Shown in pieces: positions 1 to 64,000 of a stretch of 64,000 nucleotides of DNA (position 1 is the first letter of the stretch; every line of letters begins with the position of its first letter). Below the pieces are notes generated by a model. It was not told the origin of the DNA, did not search any database, and saw nothing but the letters and a program-made list of their open reading frames with translations. Source of the DNA: Lachnospiraceae bacterium (GTDB taxonomy: Bacteria; Bacillota; Clostridia; Lachnospirales; Lachnospiraceae); the NCBI GenBank assembly GCA_910575005.1, contig CAJTCL010000001.1:124001-188000 (forward strand), in the 5' to 3' direction. The position numbers and the translations under genes were made by a program.

Positions 1-308
1 GGTCAAATTTGTCTTTAAAAGGGATAATGGTACTCCCTAGAAGATTAATCCCTCACCCTCCCCACTATTCGTCACATAAGACAACTGATGCGGGGAGATA
101 TTGAGCTGTTTTGCTAAAATCTGCCTGTCCCCTGCCGCCTGGTTCAACATGTAGATAAAGTCCGAGTTTTCAAAGATATTCTCAATTTCCCGACTTGACA
201 GCAAATCTTTAATGTTCTGTGTAATGCCTGTCGGAATACCGCCCCATTTTCGGAAACGCTTCCAGATTTCCACTGAATATGCCGCCGTCTGTTCTTCTTT
301 TAAAAGCA
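1..308 (-). pseudogene. VirB4-like conjugation ATPase, third exon (C-terminal part, frameshifted, runs off window)
   Basis: This is the C-terminal part of the type IV secretion ATPase whose earlier pieces lie at 5966-7789 and 3103-3649. Translation reads LLKEEQTA, then WKRFRKWGGIPTGITQN, and later GEGLIF, all typical of the VirB4/TraE family after the Walker B motif. Joining base 3103 to base 308 across the group II intron restores His-Leu-Leu-Leu-Lys. A TAG stop appears at 37-39 directly after GEGLIF. In the next frame the sequence continues as GSTIIPFKDKFD, which is how the family goes on after a tyrosine codon. One base therefore appears to be missing in that TAY codon. It may be a true inactivating frameshift or a sequencing error. 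The gene continues left of the window. Confidence 0.82.
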
Positions 309-357
309 ATAGCGATAGGTAATCCTTTGATGTTATCTCCGGATTTTCCCCCGCTCT

Positions 358-392
358 AAACCGGACGTGAACCCTTTCGATTCATCCGGCTT
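358..392 (-). other. Group II intron B domain V
   Basis: On the minus strand this reads as the 34-35 base catalytic hairpin with a GCCGGATGAA / TTCACGTCCGGTT pairing closed by a GAAA tetraloop. It sits about 50 bases before the proposed intron 3' end, the expected place for domain V followed by domain VI. Confidence 0.8.
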
Positions 393-404
393 GCCATCAA
401 GGTC

Positions 405-2330
405 TTAGATTGCGTTACATTTCAGACAACTCTCAACTTTTGCAAGGCTTCTAAATTTCTCCAGCTTCTTCAACTGTTTGGCATCAAGGTTCAGTTTTTC
501 AAGGTATTTCCTGATTGTTTCCGGGTTTGTTGCGTGTATCAGGCGGTGGACATCTTCACTGACGATAGCCAGATTCTTATATTCGTCCGTTCCTCCAAGA
601 TATTTCGGTAACTTGTGGTGGCAGTGGATTTCATTTCTTTCAAGTTTCCTGCCAGTTACCGCACATTTTCCGTATTGGGCGCAATAAAGCGATATGCGGT
701 TATCATTGTAAGCCGCTGTCCGGTATGGGATTGGGTTACGCATGAGATAGTGCATGATACCTGTATCTATGCTTTTCCCCAGCATTTTGTGGACTGCCTC
801 ACGTCCTTCGGGCGTGTAGCTGTTCGTTATGCACCGCTTCATCATGGGATTCCTGTGTTTCACATACCCAATCGGTGCAAGCGCATATCCCCGGACAAAC
901 TTTAGCTGTTCGCTATCGCCGTAACGCTCCTTGATATAATCAGGAATTACATATCCAAGTTTTCGCTTTCTTACCTGTTTTACAGTTTTCAGACGCTTTT
1001 TCAACCTTGCGTTCAGGCTCTTATGGACTGAAAAGGCCAGTGTATGGAAGTCATGGCAGATAAAAGTTGCCATGCTGTAATAATTGTGGACACCTATAAC
1101 GTAGGAATTAAAACGGGCTACCGCCGCATGTTCCGCACGTTTTCCGTGTCCGGGAAATTCAATGTCGTGTATCAGCCTTTTCATATCTGATTTGATTTTA
1201 CCAAGTGATTTCTCCCTGATATGGCTCTCCACTACATATTTGGGGCTGTGTTCACTGCCGTGGTTTGTCGCCTTAATACGCAAACCGAGAAACTCCGAAT
1301 ACGTCTCTTTCAGGTTTACGATTTTGGATTTTTCAGGGCTTATAGAAAGCCCCAGCCGGCCCTTTAGCCAGCCCTCCACCGCATAAAACAGTTTCTGTGC
1401 CTGCTGGTAACTTTTCACAAACAGCTTAAAATCATCAGCATACCGTACACAGGTAACTTCTTTCAGCCGTGTGTAGTCCCGGAGCATTTTATATTTATTT
1501 CCTTTATTTTCCGTCCCGTTATAATTCGTCCCGGTGGCATACTTCTTCCGGGTGGGGAAGTCCTCCCACTGGCTGGCTATCCACCAGTCCAGCTCATTCA
1601 GCACGATATTTGACAGGAGCGGCGAAATGATGCCGCCCTGCGGCGTGCCTTTCTCCGGGAAGCCTATCCCCGCAACCTCCGCTTTCAGCATTGCCGATAT
1701 GATACTCAGCAGCTTTTTGTCACGGATTCCCATTGCCCACATCTGCCTTAACAGCTTGCCGTGGTTTACATTATCGAAAAATCCTTTGATGTCAATATCC
1801 ACAACATAATAATAATGCGATAGCTGTATGTTCTTATAAACCAGCGCCACAGCGTGTTCCTGGCTTCTGTTTGGGCGGAACCCATAACTGTGGTCATGGA
1901 ACTTTGCTTCGCAGATTGGTTCAAGAACCTGTAACACGCATTGCTGTATCAGGCGGTCGAGTATAGTGGGTATCCCAAGCGGACGCTTTTTCGTTGGGTC
2001 ACTGCCTTTTGGGATTTCTACACGCAGGACGCTTTGCGGCTTATACCAGCCCAGCTTTTTCTGAACCAGCGCAACCAGCTTTTCATCAGGGAGATTCTCT
2101 AAATCCTTGATTGTCCTTCCGTCCGTGCCAGCGGTCTTGCTCCCGTGGTTTGCCTTGATGTTGCGGTATGCCAGCCTTATATTCTCCGGCAGGGTAATAA
2201 CCTCTACGAGATGTTTGAATACCCGTCCTTTCTGGCTGTCGGCATACAGCTTGTCCTGGATTCCCTGGAAGTCGTAATACTCCGCATGGCGCAGCTTTGA
2301 TTTCTTCTTTGCCTTGTCTTTTGTTGCCAT
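405..2330 (-). CDS. ltrA: Group II intron reverse transcriptase/maturase with C-terminal HNH domain (intron B)
   Basis: This 641-residue intron-encoded protein would splice its host intron as a maturase and copy it into new DNA sites by target-primed reverse transcription. RT motifs run in order: RPLGIPT, YGFRPNRS, DIKGFFD, GTPQGGIISPLLSN and the catalytic YADD at about residue 300. A maturase (X) region follows. The C-terminal HNH domain looks intact, with a CAVTG Cys motif, EIHCHHKLP, GG, a conserved Asn and a late His. It is the only ORF in the intron. It differs clearly from the neighbouring intron A protein, so the two introns are independent arrivals rather than a duplication. Confidence 0.93.
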   Translation of the reverse strand: MATKDKAKKKSKLRHAEYYDFQGIQDKLYADSQKGRVFKHLVEVITLPENIRLAYRNIKANHGSKTAGTDGRTIKDLENLPDEKLVALVQKKLGWYKPQSVLRVEIPKGSDPTKKRPLGIPTILDRLIQQCVLQVLEPICEAKFHDHSYGFRPNRSQEHAVALVYKNIQLSHYYYVVDIDIKGFFDNVNHGKLLRQMWAMGIRDKKLLSIISAMLKAEVAGIGFPEKGTPQGGIISPLLSNIVLNELDWWIASQWEDFPTRKKYATGTNYNGTENKGNKYKMLRDYTRLKEVTCVRYADDFKLFVKSYQQAQKLFYAVEGWLKGRLGLSISPEKSKIVNLKETYSEFLGLRIKATNHGSEHSPKYVVESHIREKSLGKIKSDMKRLIHDIEFPGHGKRAEHAAVARFNSYVIGVHNYYSMATFICHDFHTLAFSVHKSLNARLKKRLKTVKQVRKRKLGYVIPDYIKERYGDSEQLKFVRGYALAPIGYVKHRNPMMKRCITNSYTPEGREAVHKMLGKSIDTGIMHYLMRNPIPYRTAAYNDNRISLYCAQYGKCAVTGRKLERNEIHCHHKLPKYLGGTDEYKNLAIVSEDVHRLIHATNPETIRKYLEKLNLDAKQLKKLEKFRSLAKVESCLKCNAI

Positions 2331-3102
2331 AGTCGGCCTTCTTTCCTTAGTGGATTTGGCCTTTCTTAGTCCTACCCGAACCTATGGAGTTTGTCTGTAA
2401 CATAATTATTTCTTGCAATCTTACCCTGACTACAGCCCTTCCCTCCACCGCTTACTTTTTTCACGGCTTCACAGGTAACATGGCTGCTGTTTCCTCCCCG
2501 GTTAAGGAAAGTTATACCGCACCCCCGGTAAGTGGTGACACGGCTTTCCCTTCCAGCGCTTCCCTGCCCGCAATGGCTCCACGCCGGGGAATTTCCACGT
2601 TCCAATACTCCTATCCTTAATTTCAACCGCATTTAGGTTTCCCTTTAAGCCTGTGTGCTGGACGGTGCCTGTAACACCGCAGGGTAGTTCCTATTCACCA
2701 ATCGTACTTTACCCCACACACGCCGCACTTGCGGCAGCGGCCTTTCTGACCGCTCGAATTTTAGACTTGTACATTCAGGATTTTGTCAGCATTAAGCATA
2801 CTCGCCATATGCGGTTATGAACCCCCGGCCTATCACCCACGGCCACCTCTGGCTCGTCTTTGCCCTACCGTCTTTTACCTCGTGTAAGGCGGGTGTGTCC
2901 AGCCGACTTCAGCGTGCTGTGTCAGTCGCAGGGATTGCGCCCCGTTTCCTCCAACGCAGTATCAGGGGGAGCGTTTCAGGGCGTTACCCCTTCATTCCAC
3001 TCCTCGGAGTATCAGTTAGAAAGGCTATACCTTTCCGTCACTTTTACCTCTTTGCAGGATTTTTCCCACGCAGAGTTTATATGCGACAACGTGTCGCTAC
3101 AC

Positions 3103-3649
3103 GATGGAACTCGTCAATATAGTATCTGGTGGACTTATGGGAAGCACGGTTGACAGTGACACGGTTCCATACTTGATCCTGGACAATCAACATCCCTAAC
3201 TTTTTCAACTGTTTTCCCAAATCTTTAATATCAAAGCAGATGATACGGTTTTCTAATTCCACATTTGTCCTATGGTTAAATACTTTCAGGGAACCATTCA
3301 CATAAATTTCTAGTGCTGTTGCAATCCGCTGTGCCTGTACTTCCTTTTGTTCTCGGAGACATTGATATAAATCTCCAAGCACTGGCATGTTCTCTGGGGT
3401 TGGATTTTCAAAATATTTCTGATACACAATCGGCAGACAACGGTCAATCACTGATTTTTCCTCCGCCTCAATGCCATTCCTTGCCCCTATAATTAATTCA
3501 CACAGTGATAAGATAAAATCACTTTTAACACCCAAAGGGTTATCATCATCTGAATAGTCCATATTGATGTCCATCGGGTTAATATAGTCTTTGCTCATGG
3601 CAGAGATATGAATCACTTGCCCGCCTAATGCATGGACAAGGGGATAATA
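3103..3649 (-). CDS. VirB4-like conjugation ATPase, second exon
   Basis: This 547-base piece lies between the two introns. It encodes YYPLVHALGGQVIHIS, then a central stretch, and ends STRYYIDEFH, the Walker B segment. Joined to exon 1 (ending DPEGE) it gives DPEGE-YYPLV, the usual VirB4/TrsE sequence. Joined to exon 3 it gives DEFH-LLLKEEQ. It has no start codon of its own and depends on splicing of both introns to be read. The exon is one codon base longer than a multiple of three, and exon 3 supplies the missing two bases. Function: energises the conjugative type IV secretion channel at the inner membrane face. Confidence 0.85.
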
Positions 3650-3690
3650 GTCGGCTAAGTCGGGGCGATTGCTCGCCCTTTCTCGCCTAA

Positions 3691-3724
3691 GAACCGTACA
3701 TGAGCGTTTCCACTCATACGGCTC
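3691..3724 (-). other. Group II intron A domain V
   Basis: The minus strand reads GAGCCGTATGAGTGGAAACG and then the complementary CTCATGTACGGTTC, matching the classic bacterial domain V including the AGC/GUU catalytic pairs and a GAAA-type loop. It is 41 bases before the intron 3' end. Confidence 0.9.
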
Positions 3725-3734
3725 AAGCATTTCA

Positions 3735-5414
3735 TCACTCTTTCGAGCGGCTCTCAAGATAGATTCGTTGGCAGTCAGCATGAACATACGCCATGTTAGC
3801 CACTTCCTCCTTGCCACCGCAGGACTTTGGTACTTTAAAGAAAATTTCCCTCTCGTCCGAAATATCCAGTGGCATTCCACAGTGATAGCAACGGCCATTT
3901 TGATTCTTCCAGATTAGTTTGAATCTTCCTGAAAGTTTCTTCATTCCCTGATTAAACTTGCGTTGCTTGAAATACTCCGTATCAAGGAACGGATTGGCTG
4001 CTTCCCTTACTTTTGTATGACGGACAATCGGCGTATGGTCTACCCGTATCAGCTCTTTTGTGTCCGTAGAGAATACCCAATTCTGGTTGCCCCTGCGGTG
4101 CCAATACTTTGTGGAAACCCACCATTGCCCTTTCTTCGGATGCCGTCTTTTCGCCCATCTCCACAATAACTCATAGAGAATATAGTCCAGATGTGCAAAC
4201 GCTTCTGCCGCACACACAGACTGGTGGTAATTCGTCCATCCTCGGATTTGTTGGTTCAGTTTCATAATCAGCACATCCTGATTCCATGCTTTCCCACGTT
4301 TCAGTATCGTGTCAGATAAATTCCTCACGATTGCCTGTATGGATTTCTTTGACGGCTTCACAATCAGCTTTCCCTTGAATTTTCGGAATGTCCAGCCTAA
4401 CATATCGAATCCGTCGTTGATGTGGGTAATCACCGTCTTTTCTTCTGACAGTTCCAGCCCCCGTGTTTTCAGAAATTCACGGATTAACCCTTTGACTTCC
4501 TCCGCAATCTCTTTTGTTGCCGCCGTGACTATAAAATCATCAGCATAACGCACAAGGTTGACTTTGCTCTTGTTGTGGACAAAGGCGCTCACTTTCCCCT
4601 TTGCACTTAAGTCAAAGCGGTTTATGAGTATTTCCTGCATACCGTCCAGTGCCATGTTCGCAAGAATCGGCGAGATAACGCCGCCTTGCGGAGTGCCGTC
4701 CTCTGTCGGGAACAGCTCACCTTTGAAAATAAATCCTGCTTTCAGGAATTGTTTCAAGATAGATTTGTCCATAGGGATATTCTCTATCAGCCATTCATGG
4801 CTGATGTTGTCAAAACATCCTTTGATGTCGCCCTCTAAAACCCATTCGGGCGATACTTTGCGTGACAGTGCCGCAAAAATATATTCGCAAGCGTCCTGAC
4901 AGCACCGCCCTTTTCTGAAACCAAATGATTTCATGTCGGCGGTTGTTTCTGCCACTGGCTCTAATGCAAGAGCGTACAACGCCTGCATTGCCCTGTCATA
5001 CATAGTTGGAATCCCTAACGGACGTTTCTTTTTCTTATCTTTCTTCTCAATATAGACACGTCTTAACGGCTTTGCTTTGTAGCCTTTGTCTGTCAATGAC
5101 ATGACAGCCCTCATCTTCATTGCAGGTGTTGACCAGATTTCTCCGTCCACCCCTGCGGTTTTCTTTCCTTTGTTTGTGGTCACACGCCTTACGGCGAGTG
5201 CTTTTGCATAGAACGAGTGCGCCAGTAGATACTGAAGCCGCTTCACTGTGTTCCATTTCTTTTCCTGAGTTGCCTTGACAATCCTGACTTGCAGCCTATT
5301 AACTTCCTGCTCCGCTTTCTTCCAGTCGATAGTTTTCCACTGCATGGAAAGCCGCTTGCTGTCCGATAATCTCTCAGAAACTGGCGTTTCCGTCGTTGAA
5401 TTATTACCGTTCAT
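3735..5414 (-). CDS. ltrA: Group II intron reverse transcriptase/maturase with a degraded HNH domain (intron A)
   Basis: A 559-residue intron-encoded reverse transcriptase/maturase. RPLGIPTMYDRA, FGFRKGR, DIKGCFDNISH, GTPQGGVISPILANM and YADDF are all present in order, followed by a group II maturase region (IRGWTNYHQSV). The C-terminus has a zinc-binding CYHCG and a late HxxC, but the usual His-His of HNH endonucleases (EIHH) reads EIFF. Second-strand cleavage may therefore be impaired. The start chosen is the Met at 5414, which has GGAGG seven bases upstream; an in-frame Met eight codons earlier (5438) lacks a good ribosome site. Confidence 0.92.
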   Translation of the reverse strand: MNGNNSTTETPVSERLSDSKRLSMQWKTIDWKKAEQEVNRLQVRIVKATQEKKWNTVKRLQYLLAHSFYAKALAVRRVTTNKGKKTAGVDGEIWSTPAMKMRAVMSLTDKGYKAKPLRRVYIEKKDKKKKRPLGIPTMYDRAMQALYALALEPVAETTADMKSFGFRKGRCCQDACEYIFAALSRKVSPEWVLEGDIKGCFDNISHEWLIENIPMDKSILKQFLKAGFIFKGELFPTEDGTPQGGVISPILANMALDGMQEILINRFDLSAKGKVSAFVHNKSKVNLVRYADDFIVTAATKEIAEEVKGLIREFLKTRGLELSEEKTVITHINDGFDMLGWTFRKFKGKLIVKPSKKSIQAIVRNLSDTILKRGKAWNQDVLIMKLNQQIRGWTNYHQSVCAAEAFAHLDYILYELLWRWAKRRHPKKGQWWVSTKYWHRRGNQNWVFSTDTKELIRVDHTPIVRHTKVREAANPFLDTEYFKQRKFNQGMKKLSGRFKLIWKNQNGRCYHCGMPLDISDEREIFFKVPKSCGGKEEVANMAYVHADCQRIYLESRSKE

Positions 5415-5965
5415 AGGTTTACCTCCATTCTTTGCCATGAAATACTGTGGGATAAGTCTGCACCCTTTCGGGTCAGGGCAAATCTTGAACCCCTATGCCC
5501 CGCCATTACAGCAGAGCCGTTCGCTTTTTATCCCGTTCCTCTACCCTCTGTGCCATTTCTCTGCCTTACGGCTTCGATACCTTAAATATAAGGAACACAT
5601 AGGGCTTACCAAGTTCCGCATAATAAATAATTGTGAATGCCTTAGACGCCATCTTTGAGCCGGGAGGAATCACGTCCATTTGTTACGGTGTTGAGAAAGT
5701 CACCGCAACCACCTCCGCACCTTTTGGTGTAAGTGTATCAGCCTTATTTCACTTATTCCCTGTAACGACTCTTACAATGGTTCACATTACATTCGTCATA
5801 GCACTCTTATCCTAACAGTACGCCCGACTTAGGCTGTCAGGTTTCCCATATTGTCCCACAAGCTTTCTACCTGAACGTTACCATTCACGCAGATTGTGGT
5901 AGGATTACCCCAAATGGATAGGGTAGCTGACGACCAGCAATTTATTATGCGACTTCTTGTCGCAC

Positions 5966-7789
5966 TTCTCCCTCCGGGTCACAGACGATCACATCGTCCC
6001 CTGTCATAAGGAAACAGGATAAAATCTCCCTCTTTGCGGAGAAAGACTTCCCGGAGCCGGGTGTGCCGAGGATTACCCCGTTTGGCGTTCGGAGCTTCTT
6101 CCTGTCTGCCATAATCATGTTGTTGCTTAATGCGTTTAAACCATAATATAACGATTCCCCGTCCATAAATAATTCCTGCGTGGTAAACGGAACAAAAATC
6201 GCTGTGGATGTGGTAGTCAGCGCACGTTTAATAGGAACCAGATTCATCCCCAATGGAACACTGCTCATCAATCCTTGCTCTTGCATATAGTCTAACCGGC
6301 GTAACGAACAGTTATATTTCTGTGCAATGCCCGCTGTCTGGAATATGGCATTATCCAGTTCCTGTTTTGTCTTTGCAGTATTTAAAAACAACACAGTTAC
6401 AAGGAACATCCGCTCATTCCTTGACTGCAAATCCTCTAAAAGCCGCCTTGCCTCTCCTCCGTAGGTATTAAGGTCAGAAGGGATGATGTCCATATCATAC
6501 CCTGAGCGCACCGCTTTTTTCTGTTCCTCAATTTTCATCCGATTAATATCTGTCACCTTGCTTTTTACCAGCTTGATTGCTTTCATCTGGTCTAAGGACT
6601 GGATGTGGAGGTTTACAAGCAGATTTCTGTCCATATCCAGAAACTCTGCAAGCATTTTGTCCGTCAACTCTGGAGCTAGTATCTGAAGGTAGGATGCCGC
6701 ACCAAGGGTATCTCCCATCTGAAAATCCTTCCCATTTTTAAAGACAAAACTGGTAGGGGCAATGAAATCCTTTGTTCTCATTCCAGTACGCAGTACATTG
6801 TCATAGGAAAACTGAAATGGGGTTTTTTCCTCTGGATTAAAAGTTTCATACAACACTTGTAGGCGTTCCTCCCCACTCAAAGGATAGGCGGACACCCCAA
6901 GCACCTTGAAGTTATTCAATATATCTGCTTCAATTCGTTCCAGCTTCGGCTTTGCTTCCCGGATGTTGTTTGCTTCAATTCCGAATGTAATATATTTGGT
7001 ACGTACAAGACCGTTGTTGCCCTTTGCAAGCTGGTTTTTTAGCATCTGTGCGTATTCCATCCGCACATCGTCAAAATCGTCATTCTGTGGCTTAATCTGG
7101 ATGATAGATTCAAACTCTTTCATGTTGCTGTGATGATTGACAAAGGACAACTGGAAATGAATAGTACTGTCAAAATAGTTGAGGAAATCGCACCAGTTCT
7201 CAAAAATGGCGTTCTTGTCCTCATTCTGCGCCAACTGATAATTGATGTCATAAAAACGGATGGTTTTGGAATAATATTTATCCTGCACCTTGCAGATCCC
7301 ATCCTTCGCCATTTCCCGATAGGGAATCGACTGCTGTGCGGAAATCTGTTTTTCCTTTGCTTTCTTTGATTTTGCTTTATCTCCTTCAATATATGCTGCC
7401 ACATTACCTGTATCAGATTTTTGTACTGCTGATATGGGATGTGTTTTCTTCTTAACAACCGCTTTCTTTTTTTTCGCTTTCTGCCTTGCTGCTTCTTTCT
7501 TTGCCGCTTTTTCCGCTTCGCGGGCAGCTTTCAATTCTGCTTTCCGGTCTGCTTCCTCCTGGATCTTCTTTAACTTTTTTGCCTCCTTCGCTGCTTTCTC
7601 CATCGCCTTTTTCTCACGATGGGTGAGTTTCCTTTGAACTCCTATACTGCCGTCTGTCCCAGAATTAGCTGGATTGTTATCAAAATCTATATAGTCATCC
7701 TCCAGCTCGTTCAGACAGTCATCCAGGTTAATTGCGCCTTCTTTGCCCGTCACCCGAACCGGCTGTCTACTTTCTCTTTTTCTTCCCAC
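5966..7789 (-). CDS. VirB4-like conjugation ATPase, first exon (N-terminal 608 codons)
   Basis: This is the N-terminal two-thirds of the VirB4/TraE-family ATPase that powers the conjugative type IV secretion system. A charged, Lys/Ala-rich region occupies roughly residues 50-130, longer than in many relatives, followed by the conserved domain. The Walker A motif GTPGSGKS is near residue 575, followed by DVIVCDPEGE where intron A interrupts. It starts at a GTG (7789) preceded by GGGGGAAG, inside the end of prgI, so translation is probably coupled. An unspliced message would add only VRQEVA after DPEGE and stop. With both introns removed, exons 1-3 form one frame up to a one-base lesion near base 38. 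Confidence 0.9.
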
Positions 7790-8147
7790 GCTTTCTTCCC
7801 CCTTTCTTCTGTTTTGGTACTATTTTTCTTTTCTCAACTTCATAAATATTTTTTATCTCATACCTTCGGACTGCCGGCTTTTTCAGCTTCACGTTGATAA
7901 TATTCAGAAGAATCTTTTCTAACGGCATCCCGTTTTTCTCATACATTGCGAATAAAAATGCAGGAAGCATTAACAGAACCATGCCTGTTGCTGCATTACT
8001 TGTTCCGATATATTTTTTCGTGAGGAAATAAAAAGGCAGCCCCACAGCCGCCGCAATCACAAGGCAGACAAGCTGCCTCTTTGTAAGGTTCAAAACCACC
8101 TTATTCTTAATTTTCGTCAAATCTTTTGGCACAGATACAAATGCCAT
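7767..8147 (-). CDS. PrgI family protein (VirB3-like conjugation membrane protein)
   Basis: This 126-residue protein has two closely spaced hydrophobic segments (about residues 28-42 and 51-67) and a strongly basic C-terminal tail (KKGGRKRGKKKRK). This is the layout of PrgI/VirB3-like proteins that dock beside VirB4 in Tn1549-type transfer operons. Its ATG directly follows the TAA of the radical SAM gene, with the ribosome site AAGGAGG inside that gene's last codons, and its end overlaps the start of virB4. Position and topology support the call; the sequence itself is poorly conserved in this family. Confidence 0.85.
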   Translation of the reverse strand: MAFVSVPKDLTKIKNKVVLNLTKRQLVCLVIAAAVGLPFYFLTKKYIGTSNAATGMVLLMLPAFLFAMYEKNGMPLEKILLNIINVKLKKPAVRRYEIKNIYEVEKRKIVPKQKKGGRKRGKKKRK

Positions 8148-9047
8148 TTAAATAGCCTCCTTCTTCCCAGCGGCATAATCCGCAAAATCCTTTACTGTAT
8201 AAAATATTCGTTTGTTGTTCACCCAACGTTGAAGTTGTCGAGTAATCTTTGGCGCATTGGGGCGGTTATAGACCATTACATACGGGGAGAATCCCATATC
8301 ACGCAAAGTTTCCACACGATATAAATCCTGTGTATGGCTGCTCCCATAATTAGTAAGCACATAGACCTGTCGTTTTCGCTTGTCTTTTACTGTTGTTAGT
8401 TCCAAAAATCTCTGGAAATATCCCGTCAAATCCTCATTGGGATTATCCCATGCAAAATGTATCGTTTTTGTGCGAACTTTATTCAACAGGGAAACATTAT
8501 CAGAATTTATCAGGCGAATATCTAATCCCTGAGAAAAATCCACCCATGCACAGCTTTCTGCAAGCTGCAGTATCAGCTTTTCATGTTCTGGGCAAGCAAG
8601 GAGATTCGCATCCATCAATTTTATCTCTCTCTGTCCATTCCAAAATTCAGATAAGTCGGAAACTTGTACGCTCCTTCTCCCTTCTTTGTTGCTGACAATG
8701 CAAAATCCACAGTTTCGGGGGCACCCACGGCTTAAAAAGCCATATGCTGTATTAGGAAACTGTGGATATAACCCATAATCAGGATAACTATGCTCTATGG
8801 CATTCGGCAGATTTTCCGTCAATCCATAGCCTGTACCGCCCATGATTACTTTCCCAGCGTTTTCTATAACAATCGTATCTTTGGAATAGGTGTCTGTAAA
8901 CACTCTACTTTTATAAACTACATCATACCTACCTTCCGGTTTCCACCATTCCACAGAATCTCCTTTTGCCTTATGGTAAGCCGATAACTTCATCAAGCAC
9001 AGATTTGGCCAGTTATGAGAATCTACGTCTATTAGTCCAATTTTCAA
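8148..9047 (-). CDS. Radical SAM protein embedded in the conjugation operon
   Basis: A 299-residue protein with the radical SAM cluster motif CPRNCGFC (CX3CX2C) near residue 110. Before it lies a region resembling the cobalamin-like N-terminal fold of some radical SAM enzymes (GLIDVDSHNWPNL, VIMGGTGYG). Such enzymes bind a 4Fe-4S cluster and make a 5'-deoxyadenosyl radical. I cannot name the substrate. It starts at a TTG with GGAGGGAGG directly upstream, 12 bases after the virB6 stop, and its TAA abuts the ATG of prgI. It is thus translationally locked between two transfer-channel genes, which argues against chance cargo. It could modify a protein or RNA of the transfer apparatus, or simply be a cargo gene carried there. 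Confidence 0.82.
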   Translation of the reverse strand: MKIGLIDVDSHNWPNLCLMKLSAYHKAKGDSVEWWKPEGRYDVVYKSRVFTDTYSKDTIVIENAGKVIMGGTGYGLTENLPNAIEHSYPDYGLYPQFPNTAYGFLSRGCPRNCGFCIVSNKEGRRSVQVSDLSEFWNGQREIKLMDANLLACPEHEKLILQLAESCAWVDFSQGLDIRLINSDNVSLLNKVRTKTIHFAWDNPNEDLTGYFQRFLELTTVKDKRKRQVYVLTNYGSSHTQDLYRVETLRDMGFSPYVMVYNRPNAPKITRQLQRWVNNKRIFYTVKDFADYAAGKKEAI

Positions 9048-9059
9048 AAATCCTCCCTC

Positions 9060-9932
9060 CTAGTGCGCATTAAATATTGCCTTACTTAAACCACTTGTTT
9101 TCATCAAACTAAAACAGAGTATTACAGTATATGCCGCCACCCCGAACAATGCAGAATGCATATTGTCTGAAATCTGGATGGTTGACACTAGCACCGCATA
9201 AATGCCAACACACACCATCATAAAGAACCCCTGGAACCCAAGCGCCAGAAGTCCACGGAAATAATTGTTCCCTACCTGTCCCCATTCCCGATTAGAGAAT
9301 GTGGCGAAAGGGATTGGTGCAACCGAAGTGTAAACGTAGATCTCTATCATACGCCCGTACAGAAGCACTGTAATCACTACGGACATAATCTTCATGCATA
9401 GGCTGACCAGCATGGTTTCCAAAGCCAGCATCACAAGCTCCCCGATTTCCATTGATTCCATAGCAGTTTCCATCGCTTCTATCATAGAATCTATATTGAT
9501 GGCGGTCTGGGCATTGATAACGCCGCTTGCGGCACTCACCACATGCTGCCCCACATCAAAGACCGCCATCGTTATGGTAAAGGTATGGCTGACCAGATAC
9601 ACAGCCATCCACATCTTGAAGAAATACTTAAAAAACATCCAAGTATCTATTTCATGCATACTGTTTTTCTCGGTCAGCATGGAAATCAGCTCATAGCAGA
9701 GAACGAACGTAATAATCATACCTGCAATCGGCACAATCACCGAATTTGAAAGATTTTGTATCAGGTTGAAAATGCTCCCGTTCCATCCCTGCGGCGTCTG
9801 TCCAACCTGTGTGGCAATCTCCCCAGTTTTTTCGTTGACATCTGTGAACATTGTTGTCAGGTTGGACGTTACCATCCCGGTCAAAAGCTCCCTTATCCAC
9901 TCCTCGATTGCCTCAAAAATGCCATCGAACAT
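9060..9932 (-). CDS. VirB6/TrbL-like conjugation membrane protein
   Basis: A 290-residue polytopic membrane protein with about six hydrophobic segments (around residues 65-85, 105-125, 175-200, 225-255, 265-285) and the family-like stretch SVAPIPFATFSNREWGQVGNNYFR, read here in parts as SVAPIPFATF and NNYFRGL. VirB6-type proteins form the inner membrane core of the secretion channel. The N-terminus (MFDGIFEAIEEWI) is typical of Tn1549-type members. It lies between the Maff2-like gene and the radical SAM gene on the same strand. Confidence 0.87.
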   Translation of the reverse strand: MFDGIFEAIEEWIRELLTGMVTSNLTTMFTDVNEKTGEIATQVGQTPQGWNGSIFNLIQNLSNSVIVPIAGMIITFVLCYELISMLTEKNSMHEIDTWMFFKYFFKMWMAVYLVSHTFTITMAVFDVGQHVVSAASGVINAQTAINIDSMIEAMETAMESMEIGELVMLALETMLVSLCMKIMSVVITVLLYGRMIEIYVYTSVAPIPFATFSNREWGQVGNNYFRGLLALGFQGFFMMVCVGIYAVLVSTIQISDNMHSALFGVAAYTVILCFSLMKTSGLSKAIFNAH

Positions 9933-9953
9933 GAATGAATCCCCTTTCCGCCA

Positions 9954-10169
9954 TTAATTGAATAAATTACCAAGAAGAGGAACCAATTGAGTACCAATAA
10001 GGACAACTCCACCTCCAGCCATAAGCTGTTTGATACCCTGACTTTTTGCTCCTGGGTTGTCGTTTCCGTAACCTTCCAGGAGGTTAATCACACCCCACAC
10101 TGCAAGTCCAGCACCGATGGCTACGACCAATGTCTGTAAAATGTTGATTGCTGATGTAAAAAATGCCAT
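9954..10169 (-). CDS. Maff2 family small membrane protein
   Basis: A 71-residue protein with two hydrophobic segments: NILQTLVVAIGAGLAVWGVI, then after a Gly/Lys-rich loop GGGVVLIGTQLVPLLGNLF. This matches the small Maff2 proteins found between virD4 and virB6 in Tn1549-type elements, possibly a VirB2-like component (inference). The Met at 10169 is chosen because homologues start MAFFTSAI. The longer reading frame upstream runs into the terminator region and has no ribosome site. Confidence 0.85.
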   Translation of the reverse strand: MAFFTSAINILQTLVVAIGAGLAVWGVINLLEGYGNDNPGAKSQGIKQLMAGGGVVLIGTQLVPLLGNLFN

Positions 10170-10230
10170 CTTTCTACCTGAAACCAAAACCAGAAATGGA
10201 TGAAATTTACATCTTCCATCCTGCACAAAC

Positions 10231-10258
10231 AAAAAACCGCCAGTATCTACTGACGGTT
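10231..10258 (-). terminator. Rho-independent terminator or attenuator upstream of the Maff2-like gene
   Basis: On the minus strand AACCGTCAGTAG pairs with CTACTGGCGGTT, allowing small mismatches, followed at once by TTTTTTG. It lies between the end of virD4 and the Maff2-like gene, so it would cut transcripts coming from virD4 and its upstream genes before the channel genes. Confidence 0.7.
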
Positions 10259-10742
10259 CGCCCTTTCCAATTTGGTTTATCCTTTCTTTTTTATTTTTGT
10301 ATTATGTTTTTGTGCAATGGGCTGTGTCCAGCTCACCACAGGCTCTGCCCGAATAGGTGGCAGAATATGTTCCTGTTGCATTGCCTTAATAATGAAAGCC
10401 ATTATCTCCCCTTTCTGCCTTTACGACACCATGTCGCAAACTTTTTCCCCGTATGTTTCATAAATCTACATTGCATAAAAATCTACTTTACGACACGGTG
10501 TCGCAAACTTTCTCTGTTACGTTTAAAAATCCCTATGAATTTCACTTTACGACATCGTGTCGTAAAGTTCCTGCCTGCCAGATCTCAAAACTACGTTATT
10601 GCATGAAATTTACTTTGCGACATCGTGTCATAAAATTTTTTCCTGTTAAATTTCAAAAGAATATTTCTGTATGGAACCCACTTTGCGACATTGTGTCGCA
10701 AAGTCCCAGATTGACATACAGCAAAAAGAATAATTTCCCTGT
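10259..10742. other. Non-coding stretch between virD4 and the Maff2-like gene
   Basis: No convincing gene lies in these 484 bases: reading frames here lack ribosome sites and resemble nothing known to me. The stretch is occupied mainly by the five-copy palindrome array described separately. Confidence 0.7.
10420..10703. repeat. Array of five near-identical palindromes (core CGACAnnnTGTCG)
   Basis: Five copies of the palindrome TTTRCGACAnnnTGTCGYAAA occur with their CGAC at 10424, 10491, 10550, 10618 and 10686, giving spacings of 67, 59, 68 and 68 bases. Several of the A/T-rich spacers also share a short motif (ATGAAwTTyAC) just before the palindrome, so the unit is a degenerate repeat of about 68 bases. 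Related single sites occur near 40895 and 40933 upstream of the XRE gene. Likely a protein-binding array (regulator operator or partition centromere); the binder is unknown. Confidence 0.75.
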
Positions 10743-11030
10743 CTATACCCCCTGCCGCTCATCATCTGCTGGTGCCATCATACCATCTGCAATTTCTTTA
10801 CTCCCGTCTACTTCATATAAATCAAATTCCTCCTTCACCCTGATTTTTAACTGGTGTTTCATATAAGCCTCCACATCAAAGGCATTCTTCTTGTCATAAT
10901 CTGATAACTGCTTATACCGTTTATGCCTGGTAATATCAAACTTATCACTCAGAAATGGGCGCACCCCACGGAGTTGTAGGATACATTTATTTCCATCCAT
11001 GACGGCTAACTCATCCCTGCTCATTAACTC
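10743..11030 (-). pseudogene. VirD4-like coupling protein, C-terminal fragment cut off by the nested element
   Basis: The translation ELMSRDELAVMDG, then KCILQLRGVRPFLSDKFDI, matches the C-terminal end of the VirD4/TraG coupling proteins of Tn1549-type elements. The N-terminal part is at 26361-28042, 15.3 kb away. Joining TACCAGAAAACAGGGAAG from the far piece to GAGTTAATGAGC here gives YQKTGK-ELMSRDEL in a single frame. The Met at 11024 could in theory start a 93-residue product, but this is a severed end rather than a gene. Confidence 0.88.
11029..11030 (-). other. Attachment-site core (GA), low-coordinate end of the nested element
   Basis: On the minus strand the junction reads GTTGCATA-GA-GTTAATGAGC. 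The GA is shared with the other end at 26361-26362. Recombination between the two GAs recreates an uninterrupted virD4 and would release a circle with the joint TTGCATA-GA-TATGCC. GA cores are known for the TnpX recombinase of Tn4451-type elements. Confidence 0.8.
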
Positions 11031-11070
11031 TATGCAACATTGTCAAGTGATGAGTTTATTTTTTCGCACA

Positions 11071-11101
11071 AAAAAAGCAGGGACTCTCTCGAATCTCTGC
11101 T
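11071..11101 (-). terminator. Terminator near the element's low-coordinate end
   Basis: On the minus strand AGCAGAGATTCGAGAGAG is followed by TCCCTGCT and a run of seven Ts. It closes the ATPase transcript before the element boundary. Confidence 0.7.
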
Positions 11102-11130
11102 CCATAGCTATTTTTTAAGAGGAAAGGCAA

Positions 11131-11253
11131 TCAAACCTGTTTTCCAATATCTCTGAATGTAAAAATACCATCATAATCGCAGTTTAAAATATCAGCAATA
11201 TCACACAGCTCTTTTTCAGTTAAATCATCCCTCCTAAGTTTATAATAAACCAC
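11131..11253 (-). CDS. Possible 40-residue protein downstream of the ATPase
   Basis: A short frame from a GTG at 11253 reads VVYYKLRRDDLTEKELCDIADILNCDYD in outline and ends DIGKQV. It resembles the last helices of an XRE-type helix-turn-helix protein (cf. the LCEILDCEL ending of the small HTH proteins at 36.1 kb). It has no clear ribosome site and may be a truncated regulator remnant. Confidence 0.3.
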   Translation of the reverse strand: MVYYKLRRDDLTEKELCDIADILNCDYDGIFTFRDIGKQV

Positions 11254-11267
11254 ATAATTGATAAACG

Positions 11268-12818
11268 TTAAGCAAATATCTCCAAAAGCGAATCTATTAC
11301 TGTCTTTAAATTTGCAAATACTTTTGTCAATTCTTCATTTGGCATAGAACATAACGAATCACAAAATTTCATTTTTTGAAATTCTTTTTTAATAGTATCA
11401 TCGCCATAATCTCCCTTTATCGTGCGAGATAAATAAAAAGAACTCACATCAATATCATCCAACACTAAAGCATTTTCAATCCCTTTTTTCATATCCTTTG
11501 AATTTGAAAATGTTGGCATAACTCGTATATATGCATTATTCTTCATACATTCCTGTCTTCCAGTATCACAATCAAATAAACATACATTCTTTTCCGAGAA
11601 ATTTCTACCAACCAAGAACAAATATGCCTTATCTAAGGCTGTTTTACCTGTATTTTCTTCCTGTCCATTGTCTTTCTGATATCCAACCCATTTAAAAGAA
11701 AATGGCACATCATAACCAAATACTTCCAATGCTTTATTGAAATATCTTTCATCAGTTCTTCCCTCAAGATAAACTGTAGATTGTCTATTTTCAAACAAGG
11801 TTACATTAAAGGCTTCTTTGACCAATTCAACGGAAGAACATTTATAGTACTCTGGTTCATCCTTTATAATAATTTGTCCTTCTTCATTCCGCATTAATAC
11901 AATGACTTTATCATTTTTACGATTTTCATTATGTATAATAAATGGTGAATGTGTTACAACAAACATCTGTGAAGTCTGTTCTTCAGCACTATTTGTAAAT
12001 ATGCTCCTGTAAAAATCCATTATTTTCATCTGCCATAAAGGATGAAGACTGATTTCTGGCTCATCTATAAAAGCAAACGCTCCGTTTAAGGCATTAATAT
12101 CCCTAAGAAGAAAACAACCTCTATAAACAATCTGTTTCTCCCCAGAACTTAATGAATCAATGGGGATTAGTTCATCATTTTTCTTAAATAGAACAACTTT
12201 CTCCCCATTTTGATTATCTATTCCGCTATACTCAAGATTATCAAACATTTTTCGAAATGCATTTCTAAATCGATCCATCCTCTCATCAAGTGTCATATTT
12301 GCATATGGAATATTAGGATTTTCTCTTAATTTTCTCGCAATTTCTGCGTCATCCAGTGCCTGAATATCTATCAACAACTGGTTAATTATTGTTGGTAAAT
12401 TGCTGTCTGAACGCTTACAACGGTATTGTTCATCCAATGTCATACTTGTAACTGTAGAAATTCCTTTAGAATGAAAATTAATATCCACATCCGAATAAAT
12501 AGCAGCAAAAGCGGGAAGTTCAACATTGGTGCTGTTTCCGTCTTTATCGTAGCATGCTGTTGAATACATACTTTCGCTTTTTTTACTAATTTGTACAGTA
12601 TATATTTTACCATCAATCTCATACTCAGTAATATTTGAAACAGGCAACTGCCCCGCCACAACCTTATATAATTCATCAATAATCGTACTTTTTCCACATC
12701 CATTTTCACCAGCAAAAATCACCGTATCGACAGCTTCTCCATCCATTCCAACAAAATCAAGTTCCATATTTTTAAGTATCGGATGATCAATAAATTTTAT
12801 TTTTCTAACTTTGTACAT
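11268..12818 (-). CDS. AAA ATPase with C-terminal TOPRIM-like domain (OLD-type), candidate defence gene
   Basis: A 516-residue protein. It has an SMC/ABC-type Walker A (GENGCGKST, about residue 36), a signature motif SLSSGEKQIV (about 220), Walker B AFIDEPEISLHP (about 250) and an H-loop THSPFI. A TOPRIM-like half follows, with YLEGRTDERYF and an Asp pair in CLFDCDTG. This is the plan of OLD-family nucleases and related phage-defence ATPases. No helicase or reverse transcriptase partner lies next to it. The Met at 12818 has GAGAGG eight bases upstream and is preferred to one eight codons earlier. A standalone OLD-like nuclease is the likeliest reading; the biological role is inference. Confidence 0.78.
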   Translation of the reverse strand: MYKVRKIKFIDHPILKNMELDFVGMDGEAVDTVIFAGENGCGKSTIIDELYKVVAGQLPVSNITEYEIDGKIYTVQISKKSESMYSTACYDKDGNSTNVELPAFAAIYSDVDINFHSKGISTVTSMTLDEQYRCKRSDSNLPTIINQLLIDIQALDDAEIARKLRENPNIPYANMTLDERMDRFRNAFRKMFDNLEYSGIDNQNGEKVVLFKKNDELIPIDSLSSGEKQIVYRGCFLLRDINALNGAFAFIDEPEISLHPLWQMKIMDFYRSIFTNSAEEQTSQMFVVTHSPFIIHNENRKNDKVIVLMRNEEGQIIIKDEPEYYKCSSVELVKEAFNVTLFENRQSTVYLEGRTDERYFNKALEVFGYDVPFSFKWVGYQKDNGQEENTGKTALDKAYLFLVGRNFSEKNVCLFDCDTGRQECMKNNAYIRVMPTFSNSKDMKKGIENALVLDDIDVSSFYLSRTIKGDYGDDTIKKEFQKMKFCDSLCSMPNEELTKVFANLKTVIDSLLEIFA

Positions 12819-12970
12819 ATCAAAAACCTCTCTATATACCATTTAAAATATGTCATATTGTTTTGTTCTTACTCAATAGTTTAAGTAATTTATATGGCAC
12901 AATTATCATAACATAATTCTTCAAATCTTACCATAATATGTGTTTAACTACAGTATTATTTTTATTCAAA

Positions 12971-13002
12971 AAGCAGAAACTCTCTTGAATTTCTGCTTTT
13001 TT
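12971..13002. terminator. Bidirectional terminator between the serine recombinase and the ATPase gene
   Basis: AAAAAGCAGAAA and TTTCTGCTTTTTT form a hairpin with A and T tracts on both sides. It lies 28 bases past the recombinase stop and would end that transcript. Confidence 0.8.
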
Positions 13003-13030
13003 CAGTTACATAAAACAATGTCCTATTATT

Positions 13031-14677
13031 TTACAATTCCCCAACAAAATTATATACAATCCGCACTTCCTGTGTCCTTACCCCGTCAATCTTCTCCGGT
13101 TTACCTATCAGTATGCGGTTAATCAGCCTGTTTAACACTGTTTCGTCAAGTTCCGTAATGGCGGCATACCGCTTTATTTCCTCCATAAACGTCCGCACAT
13201 CGCCTTCGGAATGTTCCTCCTCACTGATAACCGCCGCTATTTCCTGCATACGGTTCTGGTTGTTTTCCTGCTCCTTTTCCATTGCGTCCGTCAGCTTCAG
13301 GAAACGTTTTTCCGTAAGTATCCCCTTTGCCTTGTCCGCATAAAGGCTGATAAAAGTATCGTCTATCTCCTGATTGCGCCCTGCAAGGCTCTCATATTCC
13401 CTTTTAAGGCTGTCAGTGTCGGCAAGGTACTGTTTTTCCATCCTTCGGCTTAAACGCCCGTAAAACGCTTCCCTGTCCTTTAACGCCATTGCCGCAACTT
13501 CCTGTATGTCGGCAAGCACAAGATTGTATAAATCCCTCGCTTCGATTTTATGGCTTGTGCAGGCATTTTTACCCAAACGGTTATATGTCTGGCAGATATA
13601 GTATGCCTTGTCTATCGGCTCACGTTCTTTCCCCGTCCTGCGGTCTTTGTCCGTCCTCCCGATTTTTTCATAACGTACCTGCATGGACTTCCCACAGGTA
13701 GCACAGTAGACAATGCCATGAAAAATATTATAATATGGGCAGTTATTACCCTTCATAATCGGCGGTCTGCGGTCTATGAGCTGCTGTACCTTTTCCCACT
13801 CCGCTTTGGGGATAATGGCTTCGTGGCAGTCCTCTATGACTTCCCTCTGCTCCCTCGGAATGATATTGTAGGTATTGGAGCGTATGCCCTTCTGGTGCGT
13901 CTTGCAGACAACATGTGCGCCCTTGTAAAATGGATTTCTCAAAATGGTTGATATGCGTGAGCCACTCCAAGCGTAATAATTCACATCACAGTCCGTTCCC
14001 GTCTGCATTCTTGTAATCGGTATTCGTTCCTCCATCAAAACCTTGCATATTTTCATGTTCCCAAACCCGTCAAGCGCAAGGTCATATATCCGCCTGATAA
14101 TCGACGCAGTTTCCGGATCAATGATAAGGTGTCCGTTATCGTCCGGATCACGCATCAGACCAAGCGGCGGCTGCCCTCCGCAGAATTTCCCCTGCCTTGA
14201 GCGTGTCATGCGCCCCGCAAGCACCTTTTTTGAAATATCCCGGCTGTACATATCGTTCAGGATATTCTTAAACGGCGCAATATCCATTTCCTGCTTGTTC
14301 ATGCTGTCATAATTGTCCGTAATGGCTATGTAACGTACATTGTGTTTTGGAAAGAACACTTCCATGTAGCTGCCGGACTCAATATAGTTGCGCCCAAGCC
14401 TTGAAAGGTCTTTGGTAATCACGCAGCTTATCTTTCCTGCTTCAATATCACTTATCATACGCCGGAATGCTGGACGGTTGAAGTTCCGCCCTGTGAAACC
14501 ATCGTCCACATAATACTCGCAGTTGAACATGCCGTTCTTTTCTGCATAATCTTTCAGCAGTAACTTCTGATTGCTGATACTCATGCTCTCGTTGTCTTTG
14601 CCGTCTTCAAGGGATAAGCGGCAGTAGAGGGCAGTAAGTAATGGACCGGTAATCTTAGAATTGTTTTTCCTGTTCAT
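13031..14677 (-). CDS. Large serine recombinase of the nested element (TnpX-type)
   Basis: A 548-residue recombinase. The resolvase domain starts LLTALYCRLSLEDG with the nucleophilic serine near residue 22, then ITKDLSRLGRN and DIAPFKNILNDMYSRD. A recombinase domain follows (GNMKICKVLMEE, ILRNPFYKGAHV), then a zinc ribbon with CATCG and later cysteines, and a C-terminal coiled coil rich in Glu and Lys. Such enzymes cut at a two-base core and excise or insert the element as a circle; the GA core at both element ends fits the TnpX subgroup. A ribosome site AAAGGAGAG precedes the ATG. Compared with TnpX of Tn4451 (about 700 residues) it is shorter. Confidence 0.93.
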   Translation of the reverse strand: MNRKNNSKITGPLLTALYCRLSLEDGKDNESMSISNQKLLLKDYAEKNGMFNCEYYVDDGFTGRNFNRPAFRRMISDIEAGKISCVITKDLSRLGRNYIESGSYMEVFFPKHNVRYIAITDNYDSMNKQEMDIAPFKNILNDMYSRDISKKVLAGRMTRSRQGKFCGGQPPLGLMRDPDDNGHLIIDPETASIIRRIYDLALDGFGNMKICKVLMEERIPITRMQTGTDCDVNYYAWSGSRISTILRNPFYKGAHVVCKTHQKGIRSNTYNIIPREQREVIEDCHEAIIPKAEWEKVQQLIDRRPPIMKGNNCPYYNIFHGIVYCATCGKSMQVRYEKIGRTDKDRRTGKEREPIDKAYYICQTYNRLGKNACTSHKIEARDLYNLVLADIQEVAAMALKDREAFYGRLSRRMEKQYLADTDSLKREYESLAGRNQEIDDTFISLYADKAKGILTEKRFLKLTDAMEKEQENNQNRMQEIAAVISEEEHSEGDVRTFMEEIKRYAAITELDETVLNRLINRILIGKPEKIDGVRTQEVRIVYNFVGEL

Positions 14678-14739
14678 AGGTTCTCTCCTTTATGAACAGG
14701 GACACGATACCATTATATTACCATGCCCCCGTTTTAATT

Positions 14740-14943
14740 TCAACATATTTTTCCAGGACTTGCCTGCCCCTTATTCAAAAAATGCGCCGCATTCCTTGAA
14801 ATGTGTTCCTCCGTCTTTTTCTCTATAAGATGTTCAAAGGCTTCCTGCATGGTCTGCGTGCCGCCAAACTCCCTCGTCACAACAAACCTTGTCTGCGCCT
14901 TTTTCCCTTTTTTGTCCGTTTTCATTTCCCTGTCCATAATCAT
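14740..14943 (-). CDS. Small element protein, possibly TnpW-like
   Basis: A 67-residue charged protein (TRFVVTREFGGTQTMQEAF in the middle, then LIEKK). Its ATG overlaps the stop of the DnaC-like gene (ATGA), so it is translated in the same operon. It resembles the small proteins found near the recombinase in Tn4451-type elements, but I am not certain of the family. Function unknown. Confidence 0.6.
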   Translation of the reverse strand: MIMDREMKTDKKGKKAQTRFVVTREFGGTQTMQEAFEHLIEKKTEEHISRNAAHFLNKGQASPGKIC

Positions 14944-15809
14944 AAATCTGCCCCCTCAGCCTGCACCGTCTTATTCTCCATCATCAGTTCTTTAAGGCGT
15001 TCCTTTTTCTGCTGTGCCGCTGCCCTGCGGAAATCATCTCCCGTAAAGCGGACAGGCGTACACATCTCAAGCAGCCTGCCATAAATGCGTGCGTGGGGAA
15101 CGTCCTTCGGGTTCTTTAGCTGCTCCGGCGTGAGATTTGTCGTTGCAATCAGCGGCTTTTTGCTGATATACCTGCTGTCAATCACGTTGTATACCTGTTC
15201 CAGTCCGTATTCCGTACCCCTCTCCATGCCGAAATCATCAAGAATAAGCAGGGGATAGGAGCAGAGCCTTACAATGTACTCATTTCTGTTTTCCGCCCCA
15301 TAGAAAAGGTTGTTGAGTATCGTTGCAAAGTTCGTCATACAGACAGGTATTTCCCTCTCCATAAGGGCATTTGCGATACAGCCTGCAAAATAACTTTTCC
15401 CCGATCCGACATTCCCCCACAAGACCAGCCCGTGGTTCTCCGCTTTCATCTGCTCCCACAGTTCCACATAAGAGTGTGCTTTTTCCATCTGCGGGCATTT
15501 CCCGTTGTCGTTTTGAAAAGTCCAGTTCCGCATCGCCGGATTGGAAAAGCCTTCCCGTTTCATGCGCTCCACTTCGGCACTGTGTTTTTCATCCGCATCT
15601 TTTTTCTCACGTTTTTCACGTTCTGCCCTGCGGCAGTCACATTCAGAAGGGTGCCTGTCACGACCAAATAAAGCCCTGCCTTTAGGGAAATATGCCTCTT
15701 TAGGCTTGTGGCATTTCCCACAGTACAGTAAACCGTCCTCGCCCATGTAATCCTCCGGCTTCGGCGTGGTGTCCATCATCTGTAAAATCGTATCAGTCAA
15801 ACCGTTCAT
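14940..15809 (-). CDS. DnaC/IstB-like ATP-binding helicase loader
   Basis: A 289-residue protein with an N-terminal zinc finger (CGKCH and later CDCRR), then an AAA+ core with Walker A GNVGSGKSYF (about residue 130) and Walker B LLILDDFGMERG (about 190), followed by TTNLTPEQL (sensor 1) and RIYGRL. This is the layout of DnaC-type loaders carried by phages and mobile elements, which place the replicative helicase at an origin. It overlaps the replisome organiser gene by four bases and the downstream small gene by four bases, so the three form one operon. Confidence 0.9.
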   Translation of the reverse strand: MNGLTDTILQMMDTTPKPEDYMGEDGLLYCGKCHKPKEAYFPKGRALFGRDRHPSECDCRRAEREKREKKDADEKHSAEVERMKREGFSNPAMRNWTFQNDNGKCPQMEKAHSYVELWEQMKAENHGLVLWGNVGSGKSYFAGCIANALMEREIPVCMTNFATILNNLFYGAENRNEYIVRLCSYPLLILDDFGMERGTEYGLEQVYNVIDSRYISKKPLIATTNLTPEQLKNPKDVPHARIYGRLLEMCTPVRFTGDDFRRAAAQQKKERLKELMMENKTVQAEGADL

Positions 15810-16579
15810 AAGCTGTCCTCCTCACTGTATGAATAATCGGGGATTCCCTTTTTCAGTGCATTTCCTGTGACTGCTGCCTTTTCAGCGTCCTCCTGCGCCC
15901 ATTTGTAAATCGTGGCGGCATGGTTATGGTACTGTTTGCCGCTTGAAGCAATATGTACGGATAAGCGGTCAATGTAATATTCCCATCTGCCGGGCAGTTC
16001 TGTTTTCAAAGCATCAAGTTCCGCATCAGAAAGGAGAACATTATGGAATCTCCCATAAGCGGCGGGGGCGGGCGTGTCTTTCTCTCCCTCTTTCTCTATC
16101 TCTTTATCTCTCTCTATCTCTAACTCTCTCTCTACGCTACAAACCTGTTTCAGATTGTTACCACCCGTTTCATCCGTGTTACATTGTAACAGCCTGTCAT
16201 TTCCGGCAGCCTGTTTTTTCCTCTCCCTATGCTCCCTCACACGCATAGCTGAAGCCGTTTCAGAACCGATGATTGTCGGCACTTCTGTGAGCTGGTACTC
16301 GTCATCATCACCAATCTCTATCAGCCCGTGCCGCTGTAAAAATGCAAGCGTCAGCTTCACGTTTTCTGCGTCCTCGTCAAGCGCAAGGGCAATCTCTGAA
16401 GCGAAGTTGTCCTCCACACCCTCAAAGTAAAGTTTCCCCTCGTCCTTTAACGACAGCAGCATCATTTTCAGATAGATAATTGTGTGCGTATCACCGCCCG
16501 CTATGGAGCGCAGCTTCTTGATGCGCTTGTCTGAAAACCAGTCCGCTTTCAGTTTCAGCCAGTAATATCTCTTTGCCAT
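15806..16579 (-). CDS. Phage-type replisome organiser, N-terminal domain protein
   Basis: A 257-residue protein beginning RYYWLKLKADWFSDKRIKKL, the typical start of phage replisome organiser N-terminal winged-helix domains. A low-complexity Glu/Lys segment (about residues 145-170) links it to a C-terminal region with YKWAQEDAEK that resembles DnaD-like tails. It would bind the element's origin and recruit the DnaC-like loader encoded next. A strong AAGGAGG site lies before the ATG. It suggests the excised circle can replicate. Confidence 0.87.
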   Translation of the reverse strand: MAKRYYWLKLKADWFSDKRIKKLRSIAGGDTHTIIYLKMMLLSLKDEGKLYFEGVEDNFASEIALALDEDAENVKLTLAFLQRHGLIEIGDDDEYQLTEVPTIIGSETASAMRVREHRERKKQAAGNDRLLQCNTDETGGNNLKQVCSVERELEIERDKEIEKEGEKDTPAPAAYGRFHNVLLSDAELDALKTELPGRWEYYIDRLSVHIASSGKQYHNHAATIYKWAQEDAEKAAVTGNALKKGIPDYSYSEEDSL

Positions 16580-16768
16580 AAATACCTCCTTAAACGCACA
16601 AAAAGGACAGCCCAGACTTTTCCCATAAGTCTGTGACTGCCCTTGCGCTGTGTTAATGAAAAATAATTCAAAATCCCTTGAAAACTTTCTGCAAACAATC
16701 GGGAAAGATTGCAGAAAAATATATTGGATTATGTATTCAGTTTTTAGTGTCAGCGTTCAAATGCCGCC

Positions 16769-17098
16769 TTAAATTTTCAGCTTGTCCGCACCATATTTGC
16801 GAATGATACGGAAAAGAATTTCTTTCTCTTTCCCCTCTGCTTTATCATATAAGCCGCATAAGGTTTTCTGTTCCGTCAGCGTGAGGGTATTGGTATAAGG
16901 CTTGTAATTTTCCGTGATGAAAACCCCGCCGCCCTCGCCCGGCTTTGTGTAGACAGGGTAATCAAAAGACAGTGCGATAACGTCATTCATTATCGTGCGC
17001 CTTGAAACATCCAGTTCCCATGCAAGCTCCCTCATTGTCGTATGCCCCCTGGCGGATAAAATGCTGATGATTTCCATTCTCCGGTGTGCAGTGTCCAT
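16769..17098 (-). CDS. HTH (DeoR/HTH_11-type) regulator, element protein 1
   Basis: A 109-residue DNA-binding protein. RRMEIISILSARGHTTMREL and ELDVSRRTIMNDV form a winged helix of the HTH_11/DeoR type, followed by GGGVFITE, the usual wing. It has no effector domain beyond a short helical tail. GGGAGGTG precedes the ATG. It is 20 bases downstream of a similar gene, so the two are probably co-transcribed regulators of the replication or transfer genes of the element. Confidence 0.8.
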   Translation of the reverse strand: MDTAHRRMEIISILSARGHTTMRELAWELDVSRRTIMNDVIALSFDYPVYTKPGEGGGVFITENYKPYTNTLTLTEQKTLCGLYDKAEGKEKEILFRIIRKYGADKLKI

Positions 17099-17118
17099 GC
17101 CGCACCTCCCGTCATTTT

Positions 17119-17457
17119 CTATGTAAAACTTCCGCAGTACGGTCCAAATTCATGTATGATTGACAGGACAATCTTCCTGTCATCTGAACCACAGGTCACA
17201 GCAACTTTTTCCAAACATTCCAACTGTTCCTGCGTGAGCGAGTTCTGGTGCTGCGACACACCGCCCGCAAGGTAATAACCGCCGTCATATCCCTGCCGTG
17301 TAACCACGGGCAGTTCTTCGCCGATGATGTCAAAATCCCTGCGGATTGCTTTCCTGCCGACATGGTATATCTTCATTAATTCCGTTGTAGTCAGCTTTTT
17401 CCCCGACAGCAGCATATACTCAATCTCACGCCGCCGCTGGAATGTATTGTCCTTCAT
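17119..17457 (-). CDS. HTH regulator, element protein 2
   Basis: A 112-residue protein with the same plan as its downstream neighbour: RRREIEYMLLSGKKLTTTEL, then YHVGRKAIRRDFDII as recognition helix, GYDGGYYLAGG as wing, and a helical tail. The pair may have arisen by an old duplication. GGAGGTGAAAC precedes the ATG. It is read away from the oriT/mobC region, so its promoter lies in the 17458-17570 interval and it could regulate mobC as well. Confidence 0.8.
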   Translation of the reverse strand: MKDNTFQRRREIEYMLLSGKKLTTTELMKIYHVGRKAIRRDFDIIGEELPVVTRQGYDGGYYLAGGVSQHQNSLTQEQLECLEKVAVTCGSDDRKIVLSIIHEFGPYCGSFT

Positions 17458-17569
17458 GTTTCACCTCCTCCCTCTGTTTAATTCCCTGTGGTTATTATAA
17501 AAAAAGTAATATTCCCTCTATGGCTACATTCTTCAAAAAAGTTTGATTATTTTTTCAAAAATGGTAAAA

Positions 17570-17633
17570 GTTATACCGACTTTTTTTGAACAAATCCCGT
17601 ATTTATCAGCGTTGCCGAAAAAGTCGGTATAAC
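17570..17633. repeat. Perfect 16-bp inverted repeat with a 32-base loop
   Basis: GTTATACCGACTTTTT at 17570-17585 is exactly repeated in inverse at 17618-17633. It lies between the divergent HTH and mobC genes, just before the oriT-like site. It may be an operator, a relaxosome binding site or a cruciform-forming signal. Confidence 0.8.
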
Positions 17634-17666
17634 GTCATAGCAAGCACTGCCTGTGTTCCCTCACAG

Positions 17667-17760
17667 ACTGATTTTTTCCAATTTTCCAAATGACGGAAAC
17701 TTGGAAAAAATGCTTGTAGGGGGAAGTTTCCCCCTAGCCCCCTCTGCGCTCAAAAATCCA
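17667..17760 (+). other. Candidate oriT of the nested element
   Basis: Two hairpins lie just upstream of mobC: TTTTTTCCAA ... TTGGAAAAAA (17671-17710) and GGGGGAAGTTTCCCCC (17719-17734), the latter followed by TAGCCCCCTCTGCGCTC. A GC-rich hairpin followed by that tail is the usual form of the transfer origins next to mobC in such elements. The nick position is not determined. Assignment rests on layout and recognition of the motif. Confidence 0.68.
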
Positions 17761-17881
17761 TGAAATGCCCTGCTGGAATTTCTCATTTTTTCACTCATTT
17801 TTCTGCACAAATATCCCCCATAACGGGATAGAAGATTGTGTAAAATACTTTCATCAATCCATTACAGAAAGGACACTAAAA

Positions 17882-18223
17882 ATGGCAAACAGAGAACGCA
17901 AAAACGAGTTAAAAATCTATCTGAGTGACGATGAGCAGTATATCCTTGAGCAGAAGGTAAAAGCCTCCGGCATGAAAAGCAAATCCGCTTTCCTGCGCCG
18001 CCAGATTTTGTATGGTTTTGTTTATGACATTGACTATTCCGAACTTCGGGAATACAATGCCGCACTCGGAAAAATCGGCGGCAATCTGAACCAGATAGCA
18101 AAGCGCATGAACGCTACAGGAAACGTCTATGCCGCTGATGTAAAAGAGGTAAAGGAACTGATGAAAAAAGTGTGGGATACACAAAAAGCCATGCTCTCAA
18201 AACAGCCATACATGAAACAGTAA
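17882..18223 (+). CDS. mobC: MobC-type relaxosome accessory protein
   Basis: A 113-residue protein with an N-terminal ribbon-helix-helix (KNELKIYLSDDEQYILEQK), then SAFLRRQIL and the MobC signature IGGNLNQIAKRMN near residue 75. MobC proteins bind oriT and help the relaxase nick. The start is the ATG at 17882 with GAAAGGA upstream; the open frame extends further left without a ribosome site. Normally a relaxase gene follows at once. Here none does: the next 425 bases hold no gene and then the oppositely oriented phosphate operon ends. Confidence 0.9.
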   Translation: MANRERKNELKIYLSDDEQYILEQKVKASGMKSKSAFLRRQILYGFVYDIDYSELREYNAALGKIGGNLNQIAKRMNATGNVYAADVKEVKELMKKVWDTQKAMLSKQPYMKQ

Positions 18224-18648
18224 ACCGTATCAAAATTTCTGCCACAAAACGGAACAGCAGCAGTCAAAGCGAAACTGCAATAACATCTAAAATCAGACAA
18301 ATTTCACACCAACAAAAAAGGTGTACCGCAGGTAAGTTTCAACCTTCCTTGCAGTACACCTTGATGTGTATAACCATTCCGTATTTTTCGTTTTTTGCAT
18401 ATATACAGTTTTTGTTTTTTTCTAAACATGACCTGTCCCTCTCTGCCATCTTTTACAAAAAAAGAGAACAGCGTTTTATACTCAAATAAAACCACTATTC
18501 CCTAATTTATGAATTACATATTTATGTCATAAAGATTGCATTATCAACCACCATTAGCGTTTGTATTGAATATATAAAACTAATCTTATGACTTCTTTGT
18601 AAAATCTAAAAGCTATGTTTTGTATAATTTATGTAAAATTTGAATTTT
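18224..18648. other. Non-coding stretch where a relaxase would be expected
   Basis: Nothing resembling a relaxase N-terminus can be read in any frame after the mobC stop. The stretch is A/T-rich and contains only the terminator at 18318-18362. It looks like the junction where the pst cargo replaced or displaced the relaxase gene (inference). Confidence 0.6.
18318..18362 (-). terminator. Terminator of the phosphate operon
   Basis: On the minus strand AAGGTGTACTGCA and TGCGGTACACCTT pair around a 19-base loop and are followed by a short T-run. It lies some 290 bases past the phoR stop. Confidence 0.72.
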
Positions 18649-20328
18649 TTAGGAAATCTGCATCACATCATTTTTATCCTCTTGCAAAAAAATCTGTATG
18701 ATTGTTCCTTCTCCAGTGCTGCTCTGTAAGTCAATCTGACCATTCAAATACTGTACGGCGTGTTTTACAATAGAAAGTCCCAGCCCCGTTCCACCCGACT
18801 CTTTAGAACGGCTCTTATCCACTCTGTAAAACCTCTCAAATATCCTTGCCTGATGTTCCGCCGGAATGCCAATTCCTGAATCCTTTACAGAGATCACAGC
18901 CTGATTTTCCTCCCTGCTTACAGAAACCTCCACCATACCGCCATCTTTATTATATTTGACAGCATTATCGCAAAGATTAAATATAATTTCCGTCAATAAC
19001 CGCCGGACACTTTTTATCCTGACTGTTTCCCCTGTCACAGCAATTTCAATATCCTTTATCGCTGCTATATCCGCCAGCCCCGCAGCCACATCCGTTGCAA
19101 CCTCATATAAGTCAACATTTTCAAAAGGCATATCGCACCCCTCGTCTAATTGGGATAAACGGATAATATCATCAATCAATGTTACAAGCCGCCCTGCCTC
19201 TGTGCGGATATGCCCTACAAAACGTGCCATATCCTCCGGTTTTACAAGACCATTCTCCATTAACTCCGCACTTCCCATGATTGATTGCAGCGGCGTTTTC
19301 AGTTCATGTGATACATTGGCAGTAAACTCCCGCCTGTTCCTTTCTGCGAAAGCTTCTTCTGTTATATCAAAGGCAAGGACAACCGCCCCGATTACAGTAC
19401 CATTAGATTCAATGCGGTTGACATGGAGCTGATACTCTTTTCCCTCACGTTCTATGCGGATTTCGCTGTGTCCGTTTGAAAATGCGTCCTGTATAGCATG
19501 GCTCACATCATGGTTCCGCTCCACTGTCAGAAAATCTTTACCTATGCAGGATTTTTTTGTATGGAACAGTTTCAATGCTGCGGGATTGATGTTCAGAATG
19601 ATGTTTTTTTCATTTAAAAGCACAAGTCCTTCCGTCATGCCCTGCGTAATCTGTGTAAACTCATCATTCTTTCTCTGAAGTTCCGACAACTGTACATCTA
19701 TCTGCCTATGCTGTTTATTGATACGGTTTAACAAGGGCGCTAATTCTTCATAGGTATCATTTTCCAGCGGCTTTTCCAAATCAAGGCTGTTTAATGGCTC
19801 CATGATATGTTTGGAAATCCGGCTTGCCAACACTCCCGACAACACAAGGGCCACGGCAAGCACAATTAAAATCGGCTGTATCATTCCCAATACAAGCAAC
19901 CAAACAGTAGCACTGCTAACCGAAATTCTAAGGACAGAACCATCGTTAAGCCTTCTGGCACAGTAAAGCGTTTTTTCCAGGAGTGTCGTGGAATAGCGCA
20001 GGCTTTTTCCTTCGCTGTTCTGTAATGCCTGCCTGATTTCCTCCCTGTCCGCATGGTTTTCCATACTTTCCTCGTCGGACTTTGTATCATATATCACATC
20101 GCCGTTCCCGGCAACCCATGTCAGACGGTACTGATTTGATTGTAATTCCTCAAGATATTCCTGCCCGTTCTTCTCAACGGCTGCGGCTGCCAAAGACAAC
20201 TCATCTTCTAACTGTTTCCCCTGAACATCACTGAAATAACGGTAAAGACACCCCATGATGATAACAAGGCTCGCCATCAGGACAGCCGCCGCCACAATCA
20301 TAATAGACTTAAAAATTTTCTTTGTCAT
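18649..20328 (-). CDS. phoR: PhoR-type sensor histidine kinase
   Basis: A 559-residue membrane kinase. A first membrane segment lies at about residues 9-29, then an extracellular region, a second segment at about 140-165, a HAMP-like linker and a PAS domain (about 225-325). The HisKA domain has ANVSHELKTPLQS (phospho-His near 342). The ATPase domain follows, with NLCDNAVKYN, DSGIGIPAEH and GGTGLGLSIV. The gene overlaps phoB by four bases and ends an operon of pst genes, so it is very probably the phosphate-starvation sensor. In other bacteria PhoR is inhibited by PstSCAB and PhoU when phosphate is plentiful. Confidence 0.92.
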   Translation of the reverse strand: MTKKIFKSIMIVAAAVLMASLVIIMGCLYRYFSDVQGKQLEDELSLAAAAVEKNGQEYLEELQSNQYRLTWVAGNGDVIYDTKSDEESMENHADREEIRQALQNSEGKSLRYSTTLLEKTLYCARRLNDGSVLRISVSSATVWLLVLGMIQPILIVLAVALVLSGVLASRISKHIMEPLNSLDLEKPLENDTYEELAPLLNRINKQHRQIDVQLSELQRKNDEFTQITQGMTEGLVLLNEKNIILNINPAALKLFHTKKSCIGKDFLTVERNHDVSHAIQDAFSNGHSEIRIEREGKEYQLHVNRIESNGTVIGAVVLAFDITEEAFAERNRREFTANVSHELKTPLQSIMGSAELMENGLVKPEDMARFVGHIRTEAGRLVTLIDDIIRLSQLDEGCDMPFENVDLYEVATDVAAGLADIAAIKDIEIAVTGETVRIKSVRRLLTEIIFNLCDNAVKYNKDGGMVEVSVSREENQAVISVKDSGIGIPAEHQARIFERFYRVDKSRSKESGGTGLGLSIVKHAVQYLNGQIDLQSSTGEGTIIQIFLQEDKNDVMQIS

Positions 20329-21002
20329 GCCTGCACCTCTAATCTATATCCAACGCCACGCACTGTTTCAATCATTTTCCCATAATCCCCCAGCTTCACA
20401 CGCAATGTACGGATATGCATATCAACCGTCCTTGTTTCACTGATATAATCCGCACCCCATACATCATTAAAAAGCTGGTCACGGGTAAATGCAATTCCCG
20501 GATGAGAGAGGAACAGACGGAGAAGTTCAAACTCTTTTAAAGTAAGCTGTATCCTTTCTCTGTCAACGGTAACAGTATGCTCGTCTAAATTGACAACAAG
20601 GCCGCCTGCCTTCAAAAGATGTTCCACTTCTGTGGGATTGCATCGGCGAAGTACAGCTTTCACACGGGAAACCATTTCCATCATTCCAAAAGGCTTTACA
20701 AGATAATCGTCCGCACCTAAATCAAGGCTCTGAATTTTATCGTACTCCATGCCCTTAGCCGTTGCCATGATAACGGGAATCCTGCAAGTGTCGGGACTGT
20801 CTTTCAGAAATTTCAACAATTCCACGCCGTCCTCTCCGGGCAGCATAATATCAAGGATAATCAAATCCGGCTTATCCGTGGCCAGCGCATCACGAAAAGC
20901 CGCCGCATCCGAAAAGCCTGTTGCTTCAAAATCTGTAGAATTAAGCGTGTATACCTCAATATCCCTGATACTTTCATCGTCCTCTACGCACCATATTTTC
21001 AT
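20325..21002 (-). CDS. phoB: PhoB-type response regulator
   Basis: A 225-residue OmpR/PhoB-family regulator. The receiver domain starts KIWCVEDDESIRD (acidic pocket) with the phospho-acceptor Asp in LIILDIMLPGEDG and the Lys in DDYLVKPFG. The C-terminal winged helix has LTLKEFELLRLFLSHPG and RTVDMHIRTLRVKLGDYG. The start is the Met at 21002, overlapping the phoU stop; the open frame extends 16 codons further upstream inside phoU. Predicted target: Pho-box-like repeats upstream of pstS. Confidence 0.93.
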   Translation of the reverse strand: MKIWCVEDDESIRDIEVYTLNSTDFEATGFSDAAAFRDALATDKPDLIILDIMLPGEDGVELLKFLKDSPDTCRIPVIMATAKGMEYDKIQSLDLGADDYLVKPFGMMEMVSRVKAVLRRCNPTEVEHLLKAGGLVVNLDEHTVTVDRERIQLTLKEFELLRLFLSHPGIAFTRDQLFNDVWGADYISETRTVDMHIRTLRVKLGDYGKMIETVRGVGYRLEVQA

Positions 21003-21652
21003 AAATTTTCTGCTCCTTTGTGTTTTCCTGTTACAGAAAAAGCCACCCACTCTGCAATATTTACCGCATGATCCCCAATACGTTCAAAGTATTTGGCAAT
21101 CATCAGTAAATCTAATGCGTATCCTCCATTTGTCGGCTTTTCTGCTATCAGTTCAATCAATGATGATTTGACCTGCAGGAATAAATCGTCAACCACATCG
21201 TCACGGTCAATCGCCGCATCAGCCAGCGCAACATCCTGCTTTACAAAGGCATCAATGCTTTCTGTGACCATTTGGCTCACCGCATCAGCCATAAAACGGA
21301 TATGTTCACATTCCCCGCCTGTCCGCCCGTCAAGAAATGTAATAATTTCTGCAATGTCCGCCGCCTGCGTTCCAATACGCTCCATATCGGTAATCATTTT
21401 AAGGGCTGCGGAAATCTGCCGCAAATCCCCTGCCACCGGCTGTTGCTGTAACAACAGTTTCAGGCACAGCGTTTCTATTGTGCGCTCCATATGGTTAATT
21501 TCCCCGTCAAGGGATATAACCTTATCTGTCAGCTTCACATCGCCCGCAGAGAGCGCCCTTGAAGCAATTGCAATCGCTTCCTCACACATTGCCCCCATCC
21601 TCGTAAGCTCATTATTAAGCGTAGCAAGCTGTTCATCAAAACGACTTCTCAT
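20999..21652 (-). CDS. phoU: PhoU phosphate regulator
   Basis: A 217-residue all-helical protein made of two PhoU repeats, with FDEQLATLNNELTRMG at the start, ISAALKMITDMERIGTQAADIAE at the first metal-site helix (read in parts as ITDMERIGTQA), and KYFERIGDHAVNIAEW at the second. PhoU dampens PhoR signalling and Pst transport when phosphate is sufficient. Its start overlaps the pstB stop by one base. Confidence 0.95.
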   Translation of the reverse strand: MRSRFDEQLATLNNELTRMGAMCEEAIAIASRALSAGDVKLTDKVISLDGEINHMERTIETLCLKLLLQQQPVAGDLRQISAALKMITDMERIGTQAADIAEIITFLDGRTGGECEHIRFMADAVSQMVTESIDAFVKQDVALADAAIDRDDVVDDLFLQVKSSLIELIAEKPTNGGYALDLLMIAKYFERIGDHAVNIAEWVAFSVTGKHKGAENL

Positions 21653-22407
21653 TATCCAAACCTCCCCGTAATATAATCCTCTGTCCGCTTGTCTTTTGGC
21701 TGCTCAAACATCTTTTCCGTATTTCCATATTCAATTAAACTACCGAGGAGAAAGAATGCAGTATTATCGGAAATCCGTACAGCCTGCTGCATATTGTGCG
21801 TAACGATGATAATAGTATACTTATCTTTCAGTTCCATTGCAAGTTCCTCAATTTTAGATGTGGAAATCGGATCAAGGGCGCTTGTGGGCTCATCCATCAG
21901 AAGCACATCCGGTTCAACCGCTAATGCACGGGCAATGCAGAGCCGCTGCTGCTGACCTCCCGACAATCCTAATGCCGATTTTTTCAGCCTGTCCTTTACT
22001 TCCTCCCAGATTGCAGCTCCACGCAGGGAGTGTTCTACGATATCGTCCAGTTTTGCTTTATTTTTTATGCCATGTGTCCTTGGTCCATAAGCAATATTAT
22101 CATAAATACTCATCGGAAACGGATTAGGCTTTTGAAAGACCATGCCAATGCTGCGGCGAAGCTCATTGACATCAATATCTGCATCAAAAATATTATAATT
22201 CCTATAACACACTTCTCCCGTAATCCTTACACCAGTAATAAGGTCATTCATTCGATTTAAAGATTTAAGAAAAGTAGATTTTCCACACCCGGAGGGACCA
22301 ATCAGAGCTGTAATGCTCCGTTCCTCAATTTCAATATTTATATCTTTCAAAGCCTGCGCACTGCCATACCAAAGACACAGGTCTTTCACTGTCATAACAT
22401 TACTCAT
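21652..22407 (-). CDS. pstB: Phosphate ABC transporter ATPase PstB
   Basis: A 251-residue ABC ATPase of normal length for PstB. It has Walker [10 protein letters not shown], the Q-loop in [17 protein letters not shown], which is diagnostic of PstB, the signature [16 protein letters not shown], Walker [14 protein letters not shown] and the H-loop VTHNMQQA. It hydrolyses ATP to drive phosphate uptake through PstC and PstA. Starts and stops overlap with pstA and phoU. Confidence 0.97.
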
Positions 22408-23273
22408 ACAATTCTCCTTCTTTGGAAATATCTGCCCACCAATGCCGCCGACAAATTGATGAACATGGTCAAAGTCATCAGGATAGCGGCAATAGCAAAA
22501 GCAATTCCAAATTCTCCGTTTTCCTTTGCATAGACATATAATGCAACTGTCAGTGTTGCCCCTGCACTGCCAAGCCCCTCAAAGATTCCATTCAGAGCGT
22601 GGGCAAAACCAGCCGTAAAAAGAAGTGCCGCCGATTCCCCAAGAATACGCCCGACAGACAGGATACAGCCCGTTATGACACCTTCAATACAGCCGGGAAG
22701 TACAACGGTATAAATCACACGCCATTTTCCAGCCCCAAGTCCGAAAGCACCTTCACGGTAACTTTGCGGCACCGTTTTCAGGCTCTCCTGAGTGGTACGC
22801 ATGACCGTGGGCAGATTCATGATTACCAGTGTAAATGCCCCTGCTAAGAGGGAAGTTTTCATACCAAAAAACTGACAGAAAAACAGCATCCCCACAAGAC
22901 CATAAATAATAGACGGAATCCCCGATAATGTTTCAGCAGTGTATTCAATCATTTCTACCAGCTTTTTATTTTTGGCATATTCCGTCAGATAAATTGCAGC
23001 ACCTACCCCAAGAGGAAGAACCAATACCAAAGTTGCCAGCACAATATAGACCGTATTGAGAATATCCGGCAGAATCCCTATGCGGTTCGACAGATAACTC
23101 GGTTTTGTAGTAAGCAGTTCCCATGATACATACGGCAGTCCTTTCCACAATACATAGCTGATTAAAAATAATACCAATGCACAGGTAACGCTCACGGAAA
23201 TTCCCATCAGCACACGCATGACGGTAATGTATGCTTTCCTTTTAGTTGAAATAGATTGTTTTTGCATTTTCAT
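22404..23273 (-). CDS. pstA: Phosphate ABC transporter permease PstA
   Basis: A 289-residue permease with six hydrophobic segments, the PstA-like stretches [17 protein letters not shown] and [16 protein letters not shown], and the EAA-like loop [15 protein letters not shown]. It pairs with PstC to form the membrane channel for phosphate. Its four-base overlap with pstB and direct contact with pstC show one operon. Confidence 0.95.
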
Positions 23274-24146
23274 TTACTCCTTACTATGTTTCAAAAAGAA
23301 ATTCAACACGGCATTTATCAGCATGATAAAGAGGAACAGCACCAACGCAATGGAAAACAATGCCTGTTTTTGTAAACTCCCGTCAGCCGCATAGGACATT
23401 TCACTTGCCACGGCGGTTGTAAGGAAACGTACACTTTGAAACATCCCAGGCATATTAGGTGCGTTCCCTGCCACCATCATAATAGCCATTGCCTCTCCGA
23501 TAGCCCTGCCAACTCCTAACACGACAGCCGCTGCGATACCGCTTTTTGCTGCCGGAACAGATACACGGAAATATGTTTCAACCGGCGTTGCTCCAAGTGC
23601 AAGGGAAGCATCCTCATATTCCTTTGGAACTGCTTCTAACGCCGTAAGCGATACTTTGATAATTGATGGTAAAATCATAATGGCAAGCACTATAATGGCA
23701 GCAAACAGACTTGCCCCGTCCGGAATATGAAAGAGGGTCCGTATCCCCGGAACAAGCACCATCATTCCTACAAGTCCATAAACCACTGACGGAATGCCCG
23801 CCAGCAGACTGACCGCCGTTTCTATAACAGTTTTTACTTTTGGCGGCGCAATTTTAGAGAGGTAAACTGCTGTCAGAAAGCCAACCGGCACTCCGATTAC
23901 AATTGCACCAGCCGTACCGTAAATACTTGTGAGGATAAAAGGCAAAATGCCATATTGCGGCTGTGCTGCCGTAGAAGCCCACTTTTTCCCAAAAAGGAAT
24001 TTCAAAACACCTATTTTACGGATAGCAGGAATACCGGATATGACAAGATAAATTGTAATTAAAAGCACACAGCCAACCGTAATCAGACCAAGTATCAGGA
24101 AAATGCCATGTATGGCATTCTCCATAAGCCGTTTTCTGTTTTTCAT
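23274..24146 (-). CDS. pstC: Phosphate ABC transporter permease PstC
   Basis: A 290-residue permease with six hydrophobic segments. Typical PstC stretches are FLFGKKWASTAAQPQYGILP (read in parts), AGIPSVVYGLVGM, and the EAA loop EYEDASLALGATPVET, followed by GVGRAIGEAMAIMMVAGN. It forms the phosphate channel with PstA. It lies 22 bases after pstS. Confidence 0.95.
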   Translation of the reverse strand: MKNRKRLMENAIHGIFLILGLITVGCVLLITIYLVISGIPAIRKIGVLKFLFGKKWASTAAQPQYGILPFILTSIYGTAGAIVIGVPVGFLTAVYLSKIAPPKVKTVIETAVSLLAGIPSVVYGLVGMMVLVPGIRTLFHIPDGASLFAAIIVLAIMILPSIIKVSLTALEAVPKEYEDASLALGATPVETYFRVSVPAAKSGIAAAVVLGVGRAIGEAMAIMMVAGNAPNMPGMFQSVRFLTTAVASEMSYAADGSLQKQALFSIALVLFLFIMLINAVLNFFLKHSKE

Positions 24147-24168
24147 TTGACTCCACCTTTCAAAGCCT

Positions 24169-24975
24169 TTAGTTTACCGGCACAGCACCCGCAGATGAGA
24201 TAATCTCATTTGCTTCAGATGATGTAATATAGTCAAAGAATTTCTGTGCAGCCTCCGAAAGTTCTACATTGCTCCTTGTAACTAATACAAAAGGGCGCTG
24301 CACTACATAACTTCCATCTTTGACTGTTTCCTCCGTAGGCATAATGCCGCTGACAGAAAGTGCTTTTACAGTTTCCTTTACGGACGCAAGGGAAGCATAA
24401 CCGATTGCCGCAGGATTGCCTGCCACCGTTGTGATCACATCTCCGGTAGATGTAAGTTCCTGACGGTATTTGCAGACATCTTCCGTATCTGTAATGGATT
24501 CAAAGCCATCTCTTGTACCACTTCCCGCTTCACGGCCAATCAGTACAATTTCCAAATCATTACCGCCTATCTCCTTCCAATTCGTTATTTCGCCCCTATA
24601 AATTCTGCCAATCGTTTCAAGGTCAAGGTCATTTACCGGATTATCAGTATTTACAATAACGGCAATGCCATCAAGAGCCAGTATCGTTTCAGTCAACCCC
24701 TGTGCCTTTTCTTCATCCTTTAAGTTACGGCTGGAAAGACCAATATCACAACGTCCCTCTGCAACCGCTGTAACTCCAGAACCGGAGCCGGTAGGATTAT
24801 ATGTAAAGGTTACGCCGGAATTGTTTCCCTCAAAGGCTTCTCCCAAAGCGCCAATGACTTTTTCCATAGAAGTTGAACCGTCCGTAGATACCGATCCACT
24901 GACTGTTTTCCCACATCCTGTCATAGCAGTAAGCATAAGTGATACAATCGCAATAAGTGTGACAAATTTTTTCAT
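24169..24975 (-). CDS. pstS: Phosphate-binding lipoprotein PstS
   Basis: A 268-residue lipoprotein: signal MKKFVTLIAIVSLMLTA followed by lipobox MTGCGK, so the mature protein starts at Cys20. Phosphate-contact motifs are visible: DGSTSMEKV, GSGSGVTAV and IGREAGSGTRDGF. It captures phosphate outside the membrane for PstCAB. First gene of the operon, with AAGGAG seven bases before the ATG. Confidence 0.95.
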   Translation of the reverse strand: MKKFVTLIAIVSLMLTAMTGCGKTVSGSVSTDGSTSMEKVIGALGEAFEGNNSGVTFTYNPTGSGSGVTAVAEGRCDIGLSSRNLKDEEKAQGLTETILALDGIAVIVNTDNPVNDLDLETIGRIYRGEITNWKEIGGNDLEIVLIGREAGSGTRDGFESITDTEDVCKYRQELTSTGDVITTVAGNPAAIGYASLASVKETVKALSVSGIMPTEETVKDGSYVVQRPFVLVTRSNVELSEAAQKFFDYITSSEANEIISSAGAVPVN

Positions 24976-25033
24976 GATACATTTTCTCCTTTTCTATCTG
25001 ATATTTTTTGCTCTGTGATTATTATGATAAGTG

Positions 25034-25079
25034 CTGTCTGTAAAATCAAAAACACAACTTTTGTCAAATATTTGTAAAA
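25034..25079 (-). promoter_or_regulatory. Candidate Pho boxes and promoter of the pst operon
   Basis: On the minus strand TTTTACAAATATTTGACA (25062-25079) contains two TTnACA-type repeats 11 bases apart, and a further TTTTACAGACAG lies at 25034-25045. Direct TTnACA repeats spaced by 11 are how PhoB/PhoP-family sites look in Firmicutes. A TTGACA within it could serve as a -35 box. The site is 60-100 bases before the pstS ATG. Confidence 0.5.
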
Positions 25080-25105
25080 TTTGCAGACTTATCATTAAAG
25101 ACCGC

Positions 25106-25250
25106 ATTATGGAAAAGTGCATAACTGGCTATTCCGTCATGGATAACTGTGTTCACAGCACATGGAAAAGCAAAGTGCAGCTTTCCCACATCCTGTAAAC
25201 ACAGTTACCCACAACTCCATAAAACAGGCAGTTATACACTTTCCCACAAT
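25106..25250. repeat. Long imperfect hairpin of 145 bases
   Basis: Left blocks GGAAAAGTGCATAACTG and GGATAACTGTGTTCACAG match right blocks CTGTAAACACAGTTACCC and CAGTTATACACTTTCCC in inverse order, and the central loop holds a further small hairpin (ATGGAAAAGC / GCTTTCCCACAT). TGGATAACTGTG-type words resemble DnaA-box surroundings. It may be the element's replication origin, a structured RNA or a transcription barrier between tnpV and pstS. The short reading frame across it (25137-25340) is not believed. Confidence 0.6.
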
Positions 25251-25398
25251 GCCTACGCCTGCGGAATCCATCTCATTCGTTCCTCTTTTATAACTTTTAG
25301 ACAATATGTCCAAAAGTGAAAAGCCCTGCATATCATACACAGAGCCATTCTAATCTTTTTCCCTCTATATAGGGCATTGACTTTCCGTAAAACTGATT

Positions 25399-25767
25399 TT
25401 ACAGAGTTATACCCGCCTTTCTTGCAAAGTCGGCTTTTTTCGCAATAATTGACGATTGTTTTTCTTTTGAAAGGCAGTTGAATACTTCCTCATAGATGAT
25501 ATTATCTAACTGCATTTTCTTTGCTGTCAGATACAGTGTTGTATCGAACCATGCCTGCCAAAGAGCATCAAACAATGCTCTGCCGTCCGTGAAAGTTGCA
25601 TCTTCTTCAAAGCCATGCGGCGGCTTGTAATATTTCAGCTCCACAAAGCCGTATCTGCCCGCATCAAGCACCACGATTTTCTCCATCTCGTACAGTTCCG
25701 CAAACGCATCAGTTACTTTTTGGCACTTTGCACGTTCTTCCTCTGTAATATAAACTTGTTTTTCCAT
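25399..25767 (-). CDS. Hypothetical protein of the nested element
   Basis: A 122-residue soluble protein with no family I recognise. It begins EKQVYITEEERAKCQKVTDAF and contains YGFVELKYYKPP; it is acidic and probably helical in the C-terminal half. A GGAGG site eight bases before the ATG and the 20-base gap from tnpV suggest a two-gene unit at this end of the element. It may have a conserved role in Tn4451-like elements. Confidence 0.65.
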   Translation of the reverse strand: MEKQVYITEEERAKCQKVTDAFAELYEMEKIVVLDAGRYGFVELKYYKPPHGFEEDATFTDGRALFDALWQAWFDTTLYLTAKKMQLDNIIYEEVFNCLSKEKQSSIIAKKADFARKAGITL

Positions 25768-25787
25768 ATTACTTTTGCCTCCATGAT

Positions 25788-26162
25788 TTAGATATAAACC
25801 ATCTCATTTTTAACTATTTCCTCTGTCCGATATCGGATACTGTTCATCTTCTGAACCCATTCCCATTGATTTTTTGCTTTTAATTCCTCCGTCACTCCTT
25901 CGACAATCTTCATCTGTTCCATGATAATATCTAACCGTTTCTCTGCCTGCTCATTCAAATCGGCAAGATATGTCCACAATTCACAAGTCAGTAATAATGC
26001 TGTGTAACGTGCTGAATGTTCCTGCTTCAGATAATCCCGATGTAGCCGACCAAAATATCCAATCGGACGGTTTTCTTCCGGCAGTTTCAAATCAGGGATA
26101 TAATAATCCCCTGCCAGTATATAATCAATACCATTTTCCGTTATCCGTTCCTTTAATTCACT
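25788..26162 (-). CDS. tnpV: TnpV-like transposon protein
   Basis: A 124-residue protein matching the TnpV pattern: ILAGDYYIPDLKLPEENRPIG in pieces (GDYYIPDL, RPIGYFGRLHRDYLK), HSARYTALLL, and the end VQKMNSIRYRTEEIVKNE. TnpV accompanies the recombinase in Tn4451-type elements but its function is unknown. The Met at 26162 has AGGAGG six bases upstream, so the longer frame to 26204 is not used. It is the gene nearest the high-coordinate end of the nested element. Confidence 0.82.
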   Translation of the reverse strand, partial: SELKERITENGIDYILAGDYYIPDLKLPEENRPIGYFGRLHRDYLKQEHSARYTALLLTCELWTYLADLNEQAEKRLDIIMEQMKIVEGVTEELKAKNQWEWVQKMNSIRYRTEEIVKNEMVYI

Positions 26163-26360
26163 CATACTTTTCCTCCTGACATACTTTCGTTTTGGTTGAT
26201 TCAACCCATTATTCCCTTATATACTTTTTCAGACGTACAGAATTGTACCAGATAAAAAGAAATAAAAAAGACATGATTAGCTGAATTGTCGGCTGATCGT
26301 GTCCCTGTTCTGTTTATTTTTGTTTTGGGCAGCCAACTCTTCACGAATAAGTATGGCATA

Positions 26361-26362
26361 TC
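26361..26362 (-). other. Attachment-site core (GA), high-coordinate end of the nested element
   Basis: The minus strand reads AACAGGGAAG-GA-TATGCCATAC. The part before GA is virD4; the part after is the element. With the end at 11029-11030 it defines the element precisely. Confidence 0.8.
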
Positions 26363-28042
26363 CTTCCCTGTTTTCTGGTAATTTAGTCCATAGGAGCGGC
26401 TCTGCCCACGGGTATCTGACGTATTATACAGATCAATGGTTTCCTTCCCTAAAGTTTCAGAAATCTCCTTTAAGGTAGAGCCTTCCTTGCCGCCAAGGAA
26501 TAACATAGTGTCGCAGTTGCCTAAAATTGTCTCGGCTGCATCTTTATAGATGGTTTTCAACTGACTCTGCGACTGTAAAATGATGGATGCCGATATTTCT
26601 CGGCTTCGTATCGTTGCAATTAGTTTATCGAACTTCGGAATCTGCCCGATATTGCTGAACTCGTCTAACAATAGCCTTACATGGTAGGGAAGCTTGCCCC
26701 CATGCTCATCATCTGCCTTGTCGCATAGAAGATTAAACAGTTGGGTATACATGATTGCCACAAGGAAATTAAAGGTATCATCCGTGTCGGAGATAATGAT
26801 AAACATTGCTGTGCGCTGGTCTCCAATCATGTCCAATTCCATTTCATCGTAAGAAGTTAGTTCCCGTAATTCTGCGATGTCAAACGGTGCTAACCTAGCT
26901 CCACAGCTAATTAAGATCGATTTTGAAGTTTTGTCCGCCGCAAGCTTGAACTTCTTATATTGCCGCACTGCAAAGTGTTCTGGCTTCTCCTGTTCCAATT
27001 CTTCAAACAATTCGTCTACGGCATTTTTAAATTCTTCATCATCCTCCCTTGTCTCTGAAGCATTGATAAATTCCAGTAACGTAGAGAAATTCTGTTCTTC
27101 CTCTGGTGCTTCATAATAGATATAGCCAATCAATGCACAGTATAAAAGCCGTTCTGCTTTCGTCCAGAAATCCTCGGAAGATTTTTCTCCTTCCCCTTTC
27201 GTATTTGCGATAATGGTATTCACCAACTTTAAAATATCTTTCTCTGAGCGGATATAGCAGAACGGATTGTAATGCATACTTTTATTGAAATTGATAGTAT
27301 TTAAAACCTTGATCTTATATGGTTCATAAACCACTTTTCCGTCCTTATCTCGCACTGTCTTCCCATCTTTTATTTTCGGTGTACCACGCCTTAACATCTC
27401 CCCGCACTCAACTAGTATAGTACCTTTCGGATCAGTGACGCAGTAGCTGACACCCGGCGTCATCTGCATAAGCTGCGGCTTTACATAGAACCTCGTCTTG
27501 CCCGAACCAGAGCCACCGATGACAATGACATTCTTATTTCTGGCATATTTAGGCTGCTTCGGTCTACTGTTCATAGTAAGACGTTCTGTTTGTGTTAAAA
27601 GGATATTATTCTCAAATATCGGGTCTATGTACGGGGCAATATCTTTCGCTGTCCCCCATCTTGCAGAACCATACTCCACTCCCTGGCGGTACTTCTTTGC
27701 ATTTTTGCCTTTCAGATACACCATGAGCTTTACAGCCGCAGCTCCAACTACTCCAACCAGTATATCAATCCCATGAATGCTTGGCAGCGGCTTCTGAAAC
27801 GCTAGTTGAAAATTTAGAAACAATATACCTGCTTTATTGATCAGGGAATCCCCCATGCAATGGCGATACAGCCATGCCACTTTATCTATCAGGTAAAATA
27901 CAATCATATAAGGAATATTCAGCATCAGCAGACGTTTCACATCTACAGAAGGCATTTTCTCTCGAATTATGTTTTTTAATTTTCTAAAAAATAGCACAGA
28001 TTTTTTCTTTGAGGCAGATTTCTTTTTCTGTTTCCCACTCAA
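26363..28042 (-). pseudogene. VirD4/TraG-type coupling protein, N-terminal part interrupted by the nested element
   Basis: This is the coupling protein that brings the relaxase-DNA complex to the secretion channel. N-terminal membrane segments lie at about residues 38-55 and 88-110. Walker A is GGSGSGKTRF near residue 180 and Walker B is LLLDEFSNIGQIPKFD near 460, followed by SIILQSQSQLKTIY. After YQKTGK (about residue 560) the frame runs into the inserted element and adds an unrelated tail ending KVYKGIMG, stopping at 26201. The true C-terminus is at 10743-11030. As assembled the gene is broken, so transfer would need excision of the insert or another copy. Confidence 0.9.
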
Positions 28043-28563
28043 TGTTCTGCCCCCCGTTCCTTCTGTTTCGTCTTTTCCCTCTCCCTATGCTTTGCAACCC
28101 GCTCCTTCGCCTGCTCTAGCTTCTTGCGGATGGACGGTTTCTTGCTCTTACTCAGTGATTTCCCTGTATATTCCTTAAATGCTGCCGTCATGACATCCAC
28201 ATCTTTCGCCTTGAAGAATACAAAATAGCGGGGCGGAGAGATAGATGTATCTTTTTTCAGGCTAAAATCAATGTTATATTTCCGGGCGCATTTCTCAAAG
28301 GATTTGATATTTCCATCTGTCACCTCAATATTGGAAAGCTGACAACCATGTTTCATCAACTTTTCTATGCTTTGCTTTCCGTGGCAAACGGCAGCGTCTT
28401 TCTCTGCCTTTCGTGCTGCCTTCTTATCCATCTGTTTTCTGTCCCGCTTTTCTTGCTCCATTTTTGCTAGTGCTTTCAACATGGCGGCTTTCAGAATCCT
28501 TGCGGAAATTTTGCCACCATTAATGCACAACGATATGGTTTTTTCATTTACTTCTTCTTGCAA
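28039..28563 (-). CDS. PcfB family protein
   Basis: A 174-residue protein of the PcfB family that accompanies VirD4 in Tn1549-type elements and in pCF10-like plasmids. It starts NEKTISLCINGGKISARIL, has KSFEKCARKYNIDFSLKKD in the middle, PPRYFVFFKAKDVDVMTAAF and a basic tail rich in Lys/Arg/Glu. The start codon is a TTG at 28563 with GGAGGG upstream. It overlaps virD4 by four bases, consistent with a role with the coupling protein. Confidence 0.88.
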   Translation of the reverse strand: MQEEVNEKTISLCINGGKISARILKAAMLKALAKMEQEKRDRKQMDKKAARKAEKDAAVCHGKQSIEKLMKHGCQLSNIEVTDGNIKSFEKCARKYNIDFSLKKDTSISPPRYFVFFKAKDVDVMTAAFKEYTGKSLSKSKKPSIRKKLEQAKERVAKHREREKTKQKERGAEH

Positions 28564-28765
28564 AGTGTTCTCCCTCCTTTCATATGGATTGATTTCTCAC
28601 ATCCATTTCCCACAATATCTTCTGTATACAGTAGGAATACATGGGGCGAGCATATGCCAGTGGCACACAAGCTGCGAACCAACCAAGCCGGCAGACGAGA
28701 CATGGTTGTCATATGAACAGTTTTAACAATCTTTTATTACCATTATCTGAATTTCTTCAGAACTG

Positions 28766-31700
28766 TCAGTCCTCCTTTCTTTTTCTGCAGAATGTAAAAA
28801 TGGAAACTCCAACACCACATACTGAAATCCCAGCTAAGGCAAACCATAACCAGAACGATCTGTCGTCTCCTGTTTTTGGCGTTCTTTGAAATGGTGGTTC
28901 TAAAGGCTTCTTCTCATCTCTCATTACAACCGTTTGGATTTCCTTGGTATTTTTAACTTCAAACTTTACATCCTCCGCTACCAGATAGCCATCTGGAGCA
29001 CTTTCTTCATGTAATGTATAAGTTCCAATTGGCAACATTTCAATATAATGTGGCTTATGCTCAGAAGTCCAACTTTCCACCACTTTTCCATCTTTATTAA
29101 GAATAGAAAGTTTTGCGCCAGGCAGTTCTTTCCCAGCAATGTCTGTCTTAGAAATCTTTACCTTTGTCACATCATCTTTCATTGATACTTTCTGGATTTC
29201 CCTAGTGTTTTTAACTTCAAACTTCACATCTTCTGCTATCAGGTAGCCACTAGGAGCACTTTCTTCATGTAATGTATAGGTTCCAATCGGCAACATTTCA
29301 ATATAATGTGGCTTATGTTCAGAAGTCCAACTTTCCAATACTTTTCCATCTTTATTAAGGATAGAAAGTTTTGCGCCAGGCAGTTCTTTTCCAGCAATAT
29401 CTGTCTTAGAAATCTTTACCTTTGTCACATCATCCTTCATTGATACTTTCTGAATTTTCCCAGTGTCTTTGACTTCAAACTTCACATCCTCCGCTACCAG
29501 ATAGCCATCTGGAGCACTTTCCTCATGTAATGTATAGGTTCCAATCGGCAGCATTTCTATATAGTGTGGCTTATGTTCAGAAGTCCAGCTTTCTACTACT
29601 TTTCCCTCTTTATCCAAGATAGAAAGTTTCGCGCCAGGTAATTCTTTTCCAGCAATGTCTGTCTTAGAAATCTTTACCTTTGTTACATCATCCTTCATGG
29701 ATACTTTCTGGATTTTCCCAGTGTCTTTGACTTCAAACTTCACATCCTCTGCTATCAGGTAGCCACTAGGAGCACTTTCCTCATGTAATGTATAGGTTCC
29801 AATCGGCAGCATTTCTATATAGTGTGGCTTGTTTTCAGAAATCCAGCTTTCCACTACCTTTCCCTCTTTATCCAAGATAGAAAGTTTCGCGCCAGGTAAT
29901 TCTTTTCCAGCAATGTCTGTCTTAGAAATCTTTACCTTTGTTACATCATCCTTCATTGAAATTTTCTGCACTTCGCCTGTATTCTCCACGGTAAATATAA
30001 TACTTTTTGCAGTCACATAGCCTTCTGCCGGCTGTGTCTCAGTCATAGTATAGTTCTTGCCAACGGTTAATTTTTTGATGATATGTGGCTCCTTACCAGA
30101 CATCCATGTATCTACGAGATTGCCCGCGTCATCTGTTACTTGTAATTTGGCGCCTTCTACCTCCTTGCTATCTGTAAGTGATAGTTTGGTAAACTCAAAC
30201 ACAGTAGGGACATTTTCAAAGACAAATTCATAGGAAATGATTTCTTTTTCGGCATCCTCATACGTGAACTCAAATTCCTGCACCTCTCCCTCACTGGTAA
30301 ATCCCTGAGCTGGAGCAGTTTCTTTTACATAATAGGAAAATCCGATTGGGAGGTCAGCCACAAATGTCAGTTTCCCATCTTTATCTGTGACTTTTTCTTC
30401 AATTACTGTATCTGCTTCCATGAGAACTTCACCTTTGTTATTAGTAATATCCTCTTTTGTACATAGGGCGAATGTCGTTCCTTCCACTACACGATCAGAA
30501 TTCTTTTCTGTTTTTAATACGTGAATCTCTGCTTTCTGCCGGTTATTTTGCCAGTCCGTGGAAAAAGTGACAATGGCTGTATCCTGATCACGGTAGGTTA
30601 AATCAATTTCCCGAATTTCTCCATCCAAAACATAACCTTCTGCCGTCTTCTTCTCCTGAATATAATATTTCCCAAGAGGCAGATTCTCCAGTTTTGCAAT
30701 CCCAGTATCATCTGTGGTAATGGTGTTCACCAATTCATCCTTCTTATAATAATCATCACTCTCTCCATCTGCTGCCTTTATGTCCTCTAAAGCATATACT
30801 TCAAAGGTAACATCTTTCAGTGCTCCAGTGACATATGCAAACAGATGGGAAATCCATCCGCCAATGCTGTCAAGTAACGATACATCCTCCAGAAATTCTC
30901 CCTTTTTGTTAATTAGGATTTTGCCTGTTGGTACATCGTCTTTCATTTCCACTTTTTGGATTTCGGCTGTGTCTTCCACAGTAAATGTGATTTCCTCTGC
31001 TTTCAAATACCCATAAGGCGCTAATTCCTCCCGCAGTGTATAGGTTTCCCCTACGGTCAGCCGCTCTATGATATGTTCTTCTCCTTGCACGGATTTCCAT
31101 GTGTCTATGAGGTTCCCATCTTTATCAAAAATGGTCAATGTTGCACCTGAAAGCTCCACACCTGTTGTAAGGTCCGTCTTTTTAATGGAAACCGTAGTCG
31201 GCTCATTTTTAAATTCAGAAGTATATGCAGCTATTTTTATATCTTGTCCTTGGTATGTGGTGGATATATCTATGGTTTCATTGGAAGATACATATCCTGC
31301 CGGTGCTTTCTGTTCTTTGATGTAATATGCTCCAAAAGGTAAATCCAATCCAAAAACTGCCTTGCCTTCTTCCCCTGTTACAGTTTCCTCAAGCAGCGTA
31401 TTTGCTTTTACAATCACTTTCCCATGTGCCAAAATGTCTGTTTTTGCATACAGTCCGAAGACTGCACCCGCTACCACAGTGCCATTCTTTGCATCTTTCT
31501 TGATTACTGCAAGCTCTATTTTCTGGCGGTCATTTTCAAATATGGCTGTCTGCTCAACGATTGGTGTATTCTGGTCTGCATAGGCAAGCGTAATAGTCTG
31601 AGGCTCTTCATTCCGTACAAATCCCTTTGGAGCCTTTGTTTCTTTCACCTGGTAGGTACCAAGTGGGAGGTTTGCTATGGATGCTTTTCCTTCTTTATCT

Positions 31701-34700
31701 GTCACCAGCGTTTTCACCAATGTACCAGAAGCATATTCCAGAATCCGGTTTCCTTTTCCATCCTTCTGGAAATCTGCGGTATAAATATCCTCCGCTGCGT
31801 AGACCTTAAATTCTGCACCCTCCAAATTTTCAGTCTCATACCGGAAATTTTTATCATTATACTGCTTCAATATTTCTCCTTTTTTCACGATATGCAACTT
31901 GCCTTTTACGGGATGGTTTTCATACACAACATTGATAATCACATCCCCTGATACATCGTCGATTTGGTATAGTGTATCAGAATCCACAGATACTTTATAA
32001 TAATTCTTATTCAATGTATAACCGAATGGGGCATTGACTTCCTCAATACGGTAATGCCCAATTTTTAAATTTTGTGGTAGGACTAGATAACCTTGCTTAT
32101 CTGTAAAATAAGATTTATGTGTCACCACAGTTGGATAAGTAGTTACTTGCTCCACATATTTCTTATGGTCTAGGTCATATACCTTAAATTCTGTATTTTT
32201 TGCAAGTACAGGCTTTTTCGTTTCATCATCCTGTTTCACAATTTTTAACTTCGCCTCAAATTCATGATCCAAAAGCACCCGCCAGACTTGTGGCGTATTC
32301 GGCTTATTTTCTGTGATGTGCACAAGAAAATCCTTTACAGGTTTATAGTTATGAGGTGTGGTTGTTTCTCTTACAATGTACGTTCCAAACGGAAGTGGGA
32401 TCGTACAAGCATAACCTTTTTTATCGGTGAAAATTTCCGTTGCACCATTCTCCCCAATTACGACAGGTTCCGCAGAATCAAAATCATATCCCCCATCCTT
32501 CTTCTGTTTTAGAGAAGATACCAGATAAGCACGAAATCCTGCACCGGAAAGAAGGTCTGCATCGGTGTTCCCATTGTCTATTGCCTTGATAATCTGGAAT
32601 GGCTGTTTCTTCACTTGCTCTAGAGAAGTGCAGTCACGTTCTATCGTAGCCACCAAATCATTCTCATAATTACAAACCAAATCATACTCTGATTTATCTA
32701 CCAGATAACCCGAAGGCGGCGTAATCTCTTTTACAAAATACTCCCCAAGATATAAGTCAGTAATTTCTGCTTTCCCTTTTTTGTCTGTGGTCAATGTCCC
32801 TACTTGTTCTCCAGCTTTATAGAGCACCTTCGTCTTTTCATAAGGATGTAGAATGTCTTTCCTTGCATACAGCCCATAAACAGCATGTTCTAGTGTGGCA
32901 TCCCCTTGTGGGTGATTTTTTTTGGTTTCTTTATCTTTCTTTTGCAGACAGATCTTGGCAGTGACACGCTCATTGACGAAGGTATGTGAAAATGTTACCT
33001 TTGCTTCTTGATCATTGGTATAACTGAACTGAAAAGAATATACATCCTTTGTATTCCGCAAATAACCCTTTGGAGCTTTGATTTCTTTTACCTCATACCA
33101 AAATCCGATTGGAAGGTCTACGGAAAATGCGGCTTTCCCATTTTCCTCTGTTGTTACTTTCTCAAGCAGTGTACCTTTGGGTACGACAACACGGTCATCT
33201 GCATTGGTGATATTTTCAGAAGCATACAGACCAAAAATGCCACCTGATAAACCATTCTTTGTATCCTTATCTTTCTTTACTACACGGACAACTGCTTTTT
33301 GTCTATCATTTAAAAATGTAGTATTAGAAAAAGCAGCTTCCTCCGTCTGTCCAGCATAAGTGATTGTTACATTTTTGCTTTCCTTTTTATTATAGAAATT
33401 CTTAGGGGCTTGTTCTTCGGTAACTCGATATGTACCAAGATGTAGATTTTTGAGTGTTACAGAGCCATCTTTCCCAGTTTTAAGGTTTTCTGCCACCAAT
33501 TCTCCAGCTTTATAAACTACTGAACCATAAGGTGTGGTAATATCTTTTGCCGCATAGACATTAAAAACAGCACCCTTTTGTTTACGTTTCTCATACTGGA
33601 ATACTACACCATTTTTATTGGAATCTGCACTTGTTAGAACTTTTCCTTCTTTGTAAATAGTCAAGTTTCCAAGCTGCTCTACATCTGGAACAGTGGTGGA
33701 TACTGTCTGCCCGTATTTTAGGGTAACATGGTAGGCAGTTGCATTGTAGCAGTACCCTGACGGAGCTGTAATTTCCTTTAGATATATAGTGTCTTGTGTT
33801 TTCATAATTTCTATGCTGGAAACACCCTTGTCATCCGTTGCCGGCATCCGTGCGATAAGCTGTGTACACTCTTTATCCTTATAGAGTCCAAATACTGCAC
33901 CTTCCAGTTTTACATTTTCTTTTTTTGCATCCACTTTCACTACTTTTATCTTTGCATTTTGCACCCAACTTACGGAAAAATCCACATATTTTTCATCTGT
34001 GACACCTTCCCCAAACACAAGTGCCAAATCCTGACTGCCTTCCCCAGTTGAAATTTTATAGGCAGAGTAGTCTTTTGTAATCTTACCTTTCATTCTGGAT
34101 GACCATGAGCTAGACACATCGTTCGCTTGGGAAAGAGGCGCGGAAAGGTAAAACTTTGTTCCCCCGGCGACTTCAACCTCTGCCCCAGCATTACTTGTCT
34201 CGCCTGTCGTTACATTGTGAAATTTTACACCGTCTGGCAATTTCATCGTGACCATCTGAAGTTCATCTGCCTGGAACGTGATTTCCTTTGTCCTCTGGAT
34301 ATTTCCATCTATATAAGCCTCTACGTTATCATCTGAAAATTCCATTTCAACATCTGGGATCTCTGGTTGTCCTATACAATAATTGTAAAGCTCCATTGCA
34401 AGTGTTGTCCCAGTTTCATTGGCTCCTGAAAATGCATCGCTGCTCCCGTTTGCATGACTGGCTGCCATATGGACAAGAATAAAACGCTGTCCCGCTGAAA
34501 AGTCAGGGTATTTTTCTGCAAAGAATCCCTCCTCGCCGCTGGCTTTTGTGCCATAATAACAGACTTTTGCAAGTGCTTTTTTGTCTTTCAGCTTGGAAAT
34601 ACTATAATCACCACTCTCAGGCGAATCAACAGAAGGTTGTATGCAGTAGGCAGTTGCTGAAATATCGCCAAATTTAACCGTATATTTATAAGTCAGATAG

Positions 34701-35434
34701 CTGCCATATCCATAGTCAGCATAGCGATAACAATCCCCTTTCGTTACTGTTACCTGTTCCATGCTCCTTTCCCCTGCTGATGCATAGAAGGTAACACTTT
34801 CTCCTGCTTCCATTGCCATCAGATCAATGCCTTGTTCCACAGCCTGCTGGATGGCTCCGTCTGCGGTCAACCCCGTTTCCTCATCAGCCCCATTTTCCTT
34901 TGGGATGGCTACTGAATCATCTACTACTTTTGTAGATTCTTGGTTTTGTCCTTCCTTTCCAGATTCTTTCTCCGTTTTCTGTGCAACAATAATATCTCTT
35001 ATGATATGGTAAGATGGATTTTTGCTAATTGGTTCTACAAAATAAACTGCTTTGTAAGTCCCTGCCTTTCCAATGTCAAACTTTTCTCCGTCTTTCCCCT
35101 TTGCCTCATAGAATGTGATCTTTACTTTATCGGAAGAAAACTCTATGCCAGAGAAATCATGCGCAACGTCAAAGTTGCTGTTAATTTCCACTGTATGATC
35201 TTCTACAGTTACGATTTCATTCTGATCTAATCCCGCTTTCACCTTCTCCAAAGCTGGATACTCCGCTTCATAAGTTGCCGGCTCTGGTTCTGCCGCGTAA
35301 GTTCCCATCGGTTGTAAAAAGGCTGCTAAGACTGTGACCGCCGACAGCAGAACTGATACCATCTTCTTTACGTTTCTTTTCAATCTAAGTTGTCCCTCTC
35401 TTTCTTTGCTGCGCAGCTTACTAACTGCTGTCAT
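28766..35434 (-). CDS. Giant LPXTG-type surface protein with a thioester domain and many Cna-B/SpaA repeats
   Basis: A 2222-residue secreted wall protein. A long signal peptide (KKMVSVLLSAVTVLAAFLQ) ends near TYAAEP. A thioester domain lies at about residues 230-390, with TAYCIQPSVDSPESG giving the Cys and RFILVHMAASHAN near its Gln region. About seventeen Cna-B/SpaA-type beta domains follow (repeated K-GAxFxVY and LGxYxVKExxAPxGY), which normally form Lys-Asn isopeptide bonds. The C-terminus is RTPKTGDD, a hydrophobic stretch, and RKRKED, a sortase signal with TPKTG in place of LPXTG. Such proteins give covalent adhesion to host or partner cells. In an ICE it may promote mating contact or gut attachment. 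No sortase is in the window. Confidence 0.92.
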   Translation of the reverse strand: MTAVSKLRSKEREGQLRLKRNVKKMVSVLLSAVTVLAAFLQPMGTYAAEPEPATYEAEYPALEKVKAGLDQNEIVTVEDHTVEINSNFDVAHDFSGIEFSSDKVKITFYEAKGKDGEKFDIGKAGTYKAVYFVEPISKNPSYHIIRDIIVAQKTEKESGKEGQNQESTKVVDDSVAIPKENGADEETGLTADGAIQQAVEQGIDLMAMEAGESVTFYASAGERSMEQVTVTKGDCYRYADYGYGSYLTYKYTVKFGDISATAYCIQPSVDSPESGDYSISKLKDKKALAKVCYYGTKASGEEGFFAEKYPDFSAGQRFILVHMAASHANGSSDAFSGANETGTTLAMELYNYCIGQPEIPDVEMEFSDDNVEAYIDGNIQRTKEITFQADELQMVTMKLPDGVKFHNVTTGETSNAGAEVEVAGGTKFYLSAPLSQANDVSSSWSSRMKGKITKDYSAYKISTGEGSQDLALVFGEGVTDEKYVDFSVSWVQNAKIKVVKVDAKKENVKLEGAVFGLYKDKECTQLIARMPATDDKGVSSIEIMKTQDTIYLKEITAPSGYCYNATAYHVTLKYGQTVSTTVPDVEQLGNLTIYKEGKVLTSADSNKNGVVFQYEKRKQKGAVFNVYAAKDITTPYGSVVYKAGELVAENLKTGKDGSVTLKNLHLGTYRVTEEQAPKNFYNKKESKNVTITYAGQTEEAAFSNTTFLNDRQKAVVRVVKKDKDTKNGLSGGIFGLYASENITNADDRVVVPKGTLLEKVTTEENGKAAFSVDLPIGFWYEVKEIKAPKGYLRNTKDVYSFQFSYTNDQEAKVTFSHTFVNERVTAKICLQKKDKETKKNHPQGDATLEHAVYGLYARKDILHPYEKTKVLYKAGEQVGTLTTDKKGKAEITDLYLGEYFVKEITPPSGYLVDKSEYDLVCNYENDLVATIERDCTSLEQVKKQPFQIIKAIDNGNTDADLLSGAGFRAYLVSSLKQKKDGGYDFDSAEPVVIGENGATEIFTDKKGYACTIPLPFGTYIVRETTTPHNYKPVKDFLVHITENKPNTPQVWRVLLDHEFEAKLKIVKQDDETKKPVLAKNTEFKVYDLDHKKYVEQVTTYPTVVTHKSYFTDKQGYLVLPQNLKIGHYRIEEVNAPFGYTLNKNYYKVSVDSDTLYQIDDVSGDVIINVVYENHPVKGKLHIVKKGEILKQYNDKNFRYETENLEGAEFKVYAAEDIYTADFQKDGKGNRILEYASGTLVKTLVTDKEGKASIANLPLGTYQVKETKAPKGFVRNEEPQTITLAYADQNTPIVEQTAIFENDRQKIELAVIKKDAKNGTVVAGAVFGLYAKTDILAHGKVIVKANTLLEETVTGEEGKAVFGLDLPFGAYYIKEQKAPAGYVSSNETIDISTTYQGQDIKIAAYTSEFKNEPTTVSIKKTDLTTGVELSGATLTIFDKDGNLIDTWKSVQGEEHIIERLTVGETYTLREELAPYGYLKAEEITFTVEDTAEIQKVEMKDDVPTGKILINKKGEFLEDVSLLDSIGGWISHLFAYVTGALKDVTFEVYALEDIKAADGESDDYYKKDELVNTITTDDTGIAKLENLPLGKYYIQEKKTAEGYVLDGEIREIDLTYRDQDTAIVTFSTDWQNNRQKAEIHVLKTEKNSDRVVEGTTFALCTKEDITNNKGEVLMEADTVIEEKVTDKDGKLTFVADLPIGFSYYVKETAPAQGFTSEGEVQEFEFTYEDAEKEIISYEFVFENVPTVFEFTKLSLTDSKEVEGAKLQVTDDAGNLVDTWMSGKEPHIIKKLTVGKNYTMTETQPAEGYVTAKSIIFTVENTGEVQKISMKDDVTKVKISKTDIAGKELPGAKLSILDKEGKVVESWISENKPHYIEMLPIGTYTLHEESAPSGYLIAEDVKFEVKDTGKIQKVSMKDDVTKVKISKTDIAGKELPGAKLSILDKEGKVVESWTSEHKPHYIEMLPIGTYTLHEESAPDGYLVAEDVKFEVKDTGKIQKVSMKDDVTKVKISKTDIAGKELPGAKLSILNKDGKVLESWTSEHKPHYIEMLPIGTYTLHEESAPSGYLIAEDVKFEVKNTREIQKVSMKDDVTKVKISKTDIAGKELPGAKLSILNKDGKVVESWTSEHKPHYIEMLPIGTYTLHEESAPDGYLVAEDVKFEVKNTKEIQTVVMRDEKKPLEPPFQRTPKTGDDRSFWLWFALAGISVCGVGVSIFTFCRKRKED
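28916..29947 (-). repeat. Four near-identical 258-bp tandem repeats in the surface protein gene
   Basis: Four consecutive 86-residue units (each with DVTKVKISKTDIAGKELPGA and HYIEMLPIGTYTLHEESAP) differ at only a few positions. Examples are SGYLI versus DGYLV, LDKEGK versus LNKDGK and SEHK versus SENK. The similarity at the DNA level points to recent tandem duplication, and copy number may vary between strains. Confidence 0.88.
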
Positions 35435-36024
35435 TCTGTCTTTCCATTCTGATTACTTTTCTATATTCCCATATGCACTTCTCCCTTCTGTTTGATTTTT
35501 GTAAGCAGTGACAATGATAGATACATTTGACAATTGCCGCTTAGCTTGCACTGTCCCCGATAACAGCACATTAATACAGGAAAACCTCAAACTCTAACAC
35601 GTAAAACGTATCAAAACGAAAAGGCTTCCCTGTATGGTATCTGCTGTTATTGAGCGTTTTCCTGTGTTCCTCCTAGACCCGTTCCTGTCCCAGTTTCTCT
35701 GTTCTGGGACGTATTCTTTGGTAAGGTACGCAGGGATGCACACTCAATACCAGGTATCAATCTAGGCAGGATATGAAACTTTCAAGGTACGATGAAAAGG
35801 AAAAATATTGACATATATGGATTTGTTATTGTCCAGAAATATTTACCCCTTCACTAATAGCAGACTGGAAAGGGCAAAATACAAGTAAATTTTGAAATTT
35901 TTTTAATTTTATAGAATGGAATCTAAGATACTGGATGGCACAGAGGGGTTTATTGTATTGCAAAGTGCTGCAGATGGATATAGAAATACAGAGTTCTTTA
36001 AATATAATTTAGAATGGAAAAAAA
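35435..36024. other. Non-coding stretch upstream of the surface protein gene
   Basis: No supported gene is seen here. It contains the crossing inverted repeats at 35561-35665 and presumably the promoter of the surface protein on the minus strand. The short plus-strand frame beginning at 35916 has no ribosome site and runs through a terminator-like hairpin. Confidence 0.6.
35561..35665. other. Crossing inverted repeats (possible pseudoknot RNA) upstream of the surface protein gene
   Basis: TAACAGCA (35561-35568) pairs with TGCTGTTA (35642-35649), and ACAGGAAAAC (35576-35585) pairs with GTTTTCCTGT (35656-35665). The pairs cross rather than nest, so an RNA from either strand could form a pseudoknot. 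It lies 130-230 bases before the surface protein start, where a cis-acting leader could sit. Confidence 0.5.
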
Positions 36025-36057
36025 GGATATTCCAAATGCATTTTCATTGGAATATCC
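36025..36057. terminator. Hairpin ending the first small module
   Basis: GGATATTCCA and TGGAATATCC form a perfect 10-base stem just past the stop of the small HTH gene. Hairpins of the same GGxxxTTCC type recur at 36725, 37529 and, degraded, near 38796. Confidence 0.65.
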
Positions 36058-36068
36058 TTGATTTATCT

Positions 36069-36269
36069 TTATTCTTTTTGATATATAGCAATTTCATGTA
36101 ATTCACAATCTAATATTTCACATAATGTATTCAAAGTATGGGTAGATACATTTGCATTTTTCCTTAAACGTGATAATTGTCCCGCTGAAACTTTGTATGT
36201 ATTTATTAACTGATATTGTGAAACATTTTTCTTGTCGAGTGTGTTCCATAAAGGTTCATAAGAAATCAT
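36069..36269 (-). CDS. Small XRE-type HTH regulator, module 1
   Basis: A 66-residue single-domain helix-turn-helix protein: VSQYQLINTYKVSAGQLSRL, then NTLCEILDCELHEIAIY. This form is typical of Cro/CI-type minimal repressors. It is divergent from the 111-residue gene at 36370 across a promoter with a perfect palindrome, which it probably binds. It is nearly identical to the gene at 36763-36969, so the module was duplicated recently. Confidence 0.82.
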   Translation of the reverse strand: MISYEPLWNTLDKKNVSQYQLINTYKVSAGQLSRLRKNANVSTHTLNTLCEILDCELHEIAIYQKE

Positions 36270-36290
36270 GTTATTCAGTCCCTTCTATAC

Positions 36291-36342
36291 TTGAATAATA
36301 CCCGAAAATGGACTATAATAACATTAGCCATAAATGGCTAAT
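36291..36342 (+). promoter_or_regulatory. Promoter and palindromic operator of module 1
   Basis: TTGAAT (36291-36296) and TATAAT (36314-36319) are 17 bases apart, a near-ideal sigma-A promoter. The perfect palindrome ATTAGCCATAAATGGCTAAT (36323-36342) overlaps the expected start of transcription, so a bound repressor would block the plus-strand gene. Confidence 0.8.
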
Positions 36343-36369
36343 ATCAAGAGGAAAGGTAGATGGATTTCT

Positions 36370-36705
36370 ATGGAAAAAGGAAAGATGAAAGGTTTATTGT
36401 TGGAAATTCTAAAAAAGCAGGATACAGTTTTTTCTGATGTGTCATGGCATCATGCATTAGACACATTGACTGTTACTACTATCGACAAACAAAAGTTCAT
36501 GATTGGCATTGACTATCTGAATAATGGTGAGGATATTATAAGGCTATGGCATAGATCAAACCCGTTTTCCCTATATATAGAAATTGCTTTGCTTGAAATG
36601 CTTGATTTGGAGATCATTACAGAGGAGGAATACAAAAAATATCAAGCTGAAACTATTAAGAATGCTAATATAATCAATAAACGGCATAGGAAATCAGTAG
36701 TATAA
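36370..36705 (+). CDS. Unknown small protein, module 1 partner
   Basis: A 111-residue protein with no family I recognise. It reads KMKGLLLEILKKQDTVFSDV, then LTVTTIDKQKFMIGIDYLNN, IIRLWHRSNPFSLYIEIALLEML and an acidic helical tail. Two paralogues follow in the window (37068-37409, 38239-38592); all share the pattern LLxxLFEML, TTIDKxxFxI, xxYLxENE, W-x3-NP, IEMALxxLxDLxII. Predicted to be a soluble alpha/beta protein. Start chosen at 36370 because paralogues begin there; the ribosome site is weak. Expressed from the regulated promoter facing the HTH gene. Could be a toxin, an inhibitor of a host process, or an ICE regulator; nothing in the sequence decides. Confidence 0.68.
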   Translation: MEKGKMKGLLLEILKKQDTVFSDVSWHHALDTLTVTTIDKQKFMIGIDYLNNGEDIIRLWHRSNPFSLYIEIALLEMLDLEIITEEEYKKYQAETIKNANIINKRHRKSVV

Positions 36706-36724
36706 TGGATTTATCTGTATAAAA

Positions 36725-36757
36725 GGGATGTTCCAACACTCTTTATTGGAATATCCC
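36725..36757. terminator. Hairpin between modules 1 and 2
   Basis: GGGATGTTCCA and TGGAATATCCC pair over 11 bases with one G-T, between the convergent ends of the module 1 partner and the module 2 HTH gene, so it can serve both. Confidence 0.68.
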
Positions 36758-36762
36758 TTGAC

Positions 36763-36969
36763 TTATCTCTGTTCTTTTTGGTATCTAGCAATTTCATGTA
36801 GTTCACAATCTAATATTTCACATAATGTATTCAACGTATGGGTAGATACATTTGCATTTTTTCTTAAACGTGATAATTGTCCTGCTGAAACTTTATATTT
36901 ATTTATTAACTGATATTGTGAAACGTTCTTCCTGTCCAGCGTATTCCATAAGGGTTCATAAGAAATCAT
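36763..36969 (-). CDS. Small XRE-type HTH regulator, module 2
   Basis: A 68-residue protein almost identical to the module 1 regulator (NKYKVSAGQLSRL against NTYKVSAGQLSRL). Its operator palindrome is identical to that of module 1, so the two repressors probably cross-regulate. It is divergent from the 113-residue gene at 37068. Confidence 0.82.
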   Translation of the reverse strand: MISYEPLWNTLDRKNVSQYQLINKYKVSAGQLSRLRKNANVSTHTLNTLCEILDCELHEIARYQKEQR

Positions 36970-36990
36970 GTTATTCAGTCCTTTCTATAC

Positions 36991-37042
36991 TTGAATGATA
37001 CCCGAAAATGGACTATAATAGTATTAGCCATAAATGGCTAAT
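36991..37042 (+). promoter_or_regulatory. Promoter and palindromic operator of module 2
   Basis: TTGAAT (36991-36996), 17-base gap, TATAAT (37014-37019), then the same perfect palindrome ATTAGCCATAAATGGCTAAT at 37023-37042 as in module 1. Only one or two bases differ from module 1 over this stretch. Confidence 0.82.
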
Positions 37043-37067
37043 ACTATTGACGATTGGAGTGTATGTA

Positions 37068-37409
37068 ATGGAAAAAGAGGATTTGGTAAATTTTTTGTTT
37101 GAGATAATGAATAAACACACTGCATTGTTTTCAGACATATCATTGAATGATGAAATTGACGCTATATTTGTTAAATCTGTTGATGGAAAAAGATTTATTA
37201 TCACGGTCAATCTTATGACAGAAAATGAAGCATTAATAGAACTATGGGCAAAGAAAAACCCAGAATTAATGTCCCTTGCCTTCAGCGTAATAAATATGAG
37301 GGATCTGGGGATTTTTACGGAAGAAGAAACACATAGTTATTTATCAGAAATTATTGAAAAGGCGGATAATTCTTGTATTGGGGATGTGAAAAACAGGATA
37401 AAACATTAG
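37068..37409 (+). CDS. Unknown small protein, module 2 partner
   Basis: A 113-residue paralogue of the module 1 partner: DLVNFLFEIMNKHTALFSDI, SVDGKRFIITVNLMTENEAL, WAKKNPELMSLAF, then an acidic tail. The Met at 37068 follows TTGGAGTG. The HTH genes and operators of modules 1 and 2 are nearly identical, but the partner proteins are far more different. This suggests the partners are under diversifying pressure while the control unit is kept. Confidence 0.7.
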   Translation: MEKEDLVNFLFEIMNKHTALFSDISLNDEIDAIFVKSVDGKRFIITVNLMTENEALIELWAKKNPELMSLAFSVINMRDLGIFTEEETHSYLSEIIEKADNSCIGDVKNRIKH

Positions 37410-37528
37410 AAATTAGCCATATGGATATTCGGTCGCTTCATCAATAAAATGCCAAATAGCATAATAGGATGTCCTTGGATATAGTATCAAGTAGACCCTA
37501 TTTTCTAGAAATAATTTAGAATAGAAAA

Positions 37529-37563
37529 GGGGTATTCCCATGCTTTTTTAATTGGAATACCCC
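37529..37563. terminator. Hairpin after module 2
   Basis: GGGGTATTCC and GGAATACCCC form a perfect 10-base stem with a T-rich loop, about 120 bases past the stop of the module 2 partner. Confidence 0.7.
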
Positions 37564-37636
37564 CTAAGAATTATTTTATATGATAATATCATATTTTTAA
37601 ATCTGGTATTATCTTGTAATAACTTTATATGACTGG

Positions 37637-37810
37637 TTAGCTGTTATTATCTTCTGTATTATCTAACGCATATTCAATACATTGTATCACAACTTTATTA
37701 AATGACATTTGATTTTCGTTTGCAAGCGTTTGGACTTTATCTATTAAATCTTTTGGCAACCGTAAAGATTTATTTTCATATTCTATGTATTCCTTTTTTA
37801 ATTTAAACAT
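37637..37810 (-). CDS. Small ribbon-helix-helix regulator, module 3 (partner gene lost)
   Basis: A 57-residue protein starting MFKLKKEYIEYENKSLRLP, followed by KDLIDKVQTLANENQMSF and NKVVIQCIEYALDN, a ribbon-helix-helix DNA-binding fold like Arc or antitoxins. It is nearly identical over most of its length to the gene at 37949-38128. Unlike modules 1, 2 and 4, no partner gene lies divergently upstream: after the palindrome at 37874-37909 the next module begins at once. Its partner has apparently been deleted. Confidence 0.78.
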   Translation of the reverse strand: MFKLKKEYIEYENKSLRLPKDLIDKVQTLANENQMSFNKVVIQCIEYALDNTEDNNS

Positions 37811-37873
37811 TTTCTTTCACCTCTTGTTTTTATTGTAATGTAAAACACAATGTGTAAAAATGTTATAAATATA

Positions 37874-37909
37874 TTATAATTTATAATGTTTTTTCATTAT
37901 AAATTATAA
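37874..37909. promoter_or_regulatory. Palindromic operator of module 3
   Basis: TTATAATTTATAATG and CATTATAAATTATAA are perfect 15-base arms around six Ts. It lies 60-100 bases before the small ribbon-helix-helix gene, in the place held by the divergent promoter in module 4. Confidence 0.7.
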
Positions 37910-37948
37910 TTTTAAAGAGAATATGGAACAGCATAACAAATAGGAGAT

Positions 37949-38128
37949 TTAGGAATTAGAAATATTATTCTCTGTATTATCTAATGCATACTCAATACAT
38001 TGTATCACAACTTTATTAAATGACATTTGATTTTCGTTTGCGAGTGTTTGGACTTTATCTATCAAATCTTTTGGTAGCCGTAAAGATTTATTTTCATATT
38101 CTATATATTCCTTTTTTAACTGAAACAT
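37949..38128 (-). CDS. Small ribbon-helix-helix regulator, module 4
   Basis: A 59-residue ribbon-helix-helix protein, differing from the module 3 protein at the third residue (MFQLKK against MFKLKK) and in its last few residues. The DNA repeat spans about 180 bases, including the region just before each ATG. It is divergent from the 117-residue partner at 38239 across an A/T-rich promoter region. Confidence 0.78.
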   Translation of the reverse strand: MFQLKKEYIEYENKSLRLPKDLIDKVQTLANENQMSFNKVVIQCIEYALDNTENNISNS

Positions 38129-38238
38129 ATTCTTTCACCTCACATTACTATTGTAATGTAAAATATGGTATGCTAAAATATTATAAATATATTATGTTTT
38201 ATAATATAATTTATGATACAAAAAGGAGAGGAACTATA

Positions 38239-38592
38239 ATGACAAAAAAAGACTTATTAGATTGGTTATTTGAAATGCTAAATGAACATGATTCACTATT
38301 TTTGGATGTTGGGTTAGATGATACTTTAGATGCATTACTAGTCACTACCATAGATAAAGAAAGATTTATCATTATGGCTGATTATCTGAAAGAAAATGAG
38401 GAAATGATTCGATGCTGGGAAAAGAACAATCCAGTTACTTTAATTATAGAAATGGCTTTAATGATACTTGCAGATTTAGGAATTATTTCAGAAAGACAAC
38501 GTGAAGACTTTCATTCAGAAGTTACAAAATTTACAGATGTTTTACAAGAAACATATAAGCATAAAGGTTTAGAAGAACTGTTACACCTATGA
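38239..38592 (+). CDS. Unknown small protein, module 4 partner
   Basis: A 117-residue paralogue of the module 1 and 2 partners: DLLDWLFEMLNEHDSLFLDV, LVTTIDKERFIIMADYLKEN, WEKNNPVTLIIEMALMIL and a helical tail. It has the best ribosome site of the three (AAAGGAGAG before the ATG at 38239). Its divergent regulator is a ribbon-helix-helix protein instead of an XRE protein, so related partner genes have been combined with unrelated regulators. Confidence 0.72.
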   Translation: MTKKDLLDWLFEMLNEHDSLFLDVGLDDTLDALLVTTIDKERFIIMADYLKENEEMIRCWEKNNPVTLIIEMALMILADLGIISERQREDFHSEVTKFTDVLQETYKHKGLEELLHL

Positions 38593-38647
38593 ATTGTATC
38601 ATTGGTGTAACAGCAACCACACTAAGTGTCTTGTGTGTCTATGAGGA

Positions 38648-38721
38648 CATTTGGCAAACGCTGTGAGGGTACGTGCTCTGTGTGTGCAAATCCCCCACAG
38701 CTCTGTTGCGCATAACAAATG
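38648..38721. other. GC-richer structured segment after module 4
   Basis: CATTTG (38648-38653) pairs with CAAATG (38716-38721), enclosing GCTGTGAGGG paired with CCCCCACAGC. The segment from 38600 to 38760 is distinctly richer in G and C than its surroundings and holds no gene. It could be a small RNA, a second origin-type site or a replication signal. Confidence 0.45.
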
Positions 38722-38795
38722 CTATGCCTTGTCAATTCTACTGTGGGCGTCTGACTTGTATATTTTGTGAAAAGAATAAACATTCATATAGAATG

Positions 38796-38935
38796 TTCCA
38801 AGAAATATTATATTCTTTAGAACATCCTAATATAGAAATTCGGTCATTTTAGAAGGTATATCCAAGAATAGACCATAATAATATTCAGCGTATATAAGAT
38901 ATACTTATTGAATATTAGTAGTTCAATAAGTATAT
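38796..38935. promoter_or_regulatory. Orphan hairpin and operator, remnant of another module
   Basis: A degraded GATGTTC-type hairpin near 38796-38826 is followed by ATAGACCATAATAATATT (matching the GGACTATAATAACATT of modules 1 and 2). Then comes a perfect 14-base inverted repeat ATATACTTATTGAA / TTCAATAAGTATAT (38899-38935, nine-base loop). No gene follows on either strand. The order hairpin, promoter, palindrome is that of the intact modules. Confidence 0.55.
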
Positions 38936-39047
38936 TCTCTGGGGTATCCCATTATGACTATTTAGTCGTTTCAACAAGTATAACCTCTGGAATACTCATT
39001 TTTATGTATGATGTGTTAAAATAGGCATAAACATTTAGAAAGAATCT

Positions 39048-39488
39048 CTATATCTCCTGTCCCAGCATCTTCTGGTACAATTCTTTCAATATTCGCTTCC
39101 TGCGATTTCGTACTGTTTTTTGGCAACAGCCTAGAATATTTGCTGTATCTTTCACTGATGTTTCTGAAAAATATAACAGTGTAATCAATTTGGCATCTTC
39201 CACTGGCAGGCTGCATACCGCTTTATGAACTTCATCTCGAAAGATATTACGCAGAGCTGTCTCCTCTGCCCCCTCTCCTCCATTGGCAGGTTTACTAAAA
39301 AAATCTCCTTTTTCCTCTAGTTCATTCAGACTGCATACGCCGTGTTTCCGGCTTTGTTCTTCCTGATACCGTTCTCTTCGTAATGATTGATACCATGTCA
39401 GATAAACATCCCTTGTTACTTCTACTAGTGTGCCATTGTCCATTCTAATTACATACTGTTCTCTTTCTTTGGGAGGTTTTCCCTTCAT
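39048..39488 (-). CDS. Sigma-70 region 4-like protein of the ICE, second of a pair
   Basis: A 146-residue protein whose C-terminal half (LPVEDAKLITLLYFSETSVKD then ILGCCQKTVRNRRKRIL) is a sigma region 4 helix-turn-helix. The N-terminal half resembles small ICE sigma-like proteins (VIRMDNGTLVEVTRDVYLTW). It overlaps the upstream sigma-like gene by four bases, so both are made together. Probably regulates transfer or excision genes of the ICE. Confidence 0.8.
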   Translation of the reverse strand: MKGKPPKEREQYVIRMDNGTLVEVTRDVYLTWYQSLRRERYQEEQSRKHGVCSLNELEEKGDFFSKPANGGEGAEETALRNIFRDEVHKAVCSLPVEDAKLITLLYFSETSVKDTANILGCCQKTVRNRRKRILKELYQKMLGQEI

Positions 39489-40141
39489 GCCTCCCCCTCC
39501 CAGCCATGCACTCTGCTATTAGGATGGTTCTGACAAACTTGATACTTTTTTTGGATATTGCAGATTGCTTGGGAGATCATAGCAGAAACCGCCTGCTGGC
39601 TAATCCCTAATTCCTTGGAAATCTGTCCCTGTGTCTTTTCTTGTAAATAGTATTTTTGGATTACACACCTTTGTTTTTCTGTCAAATTCTGCAATAACTG
39701 TTCTATGGTTTCTTCTCTTGCCATATGTTCTGCCACAGATTTTGTCAAGTTTTTCATAGCTATCCCATTTTCAGATATGACATCATATGAAATGTTCCAA
39801 TTTCTTTCCCGTTCTTCAAAGTTTCGGCTTAATCTGTCTTCACCTTCCAGTACAAGCCGCAGATACCAGCTTTCTCTGTCAAAATACTGCTCTGATAAAC
39901 AGACAGTTTTCCCATCCAAAATATAGGAATAATCTTTACATGAATGAAGAAAAAAGACAGTAGAATGGTTTTCTGCCTGGTAAAGTACATATCCATTTTG
40001 GTAAACAGATATTTCTGTCCCTTGTCCAAGCTGTTTCTGTACGATTACCTTGCCAGATTCACGAAGTTGCTTTGCCGTTGGTGTTTTCCACCTATCTTTT
40101 GGTTGATTTGCGATTTTTTTTAATTCCTGTAATGTCCACAT
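39485..40141 (-). CDS. Sigma-70 region 4-like protein of the ICE, first of a pair
   Basis: A 218-residue protein. The C-terminal third, LLQNLTEKQRCVIQKYYLQE then ISKELGISQQAVSAMISQAI, is a sigma region 4-type helix-turn-helix. The N-terminal two-thirds have no clear sigma region 2. It may act as a transcription activator or partial sigma factor. It follows a structured leader (40218-40283) and overlaps the next sigma-like gene. Confidence 0.78.
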   Translation of the reverse strand: MWTLQELKKIANQPKDRWKTPTAKQLRESGKVIVQKQLGQGTEISVYQNGYVLYQAENHSTVFFLHSCKDYSYILDGKTVCLSEQYFDRESWYLRLVLEGEDRLSRNFEERERNWNISYDVISENGIAMKNLTKSVAEHMAREETIEQLLQNLTEKQRCVIQKYYLQEKTQGQISKELGISQQAVSAMISQAICNIQKKYQVCQNHPNSRVHGWEGEA

Positions 40142-40217
40142 ATATGACCACCTTTCTGCCCAAAGGCTACGGGTGGCTTGGGAAGTATAGCATCACAGGA
40201 ATCATTTTAAGCAGAAA

Positions 40218-40283
40218 GGCAGTATAAAATGGCTCCTAGCTCACCCGTTTTTTTTACGGGAGCCAGAAACTCCTAATACTGCC
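40218..40283 (-). other. Structured leader upstream of the sigma-like pair
   Basis: Two nested stems: GGCAGTAT / ATACTGCC outside and GGCTCC / GGAGCC inside, with a CCCGT-A8-ACGGG hairpin in the middle. It lies 77 bases before the sigma-like gene and downstream of the XRE gene. It may end the XRE transcript or act as a leader controlling the sigma-like pair. The stretch 40142-40497 holds no other supported feature. Confidence 0.5.
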
Positions 40284-40497
40284 TGCCAGTCCTTATCTCG
40301 CTCTCTATTGTCTTAGTTTTGTCACTAAATTTTCTGATAATCCTGACCTTTTGTTCTGCCCTGCCACAATCCCCCTCTCCTCTATGTTTCCTGCAAGTGC
40401 TTTCGTTGATAGTTCTAGTTTACCAGTCATTCTTTTTGTTTTCCTCACCATATAGGGGGAAATTCTTGAAAAAAACACCAAATTTGTAGAACCTCTC

Positions 40498-40854
40498 TCA
40501 TCTGCATTGCCGCAGTCCATCTACTAATGCTTCCATCGTCTGTAGAACCACTGTCTGCTCACATTGTTTTAAATGCCGGATGCGATAGAATATCTTTTTG
40601 TATTGCCCCTTCTCTTCCCCCACGGGGCTATCCACGCCAAGAAGTTCATTTGCATCCACATCAAGCACCTGTACAATTCTGATAAAAATGTCAATGGACA
40701 TTGCAGACTGTCCACCTTCAATGCGGCTGACTGTGTTCGTGCTGATCCCTGCCTGTTCTGCAACTTTCTCCTGGGACATATTAATCTCCTGTCTCCGGTC
40801 ACGAATACGGTTGCCTAATTTAATTAAGTCCTGCGACTTTGCACGATTGCCCAA
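40498..40854 (-). CDS. XRE-family transcription regulator
   Basis: A 118-residue protein with an N-terminal helix-turn-helix: LGNRIRDRRQEINMSQEKVA then GISTNTVSRIEGGQSAMS, followed by DVDANELLGVD and a helical C-terminal tail. It is a typical ICE repressor or copy-control regulator beside the repA-parB-parA unit. Two imperfect palindromes related to the five-copy array lie 40-100 bases before its start, so it or ParB may bind them. Confidence 0.88.
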   Translation of the reverse strand: MGNRAKSQDLIKLGNRIRDRRQEINMSQEKVAEQAGISTNTVSRIEGGQSAMSIDIFIRIVQVLDVDANELLGVDSPVGEEKGQYKKIFYRIRHLKQCEQTVVLQTMEALVDGLRQCR

Positions 40855-40894
40855 TATACACCTCTTTCCTGATTGGAATATCCTCTCCTAGAAT

Positions 40895-40955
40895 TTTTGA
40901 CATCATGCCCTAAAGTAAGTCCCTGTTTGTTACTATGTGACATCCTGTCGTAAAG
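40895..40955. promoter_or_regulatory. Two sites related to the five-palindrome array, upstream of the XRE gene
   Basis: TTTTGACATCATGCCCTAAAG (the 40895 site, partly degenerate) and CTATGTGACATCC followed by TGTCGTAAAG (40933-40955) share the GACAnnnTGTC / TAAAG pattern of the array at 10.4-10.7 kb. Their position before the regulator gene suggests an operator. Confidence 0.5.
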
Positions 40956-41133
40956 TGAAACAAAAAAACAGCCATATAGCAAGCTGTTTTTTGAAATCAC
41001 TATGTTTGCTTTTGCTCCCATTTTCCTGATGGCTGGACAACCTTAAAATGCCTTGTAAGGTGTCCCTATCATCTGCGCACAATTCTAGTATATTATGCTT
41101 TATGTAGCAATACAAAAAGTTAGGATATATTTG

Positions 41134-42312
41134 CTATCCGCTCCCATACAAGTCATGGTTCACTTCTGCGGCATAATAGTTTCTTATGGTCATCGGGGCA
41201 TTATACAGTGTTGTCAGAAGATATGCCTTGATATTTCCCACTTTGGTTGTCTTCAAACCAAGACATCTAAGAACATATGCTATATGTTCATGGCTCAGCT
41301 TCATAAACTGACTCTTAATAATTGCCACTGGCTTTTCTACACCAGCAATCCGCAATATACCACTGTCTGGCATCATCATAACCTCCACCATCAGCTCCAC
41401 CAGTTCATCTATGTCTTCTCTAGGGTAATAACATTCATCCAGAAAACAATCATAAGAAATCTGCTCTTGAATCATAGTTCTGTATGCATCCATCTTATCC
41501 ATCATATCTGGTACTGTAGCAGGAATGGATGGATAAGATAGGATTTGATTAGGATAGATAGGAATGGATACATCAGATTTAGTATTGTTAAGATCTGTCT
41601 TATTATTCTCTGTTTCATGAAATTCAGTATCACTTAAATCAGTATTATTAATATCAGTCTTATTAATATTAGTATTATTAGATTGTGATTTTGAACATTC
41701 TTGAATTGTGATTTTCACTATTCCTGAATTGTGATTTTCACTATTCTTGAATTGTGATTCTGGAAGTTCTTGAATGGTGGTTTTCATTATTCCTGGATTA
41801 TAATTTTCACTATTCTTCAATTGTGATTCTGGAAGTTCTTGAATGGTGGTTTTCACTATTCTTGAATTGTGATTTTCACTATTCTGTGTGTTTACTGGCA
41901 TTTCTTCTGGTGTTTCTTCTTTTTCCTGCCCATCATCATCTGTTTGTTGTATCATAAAATTTTTCACATAGATCACATTCGGCTTACCAAGCCCCAAACG
42001 TTTCTTTTCCACTAAACCAATCCCTTTTACTGTATCTAACTCCTTCAGCAGTTTCACCGCTTTTTGTGTACCACAATTCATAAGCTCTGCAATCTCTTCC
42101 ACCTTAAAAATAATATACACCCGATCCTCTTCATCAAACCAACGGTTCTTAATGCTAAGGCTCATACGGTCTAATAAAAGACCGTATAACACCTTTGCTT
42201 CACAGGATAAGGATTTAAAGTATTCTGCAGTAAAGAGCAGCTTAGGAATCCGATAAAATGTGTACTGCTCTGCTTCCATACCTCGGTAATAATCAAACTG
42301 TAATTCCTGCAT
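41134..42312 (-). CDS. RepA N-terminal-type replication initiator
   Basis: A 392-residue protein starting with the RepA_N pattern (YTFYRIPKLLFTAEYFKSLS then EAKVLYGLLLDRMSLS, RVYIIFKVEEIAELMNCG). A low-complexity middle (about residues 130-245) follows, with repeated NSENHNS and TIQELPESQ and then Asn/Thr-rich segments. The C-terminal domain has SYDCFLDECYYPREDIDEL. RepA_N initiators start plasmid replication; in ICEs they allow the excised circle to replicate. It overlaps parB by 20 bases, forming a rep-par unit. Confidence 0.86.
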   Translation of the reverse strand: MQELQFDYYRGMEAEQYTFYRIPKLLFTAEYFKSLSCEAKVLYGLLLDRMSLSIKNRWFDEEDRVYIIFKVEEIAELMNCGTQKAVKLLKELDTVKGIGLVEKKRLGLGKPNVIYVKNFMIQQTDDDGQEKEETPEEMPVNTQNSENHNSRIVKTTIQELPESQLKNSENYNPGIMKTTIQELPESQFKNSENHNSGIVKITIQECSKSQSNNTNINKTDINNTDLSDTEFHETENNKTDLNNTKSDVSIPIYPNQILSYPSIPATVPDMMDKMDAYRTMIQEQISYDCFLDECYYPREDIDELVELMVEVMMMPDSGILRIAGVEKPVAIIKSQFMKLSHEHIAYVLRCLGLKTTKVGNIKAYLLTTLYNAPMTIRNYYAAEVNHDLYGSG

Positions 42313-43201
42313 CTTTTGTCCCTCCCTCTTTCTGTTTCCATTCCTCCAAAAGCGTATAAATCACATCCTCAATCTGTTCTTTGGAATATTCCATAGGAAA
42401 ATAATTGCGGATTTTCTTTGCAGAAATCGTCACATTTACAGGTTCCGTCTCTTTTTTGACCAATACCGCATATACGTTTCCTTCGGTCAATTTCCCTGCT
42501 TCACTGTCTTCTTTCAACTGTTCTGCCTGCGTTTTGGAGGGGAATATGCTACTATTGCTGATGGCATCCACAACCCATATCTGTTCTTCTGTTTTCAAAT
42601 AAGATAATTTTTCACCAACTACCATTGGGATTTTATTTTTATCCACATAATCCAACAATTCCGTTACCAATTTTGACAGACGGATATAACGCTGCACGGT
42701 CCTTCCACTGTCACCAGCGGTTTCCCCAATGGCATCTGCAGTATATCTCTCCCCTTTGCTGCCTTGATGCTTCATTGCCTCATATTTCATCTGGTATGCT
42801 TTTGCTTTTTCACTTGGCAAAATATCTTCTCTCTGGATGTTTGTATCAACCATCAGGACTACGGCTGTATCATCATCCATTTCCCGGATAATGACAGGCA
42901 TTTCCTCAAGTCCGGCAAGTTCACATGCCCGCCATCTTCTATGCCCTGCAATAACCTCATAACCACCGTCCAAATGTGACCGCACAATCCCTGGCACCAA
43001 CACTCCATACTGCTTTATGCTTTCCACTGTCTCCTGCATCTTTTCATCATCTAATACCCGAAATGGATGGTCTTTAAACGTATGTAACTGGCTAAGGGGA
43101 ATAGATGTTACTATTTCCCCTGCCGCTGCCTCATCCACACCAAACAAATCATCAAAAGATGTCAGCTTTACTTTCTTTGCACTCTTACTCTTCACCCACA
43201 A
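42293..43201 (-). CDS. parB: ParB/Spo0J-type partition protein
   Basis: A 302-residue ParB. The N-terminal CTPase/nuclease-like domain has IPLSQLHTFKDHPFRV, VPGIVRSHLDGGYEVIAGHRR (with the GHRRWRACE motif), and VDTNIQRED. The helix-turn-helix follows (IGETAGDSGRTVQRYIRLS). It overlaps parA by 17 bases and repA by 20. ParB would bind centromere-like palindromes of the element; the array at 10.4 kb and the inverted repeat at 44055 are candidates. Confidence 0.92.
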   Translation of the reverse strand: MWVKSKSAKKVKLTSFDDLFGVDEAAAGEIVTSIPLSQLHTFKDHPFRVLDDEKMQETVESIKQYGVLVPGIVRSHLDGGYEVIAGHRRWRACELAGLEEMPVIIREMDDDTAVVLMVDTNIQREDILPSEKAKAYQMKYEAMKHQGSKGERYTADAIGETAGDSGRTVQRYIRLSKLVTELLDYVDKNKIPMVVGEKLSYLKTEEQIWVVDAISNSSIFPSKTQAEQLKEDSEAGKLTEGNVYAVLVKKETEPVNVTISAKKIRNYFPMEYSKEQIEDVIYTLLEEWKQKEGGTKDAGITV

Positions 43202-43970
43202 GCACCTCCTGTGTCAGTGATTGATAGCCGTCTGCCACAATTCCCTTTGGGTCATGCAGATAAATGCTTTTCCCCTCTGCTGTGGTTTCCGCAGCCTTTA
43301 TGGACAATGGAATACAATTCTCAAAAATATGTATTTGGTTGCCATATACTTCTCGGATCTGTGTTGAAATGTCTTTTGCAAAGTTTGTTCTGCGGTCTAC
43401 CTTTGTCAGCAGAATCCCCATAATGTCAAGTGTTGGATTCAGTTTTCTATGTACGCGCCCAATTGTCTTGATTAACTGCTGTAATCCCTTGACTGGAAGA
43501 TACGCAGCTTCTACTGGAATCAGTACGTTATCAGCCGCTACAAGGGCATTTATTGTAATCATGCCAAGGGAAGGCATACAATCAATAATCACAAAGTCAT
43601 AGGCTCCTTTTACACTGTTCAGATACTGACGCAATATGGTTTCACGGCTCATAACATTTACCAGAGCTGTTTCCAAGCCTGCTAATTCAATGTTTGCTGG
43701 AATAAAGTCAATCCCTTCCGCATGATGGATAATTCCTTTCCCATGTTCTATATCCTCATCATGGATAACTTTTTCCATGATGGTTACGAGTGTCACATCT
43801 AGCTCGTCTGGTTCTTCGATTCCCAGGCTGACCGCCATACTCCCCTGTGCATCTGCCTCTACCAACAATACTTTTTTACCTGCCCTTGCAAGCCCAATCC
43901 CTAGATTCACACTAGTTGTTGTCTTGCCAACCCCGCCTTTCTGGTTTGCAACTGCAATTGTCCTGCACAT
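43185..43970 (-). CDS. parA: ParA/Soj-type partition ATPase
   Basis: A 261-residue ParA ATPase with the deviant Walker A KGGVGKTTTSVN, Walker A' and B (FVIIDCMPSLGMITINAL) and LTKVDRRTNFAKD near residue 180. It has no N-terminal DNA-binding extension. It positions the replicating circle or keeps the ICE in daughter cells. First gene of parA-parB-repA. Confidence 0.94.
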   Translation of the reverse strand: MCRTIAVANQKGGVGKTTTSVNLGIGLARAGKKVLLVEADAQGSMAVSLGIEEPDELDVTLVTIMEKVIHDEDIEHGKGIIHHAEGIDFIPANIELAGLETALVNVMSRETILRQYLNSVKGAYDFVIIDCMPSLGMITINALVAADNVLIPVEAAYLPVKGLQQLIKTIGRVHRKLNPTLDIMGILLTKVDRRTNFAKDISTQIREVYGNQIHIFENCIPLSIKAAETTAEGKSIYLHDPKGIVADGYQSLTQEVLVGEE

Positions 43971-44054
43971 ATATATTTTCCTCCTCTAATCTACTTTCCT
44001 GTTTTTTCATTTCTGCATATACATGGAAATATTTTCTTCTACAAAGCACAAGTT

Positions 44055-44096
44055 AAATGGATATACTAAGTACTTTGTGGAGATGTATATCCATTT
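44055..44096. repeat. Perfect 12-bp inverted repeat upstream of parA
   Basis: AAATGGATATAC and GTATATCCATTT flank an 18-base loop, about 85 bases before the parA ATG. It may be a partition site or operator of the par-rep operon. Confidence 0.6.
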
Positions 44097-44150
44097 AGTG
44101 ACTCTTATAAGAACCAGAGTTTTGCTGTCTTTGTGAAATTTTGGACCTGT

Positions 44151-44285
44151 CTATTTGTTTCTAAACAATTCTGATACTGACTTCATTTCCACATCTTCCT
44201 GCGGTTCTAAAAGCCTCTGGAACCATTGAATATCTTTCTTTGTTCCTTGTATTTCAATCTTCGATCTGTCATTCCTACATATCCA
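44151..44285 (-). pseudogene. Fragment of a small protein downstream of the DUF6075-like gene
   Basis: An open frame reads DRSKIEIQGTKKDIQWFQRL then VSELFRNK and ends with TAG at 44151-44153. It looks like real protein (the pattern IEIQGTKxDIxWF occurs in small mobile-element proteins), but I see no start codon in frame. A one-base change near the ATGTAG that ends the DUF6075-like gene would supply one. Confidence 0.35.
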
Positions 44286-44724
44286 CCCAAAAACAGTATT
44301 CTGGATAACGAAGTTTCACAGCTTCCCAGAAATATCTTGCATATTCACAGCAAAATAAATATTCTACTGTATAGCACTGACACTCCTGCAACTGTTCCTC
44401 TGCCTTCTCACTGTCATAGACACTTGGTGTTCCATTGCAATATAGACTAAATGCTATTCTTATAATTTTTGCACTGCCACTGGTCTGCCATCCTTCATAA
44501 AGACATTCTGTTTTTATACATCCTGATTTGAAATCATAAATCTTATCTACGTTTACCCTAGTATCTCTGTCAATTCCAAGACAATATACAAATGCTTTGT
44601 GATATACATCTTGGTATCTGCATTTTTGCAGATACTCTTTATAAAAATTTCTATGTTCTTTGTTTCTAAACGTAATTGTATGAATGTCATTCTTTTCTGC
44701 GTCTGTCCCTGTACGTGCTAACAT
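44275..44724 (-). CDS. DUF6075-like protein
   Basis: A 149-residue protein: HRNFYKEYLQKCRYQDVYHK, FVYCLGIDRDTRVNVDKIYD, IKTECLYEGWQTSGSAKI and LFCCEYARYFWEAVKLRYPE. This is the DUF6075 pattern known from Clostridia mobile elements; function unknown. The start is the Met at 44724, preceded by CGGAGGACAAGCT. The frame stays open to 44859, but that extension only reads through the oriT-like hairpins. Its position next to oriT makes it the first gene to enter a recipient if transfer runs leftward (inference). Confidence 0.8.
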   Translation of the reverse strand: MLARTGTDAEKNDIHTITFRNKEHRNFYKEYLQKCRYQDVYHKAFVYCLGIDRDTRVNVDKIYDFKSGCIKTECLYEGWQTSGSAKIIRIAFSLYCNGTPSVYDSEKAEEQLQECQCYTVEYLFCCEYARYFWEAVKLRYPEYCFWVDM

Positions 44725-44749
44725 AGCTTGTCCTCCGTTTTTGAAATAC

Positions 44750-44817
44750 TTGGGAGCTACACTCCCAAACCCTTGTGGATTCGTGCTGCCAGTTACCCAA
44801 AAAGCGGCTAACTGGCA
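44750..44817. other. Candidate oriT of the ICE
   Basis: Two perfect inverted repeats lie together: TTGGGAG-CTACA-CTCCCAA (44750-44768) and TGCCAGTTA / TAACTGGCA (44787-44795 and 44809-44817). Between them is CCCTTGTGGATTCG. A short GC-rich hairpin plus a second longer repeat upstream of the accessory genes is the usual plan of transfer origins in Tn1549-type elements. The nick site is not determined and the relaxase is not in the window. Confidence 0.6.
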
Positions 44818-44964
44818 ACCCGAATTTATTTTTTCCTTAAATAGATATTTTCCTCCCATCTTATCGTTTTAGACCATAACACACTCGCAGCATAGATGCT
44901 CATTGTTGTGGCATTCACCCAATGGAATTTCTAGCATTTCCATTAGGATCATTGCACACGCAAA

Positions 44965-45004
44965 AAGGACACTTCCCTAAAATTTCTTTTAGAAAAATGT
45001 CCTT
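44965..45004. terminator. Hairpin near the ICE right end
   Basis: AAGGACA / TGTCCTT outside and CTAAAA / TTTTAG inside make a two-step stem between the DUF6075-like gene and lysS. It could insulate element and chromosome. Confidence 0.55.
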
Positions 45005-45073
45005 AAAGTACAAAATTATTTCGTTTAGAGAAACCGCAAATACTGTATGTTCAAGTATTATCACGTATTATGC

Positions 45074-45106
45074 GTTGTAAATTTGTTGTAAAAATGTTGT
45101 AAAATA
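45074..45106. repeat. Three 11-bp direct repeats at the probable ICE right end
   Basis: GTTGTAA recurs at 45074, 45085 and 45096, exactly 11 bases apart, 30-60 bases from the lysS stop codon, and is followed by TACAAC in inverse. Arrays of short direct repeats near an element end are typical arm sites of tyrosine integrases. The junction itself probably lies between 45105 and the lysS stop at 45135. Confidence 0.55.
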
Positions 45107-45134
45107 CAACTTCAAATCGCTGAAACCCTTGATT

Positions 45135-46634
45135 TTACTGGCTTTCTTTACCCAAAGTTTTCATCGTCGGGAACAATAGCACATCTCTTATTGCCGGAGA
45201 ATTTGTCATCATCATCACCATACGATCAATACCATATCCAATCCCACCTGTGGGCGGCATACCAATATTAAGAGCATTGAGGAAATCTTCATCAGTATGA
45301 TTTGCCTCATCATCTCCAGCAGCAAGCAGCGCTTCCTGTGCTTCAAAACGCTCTCTTTGATCAATCGGGTCATTTAATTCAGAATAGGCATTCGCCATTT
45401 CCCAGCCATTCATAAAGAATTCAAAACGCTCCACATACTCTGGATTCTCTGGCTTCTTCTTGGTCAGAGGAGAAATCTCAATTGGATGATCCATCACAAA
45501 AGTTGGCTGAATGAGATGATCTTCTACATATTCCTCAAAAAACAGGTTTAATATATCGCCTTTCTTATGCCTGTCCTCATATTCAATATGATGCTCATCT
45601 GCCAGTTTCTTTGCCTCTTCTGTATTACTGATCTCATTGAAATCTACATTTGCATACTTTTTCACAGCATCTACCATCGTGATACGCTCAAAAGGCTTGG
45701 ATAAATCCATCTGATGTTCTCCATAAGTAAGGATTTCAGAACCTGTAACTTCTTTGGCCACATAGCGGTAGAGATTTTCTGTAAGATCCATCATTCCATA
45801 ATAATCGGTATAAGCCTGATAAAGTTCCATCAAAGTAAATTCTGGATTATGTCTGGTGTCCAGACCTTCATTTCGGAACACGCGTCCAATTTCATAAACA
45901 CGCTCCATGCCTCCCACAATCAATCTCTTCAAATAAAGCTCCAGAGAAATACGAAGCTTCAAATCTTCATTTAAGGCATTAAAATGTGTCTCAAATGGTC
46001 TAGCAGCTGCGCCGCCTGCATTGCTCACCAGCATAGGTGTTTCCACTTCCATAAATCCCTGTCCATCCAGGAAACGACGAATACTGCTTAGTACCTTGGA
46101 ACGTTTGATAAATGTGTCCTTTACCTCGCTGTTCATGATTAAATCCACATAACGTTGACGATATCTGGCATCTGTATCAGTAAGACCATGATATTTTTCC
46201 GGCAAAATCTGAAGACTCTTAGAGAGAAGGATTACTTGCTGGGCATGGATAGACATTTCTCCGGTTTTTGTCTTAAATACTTCTCCCTTAATTCCCAATA
46301 TGTCGCCAACATCATATTTCTTAAAATCCTTATAGCTCTCCTCACCGATATTGTCTCTTGCCACATATGCCTGAATATTCCCCTGTAAATCCTGTACATT
46401 ACAGAAGGAGGCTTTTCCCATCACACGCTTGAACATCATTCTGCCAGCAATACTGACAGTTTGTCCTTCCAGCTCATCAAAATGATCTTTAATTTCCTGG
46501 CTATGTTTTGTCACCTCATATTTGGTGATCTGAAAAGGATCTTTGCCGTTATCCTGCAAATCCTTTAATTTATCATGACGAACCTTTATCAATTGATTTA
46601 AATCCTGTTCTGGTGATTGGTTGTTCTGTGCCAT
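45135..46634 (-). CDS. lysS: Lysyl-tRNA synthetase, class II
   Basis: A 499-residue class II LysRS of normal length. The N-terminal OB-fold holds GQTVSIAGRMMFKRVMGKAS. Motif 2 is IGRVFRNEGLDTRHNPEFT and motif 3 is GIGYGIDRMVMMM. It charges tRNA-Lys in the cytoplasm. It is the third gene of a unit with greA and the unknown gene upstream. Its 3' end borders the ICE; the last codons (KESQ) look complete, so the insertion did not damage it. Confidence 0.97.
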   Translation of the reverse strand: MAQNNQSPEQDLNQLIKVRHDKLKDLQDNGKDPFQITKYEVTKHSQEIKDHFDELEGQTVSIAGRMMFKRVMGKASFCNVQDLQGNIQAYVARDNIGEESYKDFKKYDVGDILGIKGEVFKTKTGEMSIHAQQVILLSKSLQILPEKYHGLTDTDARYRQRYVDLIMNSEVKDTFIKRSKVLSSIRRFLDGQGFMEVETPMLVSNAGGAAARPFETHFNALNEDLKLRISLELYLKRLIVGGMERVYEIGRVFRNEGLDTRHNPEFTLMELYQAYTDYYGMMDLTENLYRYVAKEVTGSEILTYGEHQMDLSKPFERITMVDAVKKYANVDFNEISNTEEAKKLADEHHIEYEDRHKKGDILNLFFEEYVEDHLIQPTFVMDHPIEISPLTKKKPENPEYVERFEFFMNGWEMANAYSELNDPIDQRERFEAQEALLAAGDDEANHTDEDFLNALNIGMPPTGGIGYGIDRMVMMMTNSPAIRDVLLFPTMKTLGKESQ

Positions 46635-46685
46635 TTTTCTTCCTCCTTCTGTGTACAGAACATAAAAATAATTATGTTCTAATTT

Positions 46686-47165
46686 TTAATTTGAACGCTG
46701 AATTTCCAATACTTTGTATTCTATCACACCAGCCTGTGTCTCAATCTTTACAATCTCTCCTACCTTTGCACCAATCAATGCTTTACCTACTGGAGACTCA
46801 TTGGAAATCTTACCCTGCAGGCTGTTTGCCTCGGTGGAACCGACAATTTTATATTCCAATTCCTCATCAAATTCACAATCTAAAATTCTCACCTTACATC
46901 CTACGTTGATTTTATCAAGATCCACTTCATCCTCTACGACAACCTCTGCATTTTTGAGGATTTTTTCAATCTCTTCAATTCTTGCCTCAATATCACGCTG
47001 CTCGTCTTTTGCTGCGTCATATTCTGCATTCTCAGAAAGATCCCCCTGTTCTCTTGCTTCCTTGATCTTTTGAGCAACTTCTTTTCTCTTAATAACTTTA
47101 AGCTCGTGCAACTCTGTCTCTAACTTCTTTAAACCTTCATATGTCAGTAAGTTTTTCTTTTCCAT
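46686..47165 (-). CDS. greA: Transcription elongation factor GreA
   Basis: A 159-residue GreA. An N-terminal coiled coil has LTYEGLKKLETELHELKVIK and NAEYDAAKDEQ at the acidic tip; the C-terminal domain has IVGSTEAN and ISNESPVGKALIGAKVG. GreA rescues backtracked RNA polymerase by stimulating transcript cleavage. The Met at 47165 is the usual start (MEKKNLLTYEG); a longer frame upstream lacks homology. It sits just before lysS, a common order in Clostridia. Confidence 0.96.
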   Translation of the reverse strand: MEKKNLLTYEGLKKLETELHELKVIKRKEVAQKIKEAREQGDLSENAEYDAAKDEQRDIEARIEEIEKILKNAEVVVEDEVDLDKINVGCKVRILDCEFDEELEYKIVGSTEANSLQGKISNESPVGKALIGAKVGEIVKIETQAGVIEYKVLEIQRSN

Positions 47166-47202
47166 AATACTACACCTTCCTACTACAATATAAACATAAC
47201 TC

Positions 47203-47814
47203 TTATACTCCCTTAACAATCACAGTATTATAACCGATGGGTATGGAAATGTCAAGATTCTCTAAGGTTTCCACTCGATTCCATTTCCGTTTGTATACAG
47301 GAATATAAAGCGTATGCTCCCGCATATACCTGACTGGACAATTTCCCTGCTGCTCCATGTCTAATATCACATTTACATCCTCAGAAAGCACTTGTCCTTT
47401 TGGCTCTGTCTGCACTACAAGGCCGCTGTCCTCATACATTCTTTGAATATACTCCGAAAAATATGCAGGACGGTCTGTCGCAATCCTAAGAAAATTCAAA
47501 TCCTCTGAGATCTGCTCTAAGACCACTTCCACCTGATCTTCATCCAGCAAAGATTCTGGCGGCGTATCTGTATCAACCAGCAATGGATGAAACTCCCGAT
47601 AAGACATTTGATACTGACTGAGCACTTGCTCTAAGATTCTTCTTAGCTTGTGCAGATAAGGATTTTCTCTGGAATTGTCTTCTTCATCCTCCCAATAGTC
47701 AAACTGCTCCTGAGAAATTTTATGCCATTTTCCCTGTAAAATAGCAAGTATGCGACCCAACCAGGATTTCTTCTGATTGCTTGATTCTTTGCCTCCACGC
47801 TCCCATCTCTCCAT
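47203..47814 (-). CDS. Hypothetical protein upstream of greA
   Basis: A 203-residue soluble acidic protein I do not recognise. It starts MERWERGGKESSN with a short basic region (KKSWLGRILAIL), then an acidic middle (ISQEQFDYWEDEE) and a C-terminal beta-rich part (YIPVYKRKWNRVETLENLDI). The Met at 47814 has TTTGGAGGT seven bases upstream, so the 15 codons before it are excluded. No membrane segment is evident. It probably shares a transcript with greA and lysS. Confidence 0.7.
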   Translation of the reverse strand: MERWERGGKESSNQKKSWLGRILAILQGKWHKISQEQFDYWEDEEDNSRENPYLHKLRRILEQVLSQYQMSYREFHPLLVDTDTPPESLLDEDQVEVVLEQISEDLNFLRIATDRPAYFSEYIQRMYEDSGLVVQTEPKGQVLSEDVNVILDMEQQGNCPVRYMREHTLYIPVYKRKWNRVETLENLDISIPIGYNTVIVKGV

Positions 47815-47897
47815 ACCAGACCTCCAAAATGCAGTGTTGTCCCTCTCCAGGAACCACAACTGTTTTTCCCAATATATGAAGAAAATCAGATGGGTAT

Positions 47898-48012
47898 GAC
47901 TTGACTGGCTCTATTTATAAATCTCAGTGATACTTTTTTCAATAGCATAATCAAGACATGATCACTTGATTGGCTCTATTCCAAATAGTTAGTATAATGT
48001 CTCGTTGATACT
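47898..48012. repeat. Imperfect direct duplication upstream of the hypothetical gene
   Basis: ACTTGACTGGCTCTATT ... TGATAC (from about 47899) is repeated as ACTTGATTGGCTCTATT ... TGATAC (from about 47964). The two copies are about 65 bases apart with small internal differences. It lies between dusB and the hypothetical gene, in the promoter region of the latter. Confidence 0.5.
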
Positions 48013-48057
48013 CAGTAAAAATACATAGCAGATGGATAACTATACAAGCAGGCTGAT

Positions 48058-49038
48058 CTATTTATCATCATAAAATTTTTCTGCTGCAAAAAACAGCTCT
48101 TCCAATTGCGCATAAGTCTCCACGAAATTGATCTTCCTGCGCAGTGTGGCAGAATTTTTATAACCGCTGGTATACCACGCCGCATGTTTTCGCATCTCCC
48201 GCATCCCTGTCAGTTCCCCCTTAAATGCAATCTGACTTTTGGCATGACGCAGAAGCATCTGTGTCACTTCCTGCATAGTAGGCTTGGCAAGTTCTTCTCC
48301 TGTTTCAAGATAATGCAAAATCTGATGAAAAATCCAAGGGTTCCCCTGCGCGCCTCTGCCAATCATAAAGCCATCGCAGCCTGTCTGTGCTCCCATCTTC
48401 TGTACATCCTGAGCCGTCAAAATATCTCCATTTCCAATCACTGGAATTGATACAGCCTCTTTCACTTGACGGATAATGTCCCAGTCTGCATGGCCAGAAT
48501 AATATTGTTCTCTAGTTCTTCCGTGGACTGCCACTGCAGCAGCTCCTGACTGCTCTGCAATCTTGGCAATTTCTACTGCATTGATATGGTTGTCATCAAA
48601 TCCTTTGCGTATCTTTACCGTTACTGGCTTTTGAATGGCCTTTGCCACCTTAGAGACAATCTGTTCTACTAACTTAGGTTGTTTCATCAGTGCAGAACCT
48701 TCTCCATTGTTTACTACTTTTGGCACAGGACAACCCATATTGATATCTAAAATATCAAAAGGACGCTCCTCGATACGCTTTGCCATCTCGCTCATAATAT
48801 CTGGATCTGAACCAAAAAGCTGTAAAGATACTGGACGTTCCCCCTGATCTGTTGTCAGCAAAATCTCAGTATTTTTATTGTTATAATAAATACCCTTGGC
48901 ACTGACCATCTCCATACACAAAAGTCCTGCCCCTTGCTCTTTGCAGAGCACACGAAATGGCAGGTCACAAACACCTGCCATTGGCGCCAAAACTAAATTA
49001 TTTTCTAATATTATATTTCCTATTTTTAATGGTTTCAT
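48058..49038 (-). CDS. dusB: tRNA-dihydrouridine synthase (DusB-type)
   Basis: A 326-residue flavoprotein. It starts with [20 protein letters not shown], has the catalytic cysteine in [39 protein letters not shown] and NGDI of the FMN barrel. It reduces uridine in the D-loop of tRNA. Its ATG overlaps the coaX stop (ATGA), so it is translated with coaX. Confidence 0.94.
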
Positions 49039-49835
49039 ATTTTCTTTTTCAATTCTGGTTCTATTACACGATTCTGTTTGTTGTAAATCAGACGAAGCCC
49101 TTGCAATGTCAAAGTAGGATCGTAGATATCAATGGTATCTGTCTCATTTGCAATGATCGTACCCAATCCTCCAGTGGCTACCACCTTCAAATCCTGACAG
49201 TTAATCTCCTTCTTCGTCTGCTTAACAATGTACTCGGTCTGTCCAATCTGCCCATAGACCAACCCTGCCTGCATACTGCTGATCGTCTCTTTGGCAAGAA
49301 TGCTCTTGGGCTTGCGGATCTCAATCTCAGGAAGCTTTGCGGCCTCTTCCCACAATGCTTTTGCTGAGGTGCGAATTCCTGGCGCTGTCACTCCTGACAC
49401 AAAAGCTCCACTTGCATCCACCAGATCATAGGTTGTCCCTGTTCCAAAATCAATGACTAAAACTGGGCCTCCATACAGTTCATATGCCGCTGCCGCATCT
49501 ACAATGCGATCTGCACCGATCTGTCTGGGATTTTCAGTAGCTATGCGGATTCCTGTCTTGATACCTGGCTCCACTACTACTGGATGGATATCAAAATATT
49601 TGATAAACGCACTTAACAGGGAATGCATGACATTGGGCACCACAGAAGCAATAATTACATCCTCCACATTCTCATAAGAAATCCCATTATGTGCCAGCAT
49701 ATCACGTATCGAAATCCCATACTCATCAGAGGTTCGCTGAAGCTTGGTTGTCATTCGGAAGGTTGCTTCCAACTGATCCTGTTGAAAGACACCAAACGTA
49801 AAGTTTGTATTTCCCACATCCACAACTAATAACAT
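49035..49835 (-). CDS. coaX: Pantothenate kinase type III
   Basis: A 266-residue type III pantothenate kinase. It has [16 protein letters not shown] (phosphate 1), [12 protein letters not shown] and [16 protein letters not shown]. It phosphorylates pantothenate, the first step of coenzyme A synthesis. It lies between the DUF6145-like gene and dusB; gaps of four bases or overlaps indicate one operon with birA upstream. Confidence 0.95.
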
Positions 49836-49838
49836 GTC

Positions 49839-50189
49839 CTAATCCTCCAAATCTTCTTCTGTCAACTCTTCTCCTAAGAAAAATACTCTATAATATATTT
49901 CCAGGGCTTCCAATAATTCTCGCTTTGTCCGCTGAATCTGTTTGATTTTCAAGACACTTCCGATCTCATCATACAACAGATCGCCTTCATCCGCATCTGT
50001 CTGAAACTGCAGTTGTCCCTCCTGATCAAACATAAGGGTTAATGTGCCTCCGATATCTTCCGTATACATCACACACAAAATCTTCAGTTCATCCTTAATC
50101 CCTTCTGGAAGACTATAAAATTCTTGATTCAAATAATATTTCTTGGTATATGCACTGGAACCACACAGTACCACTTCTTCCTGATTCAT
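49839..50189 (-). CDS. DUF6145-like protein
   Basis: A 116-residue protein: EVVLCGSSAYTKKYYLNQEF, KDELKILCVMYTEDIGGTLT and a C-terminal helix with LEALEIYYRVFFLGEELTE. It matches the DUF6145 pattern of Lachnospiraceae, with function unknown. It lies between birA and coaX in the same orientation with only short gaps, so it may act in the same cofactor-related transcription unit. Confidence 0.78.
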   Translation of the reverse strand: MNQEEVVLCGSSAYTKKYYLNQEFYSLPEGIKDELKILCVMYTEDIGGTLTLMFDQEGQLQFQTDADEGDLLYDEIGSVLKIKQIQRTKRELLEALEIYYRVFFLGEELTEEDLED

Positions 50190-50213
50190 TTTATTTCCCT
50201 CATCATCGACAAT

Positions 50214-51218
50214 TTATACATAACCATAGATTCCCCGCACAGACACTTCACCAGAAGAAACTTTTATGATTTCACCATTGCGCTCAACCAAAAGCTGTCC
50301 ACGCTGATCAATTCCCAGTGCTGTACCTTCGTATTCTCCCAGCGGATCCAGTACGCGGACTCTCCGCCCCCTGTTTGCCAACATAGTATGATACTCCTCC
50401 ATCAAAGCGGACAAATCCTGTGTCTGCATAAATATCTGATAATAATGTTCAAAATACTGCAGCACCGCGTCTAAAAGCTGTGCTCTGGAAATTGCGATGT
50501 TATGCCCCGACTGTTGCAGCTCCAAATCCAGAGAAGTAGCTGTCTTTGCAATTTCTTCTGGAAACTCCAACTGATGGACATTAATTCCAGTTCCCACTAC
50601 AATATGGTTGATATAATCAATTTGGGCACTCATCTCTGTCAAAATTCCCACAATTTTCTTGCCATTTAAAACAATATCATTGGGCCACTTAATCTCAGGA
50701 TGTAAGCCTGTAATCTCTTCAATTCCTTTTAACACTGCCATCGCCTTTACCAAGGTGAGCATTGGAGCATTGCCAGGATCCATTTCTGGTTTCAATAAAA
50801 TGGTAAAAAATACCCCAGTTCCATGTGGAGAACTCCAACCACGCCCCCGGCGTCCTCGCCCTGATGTCTGCATATCCGCTACCACCACCGCTCCATGCCA
50901 GTTTTGACTGTCCACGGTCTCAGCAATCCGCTTCGCCTCCGAATTGGTGGAATCCAGTTCGTCAAAATAATAAATCACATGCCCAAGCCACTTGGTGTGA
51001 AGCTGGCTTTCTATCTCACCTTCTGATAGAATATCTGGAATCTCGATCAAGCGGTAGCCTCTGTTTTGTACTGCCTCAATCACATAGCCCATTTCCTTTA
51101 ACTGCTTGACTGCCTTCCATATGGCTGTGCGAGATACTCCCAGCTGCTCACACAGTTCTTGACCAGATACATACTCTTCCTGATTTCGCCGCAAAATCTT
51201 TAATATCTTTGTCTTCAT
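50214..51218 (-). CDS. birA: Biotin-protein ligase and biotin repressor BirA
   Basis: A 334-residue bifunctional BirA. The N-terminal winged helix (CEQLGVSRTAIWKAVKQL) binds DNA. The ligase domain has GRGRRGRGWSSPHGTG (biotinoyl-AMP loop) and KWPNDIVLNGKKIVGIL. The C-terminal SH3-like domain ends GEVSVRGIYGYV. It attaches biotin to carboxylases and represses biotin genes. It is nine bases downstream of argF. Confidence 0.95.
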   Translation of the reverse strand: MKTKILKILRRNQEEYVSGQELCEQLGVSRTAIWKAVKQLKEMGYVIEAVQNRGYRLIEIPDILSEGEIESQLHTKWLGHVIYYFDELDSTNSEAKRIAETVDSQNWHGAVVVADMQTSGRGRRGRGWSSPHGTGVFFTILLKPEMDPGNAPMLTLVKAMAVLKGIEEITGLHPEIKWPNDIVLNGKKIVGILTEMSAQIDYINHIVVGTGINVHQLEFPEEIAKTATSLDLELQQSGHNIAISRAQLLDAVLQYFEHYYQIFMQTQDLSALMEEYHTMLANRGRRVRVLDPLGEYEGTALGIDQRGQLLVERNGEIIKVSSGEVSVRGIYGYV

Positions 51219-51227
51219 CCTAGTACC

Positions 51228-52214
51228 TTATTTCAATGTTGCATACATAATGGCCTTGATGCTGTGCATCCGATTCTCAGCCTCATCAAATACAACTGAT
51301 TGGCTGCTCTCAAATACCTCATTTGTCACTTCCATCTCTGTCAGACCAAATTTCTCATAAATTTGTTTTCCAATTGTTGTCTCAAGGTCATGGAATGCTG
51401 GCAGACAATGCATAAAAATTGCACTTTCCTTAGCATTTTCCATGATTTTCTTATTGACCTGATAAGGCATAAGCTCCTTAATACGGCTCTCCCAAACCTG
51501 ATCTGGCTCTCCCATAGACACCCAAACATCAGTATAAATCACATCCGCATCCTGTGTTCCTGTCAGCACATCCTCCGTCAAGGTAATGGAAGCTCCTGTC
51601 TGTTTGGCAATTTCCAGACAATAATCTACCAATTCCTGTTCTGGAAAATATGCTTTACTGGTACAGGCCACAAATTCCATCCCAAGCTTTGCACATGTAA
51701 CCATCAGTGAATTGCCCATATTATAGCGTGCATCTCCCATATATACAAACTTAATACCCTTTAAATGCCCTAGTTTTTCTTTGACTGTCAACATATCTGC
51801 AATCATCTGTGTGGGATGAAATTCATTGGTCAAGCCATTCCACACTGGAACACCGGCATATTCTGCCAGCTCTTCTACAATCTCCTGACCAAATCCCCGA
51901 TATTCAATGCCATCATACATCCTGCCGAGCACCCTTGCGGTATCCCGAATACTCTCTTTCTTGCCAATCTGGGAGCCAGACGGATCCAAATAGGTGACAT
52001 GCATTCCCAGATCATGAGCCGCCACCTCAAAAGAACATCTTGTTCTGGTACTTGTCTTTTCAAAAATTAAAGCAATATTTTTTCCTCTTAATTCTTCGTG
52101 TAAAACGCCCTGCTTTTTTTTCTGTTTTAATTCTTCTGAAAGTGTAATCAGATATTCAATTTCCTCCGGTGAAAAGTCTTTTATCTTTAAAAAATTCCGC
52201 CCTTTTAAATTCAT
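51228..52214 (-). CDS. argF: Ornithine carbamoyltransferase
   Basis: A 328-residue OTCase. Carbamoyl-phosphate binding is shown by [14 protein letters not shown]. The chain further has [22 protein letters not shown] (the ornithine loop is SMG) and [11 protein letters not shown]. It makes citrulline from ornithine in arginine synthesis, or the reverse in fermentation of arginine. No arcA or arcC lies beside it, so I cannot say which; the symbol argF is used for the anabolic reading. It has AAGGAGAAG before the ATG. Confidence 0.94.
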
Positions 52215-52226
52215 GGTATCTTCTCC

Positions 52227-53165
52227 TTATAGTTCTTTTGCAATTTCTGCAATGGACTTAGTAAGTCCTGCCATCCCCTGAATCTCAGAGGGAATGATAA
52301 TTTTTGTTGCTTTTCCGTCTGCTGCTTTTGTGAACGCTTCTAAGCTCTTTAACTGTAACACAGCACTGTCTGGCGCCGCTTCTTTTAAGAAACGTAAACC
52401 ATCTGCATTAGCCTGCTGAATCCGCAGAATTGCCTCTGCCTGACCTTCTGCTTCCCGCATGGTAGCTTCCTTTTTTGCCTCCGCACGCAGAATTGCTGCC
52501 TGCTTTTCTGCTTCTGCATCCAAAATCGCTGATTCTTTTTTTCCTTGTGCCACTAATACAGTAGCTGTCTTCTCTCCTTCCGCTTGAGTAACCGCCGCGC
52601 GACGTTCACGTTCTGCCTTGGCCTGTTTCTCCATAGCATCCTGAATCTGCTGCGGTGGAATAATATTTTTTAACTCCACACGATTTACCTTAATCCCCCA
52701 AGGATCCGTCGCCACATCCAGAGAGGCACGCATTTTCGTATTGATCAATTCTCTGGAAGTCAAGGTCTCATCTAACTCCAGATCACCAATAATATTTCGC
52801 AATGTTGTAGCTGTCAAATTTTCAATTGCCATAATCGGATTTTCCACTCCATAGGCAAACAGCTTTGGATCTGTAATCTGAAAATATACCACTGTATCAA
52901 TCCGCATTGTTACATTATCCTTGGTAATCACTGGCTGAGGAGCAAAATCTACAACCTGCTCTTTCAAGATCACTCGCTTTGCTACTCGATCAATAAAGGG
53001 TACTTTAAAATGCAGACCAACCCCCCAAGTTCCTTGATAACCTCCTAAACGTTCAATTACTAATGCATGTGCCTGTGGTACTATCTTTACACAAGACGAC
53101 AGCAAAATAAGTACAAATAACACCAATAACACTAATACTAAAAAACCAAATCCAGCTTCCATCAT
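52227..53165 (-). CDS. SPFH/band 7 (stomatin-like, QmcA-type) membrane protein
   Basis: A 312-residue protein with an N-terminal membrane anchor (FLVLVLLVLFVLILLSSCV) and an SPFH domain (VPQAHALVIERLGGYQGTWG, PQPVITKDNVTMRIDT). A coiled coil rich in Ala/Glu/Lys follows (about residues 190-260), ending GMAGLTKSIAEIAKEL. Such proteins make membrane microdomains and act with NfeD partners; an NfeD gene lies directly upstream. The Met at 53165 has AAGGAGG before it; the longer frame runs back into the NfeD gene. Confidence 0.93.
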   Translation of the reverse strand: MMEAGFGFLVLVLLVLFVLILLSSCVKIVPQAHALVIERLGGYQGTWGVGLHFKVPFIDRVAKRVILKEQVVDFAPQPVITKDNVTMRIDTVVYFQITDPKLFAYGVENPIMAIENLTATTLRNIIGDLELDETLTSRELINTKMRASLDVATDPWGIKVNRVELKNIIPPQQIQDAMEKQAKAERERRAAVTQAEGEKTATVLVAQGKKESAILDAEAEKQAAILRAEAKKEATMREAEGQAEAILRIQQANADGLRFLKEAAPDSAVLQLKSLEAFTKAADGKATKIIIPSEIQGMAGLTKSIAEIAKEL

Positions 53166-53181
53166 AGCTACCTCCTTTTTA

Positions 53182-53622
53182 TTACTCAGAAATTTGTGGT
53201 TTCTCTTTGACCATAAGTTTGACTCCTTTAATCTCCACAATTTCCACCTGCATATCCTTAGAAATCACCTGCTCATCCACAGAACGTGCTGTCCATTCTT
53301 GTCCGTCGACGCTGACCTGTCCCTGAGCTTTTAAATTATCAATTTCCTGTTTTACGATAGCAGTTTTTCCAATCAAACTATCTGCGTTGGTACGAATTCT
53401 GCCTTTATTGAGATATTCCGCTGCCAAAGGCCTTGTCAGTGCCAACAGCAAAACAGATACTACTACAAACAAAATAACCTGCACCACAATATTTGCTCCC
53501 AACAAACTTGCAATAAAGGCCGCCAAAGCCCCTCCTGCAAACCAAACTGTGGTAAGACCCAATGTGATAATCTCAATGACTGCCATTACAACAAGTACAA
53601 TTAGCCAAAAAATACCTTCCAT
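53182..53622 (-). CDS. NfeD family protein
   Basis: A 146-residue protein with an N-terminal membrane region of two to three helices (FWLIVLVVMAVIEIITLGL, NIVVQVILFVVVSVLLLAL) and a C-terminal OB-fold (LIGKTAIVKQEIDN, GQVSVDGQEWTARS). This is the short NfeD form without a protease domain. It is the typical partner of the SPFH protein encoded 17 bases further on. Confidence 0.93.
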   Translation of the reverse strand: MEGIFWLIVLVVMAVIEIITLGLTTVWFAGGALAAFIASLLGANIVVQVILFVVVSVLLLALTRPLAAEYLNKGRIRTNADSLIGKTAIVKQEIDNLKAQGQVSVDGQEWTARSVDEQVISKDMQVEIVEIKGVKLMVKEKPQISE

Positions 53623-53788
53623 AATAGAGTTTTCCTCCTTTCAGAGTTCCTTTCTTTTCTTGTCAAAACATTCATGTCTGCACTGCAGACACTATTATTA
53701 ATGAAAGGTTCCCCTGTTAGCTATCTTACTATATTTTCCCTCATATTACAACAATTAATCATGTTCGTACAAGGCATTTGACACAGAA

Positions 53789-53822
53789 AAGGCAGATATT
53801 TCAAATCTGAAATATCTGCCTT
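53789..53822 (-). terminator. Terminator of the cell wall hydrolase gene
   Basis: AAGGCAGATATTTCA and TGAAATATCTGCCTT form a perfect 15-base stem with a four-base loop, followed by TTTTCTG on the minus strand, ten bases past the stop codon. Confidence 0.88.
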
Positions 53823-53831
53823 AAACTTCAA

Positions 53832-55472
53832 TTAAAAGAATACATGGTTTCCAATTACCAGTCCTTCTGCTGAACCTGCCCGACGGAAACTTGTAGCTCC
53901 ATTTACATTGTCAACACCGTTAATTGCCTCCTGTGCCGCCTGCATACAACTTCCACTGACACCGCTTGACAGTACTCCTGACAGCATTCCATTGGATGCT
54001 GGTGTAAACTGCCCACTCTGGTAAATAACACCAGAAATACTTCCTGCATAGCCGCAACGAAGACGATTCATTACCACAGCACCTACGGCAAGCTGTCCTT
54101 CATATGGCTCACTTCCTGCCTCACATTGTATCAATGCTCCTAACAACGTTACATCATCATAAGATGCCGCCATTGCTTCTCTCTGCTGTGTTGAGCTGCC
54201 ACCGCTGCTACTATTTTCACTGCTGCTCTGCTGCTGTGCGGCTTCTTGCTCAGCCTTTCTCTTTGCTTCTGCTTCAGCTTCTGCTGCTGCAATAGCTGCC
54301 TGCTCTTCTTCAATAGAAATAGCTTTGCCAAGTTCTAATTCAACTGTTACAAATTCTTCACTGATATAACCAACCTGATCATCGACTTTAACTGGCACCC
54401 AGCCTTCTGCTGACTCAGCTTCTCTATCTACTTTAATCTTGCCGCCTTCTTCCAGGACATCTAAAATCGGCGTATCCTCAGCTGAAGATTCTGCTTGTCT
54501 GACGCGCACTCCTCCAGTTGTTGCTGTGGCATATGTGGTTCCAAGCTCATTTGCAAGGCTTTCCGCTTCCAGTCCAGTGACACAGTATTCATCTTTGACA
54601 TATCCTTCTACACTTCCTGAACTGATCTTAGTCCAGCCATCCTCTTGTTCTAGGATATCCGCTACTGCTCCTCTATGGATTTTTCCTGCAAGCTCTGATT
54701 CCTCGGAAGCCTCAGTACGAATATTTAAGTATTCCTCAACATTGGGCATCAATTTTGCTGCCCAGGGAGAAACTTCCTGCATTCCACTCTCTACCAGTTC
54801 GTTTTTTGCAATCTCCTGTTCCTCAGCTGCTTGTTTTTTCTTTTTCTTCTTTGCCTTTTTGCTAGCTTTTGTTTTCTTCTCTGTCTCTAATTCCGTCTTT
54901 TCTTCGCCGTCTGCTTTCTCTGCCTTTACTTCCGCCTCTGTCTCTATCGTCTCAGCGACTTCTACTTTATCTGCTTTTTTCTCTTCCTTTTCAGTGGTTT
55001 CTGCTTGTTCTACCTTAGCTTCTGGCTCGTTCTCTATTTTTTCTGCCTCAGACTTTTCTTCCTTTGCCTGTGGCTCAATTTCTTTCTTTTCCTCGGCTTC
55101 TGCTTTCTCTGCTTTTGTTTCTACCTCTGCCTCTTCCTTTTCAGTGGTTTCTACCTCAGCCTTTTCTTCCTTTTTCTGAGCCGCTGATGTCTTCTTTTCT
55201 GGCTCATCTTCTTTCTTTTCCTCAGCTTCAGCCTTTGACTGATCCGTAATAGCTGCTTCTTTAACTTCCTTTACTTTATTGTCCTGTTTTACTTCTGCTG
55301 ATACAAGTTGCACTTTATTGCTCTTTGGGATCGGCTCTGCTGTCAATTCTACTGTCTGGCTACCTGGCTCTGTCTTAGTTGTCACATGATCACCCGATAC
55401 GGATGCAACTGTTAAAAACAGTGAAAATGCTGCAACGAATCCACTTCCCAGAACCTTCTTATCGAATTTCAT
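53832..55472 (-). CDS. Secreted cell wall hydrolase with SH3 domains (SleB-type)
   Basis: A 546-residue secreted protein. The signal peptide is near residues 1-27 (VLGSGFVAAFSLFLTVAS). Residues 60-235 are an extreme Glu/Lys/Ala low-complexity spacer (KAEKAEAEEKKE type), probably wall-spanning. Two bacterial SH3 domains follow (EYLNIRTEASEESELAGKIH; VRVRQAES region). After a Ser/Gln linker comes a SleB-like hydrolase domain with the catalytic Glu in LGALIQCEAGSEPYEGQLAV, then AVVMNRLRC and QFTPASNG. It cuts peptidoglycan during growth or sporulation. Confidence 0.92.
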   Translation of the reverse strand: MKFDKKVLGSGFVAAFSLFLTVASVSGDHVTTKTEPGSQTVELTAEPIPKSNKVQLVSAEVKQDNKVKEVKEAAITDQSKAEAEEKKEDEPEKKTSAAQKKEEKAEVETTEKEEAEVETKAEKAEAEEKKEIEPQAKEEKSEAEKIENEPEAKVEQAETTEKEEKKADKVEVAETIETEAEVKAEKADGEEKTELETEKKTKASKKAKKKKKKQAAEEQEIAKNELVESGMQEVSPWAAKLMPNVEEYLNIRTEASEESELAGKIHRGAVADILEQEDGWTKISSGSVEGYVKDEYCVTGLEAESLANELGTTYATATTGGVRVRQAESSAEDTPILDVLEEGGKIKVDREAESAEGWVPVKVDDQVGYISEEFVTVELELGKAISIEEEQAAIAAAEAEAEAKRKAEQEAAQQQSSSENSSSGGSSTQQREAMAASYDDVTLLGALIQCEAGSEPYEGQLAVGAVVMNRLRCGYAGSISGVIYQSGQFTPASNGMLSGVLSSGVSGSCMQAAQEAINGVDNVNGATSFRRAGSAEGLVIGNHVFF

Positions 55473-55884
55473 TTTAACCTCCTAAAGTTGTAAATAACAT
55501 ATTAAGTTTTATATGTTATTTTTGGTCGAAATTGTTACATATATTACGAACTTATTACAATATAGCAAATTCTTTGTAAATTGTCAAGTTTATTTTCGGT
55601 ACCATTTTGATATTTCGTGCAGTCGCCAAGAACCTATTCCTGTAACAACAGTCAATCTATTACAAATTCTTAGTAATCCTTTACTAATTTCTTGCTTTAT
55701 ATTGCGGTAAAATATACAAACTGCTATAATGAAGATTAATATATCAACACAACTTTGTAAAAAACTGAACTATACAACAAATACTAAGTTTTTTATGTTA
55801 AATTAGTTTCCATTCAAATTATCTGGGAATCTAATCCTTCATTTAACACATTCAACTTAGTGTTCTTTTTACTAGAAAGGAGAC
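55473..55884. other. Non-coding stretch between the hydrolase and chemoreceptor genes
   Basis: A 412-base A/T-rich gap between divergent genes, so it holds both promoters. I see no gene or clear structured element in it. The ribosome site AGAAAGGAG (about 55874) belongs to the chemoreceptor. Confidence 0.6.
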
Positions 55885-57624
55885 ATGCCTGTGAAAGAAA
55901 AAAAACAACAAAAAACAATACAGCAACAAACAGTCCAAAGCAGGAGCAAAAAACTTTCCTCTATCAAAGCAACTGTTACCTATGTACTGCTTGGCTCTAT
56001 TATTATCACTGTAATATTGAGTTTGTATATTATTATTCCCAGTGTACAGCAAAATGTTACATCCATTACTGAAAACTATATGACAGATCTCACGAATTCC
56101 TACGGAGGTGTACTGGATCAAAATATTAAAATTTCCAAATTGTATTTAAGCACAGGCCGATTGAGAGCTGTTCTAGAGGGAGTAGGATTACAAGGAATGG
56201 ATTCCAGCTATTTCTATGTGGTTAGTCCAGAAGGGATTATTCTCTATCATCCTACCAATGAAAAGATTGGAAAACAAATAGAAATCCCTGAGATATCCAA
56301 TTTGGCTGCCCAACTTTCCTCTGACAAAATGCCCATACGGGAAGTTATGCACTATACATACAGTGGAACTACTAGATATGCTTCTTATTATAATGTAAGC
56401 GATGGCAAAGCTCTTTTAATACTTAGTACAGATGAGAATGAAATCTTGGAACCTGTCGCCAAAGTAGCAAAACGGGCATTCCTCTACTGTTCTCTTCTAG
56501 CACTTGTATTAAGTATTTCTGGCTATTATACAATTTCAAAAATGATTAAGCCAATCCTTACCATCGCAGATATTATTGGAAACCTGGCTAAAATGAATTT
56601 AAAAGAAGACCAGCGCTTGACAAAGATTTCCAGACGCAAGGATGAGACCGGAATTATGGCACGCGCCATTACGACACTACAAAGAGAACTGATTAATATT
56701 ATCTCAGAGATTAAAGAACAAAGTTTCCTATTATATAAGACATCTGAAGAACTCAATTCCCGTGCTGCGGAAACTTCAACAACAGTACAGAATGTGGAAC
56801 GTGCTGTCTCAGATATTGCCACGGGAGCGACCAGTCAGGCTACGGAAACGCAGAAAGCAAATGAAGATATCTTACTGATGGGTAATATGGTTGAGGAGAC
56901 CTCCTCACAAGTGACTTCTCTGAATAGTACTGCTGATTCCATAAAAACTTCCAGTGACACAGCCTCTCAGACATTGGAACAATTGGAGCACATCAATCAG
57001 CGCGCAATCAGTTCTATTGATATTATTTATGAACAAACCTTGACCACCAATGATTCTGCACTAAAAATTAAGCAGGCTACCAGTTTAATTTCTTCCATTG
57101 CAGAGGAAACAAATCTTTTATCGCTAAATGCTTCCATAGAGGCGGCACGTGCTGGTGAAGCTGGACGAGGTTTTGCCGTGGTTGCTTCCCAAATTCAGAA
57201 GCTTGCAGAACAATCAAATGATTCTGCACAACAGATTGACCAGATTATTTTTACTTTACTTGAGGATTCACAAAAGGCAGTCCATACCATGAAAGAAGTA
57301 AAAGAAATCATTACTCAGCAAAGCGATAATGTCAGCAAAGCCGGAGCCGTGTTCTCTGAAGTAAAAGATGGCATCACAGAATCTATTCAGGGTGTTGGGG
57401 AAATTGCCAGCCACACCAGCAGGTTAAATTCTGCACGCTCCAGTATTGTAGATGTGGTACAAAACCTGACCGCCATTGCAGAACAAAATGCAGCAAGTAC
57501 GGAAGAAACTTCTGCTGCAGTGATGGAAGTAGCCAATGTAATGCAGGAAATCTCCAATCATGCTTCCAAACTCCAGCAAATTGCATCCACATTAGAAACA
57601 AATGTTGATACCTTCCAATTATAA
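55885..57624 (+). CDS. Methyl-accepting chemotaxis protein
   Basis: A 579-residue receptor. The first membrane helix is at about residues 33-53 ([20 protein letters not shown]). A Cache-like sensor ([20 protein letters not shown] near residue 112) lies outside, and a second helix is near residue 200. A HAMP domain follows, then the signalling coiled coil with [21 protein letters not shown] and [17 protein letters not shown]. It senses a ligand outside and controls CheA. No che genes are nearby. Confidence 0.94.
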
Positions 57625-57693
57625 TATTTAGATATATAAACTCATTCTATGAGAGATTTTTCAGACATAAGAATTTTCTATAATATAAAAATA

Positions 57694-57746
57694 ACAGAGG
57701 CTGCCCCAAATAATGATTTTCCAATCATCAGTGAGGCAGCCTCTGT
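57694..57746. terminator. Hairpin after the chemoreceptor gene
   Basis: ACAGAGGCTGCC and GGCAGCCTCTGT are perfect 12-base arms around an A/T-rich loop. There is no long T-run, so it may stabilise the message end as well as stop transcription. Confidence 0.65.
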
Positions 57747-57810
57747 CTATCTATGGACGACTAAATCATCCCTCTCTCTTAAGTTCTTAACAATTTCATA
57801 ACTATTCATC

Positions 57811-57878
57811 CCCAAAATCGCAGACACGCCAGCGAGCCGTTATACGCCTCTAAGGAGAATTTCACCTGCGGCTTTGGG
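57811..57878. other. Structured GC-rich intergenic element
   Basis: CCCAAAATCGCAG (57811-57823) pairs with CTGCGGCTTTGGG (57866-57878), closing a 42-base GC-rich internal region. It lies between the convergent chemoreceptor and pgi genes. It could be a terminator for pgi on the minus strand or a small repeat element. Nothing else is seen in the 57625-57975 gap. Confidence 0.45.
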
Positions 57879-57975
57879 ATTATTACCCTCATAAAACTGG
57901 AATTTCAGGCTCTTTCAACTAAATATAAAAATCCTAATTGCTCATTTTTATGAAAGTTAAATCGTTACACAATCT

Positions 57976-59322
57976 CTATAATCTCTTTAACAGTTCTTCT
58001 CTCTCTGCCTCATATCCAGGTTTACCGAGAAGTGCAAACATATTGCGTTTATAGCTCTCCACACCTGGCTGATTAAATGGATTGACACCTAATAGGTATC
58101 CGCTTAAGCCACAGGCAAACTCAAAGAAATAAAATAATTCGCCCAAATAAAACTCATTTTGTTCAGGAATCTTCACCATCAGGTTAGGTACATTCCCATC
58201 CGTATGTGCAAGGATCGTGCCATTCATAGCATTTTTATTTACAAAATCCATATCCTTGCCAGCAAGATAATTCAGACCATCCAAATCTACTGGTTCTTCC
58301 TTAATCTCTACCACACAACGAGGCTTTTCCACATTCATCACAGTCTCAAACATAATGCGAGCGCCATCCTGGATAAACTGTCCCATAGAATGAAGATCAG
58401 TTGTCAAATCTACCGACGCTGGGAAAAGGCCTTTCTGATCTTTTCCTTCACTCTCACCATAAAGCTGTTTCCACCACTCAGATACATAATGAAGGCTTGG
58501 CTCATAATTGGCAAGTACCTCTACAGATTTACCCTTTCTCAACAAAATATTGCGAACCGCTGCATACTGCATTGCATCATTTTCTGCAAAAGGCTTGTTC
58601 AATGCAAGATCGCGCCCTGTTGCTGCACCCTCCATCAATTTATCAAGATCAGCACCACTGACAGCGATCGGAAGCAAACCAACTGCGGTCAATACTGAGA
58701 AACGTCCACCCACGTCATCTGGCACCACAAAAGTTTCATATCCCTCCTCTGTGGCAAGATTTTTCAATGCTCCCTTTGCCTTATCTGTGGTCGCATAAAT
58801 CCTCTTAGCTGCCTCCTCTTTGCCATATTTCTTTTCCAGCATCTCCTTAAATACCCGAAAAGCGATTGCCGGTTCTGTCGTAGTTCCAGATTTTGAAATG
58901 ATATTTACAGAGAAATCACGGTCGCCAATTACTTCAATCAATCCAGCAAGATATGTGCTGCTGATACTGTTTCCGGCATAATATATCTCTGGTGTCTTGC
59001 GAATCTCTTTTGAGACATTATTATAGAACCCATGTCTTAAAAATTCAATCGCTGCTCTCGCGCCTAAATAAGAGCCACCAATACCAATTACAACCAATAC
59101 TTCAGAATCATTTTGGATTTTAACTGCTGCCTTCTTAATTCTGTCAAACTCTTCTTTATCATAATCTACCGGCAAATCCAGCCATCCCAAAAAGTCATTT
59201 CCTGCCCCTGTTTTAGAGACAAGCTGTGTCTTTGCATCCTCCACTAATTTCGTCATGTAAGAAACTTCTTCCTGGCTGATAAAATCGGCGGTTTTTCCGT
59301 AATCAAACGTCACTTTTTCCAT
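57976..59322 (-). CDS. pgi: Glucose-6-phosphate isomerase
   Basis: A 448-residue isomerase of the short bacterial form. It has [37 protein letters not shown] (phosphate loop), [20 protein letters not shown], and the catalytic region [19 protein letters not shown]. It interconverts glucose-6-phosphate and fructose-6-phosphate. The Met at 59322 has AAAGGAGTGG upstream; the reading frame to 59385 is not used. Confidence 0.95.
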
Positions 59323-59428
59323 GATTTCCACTCCTTTGTCCATAAAAATATCACCATTTTTCCATTTACAAAATAAGTGTAGCAAATCTCCCTCATTAAG
59401 TCAATATCCTGCCTATGGCATCCTGTTT

Positions 59429-59764
59429 TTAAGAGAAATACTCTTGAAGTACTGCATTGAAAACCTCTTCCTGCTCCTGTTCTGTGAGTTTTTGCTCTAC
59501 AAGGTTTTCTTCACTTTCTCCACTCTCACTGTTTGTGGCCTCCTGTACCTTTACTGGCTCCTCTGGCGCCGGCTCCTCGTCCTGCAGAATCACTTTAAAA
59601 TATGCCTGCATATTTGCTGTAATGCTTCCAAGGCTTTTATTCAACCTCTTTATCTGCCTTAAAATCCCCATCAGAAAGAGCATCAGAAGCAATCCCATCA
59701 CAATAATAGCTGCTCCTGTCAGGATTTCACTGTAAGTTTGTAAAAAGCTCATCAATTCTTCCAT
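59429..59764 (-). CDS. Small membrane-anchored hypothetical protein
   Basis: A 111-residue protein with one N-terminal membrane helix (GAAIIVMGLLLMLFLMGILRQ), a basic then amphipathic region (IKRLNKSLGSITANMQAYFK), and a long Glu/Gln-rich acidic tail ending EVFNAVLQEYFS. Function unknown. GAGAAGGAGGACATGCTT leads into the Met at 59764. It lies just upstream of pgi on the same strand. Confidence 0.68.
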   Translation of the reverse strand: MEELMSFLQTYSEILTGAAIIVMGLLLMLFLMGILRQIKRLNKSLGSITANMQAYFKVILQDEEPAPEEPVKVQEATNSESGESEENLVEQKLTEQEQEEVFNAVLQEYFS

Positions 59765-59953
59765 AAGCATGTCCTCCTTCTCACTTGTCATTATAAATTT
59801 TATTTTGCATTCTGTGAAGTAGTTAAAGACCTTTTTTCATCGCATGTTTCGGCTATTTTCGACTTTCAGTTTCTCTTGACTTTTTTCTGGAACAGTATAA
59901 GATAAAAGTAGTGCAAAAATGCTGAAGGCATTTATCAAGTTTAGGAGGTAAAC

Positions 59954-61024
59954 ATGAAACGAATTGTCTTAACTGGCGGCGGAACCGCAGGCCATGTCAC
60001 CCCAAATATTGCTCTACTCCCCAGATTAAAAGAGCTTGGATATGAGATACACTATATTGGTTCCTATGATGGAATAGAAAGAAAATTGATTGAACAATAT
60101 CACATTCCATACTATGGCATAGCCTCTGGAAAACTGCGCCGATATTTCGACTGGAAAAATTTTTCGGATCCCTTAAAAGTCATAAAAGGCTATAGTCAGG
60201 CACGCTCCATACTAAAAAAGTTAAAACCAGATGTACTGTTTTCCAAAGGCGGTTTTGTCTCTGTTCCAGTTGTTATGGCCGCCAAACACCGTAAAATTCC
60301 GGCAATCATCCATGAATCCGATATCACACCCGGGCTGGCTAACAAACTTGCAATTCCCCATGCTTATAAGGTCTGCTGTAATTTTCCCGAAACTATGAAA
60401 TATCTTCCCGCCGAAAAAGCAGTACTTACCGGTTCCCCAATCCGTAAAGAATTGTTATCTGGCAATCGACAAAATGGACTTTCCTTCTGCCATTTTCAAT
60501 CTGGGAAACCTGTAATTCTGATTATGGGAGGGAGCAGCGGTTCTCAATTTATCAATGAAACTGTGCGCAGTATTCTGCCTGAACTTTTAAAAACCTATCA
60601 AGTTATTCATCTCTGCGGAAAAGGTAATCTTGACGCTTCACATAACAACACTGTTGGCTATACTCAACTAGAATATGCCAACAAAGAGTTGAGTGACTTG
60701 TTTGCCACCACGGATCTTGTGATTTCCAGAGCTGGCGCCAATGCCATTTGTGAACTGTTAGCACTGCGCAAACCTAATATACTGATTCCCCTGTCCGCCA
60801 ATGCCAGTCGAGGCGATCAGATTTTAAATGCCAATTCCTTTGAACGTCAGGGTTACAGTATGGTCATTGAGGAAGAAGCATTAAATCCAGCTGTATTACT
60901 GAATGCTGTCCAAAATTTATATAAAAACCGCAAACAATACATCTCTTCTATGGAAAAAAGTGAACTTCTCAATTCGGTAGAGACTGTGGTTGGACTTATT
61001 GAACATGCCGCCAAAACATCCTAA
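59954..61024 (+). CDS. murG: MurG family N-acetylglucosaminyltransferase
   Basis: A 356-residue GT28 glycosyltransferase. The acceptor-side domain starts IVLTGGGTAGHVTPNIALLP, with FSKGGFVSVPVVMAA and IHESDITPGLANKL. The UDP-GlcNAc side has ILIMGGSSGSQFINETV and VISRAGANAICELLALRKPN. It adds GlcNAc to lipid I to make lipid II of peptidoglycan. It stands alone rather than in a mur operon, so a second murG may exist elsewhere. TTAGGAGG precedes the ATG. Confidence 0.93.
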   Translation: MKRIVLTGGGTAGHVTPNIALLPRLKELGYEIHYIGSYDGIERKLIEQYHIPYYGIASGKLRRYFDWKNFSDPLKVIKGYSQARSILKKLKPDVLFSKGGFVSVPVVMAAKHRKIPAIIHESDITPGLANKLAIPHAYKVCCNFPETMKYLPAEKAVLTGSPIRKELLSGNRQNGLSFCHFQSGKPVILIMGGSSGSQFINETVRSILPELLKTYQVIHLCGKGNLDASHNNTVGYTQLEYANKELSDLFATTDLVISRAGANAICELLALRKPNILIPLSANASRGDQILNANSFERQGYSMVIEEEALNPAVLLNAVQNLYKNRKQYISSMEKSELLNSVETVVGLIEHAAKTS

Positions 61025-61059
61025 AAAGGAACCTGTCTATCACTATTCCTAATATCCAA

Positions 61060-61113
61060 AAAGGAAGCAAAAAATGACATCTATATCCGTTTCTGTCGTC
61101 TTTTGCTTCCTTT
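61060..61113. terminator. Terminator of the murG homologue
   Basis: AAGGAAGCAAAA and TTTTGCTTCCTTT form a strong stem around a 30-base loop, 36 bases past the murG stop, with A and T tracts on either side. Confidence 0.78.
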
Positions 61114-61199
61114 ATATATTTATATCTTTCAATCAATATCTCTGATATAACTTTGTGCTCTACCACCTATGGATTCAAAGCACAACCCCATCTAATATA

Positions 61200-61616
61200 C
61201 TACTGTCTAAGCTTCTGCCAAATCTCATCCAGCTCCTCCTGGGATAACTCTAAATGATTCCAACACAGCTTCTCCTGATTTCCATCCTCTGCATATCTGG
61301 GGATCAGATGCATATGAAAATGGAAAACCGTCTGACCTGCAGTCTCCCCATTATTTTGCACAATATTAAATCCATCACACTTTAATACTTGTGTCATATG
61401 TGCTGCCAGCTTTTTGGCAAGCTTCATCACTCGGCCAGCCACTTCCTCTGGTATCTCATAGAGATTTGCATAATGTTCTTTGGGAAGAATCAATGCATGT
61501 CCTTTTGTAGCCGGACTGATATCCAAAATCACGCGAAATTCATCATCCTCATAGATCGTTTTGGATGGTATTTCCCCTCCAGCAATCTTACAGAAAATAC
61601 AATTTGGCTCTTTCAT
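61200..61616 (-). CDS. HIT family protein (Hint-type nucleotide hydrolase)
   Basis: A 138-residue HIT protein with a CIFCKIAGGEIPS zinc-type start, SPATKGHALILPKEHYAN, and the histidine triad HFHMHLIPRY. Such enzymes hydrolyse nucleoside phosphoramidates. It is monocistronic, read opposite to murG. Confidence 0.95.
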   Translation of the reverse strand: MKEPNCIFCKIAGGEIPSKTIYEDDEFRVILDISPATKGHALILPKEHYANLYEIPEEVAGRVMKLAKKLAAHMTQVLKCDGFNIVQNNGETAGQTVFHFHMHLIPRYAEDGNQEKLCWNHLELSQEELDEIWQKLRQ

Positions 61617-61691
61617 CTTTACCTCCTAAAATCATATTGTAAAATATTAACTATATTTTACAGTAAACATAATAATCTATTATAAGCTCTG

Positions 61692-62684
61692 TCATCCGAA
61701 AATAAATATTTGATCCAACATCTTCAATGTCTTAAAATTCCCCTTTGCCGTCATCTCTCCTGTCATAAAAGCTCTCTGAAAAGTCATTCTGCCTCGAATA
61801 ATATTGTCCATCACTCCTGTCGTCAGCTTTGTATAGACATCAATCTTATCACTTTGACCATAATGAACCTGAATCTCATCATTGTTTATCTCCACAGACA
61901 GTGGTTTTTTCTTGCCATCAATCATAAACAGATATGTGGCAGAAAAATCCTCCTGAGGAACAAAATGAGCCTCCAATTCCATCAGATATGCCATCTCCTC
62001 ATCTTCCTCACTCTGCCCAAGCATATCTTTAAACATACTGCTCAGCTCCTCAATATCCTCCTTCTGCTTTTTGACATAGACATCATCTGCCACATATTTT
62101 GAGAGCTGTTCACTCTCTTGAGGCGTGAGCTCCAACTGCTGGGTTCTGAGCACAGACTGTTTTACCGCCAAATTACTGCTGGGCAGACTCTTAAGCTTTT
62201 GAGAGATCGTGCGATAGAGATTTTCTGCTTTCTTTTCAATAATCACTGTATAATCTTGATTCATCTCAAAAGACACCAGTTCCTCCACATAACCACACAA
62301 TCCACTGCAAGGCAATCCGCCTAAAATCTCCCAGGCATTTGAAAGTGTAATTTCACCCTCTCGCTCACCATAGGTAGTAGACATTACAATTGGCTGCATA
62401 TAGGTGGCAGCAATCTTTTCTTTATCTCCGTAGAGCCAACAGGCATCCAAAAACTGCTGCATATAACCCCCAATGCCCAGCCATTCCACTGTCGTTGCCA
62501 AAATAATGCCATCCGCATCCTTAATTGTCTGTGGCAGTGTGGTGATACTGTTCTTGTGCTCATAGATATTATAGCGTTCCACTTCTACCCGAAGCTCTGT
62601 CAACACTTCCTGCATTTTATTGACCACATACAGGGTCGGATCATCCAACAGTCCCCGCCCCCCATAATAAATATTTACTTTCAT
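61692..62684 (-). CDS. Flavodoxin-like protein with C-terminal SCP2 domain
   Basis: A 330-residue two-domain protein. The N-terminal half is an NAD(P)H-dependent FMN reductase-type flavodoxin fold (KVNIYYGGRGLLDDPTLYVV, GIILATTVEWLGIGGYMQQF). The C-terminal part (LSVEINNDEIQVHYGQSDKI, GRMTFQRAFMTGEMTAKGNF) is an SCP2 sterol-carrier-like fold. The pair is known in Clostridia but its substrate is not. It has a GGAGG site before the ATG, and a MITE-like element lies just upstream. Confidence 0.82.
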   Translation of the reverse strand: MKVNIYYGGRGLLDDPTLYVVNKMQEVLTELRVEVERYNIYEHKNSITTLPQTIKDADGIILATTVEWLGIGGYMQQFLDACWLYGDKEKIAATYMQPIVMSTTYGEREGEITLSNAWEILGGLPCSGLCGYVEELVSFEMNQDYTVIIEKKAENLYRTISQKLKSLPSSNLAVKQSVLRTQQLELTPQESEQLSKYVADDVYVKKQKEDIEELSSMFKDMLGQSEEDEEMAYLMELEAHFVPQEDFSATYLFMIDGKKKPLSVEINNDEIQVHYGQSDKIDVYTKLTTGVMDNIIRGRMTFQRAFMTGEMTAKGNFKTLKMLDQIFIFG

Positions 62685-62760
62685 TTTAAAAAGCCTCCAA
62701 ATTTTTGAATACCTTTAGTATATAAAGTTTTGAGAATAAAATCAATCTTTTTCTAATTTG

Positions 62761-62915
62761 AGTTTCCCCATTTTGTAAATTCATAGTACCAAAAGACATA
62801 AAAGTGCCATAGAAAGCTAGCTTTCCAGACACTTTTTGTGCAAGATGTCTATGCTGCCAAAGGCAGCACGACCTTTTGGTACTGAAAGATAGGTTTTTAT
62901 AAAAAATGGGGAACT
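62761..62915. repeat. MITE-like palindromic element of about 155 bases
   Basis: Ends AGTTTCCCCATTTT (62761-62774) and AAAAATGGGGAACT (62902-62915) are inverted repeats. Inside, GTACCAAAAG pairs with CTTTTGGTAC (62786-62795, 62873-62882), and smaller hairpins GAAAGCTAGCTTTC (62812-62825) and GCTGCC-AAA-GGCAGC (62853-62867) fill the centre. Overall a cruciform shape with no coding content, as in non-autonomous transposable elements or a structured RNA. Confidence 0.6.
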
Positions 62916-62953
62916 AAAGTTTTCTAAGTGTATCATATTAAATTGCTATTTTT

Positions 62954-64000
62954 TTAAGAAAATAAATACTCTTCCGCGCCAAAACGAACCCTGTCTCCTC
63001 TGCTCAATTGTCTAGGTTGATGGTATTCTAAAACCTCATCATTGAGATATGTGCCATTCGTAGAATTTAAATCTTCGATATAAAATTGTCCTTCCTGAGT
63101 ATATATTTTTGCATGGAGACGACTAACACCTTCCGACTGTATTACGCCATCTACCTGCGCACAATTCTTACCAATCAAAAAAATCTCTCTCTCGATAGTA
63201 AAATTTTCACATTGACCAATTCCTTGATAAATCAGCTTTCCCAGAGGTTTATCCACAGGTGCACAAAGAATCTCTGTTGGCCGCAGCAAATGATTATCCT
63301 GTACAAAGCTTTGTTGATAGGCTTCCCTCTCTTGAATTAGCATCTGTTTTGGTTTCTGAATATTGTCATTTTTATTATAACCTTTTTTCGCCTGTTGGTG
63401 AAAACTTTTCATAGAAAACAATTGTTTTGACTTCTTTTTATCTATTGTGCTAACTCGTGCTTTGGCTTCCCTATTCTCTTCCCTTTGTATTATATTTGGG
63501 ATTTTGGCTTTCCATTCAGAAATTTTGTTCTTTAAAAAATCTGTCAACAATGGTTCTTTTTTTCTCTGTTTATCTGTTTTTTTCTTCGCTGTATTTTCTT
63601 TGTTCTGTGCATTCCCACTGTATAATTTATCAGAAACATGTCTTTTTTTGACTGTTGTTTTTTCTATATTCTCAATCTGCTCTGTGTAAACTTGTGCTTC
63701 TTGCTGCTGATTTTTGTTGTTATACTCCTGTGATTTGGACTGACAATCTTCCCCTAGTTGTTCATGCTCTTGCTTTGACCATATTCCATCACTCATGGAT
63801 ATCCGCAAAATATTTCTGATATTTGCATTTTCCTGAATACAAAGCTGATAGATCTGATAAGCCAGCTCTGTTGCAGCCTGATCTTGATGGTCTATTTGTC
63901 GTAAAAACTGTTCCATACACTCCACAAAAGCCTTTGCCAAATTTTTATGATAAAAAGGCAGATAAGTAAATTGCAGACTGCCATCCTCAAGATTTACATA
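62954..64000 (-). CDS. FHA domain protein (DUF6382-like N-terminus), partial
   Basis: The gene runs off the window at 64000; the frame is open upstream of the Met at 63940, so that Met is not the start. The visible N-terminal part (YVNLEDGSLQFTYLPFYHKN, FVECMEQFLRQIDHQDQAAT) resembles DUF6382 of Lachnospiraceae. A Lys/Gln-rich spacer of about 150 residues follows. The C-terminal FHA domain has FLIGKNCAQVDGVIQS, GVSRLHAKIY and DLNSTNGTYLND. FHA domains bind phosphothreonine; in related genomes this protein sits near Flp-pilus-type genes. Confidence 0.85.
   Translation of the reverse strand, partial: YVNLEDGSLQFTYLPFYHKNLAKAFVECMEQFLRQIDHQDQAATELAYQIYQLCIQENANIRNILRISMSDGIWSKQEHEQLGEDCQSKSQEYNNKNQQQEAQVYTEQIENIEKTTVKKRHVSDKLYSGNAQNKENTAKKKTDKQRKKEPLLTDFLKNKISEWKAKIPNIIQREENREAKARVSTIDKKKSKQLFSMKSFHQQAKKGYNKNDNIQKPKQMLIQEREAYQQSFVQDNHLLRPTEILCAPVDKPLGKLIYQGIGQCENFTIEREIFLIGKNCAQVDGVIQSEGVSRLHAKIYTQEGQFYIEDLNSTNGTYLNDEVLEYHQPRQLSRGDRVRFGAEEYLFS

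Follow-up and report, generated by a model that had tools for sequence, protein, structure and literature searches.

Divergent cassettes of small repressors and an undescribed partner protein family on a mobile element of Lachnospiraceae

Results

Three partner proteins each face a small repressor

We analyzed a 64,000-nt stretch of DNA from a Lachnospiraceae bacterium (the window). Positions 36025–38592, part of a mobile element (ICE) of this gut bacterium, encode three copies of a small protein, here called the partner, each located opposite its own small repressor across a promoter. In module 1, a hairpin (GGATATTCCAA...TTGGAATATCC, 36025–36057) lies behind the gene of an XRE repressor (XRE-1; 36069–36269, minus strand; 66 aa, HTH_26; Pfam PF13443, 49.2 bits, cut-off 22). 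The promoter of partner 1, TTGAAT-17-TATAAT (36291–36319, plus strand; 10/12 matches, present also in the aligned module 2), is followed by an operator candidate, the palindrome TTAGCCATAAATGGCTAA (36324–36341), and by partner 1 (36370–36705, plus strand; 111 aa), composed of an N-domain and a C-domain. A second hairpin (GGGATGTTCCAA...TTGGAATATCCC, 36725–36757) separates modules 1 and 2. In module 2, the XRE repressor (XRE-2; 36763–36969, minus strand; 68 aa, HTH_26, PF13443 above cut-off) faces the TTGAAT-17-TATAAT promoter (36991–37019, plus strand), operator candidate TTAGCCATAAATGGCTAA (37024–37041) and gene (37068–37409, plus strand; 113 aa) of partner 2. Two RHH repressors follow. The first (37637–37810, minus strand; 57 aa; PF03869 Arc, 21.3 bits, cut-off 20.4) lacks a partner and faces only TTGTAATGTA (37833–37842, plus strand), a motif common to RHH-type promoters. 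The second (37949–38128, minus strand; 59 aa, PF03869 Arc just above cut-off) faces a second RHH-type promoter with TTGTAATGTA (38151–38160, plus strand) and partner 3 (38239–38592, plus strand; 117 aa).

The preliminary description had reported three paralogous 111–117 residue partners opposite small DNA-binding proteins, and these coordinates, the mutual identities of 32–37% (relative to partner 1, 32% for partner 2 and 37% for partner 3) and the Pfam matches of the regulators confirm it. The regulator pairs are near-identical, as claimed: XRE-1 and XRE-2 agree in 63/66 aa and the RHH copies in 54/57 aa. One correction concerns the third of the four modules described, which is a regulator with a promoter and no partner. 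Directly 3' of partners 1 and 2, the only co-directional ORF of at least 45 aa is 36728–36913, which is antisense to XRE-2. A 59-aa ORF (38673–38852) is located 80 bp behind partner 3.

Promoter motifs accompany regulator classes

In modules 1 and 2, TTAGCCATAAATGGCTAA, which has 8-bp arms, starts 4 bases behind the promoter. The site is indeed the same in both, as the preliminary description stated, but its AA/TT centre makes the palindrome not quite perfect. Promoter-like sites show no clear excess in the whole stretch (26 versus a shuffled mean of 21.3, sd 5.3); the two XRE-module promoters carry weight because layout and operator recur. With at most one mismatch, TTAGCCATAAATGGCTAA was located four times across 29 genomes, every time adjoining a homologue of the window XRE, in a set that has no control of its own; two of these places face other genes, one encoding a 982-aa Ig-like protein and one a short ORF. 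The palindrome is missing at 24 of 28 XRE homologues, including two with a stop that reach 69% across 55 residues. Allowing two mismatches yields nine places versus 16 for the reversed control, whose places and mismatches are unlisted, so only the set with at most one mismatch carries weight. TTGTAATGTA is present in all seven RHH intergenic regions examined and, within the window, only at 37833 and 38151. Among the regulator promoters examined, the KIGQ motif was found in 7/7 and the RHH2 motif in 8/11. Operator-like motifs and regulators co-occur in the sequence, and the layout suggests that the XRE and RHH proteins repress the partner promoters.

The module-end hairpins were considered as cassette borders, an idea we dropped because only 8 of the 20 places with the strict hairpin pattern (in 12/29 genomes) are at partner loci, one of them a remnant. 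This hairpin type is found away from modules in the genus too, and many such copies belong to a common longer repeat.

The partners form an undescribed family

The preliminary description assigned the partners to no known family, and searches with partners 1–3 against Pfam, NCBIfam, PHROGs and PADLOC likewise matched none; the Pfam scan returned 0 families for partners 1 and 2 and no SymE (PF08845) for partner 3. Matches to NNMT, GntF, DpdC, RelB_like_antitoxin and PHROG 11750 were discarded, as they lay below curated cut-offs or, where the library has no cut-offs, at E >= 0.004. Among relatives scanned singly, the sole antitoxin-like match was PF25734 RelB_like_antitoxin (6/20 rows, best E 0.024, below cut-off). 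The partners have no HTH, RHH or AbrB match above cut-off in Pfam, the DNA-binding regulator being a separate gene, and no membrane segments were seen on inspection by eye. Judged by sequence, the partners belong to an undescribed Lachnospiraceae family with a constant N-domain of ~53 residues (one helix, then beta strands), to which a helical C-domain is often added.

The N-domain was matched in 19/397 sampled genomes of Lachnospiraceae and is carried at least partly on mobile elements; the window cassettes sit on a conjugative element. Several partner copies adjoin chromosomal genes (guaA-, argG- and lysS-like, by eye). No partner relative was found in viral-contig, phage and plasmid collections, a weak negative for such short divergent proteins. 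As distant kin of the partners, L034:3178–3606 was ruled out (hhalign probability 0.3%) and L019 was not upheld.

Regulators are exchanged over one partner family

A small regulator lies opposite the partner within 700 bp in 39 of 46 non-redundant loci (within 250 bp in 35), compared with 15/206 other ORFs of the same fetched DNA for the same queries; because all 14 regulator queries were taken from loci beside partners, this count is partly circular. Seven loci have no regulator, and 18/46 carry an extra copy, which in two of them is that of the neighboring module. XRE_EED beside L010, L012 and L021 was rejected as their regulator, since it lies downstream on the same strand. The regulators comprise two unrelated folds, XRE and RHH: those of the window, NMK, KIGQ and seven further types match Arc-type RHH or HTH_26/HTH_3 in Pfam, and the RHH2, EED and XRE_L016 types have only NCBIfam matches below cut-off.

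Partners 1 and 2 fall in opposite main clades of the partner tree (support 100/100). The nearest relative of partner 3 (L009/L034) is 59% identical, yet it stands opposite an unrelated XRE. Regulator labels change 11 times on this tree (least possible, 7) and 14.8 times on average in 200 shuffles, all of which are less clustered than the real labels. Since the labels cluster, exchange is limited rather than free, and regulators track the partner tree only in part. The pairing of related partners with unrelated regulators, noted earlier for the window, extends well beyond it, as the 46 loci and the tree attest, and suggests a cassette-wise exchange of repressors and partners.

Partners had also been described as diversifying, and as diverging faster than their controls. 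Regulator, promoter and operator of modules 1 and 2 share ~92% DNA identity, which collapses just behind the palindrome; this sharp junction argues for reassortment rather than fast divergence. Between the two partners dS is saturated. In 10 of 11 orthologue comparisons with measurable dS, not all of them independent (L007, L008 and L020 were compared with each other), partner omega is at most 0.29, indicating purifying selection on orthologous partners; a stand-alone 53-aa N-domain gave 0.05 at dS 1.4. These values do not support diversification and, with the junction and the tree, attribute the faster divergence mainly to reassortment. Only the C-domain pair L008/L020 departs from the pattern (0.72, from 15 changes); its RHH2 regulators gave 0.80, from 11 changes. 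Between the G028 paralogues there are four non-synonymous and no synonymous changes, and in two locus pairs, G009/G025 (N+C) and G000/G015, the parts compared do not differ.

SymE-like genes overlap N-domain genes in other genera

Besides the window's genome, 18 genomes carry the N-domain, and in 7 of them the N-domain gene comes first and overlaps a SymE-like gene, by 19 nt in four loci read and by 13 nt in one. Three of the seven SymE-like ORFs (the three tested) match PF08845 above cut-off; the other four were found with an HMM of those three. In the remaining 11 genomes the N-domain gene is not followed by a SymE-like one; by eye, no close co-directional gene was seen behind L128, L131, L040 and L042, and other genes follow L130 and L134. 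The three-sequence HMM detected no SymE-like ORF in the window or beside the own-genus modules fetched, which leaves other genera as the basis of the toxin link. A 2007 paper describes the SymE family as nearly confined to proteobacteria (PMC1891008), which the Lachnospiraceae matches do not fit. Our literature search, mostly outside subscription papers, found none on SymE_toxin in Lachnospiraceae toxin-antitoxin systems, on DUF6809 or on such modules; papers on SymE and Lachnospiraceae among the matches listed were off topic by title.

Discussion

The SymE-bearing relatives point to a toxin-antitoxin-like switch. Our best reading, at less than even odds, is that the cluster consists of mobile regulatory cassettes in tandem. 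Each would be a toxin-antitoxin-like module whose repressor is separate and exchangeable, and the window would hold a SymE-less variant. Each cassette would combine a small, probably autoregulated XRE or RHH repressor, a divergent promoter of the sigma-70 type (in XRE modules, the operator for the repressor would lie at about +1) and a partner built on the N-domain; the DNA-binding function would have moved out of the antitoxin into the repressor. Where a SymE-like gene is present, the N-domain protein would be made first and coupled to the SymE-family protein via overlapping frames, which makes it the likely antitoxin or modulator. These roles could be reversed, because the SymE-like Rv0078B behaved as an antitoxin in one assay (PMC6504116). 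In the window form, a helical C-domain fused to the N-domain may replace the second part. If the repressor failed, under stress or when the element enters a repressor-free cell, a burst of partner would follow. A more specific proposal is that in Lachnospiraceae the N-domain proteins represent a new type of antitoxin or modulator acting on SymE-fold toxins, in toxin-antitoxin systems with an independent, exchangeable repressor, and that the window form is a derived single-gene modulator-effector fusion; this is possible but doubtful. The earlier guess of toxin-like proteins thus gains from the SymE overlaps elsewhere and not from the window itself.

The same guess had named anti-defence and exclusion, both now weakened in that no relatives were found in the viral, phage and plasmid collections. 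If the cassettes were acr-aca-like, the partner would inhibit a defence of the host or of a rival when the element enters, and the repressor would then silence it. This we consider unlikely: the regulator is divergent and outside the operon, and the partners are under purifying selection. A match to Tad1 (anti-Thoeris) covers only a helical hairpin with Z at background, the first model having given KA1-type folds instead. Location on a conjugative element and persistence of the repressor at 37637–37810 would suit superinfection or entry exclusion, with partners blocking a second related element and orphan repressors silencing incoming cassettes; chromosomal neighbors of several copies and the lack of visible membrane segments leave this reading little credence.

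A bistable switch, in which the partner acts as an anti-repressor, anti-activator or RNA-polymerase modulator and sets expression states of ICE or host together with the repressor, draws on the divergent CI/Cro-like layout, the extra regulator copies, the sub-cut-off resemblance of three XREs to the RstR phage-repressor model and the precedent for bistability at the PaaR2 locus (PMC8630535). Partners pair with two unrelated regulator folds, which makes a specific anti-repressor contact unlikely, and have no DNA-binding domain match; we regard this switch, too, as improbable. Small XRE and RHH genes might simply be common in these genomes and their pairing with partners meaningless: XRE-1-like genes face other genes too, seven loci have no regulator and the queries came from partner loci. 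The excess over the control with the same queries, mostly within 250 bp, and the class-specific promoter motifs make such a coincidence very improbable.

The array offers a testable example in which regulators and the genes under their control travel as separate cassettes, and brings an unannotated protein domain to light. It also supplies a candidate protein-coding partner for SymE-like proteins; E. coli SymE is known with an RNA antitoxin (PMC1891008). There, SymR is an antisense RNA and LexA the regulator; in the relatives described here the gene ahead of the SymE-like one encodes a protein, and the regulator is a facing XRE. Likeness to the SymE family (PF08845) lies in the seven overlapping genomes, three of them with confirmed matches, and in the tight repression of E. 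coli SymE, which acts at several levels (PMC1891008); it does not extend to membership of the window partners, which do not match PF08845. Classical type II toxin-antitoxin systems join toxin and antitoxin in one operon, with the DNA-binding domain on the antitoxin; the window has neither feature, and the seven other genomes have the two-gene overlapping layout. In three-component type II systems, as here, the DNA-binding regulator is encoded apart from the toxin-related genes. In omega-epsilon-zeta, the separate regulator omega is an RHH protein. In paaR2-paaA2-parE2, the regulator PaaR2 is CI-like (PMC8630535). Those regulators lie in the toxin-antitoxin operon, whereas ours are encoded on the other strand. 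Neither ParE nor zeta was matched, and the window form has no second toxin-like gene. In acr-aca systems, aca follows acr in one operon and Aca shuts acr off after entry; the cassettes here are divergent and were not found in the phage, virus and plasmid collections searched. Both pair small orphan proteins with small regulators that belong to several unrelated types (PMC11065993). The window regulators themselves are ordinary Arc-type RHH and HTH_26/HTH_3 repressors; the unusual point is that such regulators are exchanged across a single partner family.

A partner gene family in an integrative conjugative element

The partner modules are housed in an integrative conjugative element of a 4.29-Mb genome, from a Lachnospiraceae genus, of which the window is part. 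The window holds genes for a TraG-type coupling protein (26201-28042), RepA_N (41134-42312) and a ParA-type ATPase (43185-43970), with a class II tRNA synthetase gene, lysyl-type by eye, behind the element (45135-46634). In another species, a decayed module with an RHH2-type regulator (L018) adjoins a similar tRNA synthetase gene. A reverse transcriptase ORF (405-2330; PF00078) may represent a group II intron.

An adhesin-like ORF and two sigma-70 region 4 proteins flank a group of three partner genes with four small regulators. The cassettes adjoin the adhesin-like ORF (28766-35434), whose 2222 aa show, by eye, a sortase-type end as well as repeated modules. Partners 1, 2, and 3 (36370-36705, 37068-37409, and 38239-38592, plus strand) comprise 111, 113, and 117 aa; identity to partner 1 is 32% for partner 2 and 37% for partner 3. 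Searches of Pfam, NCBIfam, PHROGs, and PADLOC returned no fitting family, and the rows of two alignments (20 and 15 rows) scanned singly against Pfam gave sub-threshold matches only, bearing out the preliminary description of partners of no known family. Its statement that related partners are combined with two unrelated regulators also holds: the regulators in the window comprise a pair of HTH_26 XREs and a pair of Arc-type RHH proteins. A hairpin at module ends, GGGATRTTCCAA...TTGGAATATCCC (36025-36057 and 36725-36757), is a repeat occurring elsewhere in the genus (20 places, 12 of 29 genomes). An A-T rich inverted repeat, AATATTCA...TGAATATT (38860-38925), is perhaps the relic of a further module; it lies behind a TAGACCATAATAATATT stretch that looks, by eye, like an XRE-module promoter.

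Divergent regulators accompany most relatives

We examined all fetched partner or N-domain loci (the N-domain being the constant, ~53-residue part of the family) with at least 450 bp upstream, merging same-strand neighbours and dropping copies with identical first 120 bases. An opposite-strand regulator lies within 700 bp at 39 of the resulting 46 loci, counting L018, a 90-base remnant, and within 250 bp at 35; among the remaining ORFs of this DNA that reach 150 aa, 15 of 206 have one. The locus count is partly circular because all fourteen regulator queries were taken from loci beside partners. Seven of the fourteen are HTH proteins by Pfam; XRE1, RHH, NMK, and KIGQ are also Pfam-matched, and RHH2, EED, and XRE_L016 gave NCBIfam matches below cut-off only. 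A further regulator of the query set stands behind the first at 18 of the 46 loci; at L036 and L046 it belongs to the neighbouring module. Seven loci have no regulator: L012, L026 (a fragment), L032 (with a transposase-like ORF upstream, by eye), L141, L147, L155, and L157.

Regulators and partners reassort

Modules 1 and 2, when aligned, match at ~92% of bases across the XRE, promoter, and palindrome and at about half beyond. The XREs differ by a dS of 0.39 and a dN of 0.02, the partners by a dN of 0.54 with dS saturated; a joint history at the omega of partner orthologues would give an estimated partner dN near 0.06-0.11. Partners had been thought to diverge faster than their controls, but the break in identity and the excess of observed over estimated dN point to reassortment instead. 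The module 1/2 pattern would also fit gene conversion of the regulators; regulator mixing elsewhere on the partner tree favours exchange. That tree, of 23 rows, places partners 1 and 2 in opposite main clades (support 100/100) and groups partner 3 with L009 (support 94/89; 59% identical), which faces an unrelated XRE. The regulator labels require 11 changes, compared with a minimum of 7 and a mean of 14.8 for shuffled labels, with 0 of 200 shuffles as low as 11. Regulators thus partly track partner lineages and have been exchanged now and then.

Promoters carry operator candidates

In both XRE modules, TTGAAT-17-TATAAT is followed after 4 bases by the palindrome TTAGCCATAAATGGCTAA. With at most one mismatch, this palindrome occurs at four places in 29 genus genomes (two in the window, one each in G009 and G025), each 4-5 bases behind a -10-like box and each adjoining a homologue of the window XRE (94-100% identical in the window, 62% in G009, 56% in G025). 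The XRE and operator candidate face a 982-aa Ig-like protein in G009, another species (L100:2025-4973), and a short ORF in G025, and so form a unit attached to different genes. The palindrome is absent at the other 24 of 28 XRE homologues, of which 22 are at most 52% identical and two are 69% identical over 55 residues, with a stop; at two mismatches it shows no excess (9 places vs 16 for a reversed control). At L134, in another genus, the N-domain gene is paired with a divergent HTH_26 regulator, and a different palindrome, ATGGTGCGTGTACGCACCAT, lies close behind TATAAT. TTGTAATRTA is common to RHH promoters (7/7) and within the window is confined to the two RHH promoters; KIGQ-type promoters contain GAATTGTATRGGC (7/7) and RHH2 promoters a repeated AAGTAG (8/11). 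Since the promoters are partly related by descent, conservation of these motifs alone does not prove binding.

The N-domain extends to other genera, in places overlapped by SymE-like genes

A first partner profile matched 12 of 29 genus genomes, a second only the window's own genome among 299 family and among 295 order genomes; scanning named genome contigs yielded 10 loci. Architectures in the genus are the N-domain joined to the helical C-domain (N+C, as in the window), a stand-alone C-domain, a C-domain followed by N+C, and a C-domain fused to N+C. A 53-aa stand-alone N-domain gene and its XRE are kept in two of the named contigs (dS 1.4, omega 0.05). With the distant members L103 and L105 added, the profile matched 10 of 397 family genomes. 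The N-domain profile matched 19 of the 397, including the window's own, the weakest (G293; 3.6e-4, inside a 375-aa ORF) being doubtful. Across 398 phylum genomes only the own genome and one weak match inside a 654-aa ORF appeared, and viral, phage, and plasmid collections yielded no partner relatives.

In seven of the 18 other genomes (L148-L152, L154, and L132/L146), the N-domain gene is overlapped by a SymE-like gene directly behind it, by 19 nt (L148, L149, L150, L154) or 13 nt (L132) if the ATG closest to the stop is taken as the SymE-like start codon. Five cases are distinct, L150-L152 being near copies (the coordinates of L151 and L152 equal those of L150). PF08845 scored above cut-off in all three tested (L148, L150, L132); the remaining four calls rest on an HMM built from these three. 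An XRE lies within 250 bp in six of the seven (by eye in L151 and L152); at L149 the distance to an HTH_26 gene is 634 bp, with another gene in between. L132, with an XRE pair, N-domain, and SymE-like gene in one row, runs on into a DUF6809 protein (L132:1841-2140), of which a literature term search found no mention. The N-domain of L129 belongs to a 185-aa ORF, where a different portion precedes it. The HMM found no SymE-like ORF in the window or beside the fetched genus loci. Beside the similar cassettes L148, L150-L152, and L154, from several genera, lies a TnpV-like ORF (by eye), which suggests recent transfer.

Putative function and comparison with known systems

At the level of sequence, these data describe a real, recurrent family of putative repressor-partner modules with exchangeable regulators and no database entry. 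The best supported reading of their putative function is toxin-antitoxin-like, to which we assign less than an even chance. A repressor on the operator candidate at +1 would hold the partner silent; the N-domain protein, the constant part, may have an antitoxin-like or modulating role, with coupling to SymE in some genera and fusion to the C-domain in the window's genus.

In E. coli, SymE overproduction inhibits growth and SymE is repressed by LexA, SymR RNA, and Lon (PMC1891008). The SymE-like protein Rv0078B acted as an antitoxin (PMC6504116), so the roles of N-domain and SymE could be reversed. The separate regulator of the partner modules resembles that of paaR2-paaA2-parE2, a bistable locus (PMC8630535); that regulator, however, sits within the operon, unlike those of the partner modules.
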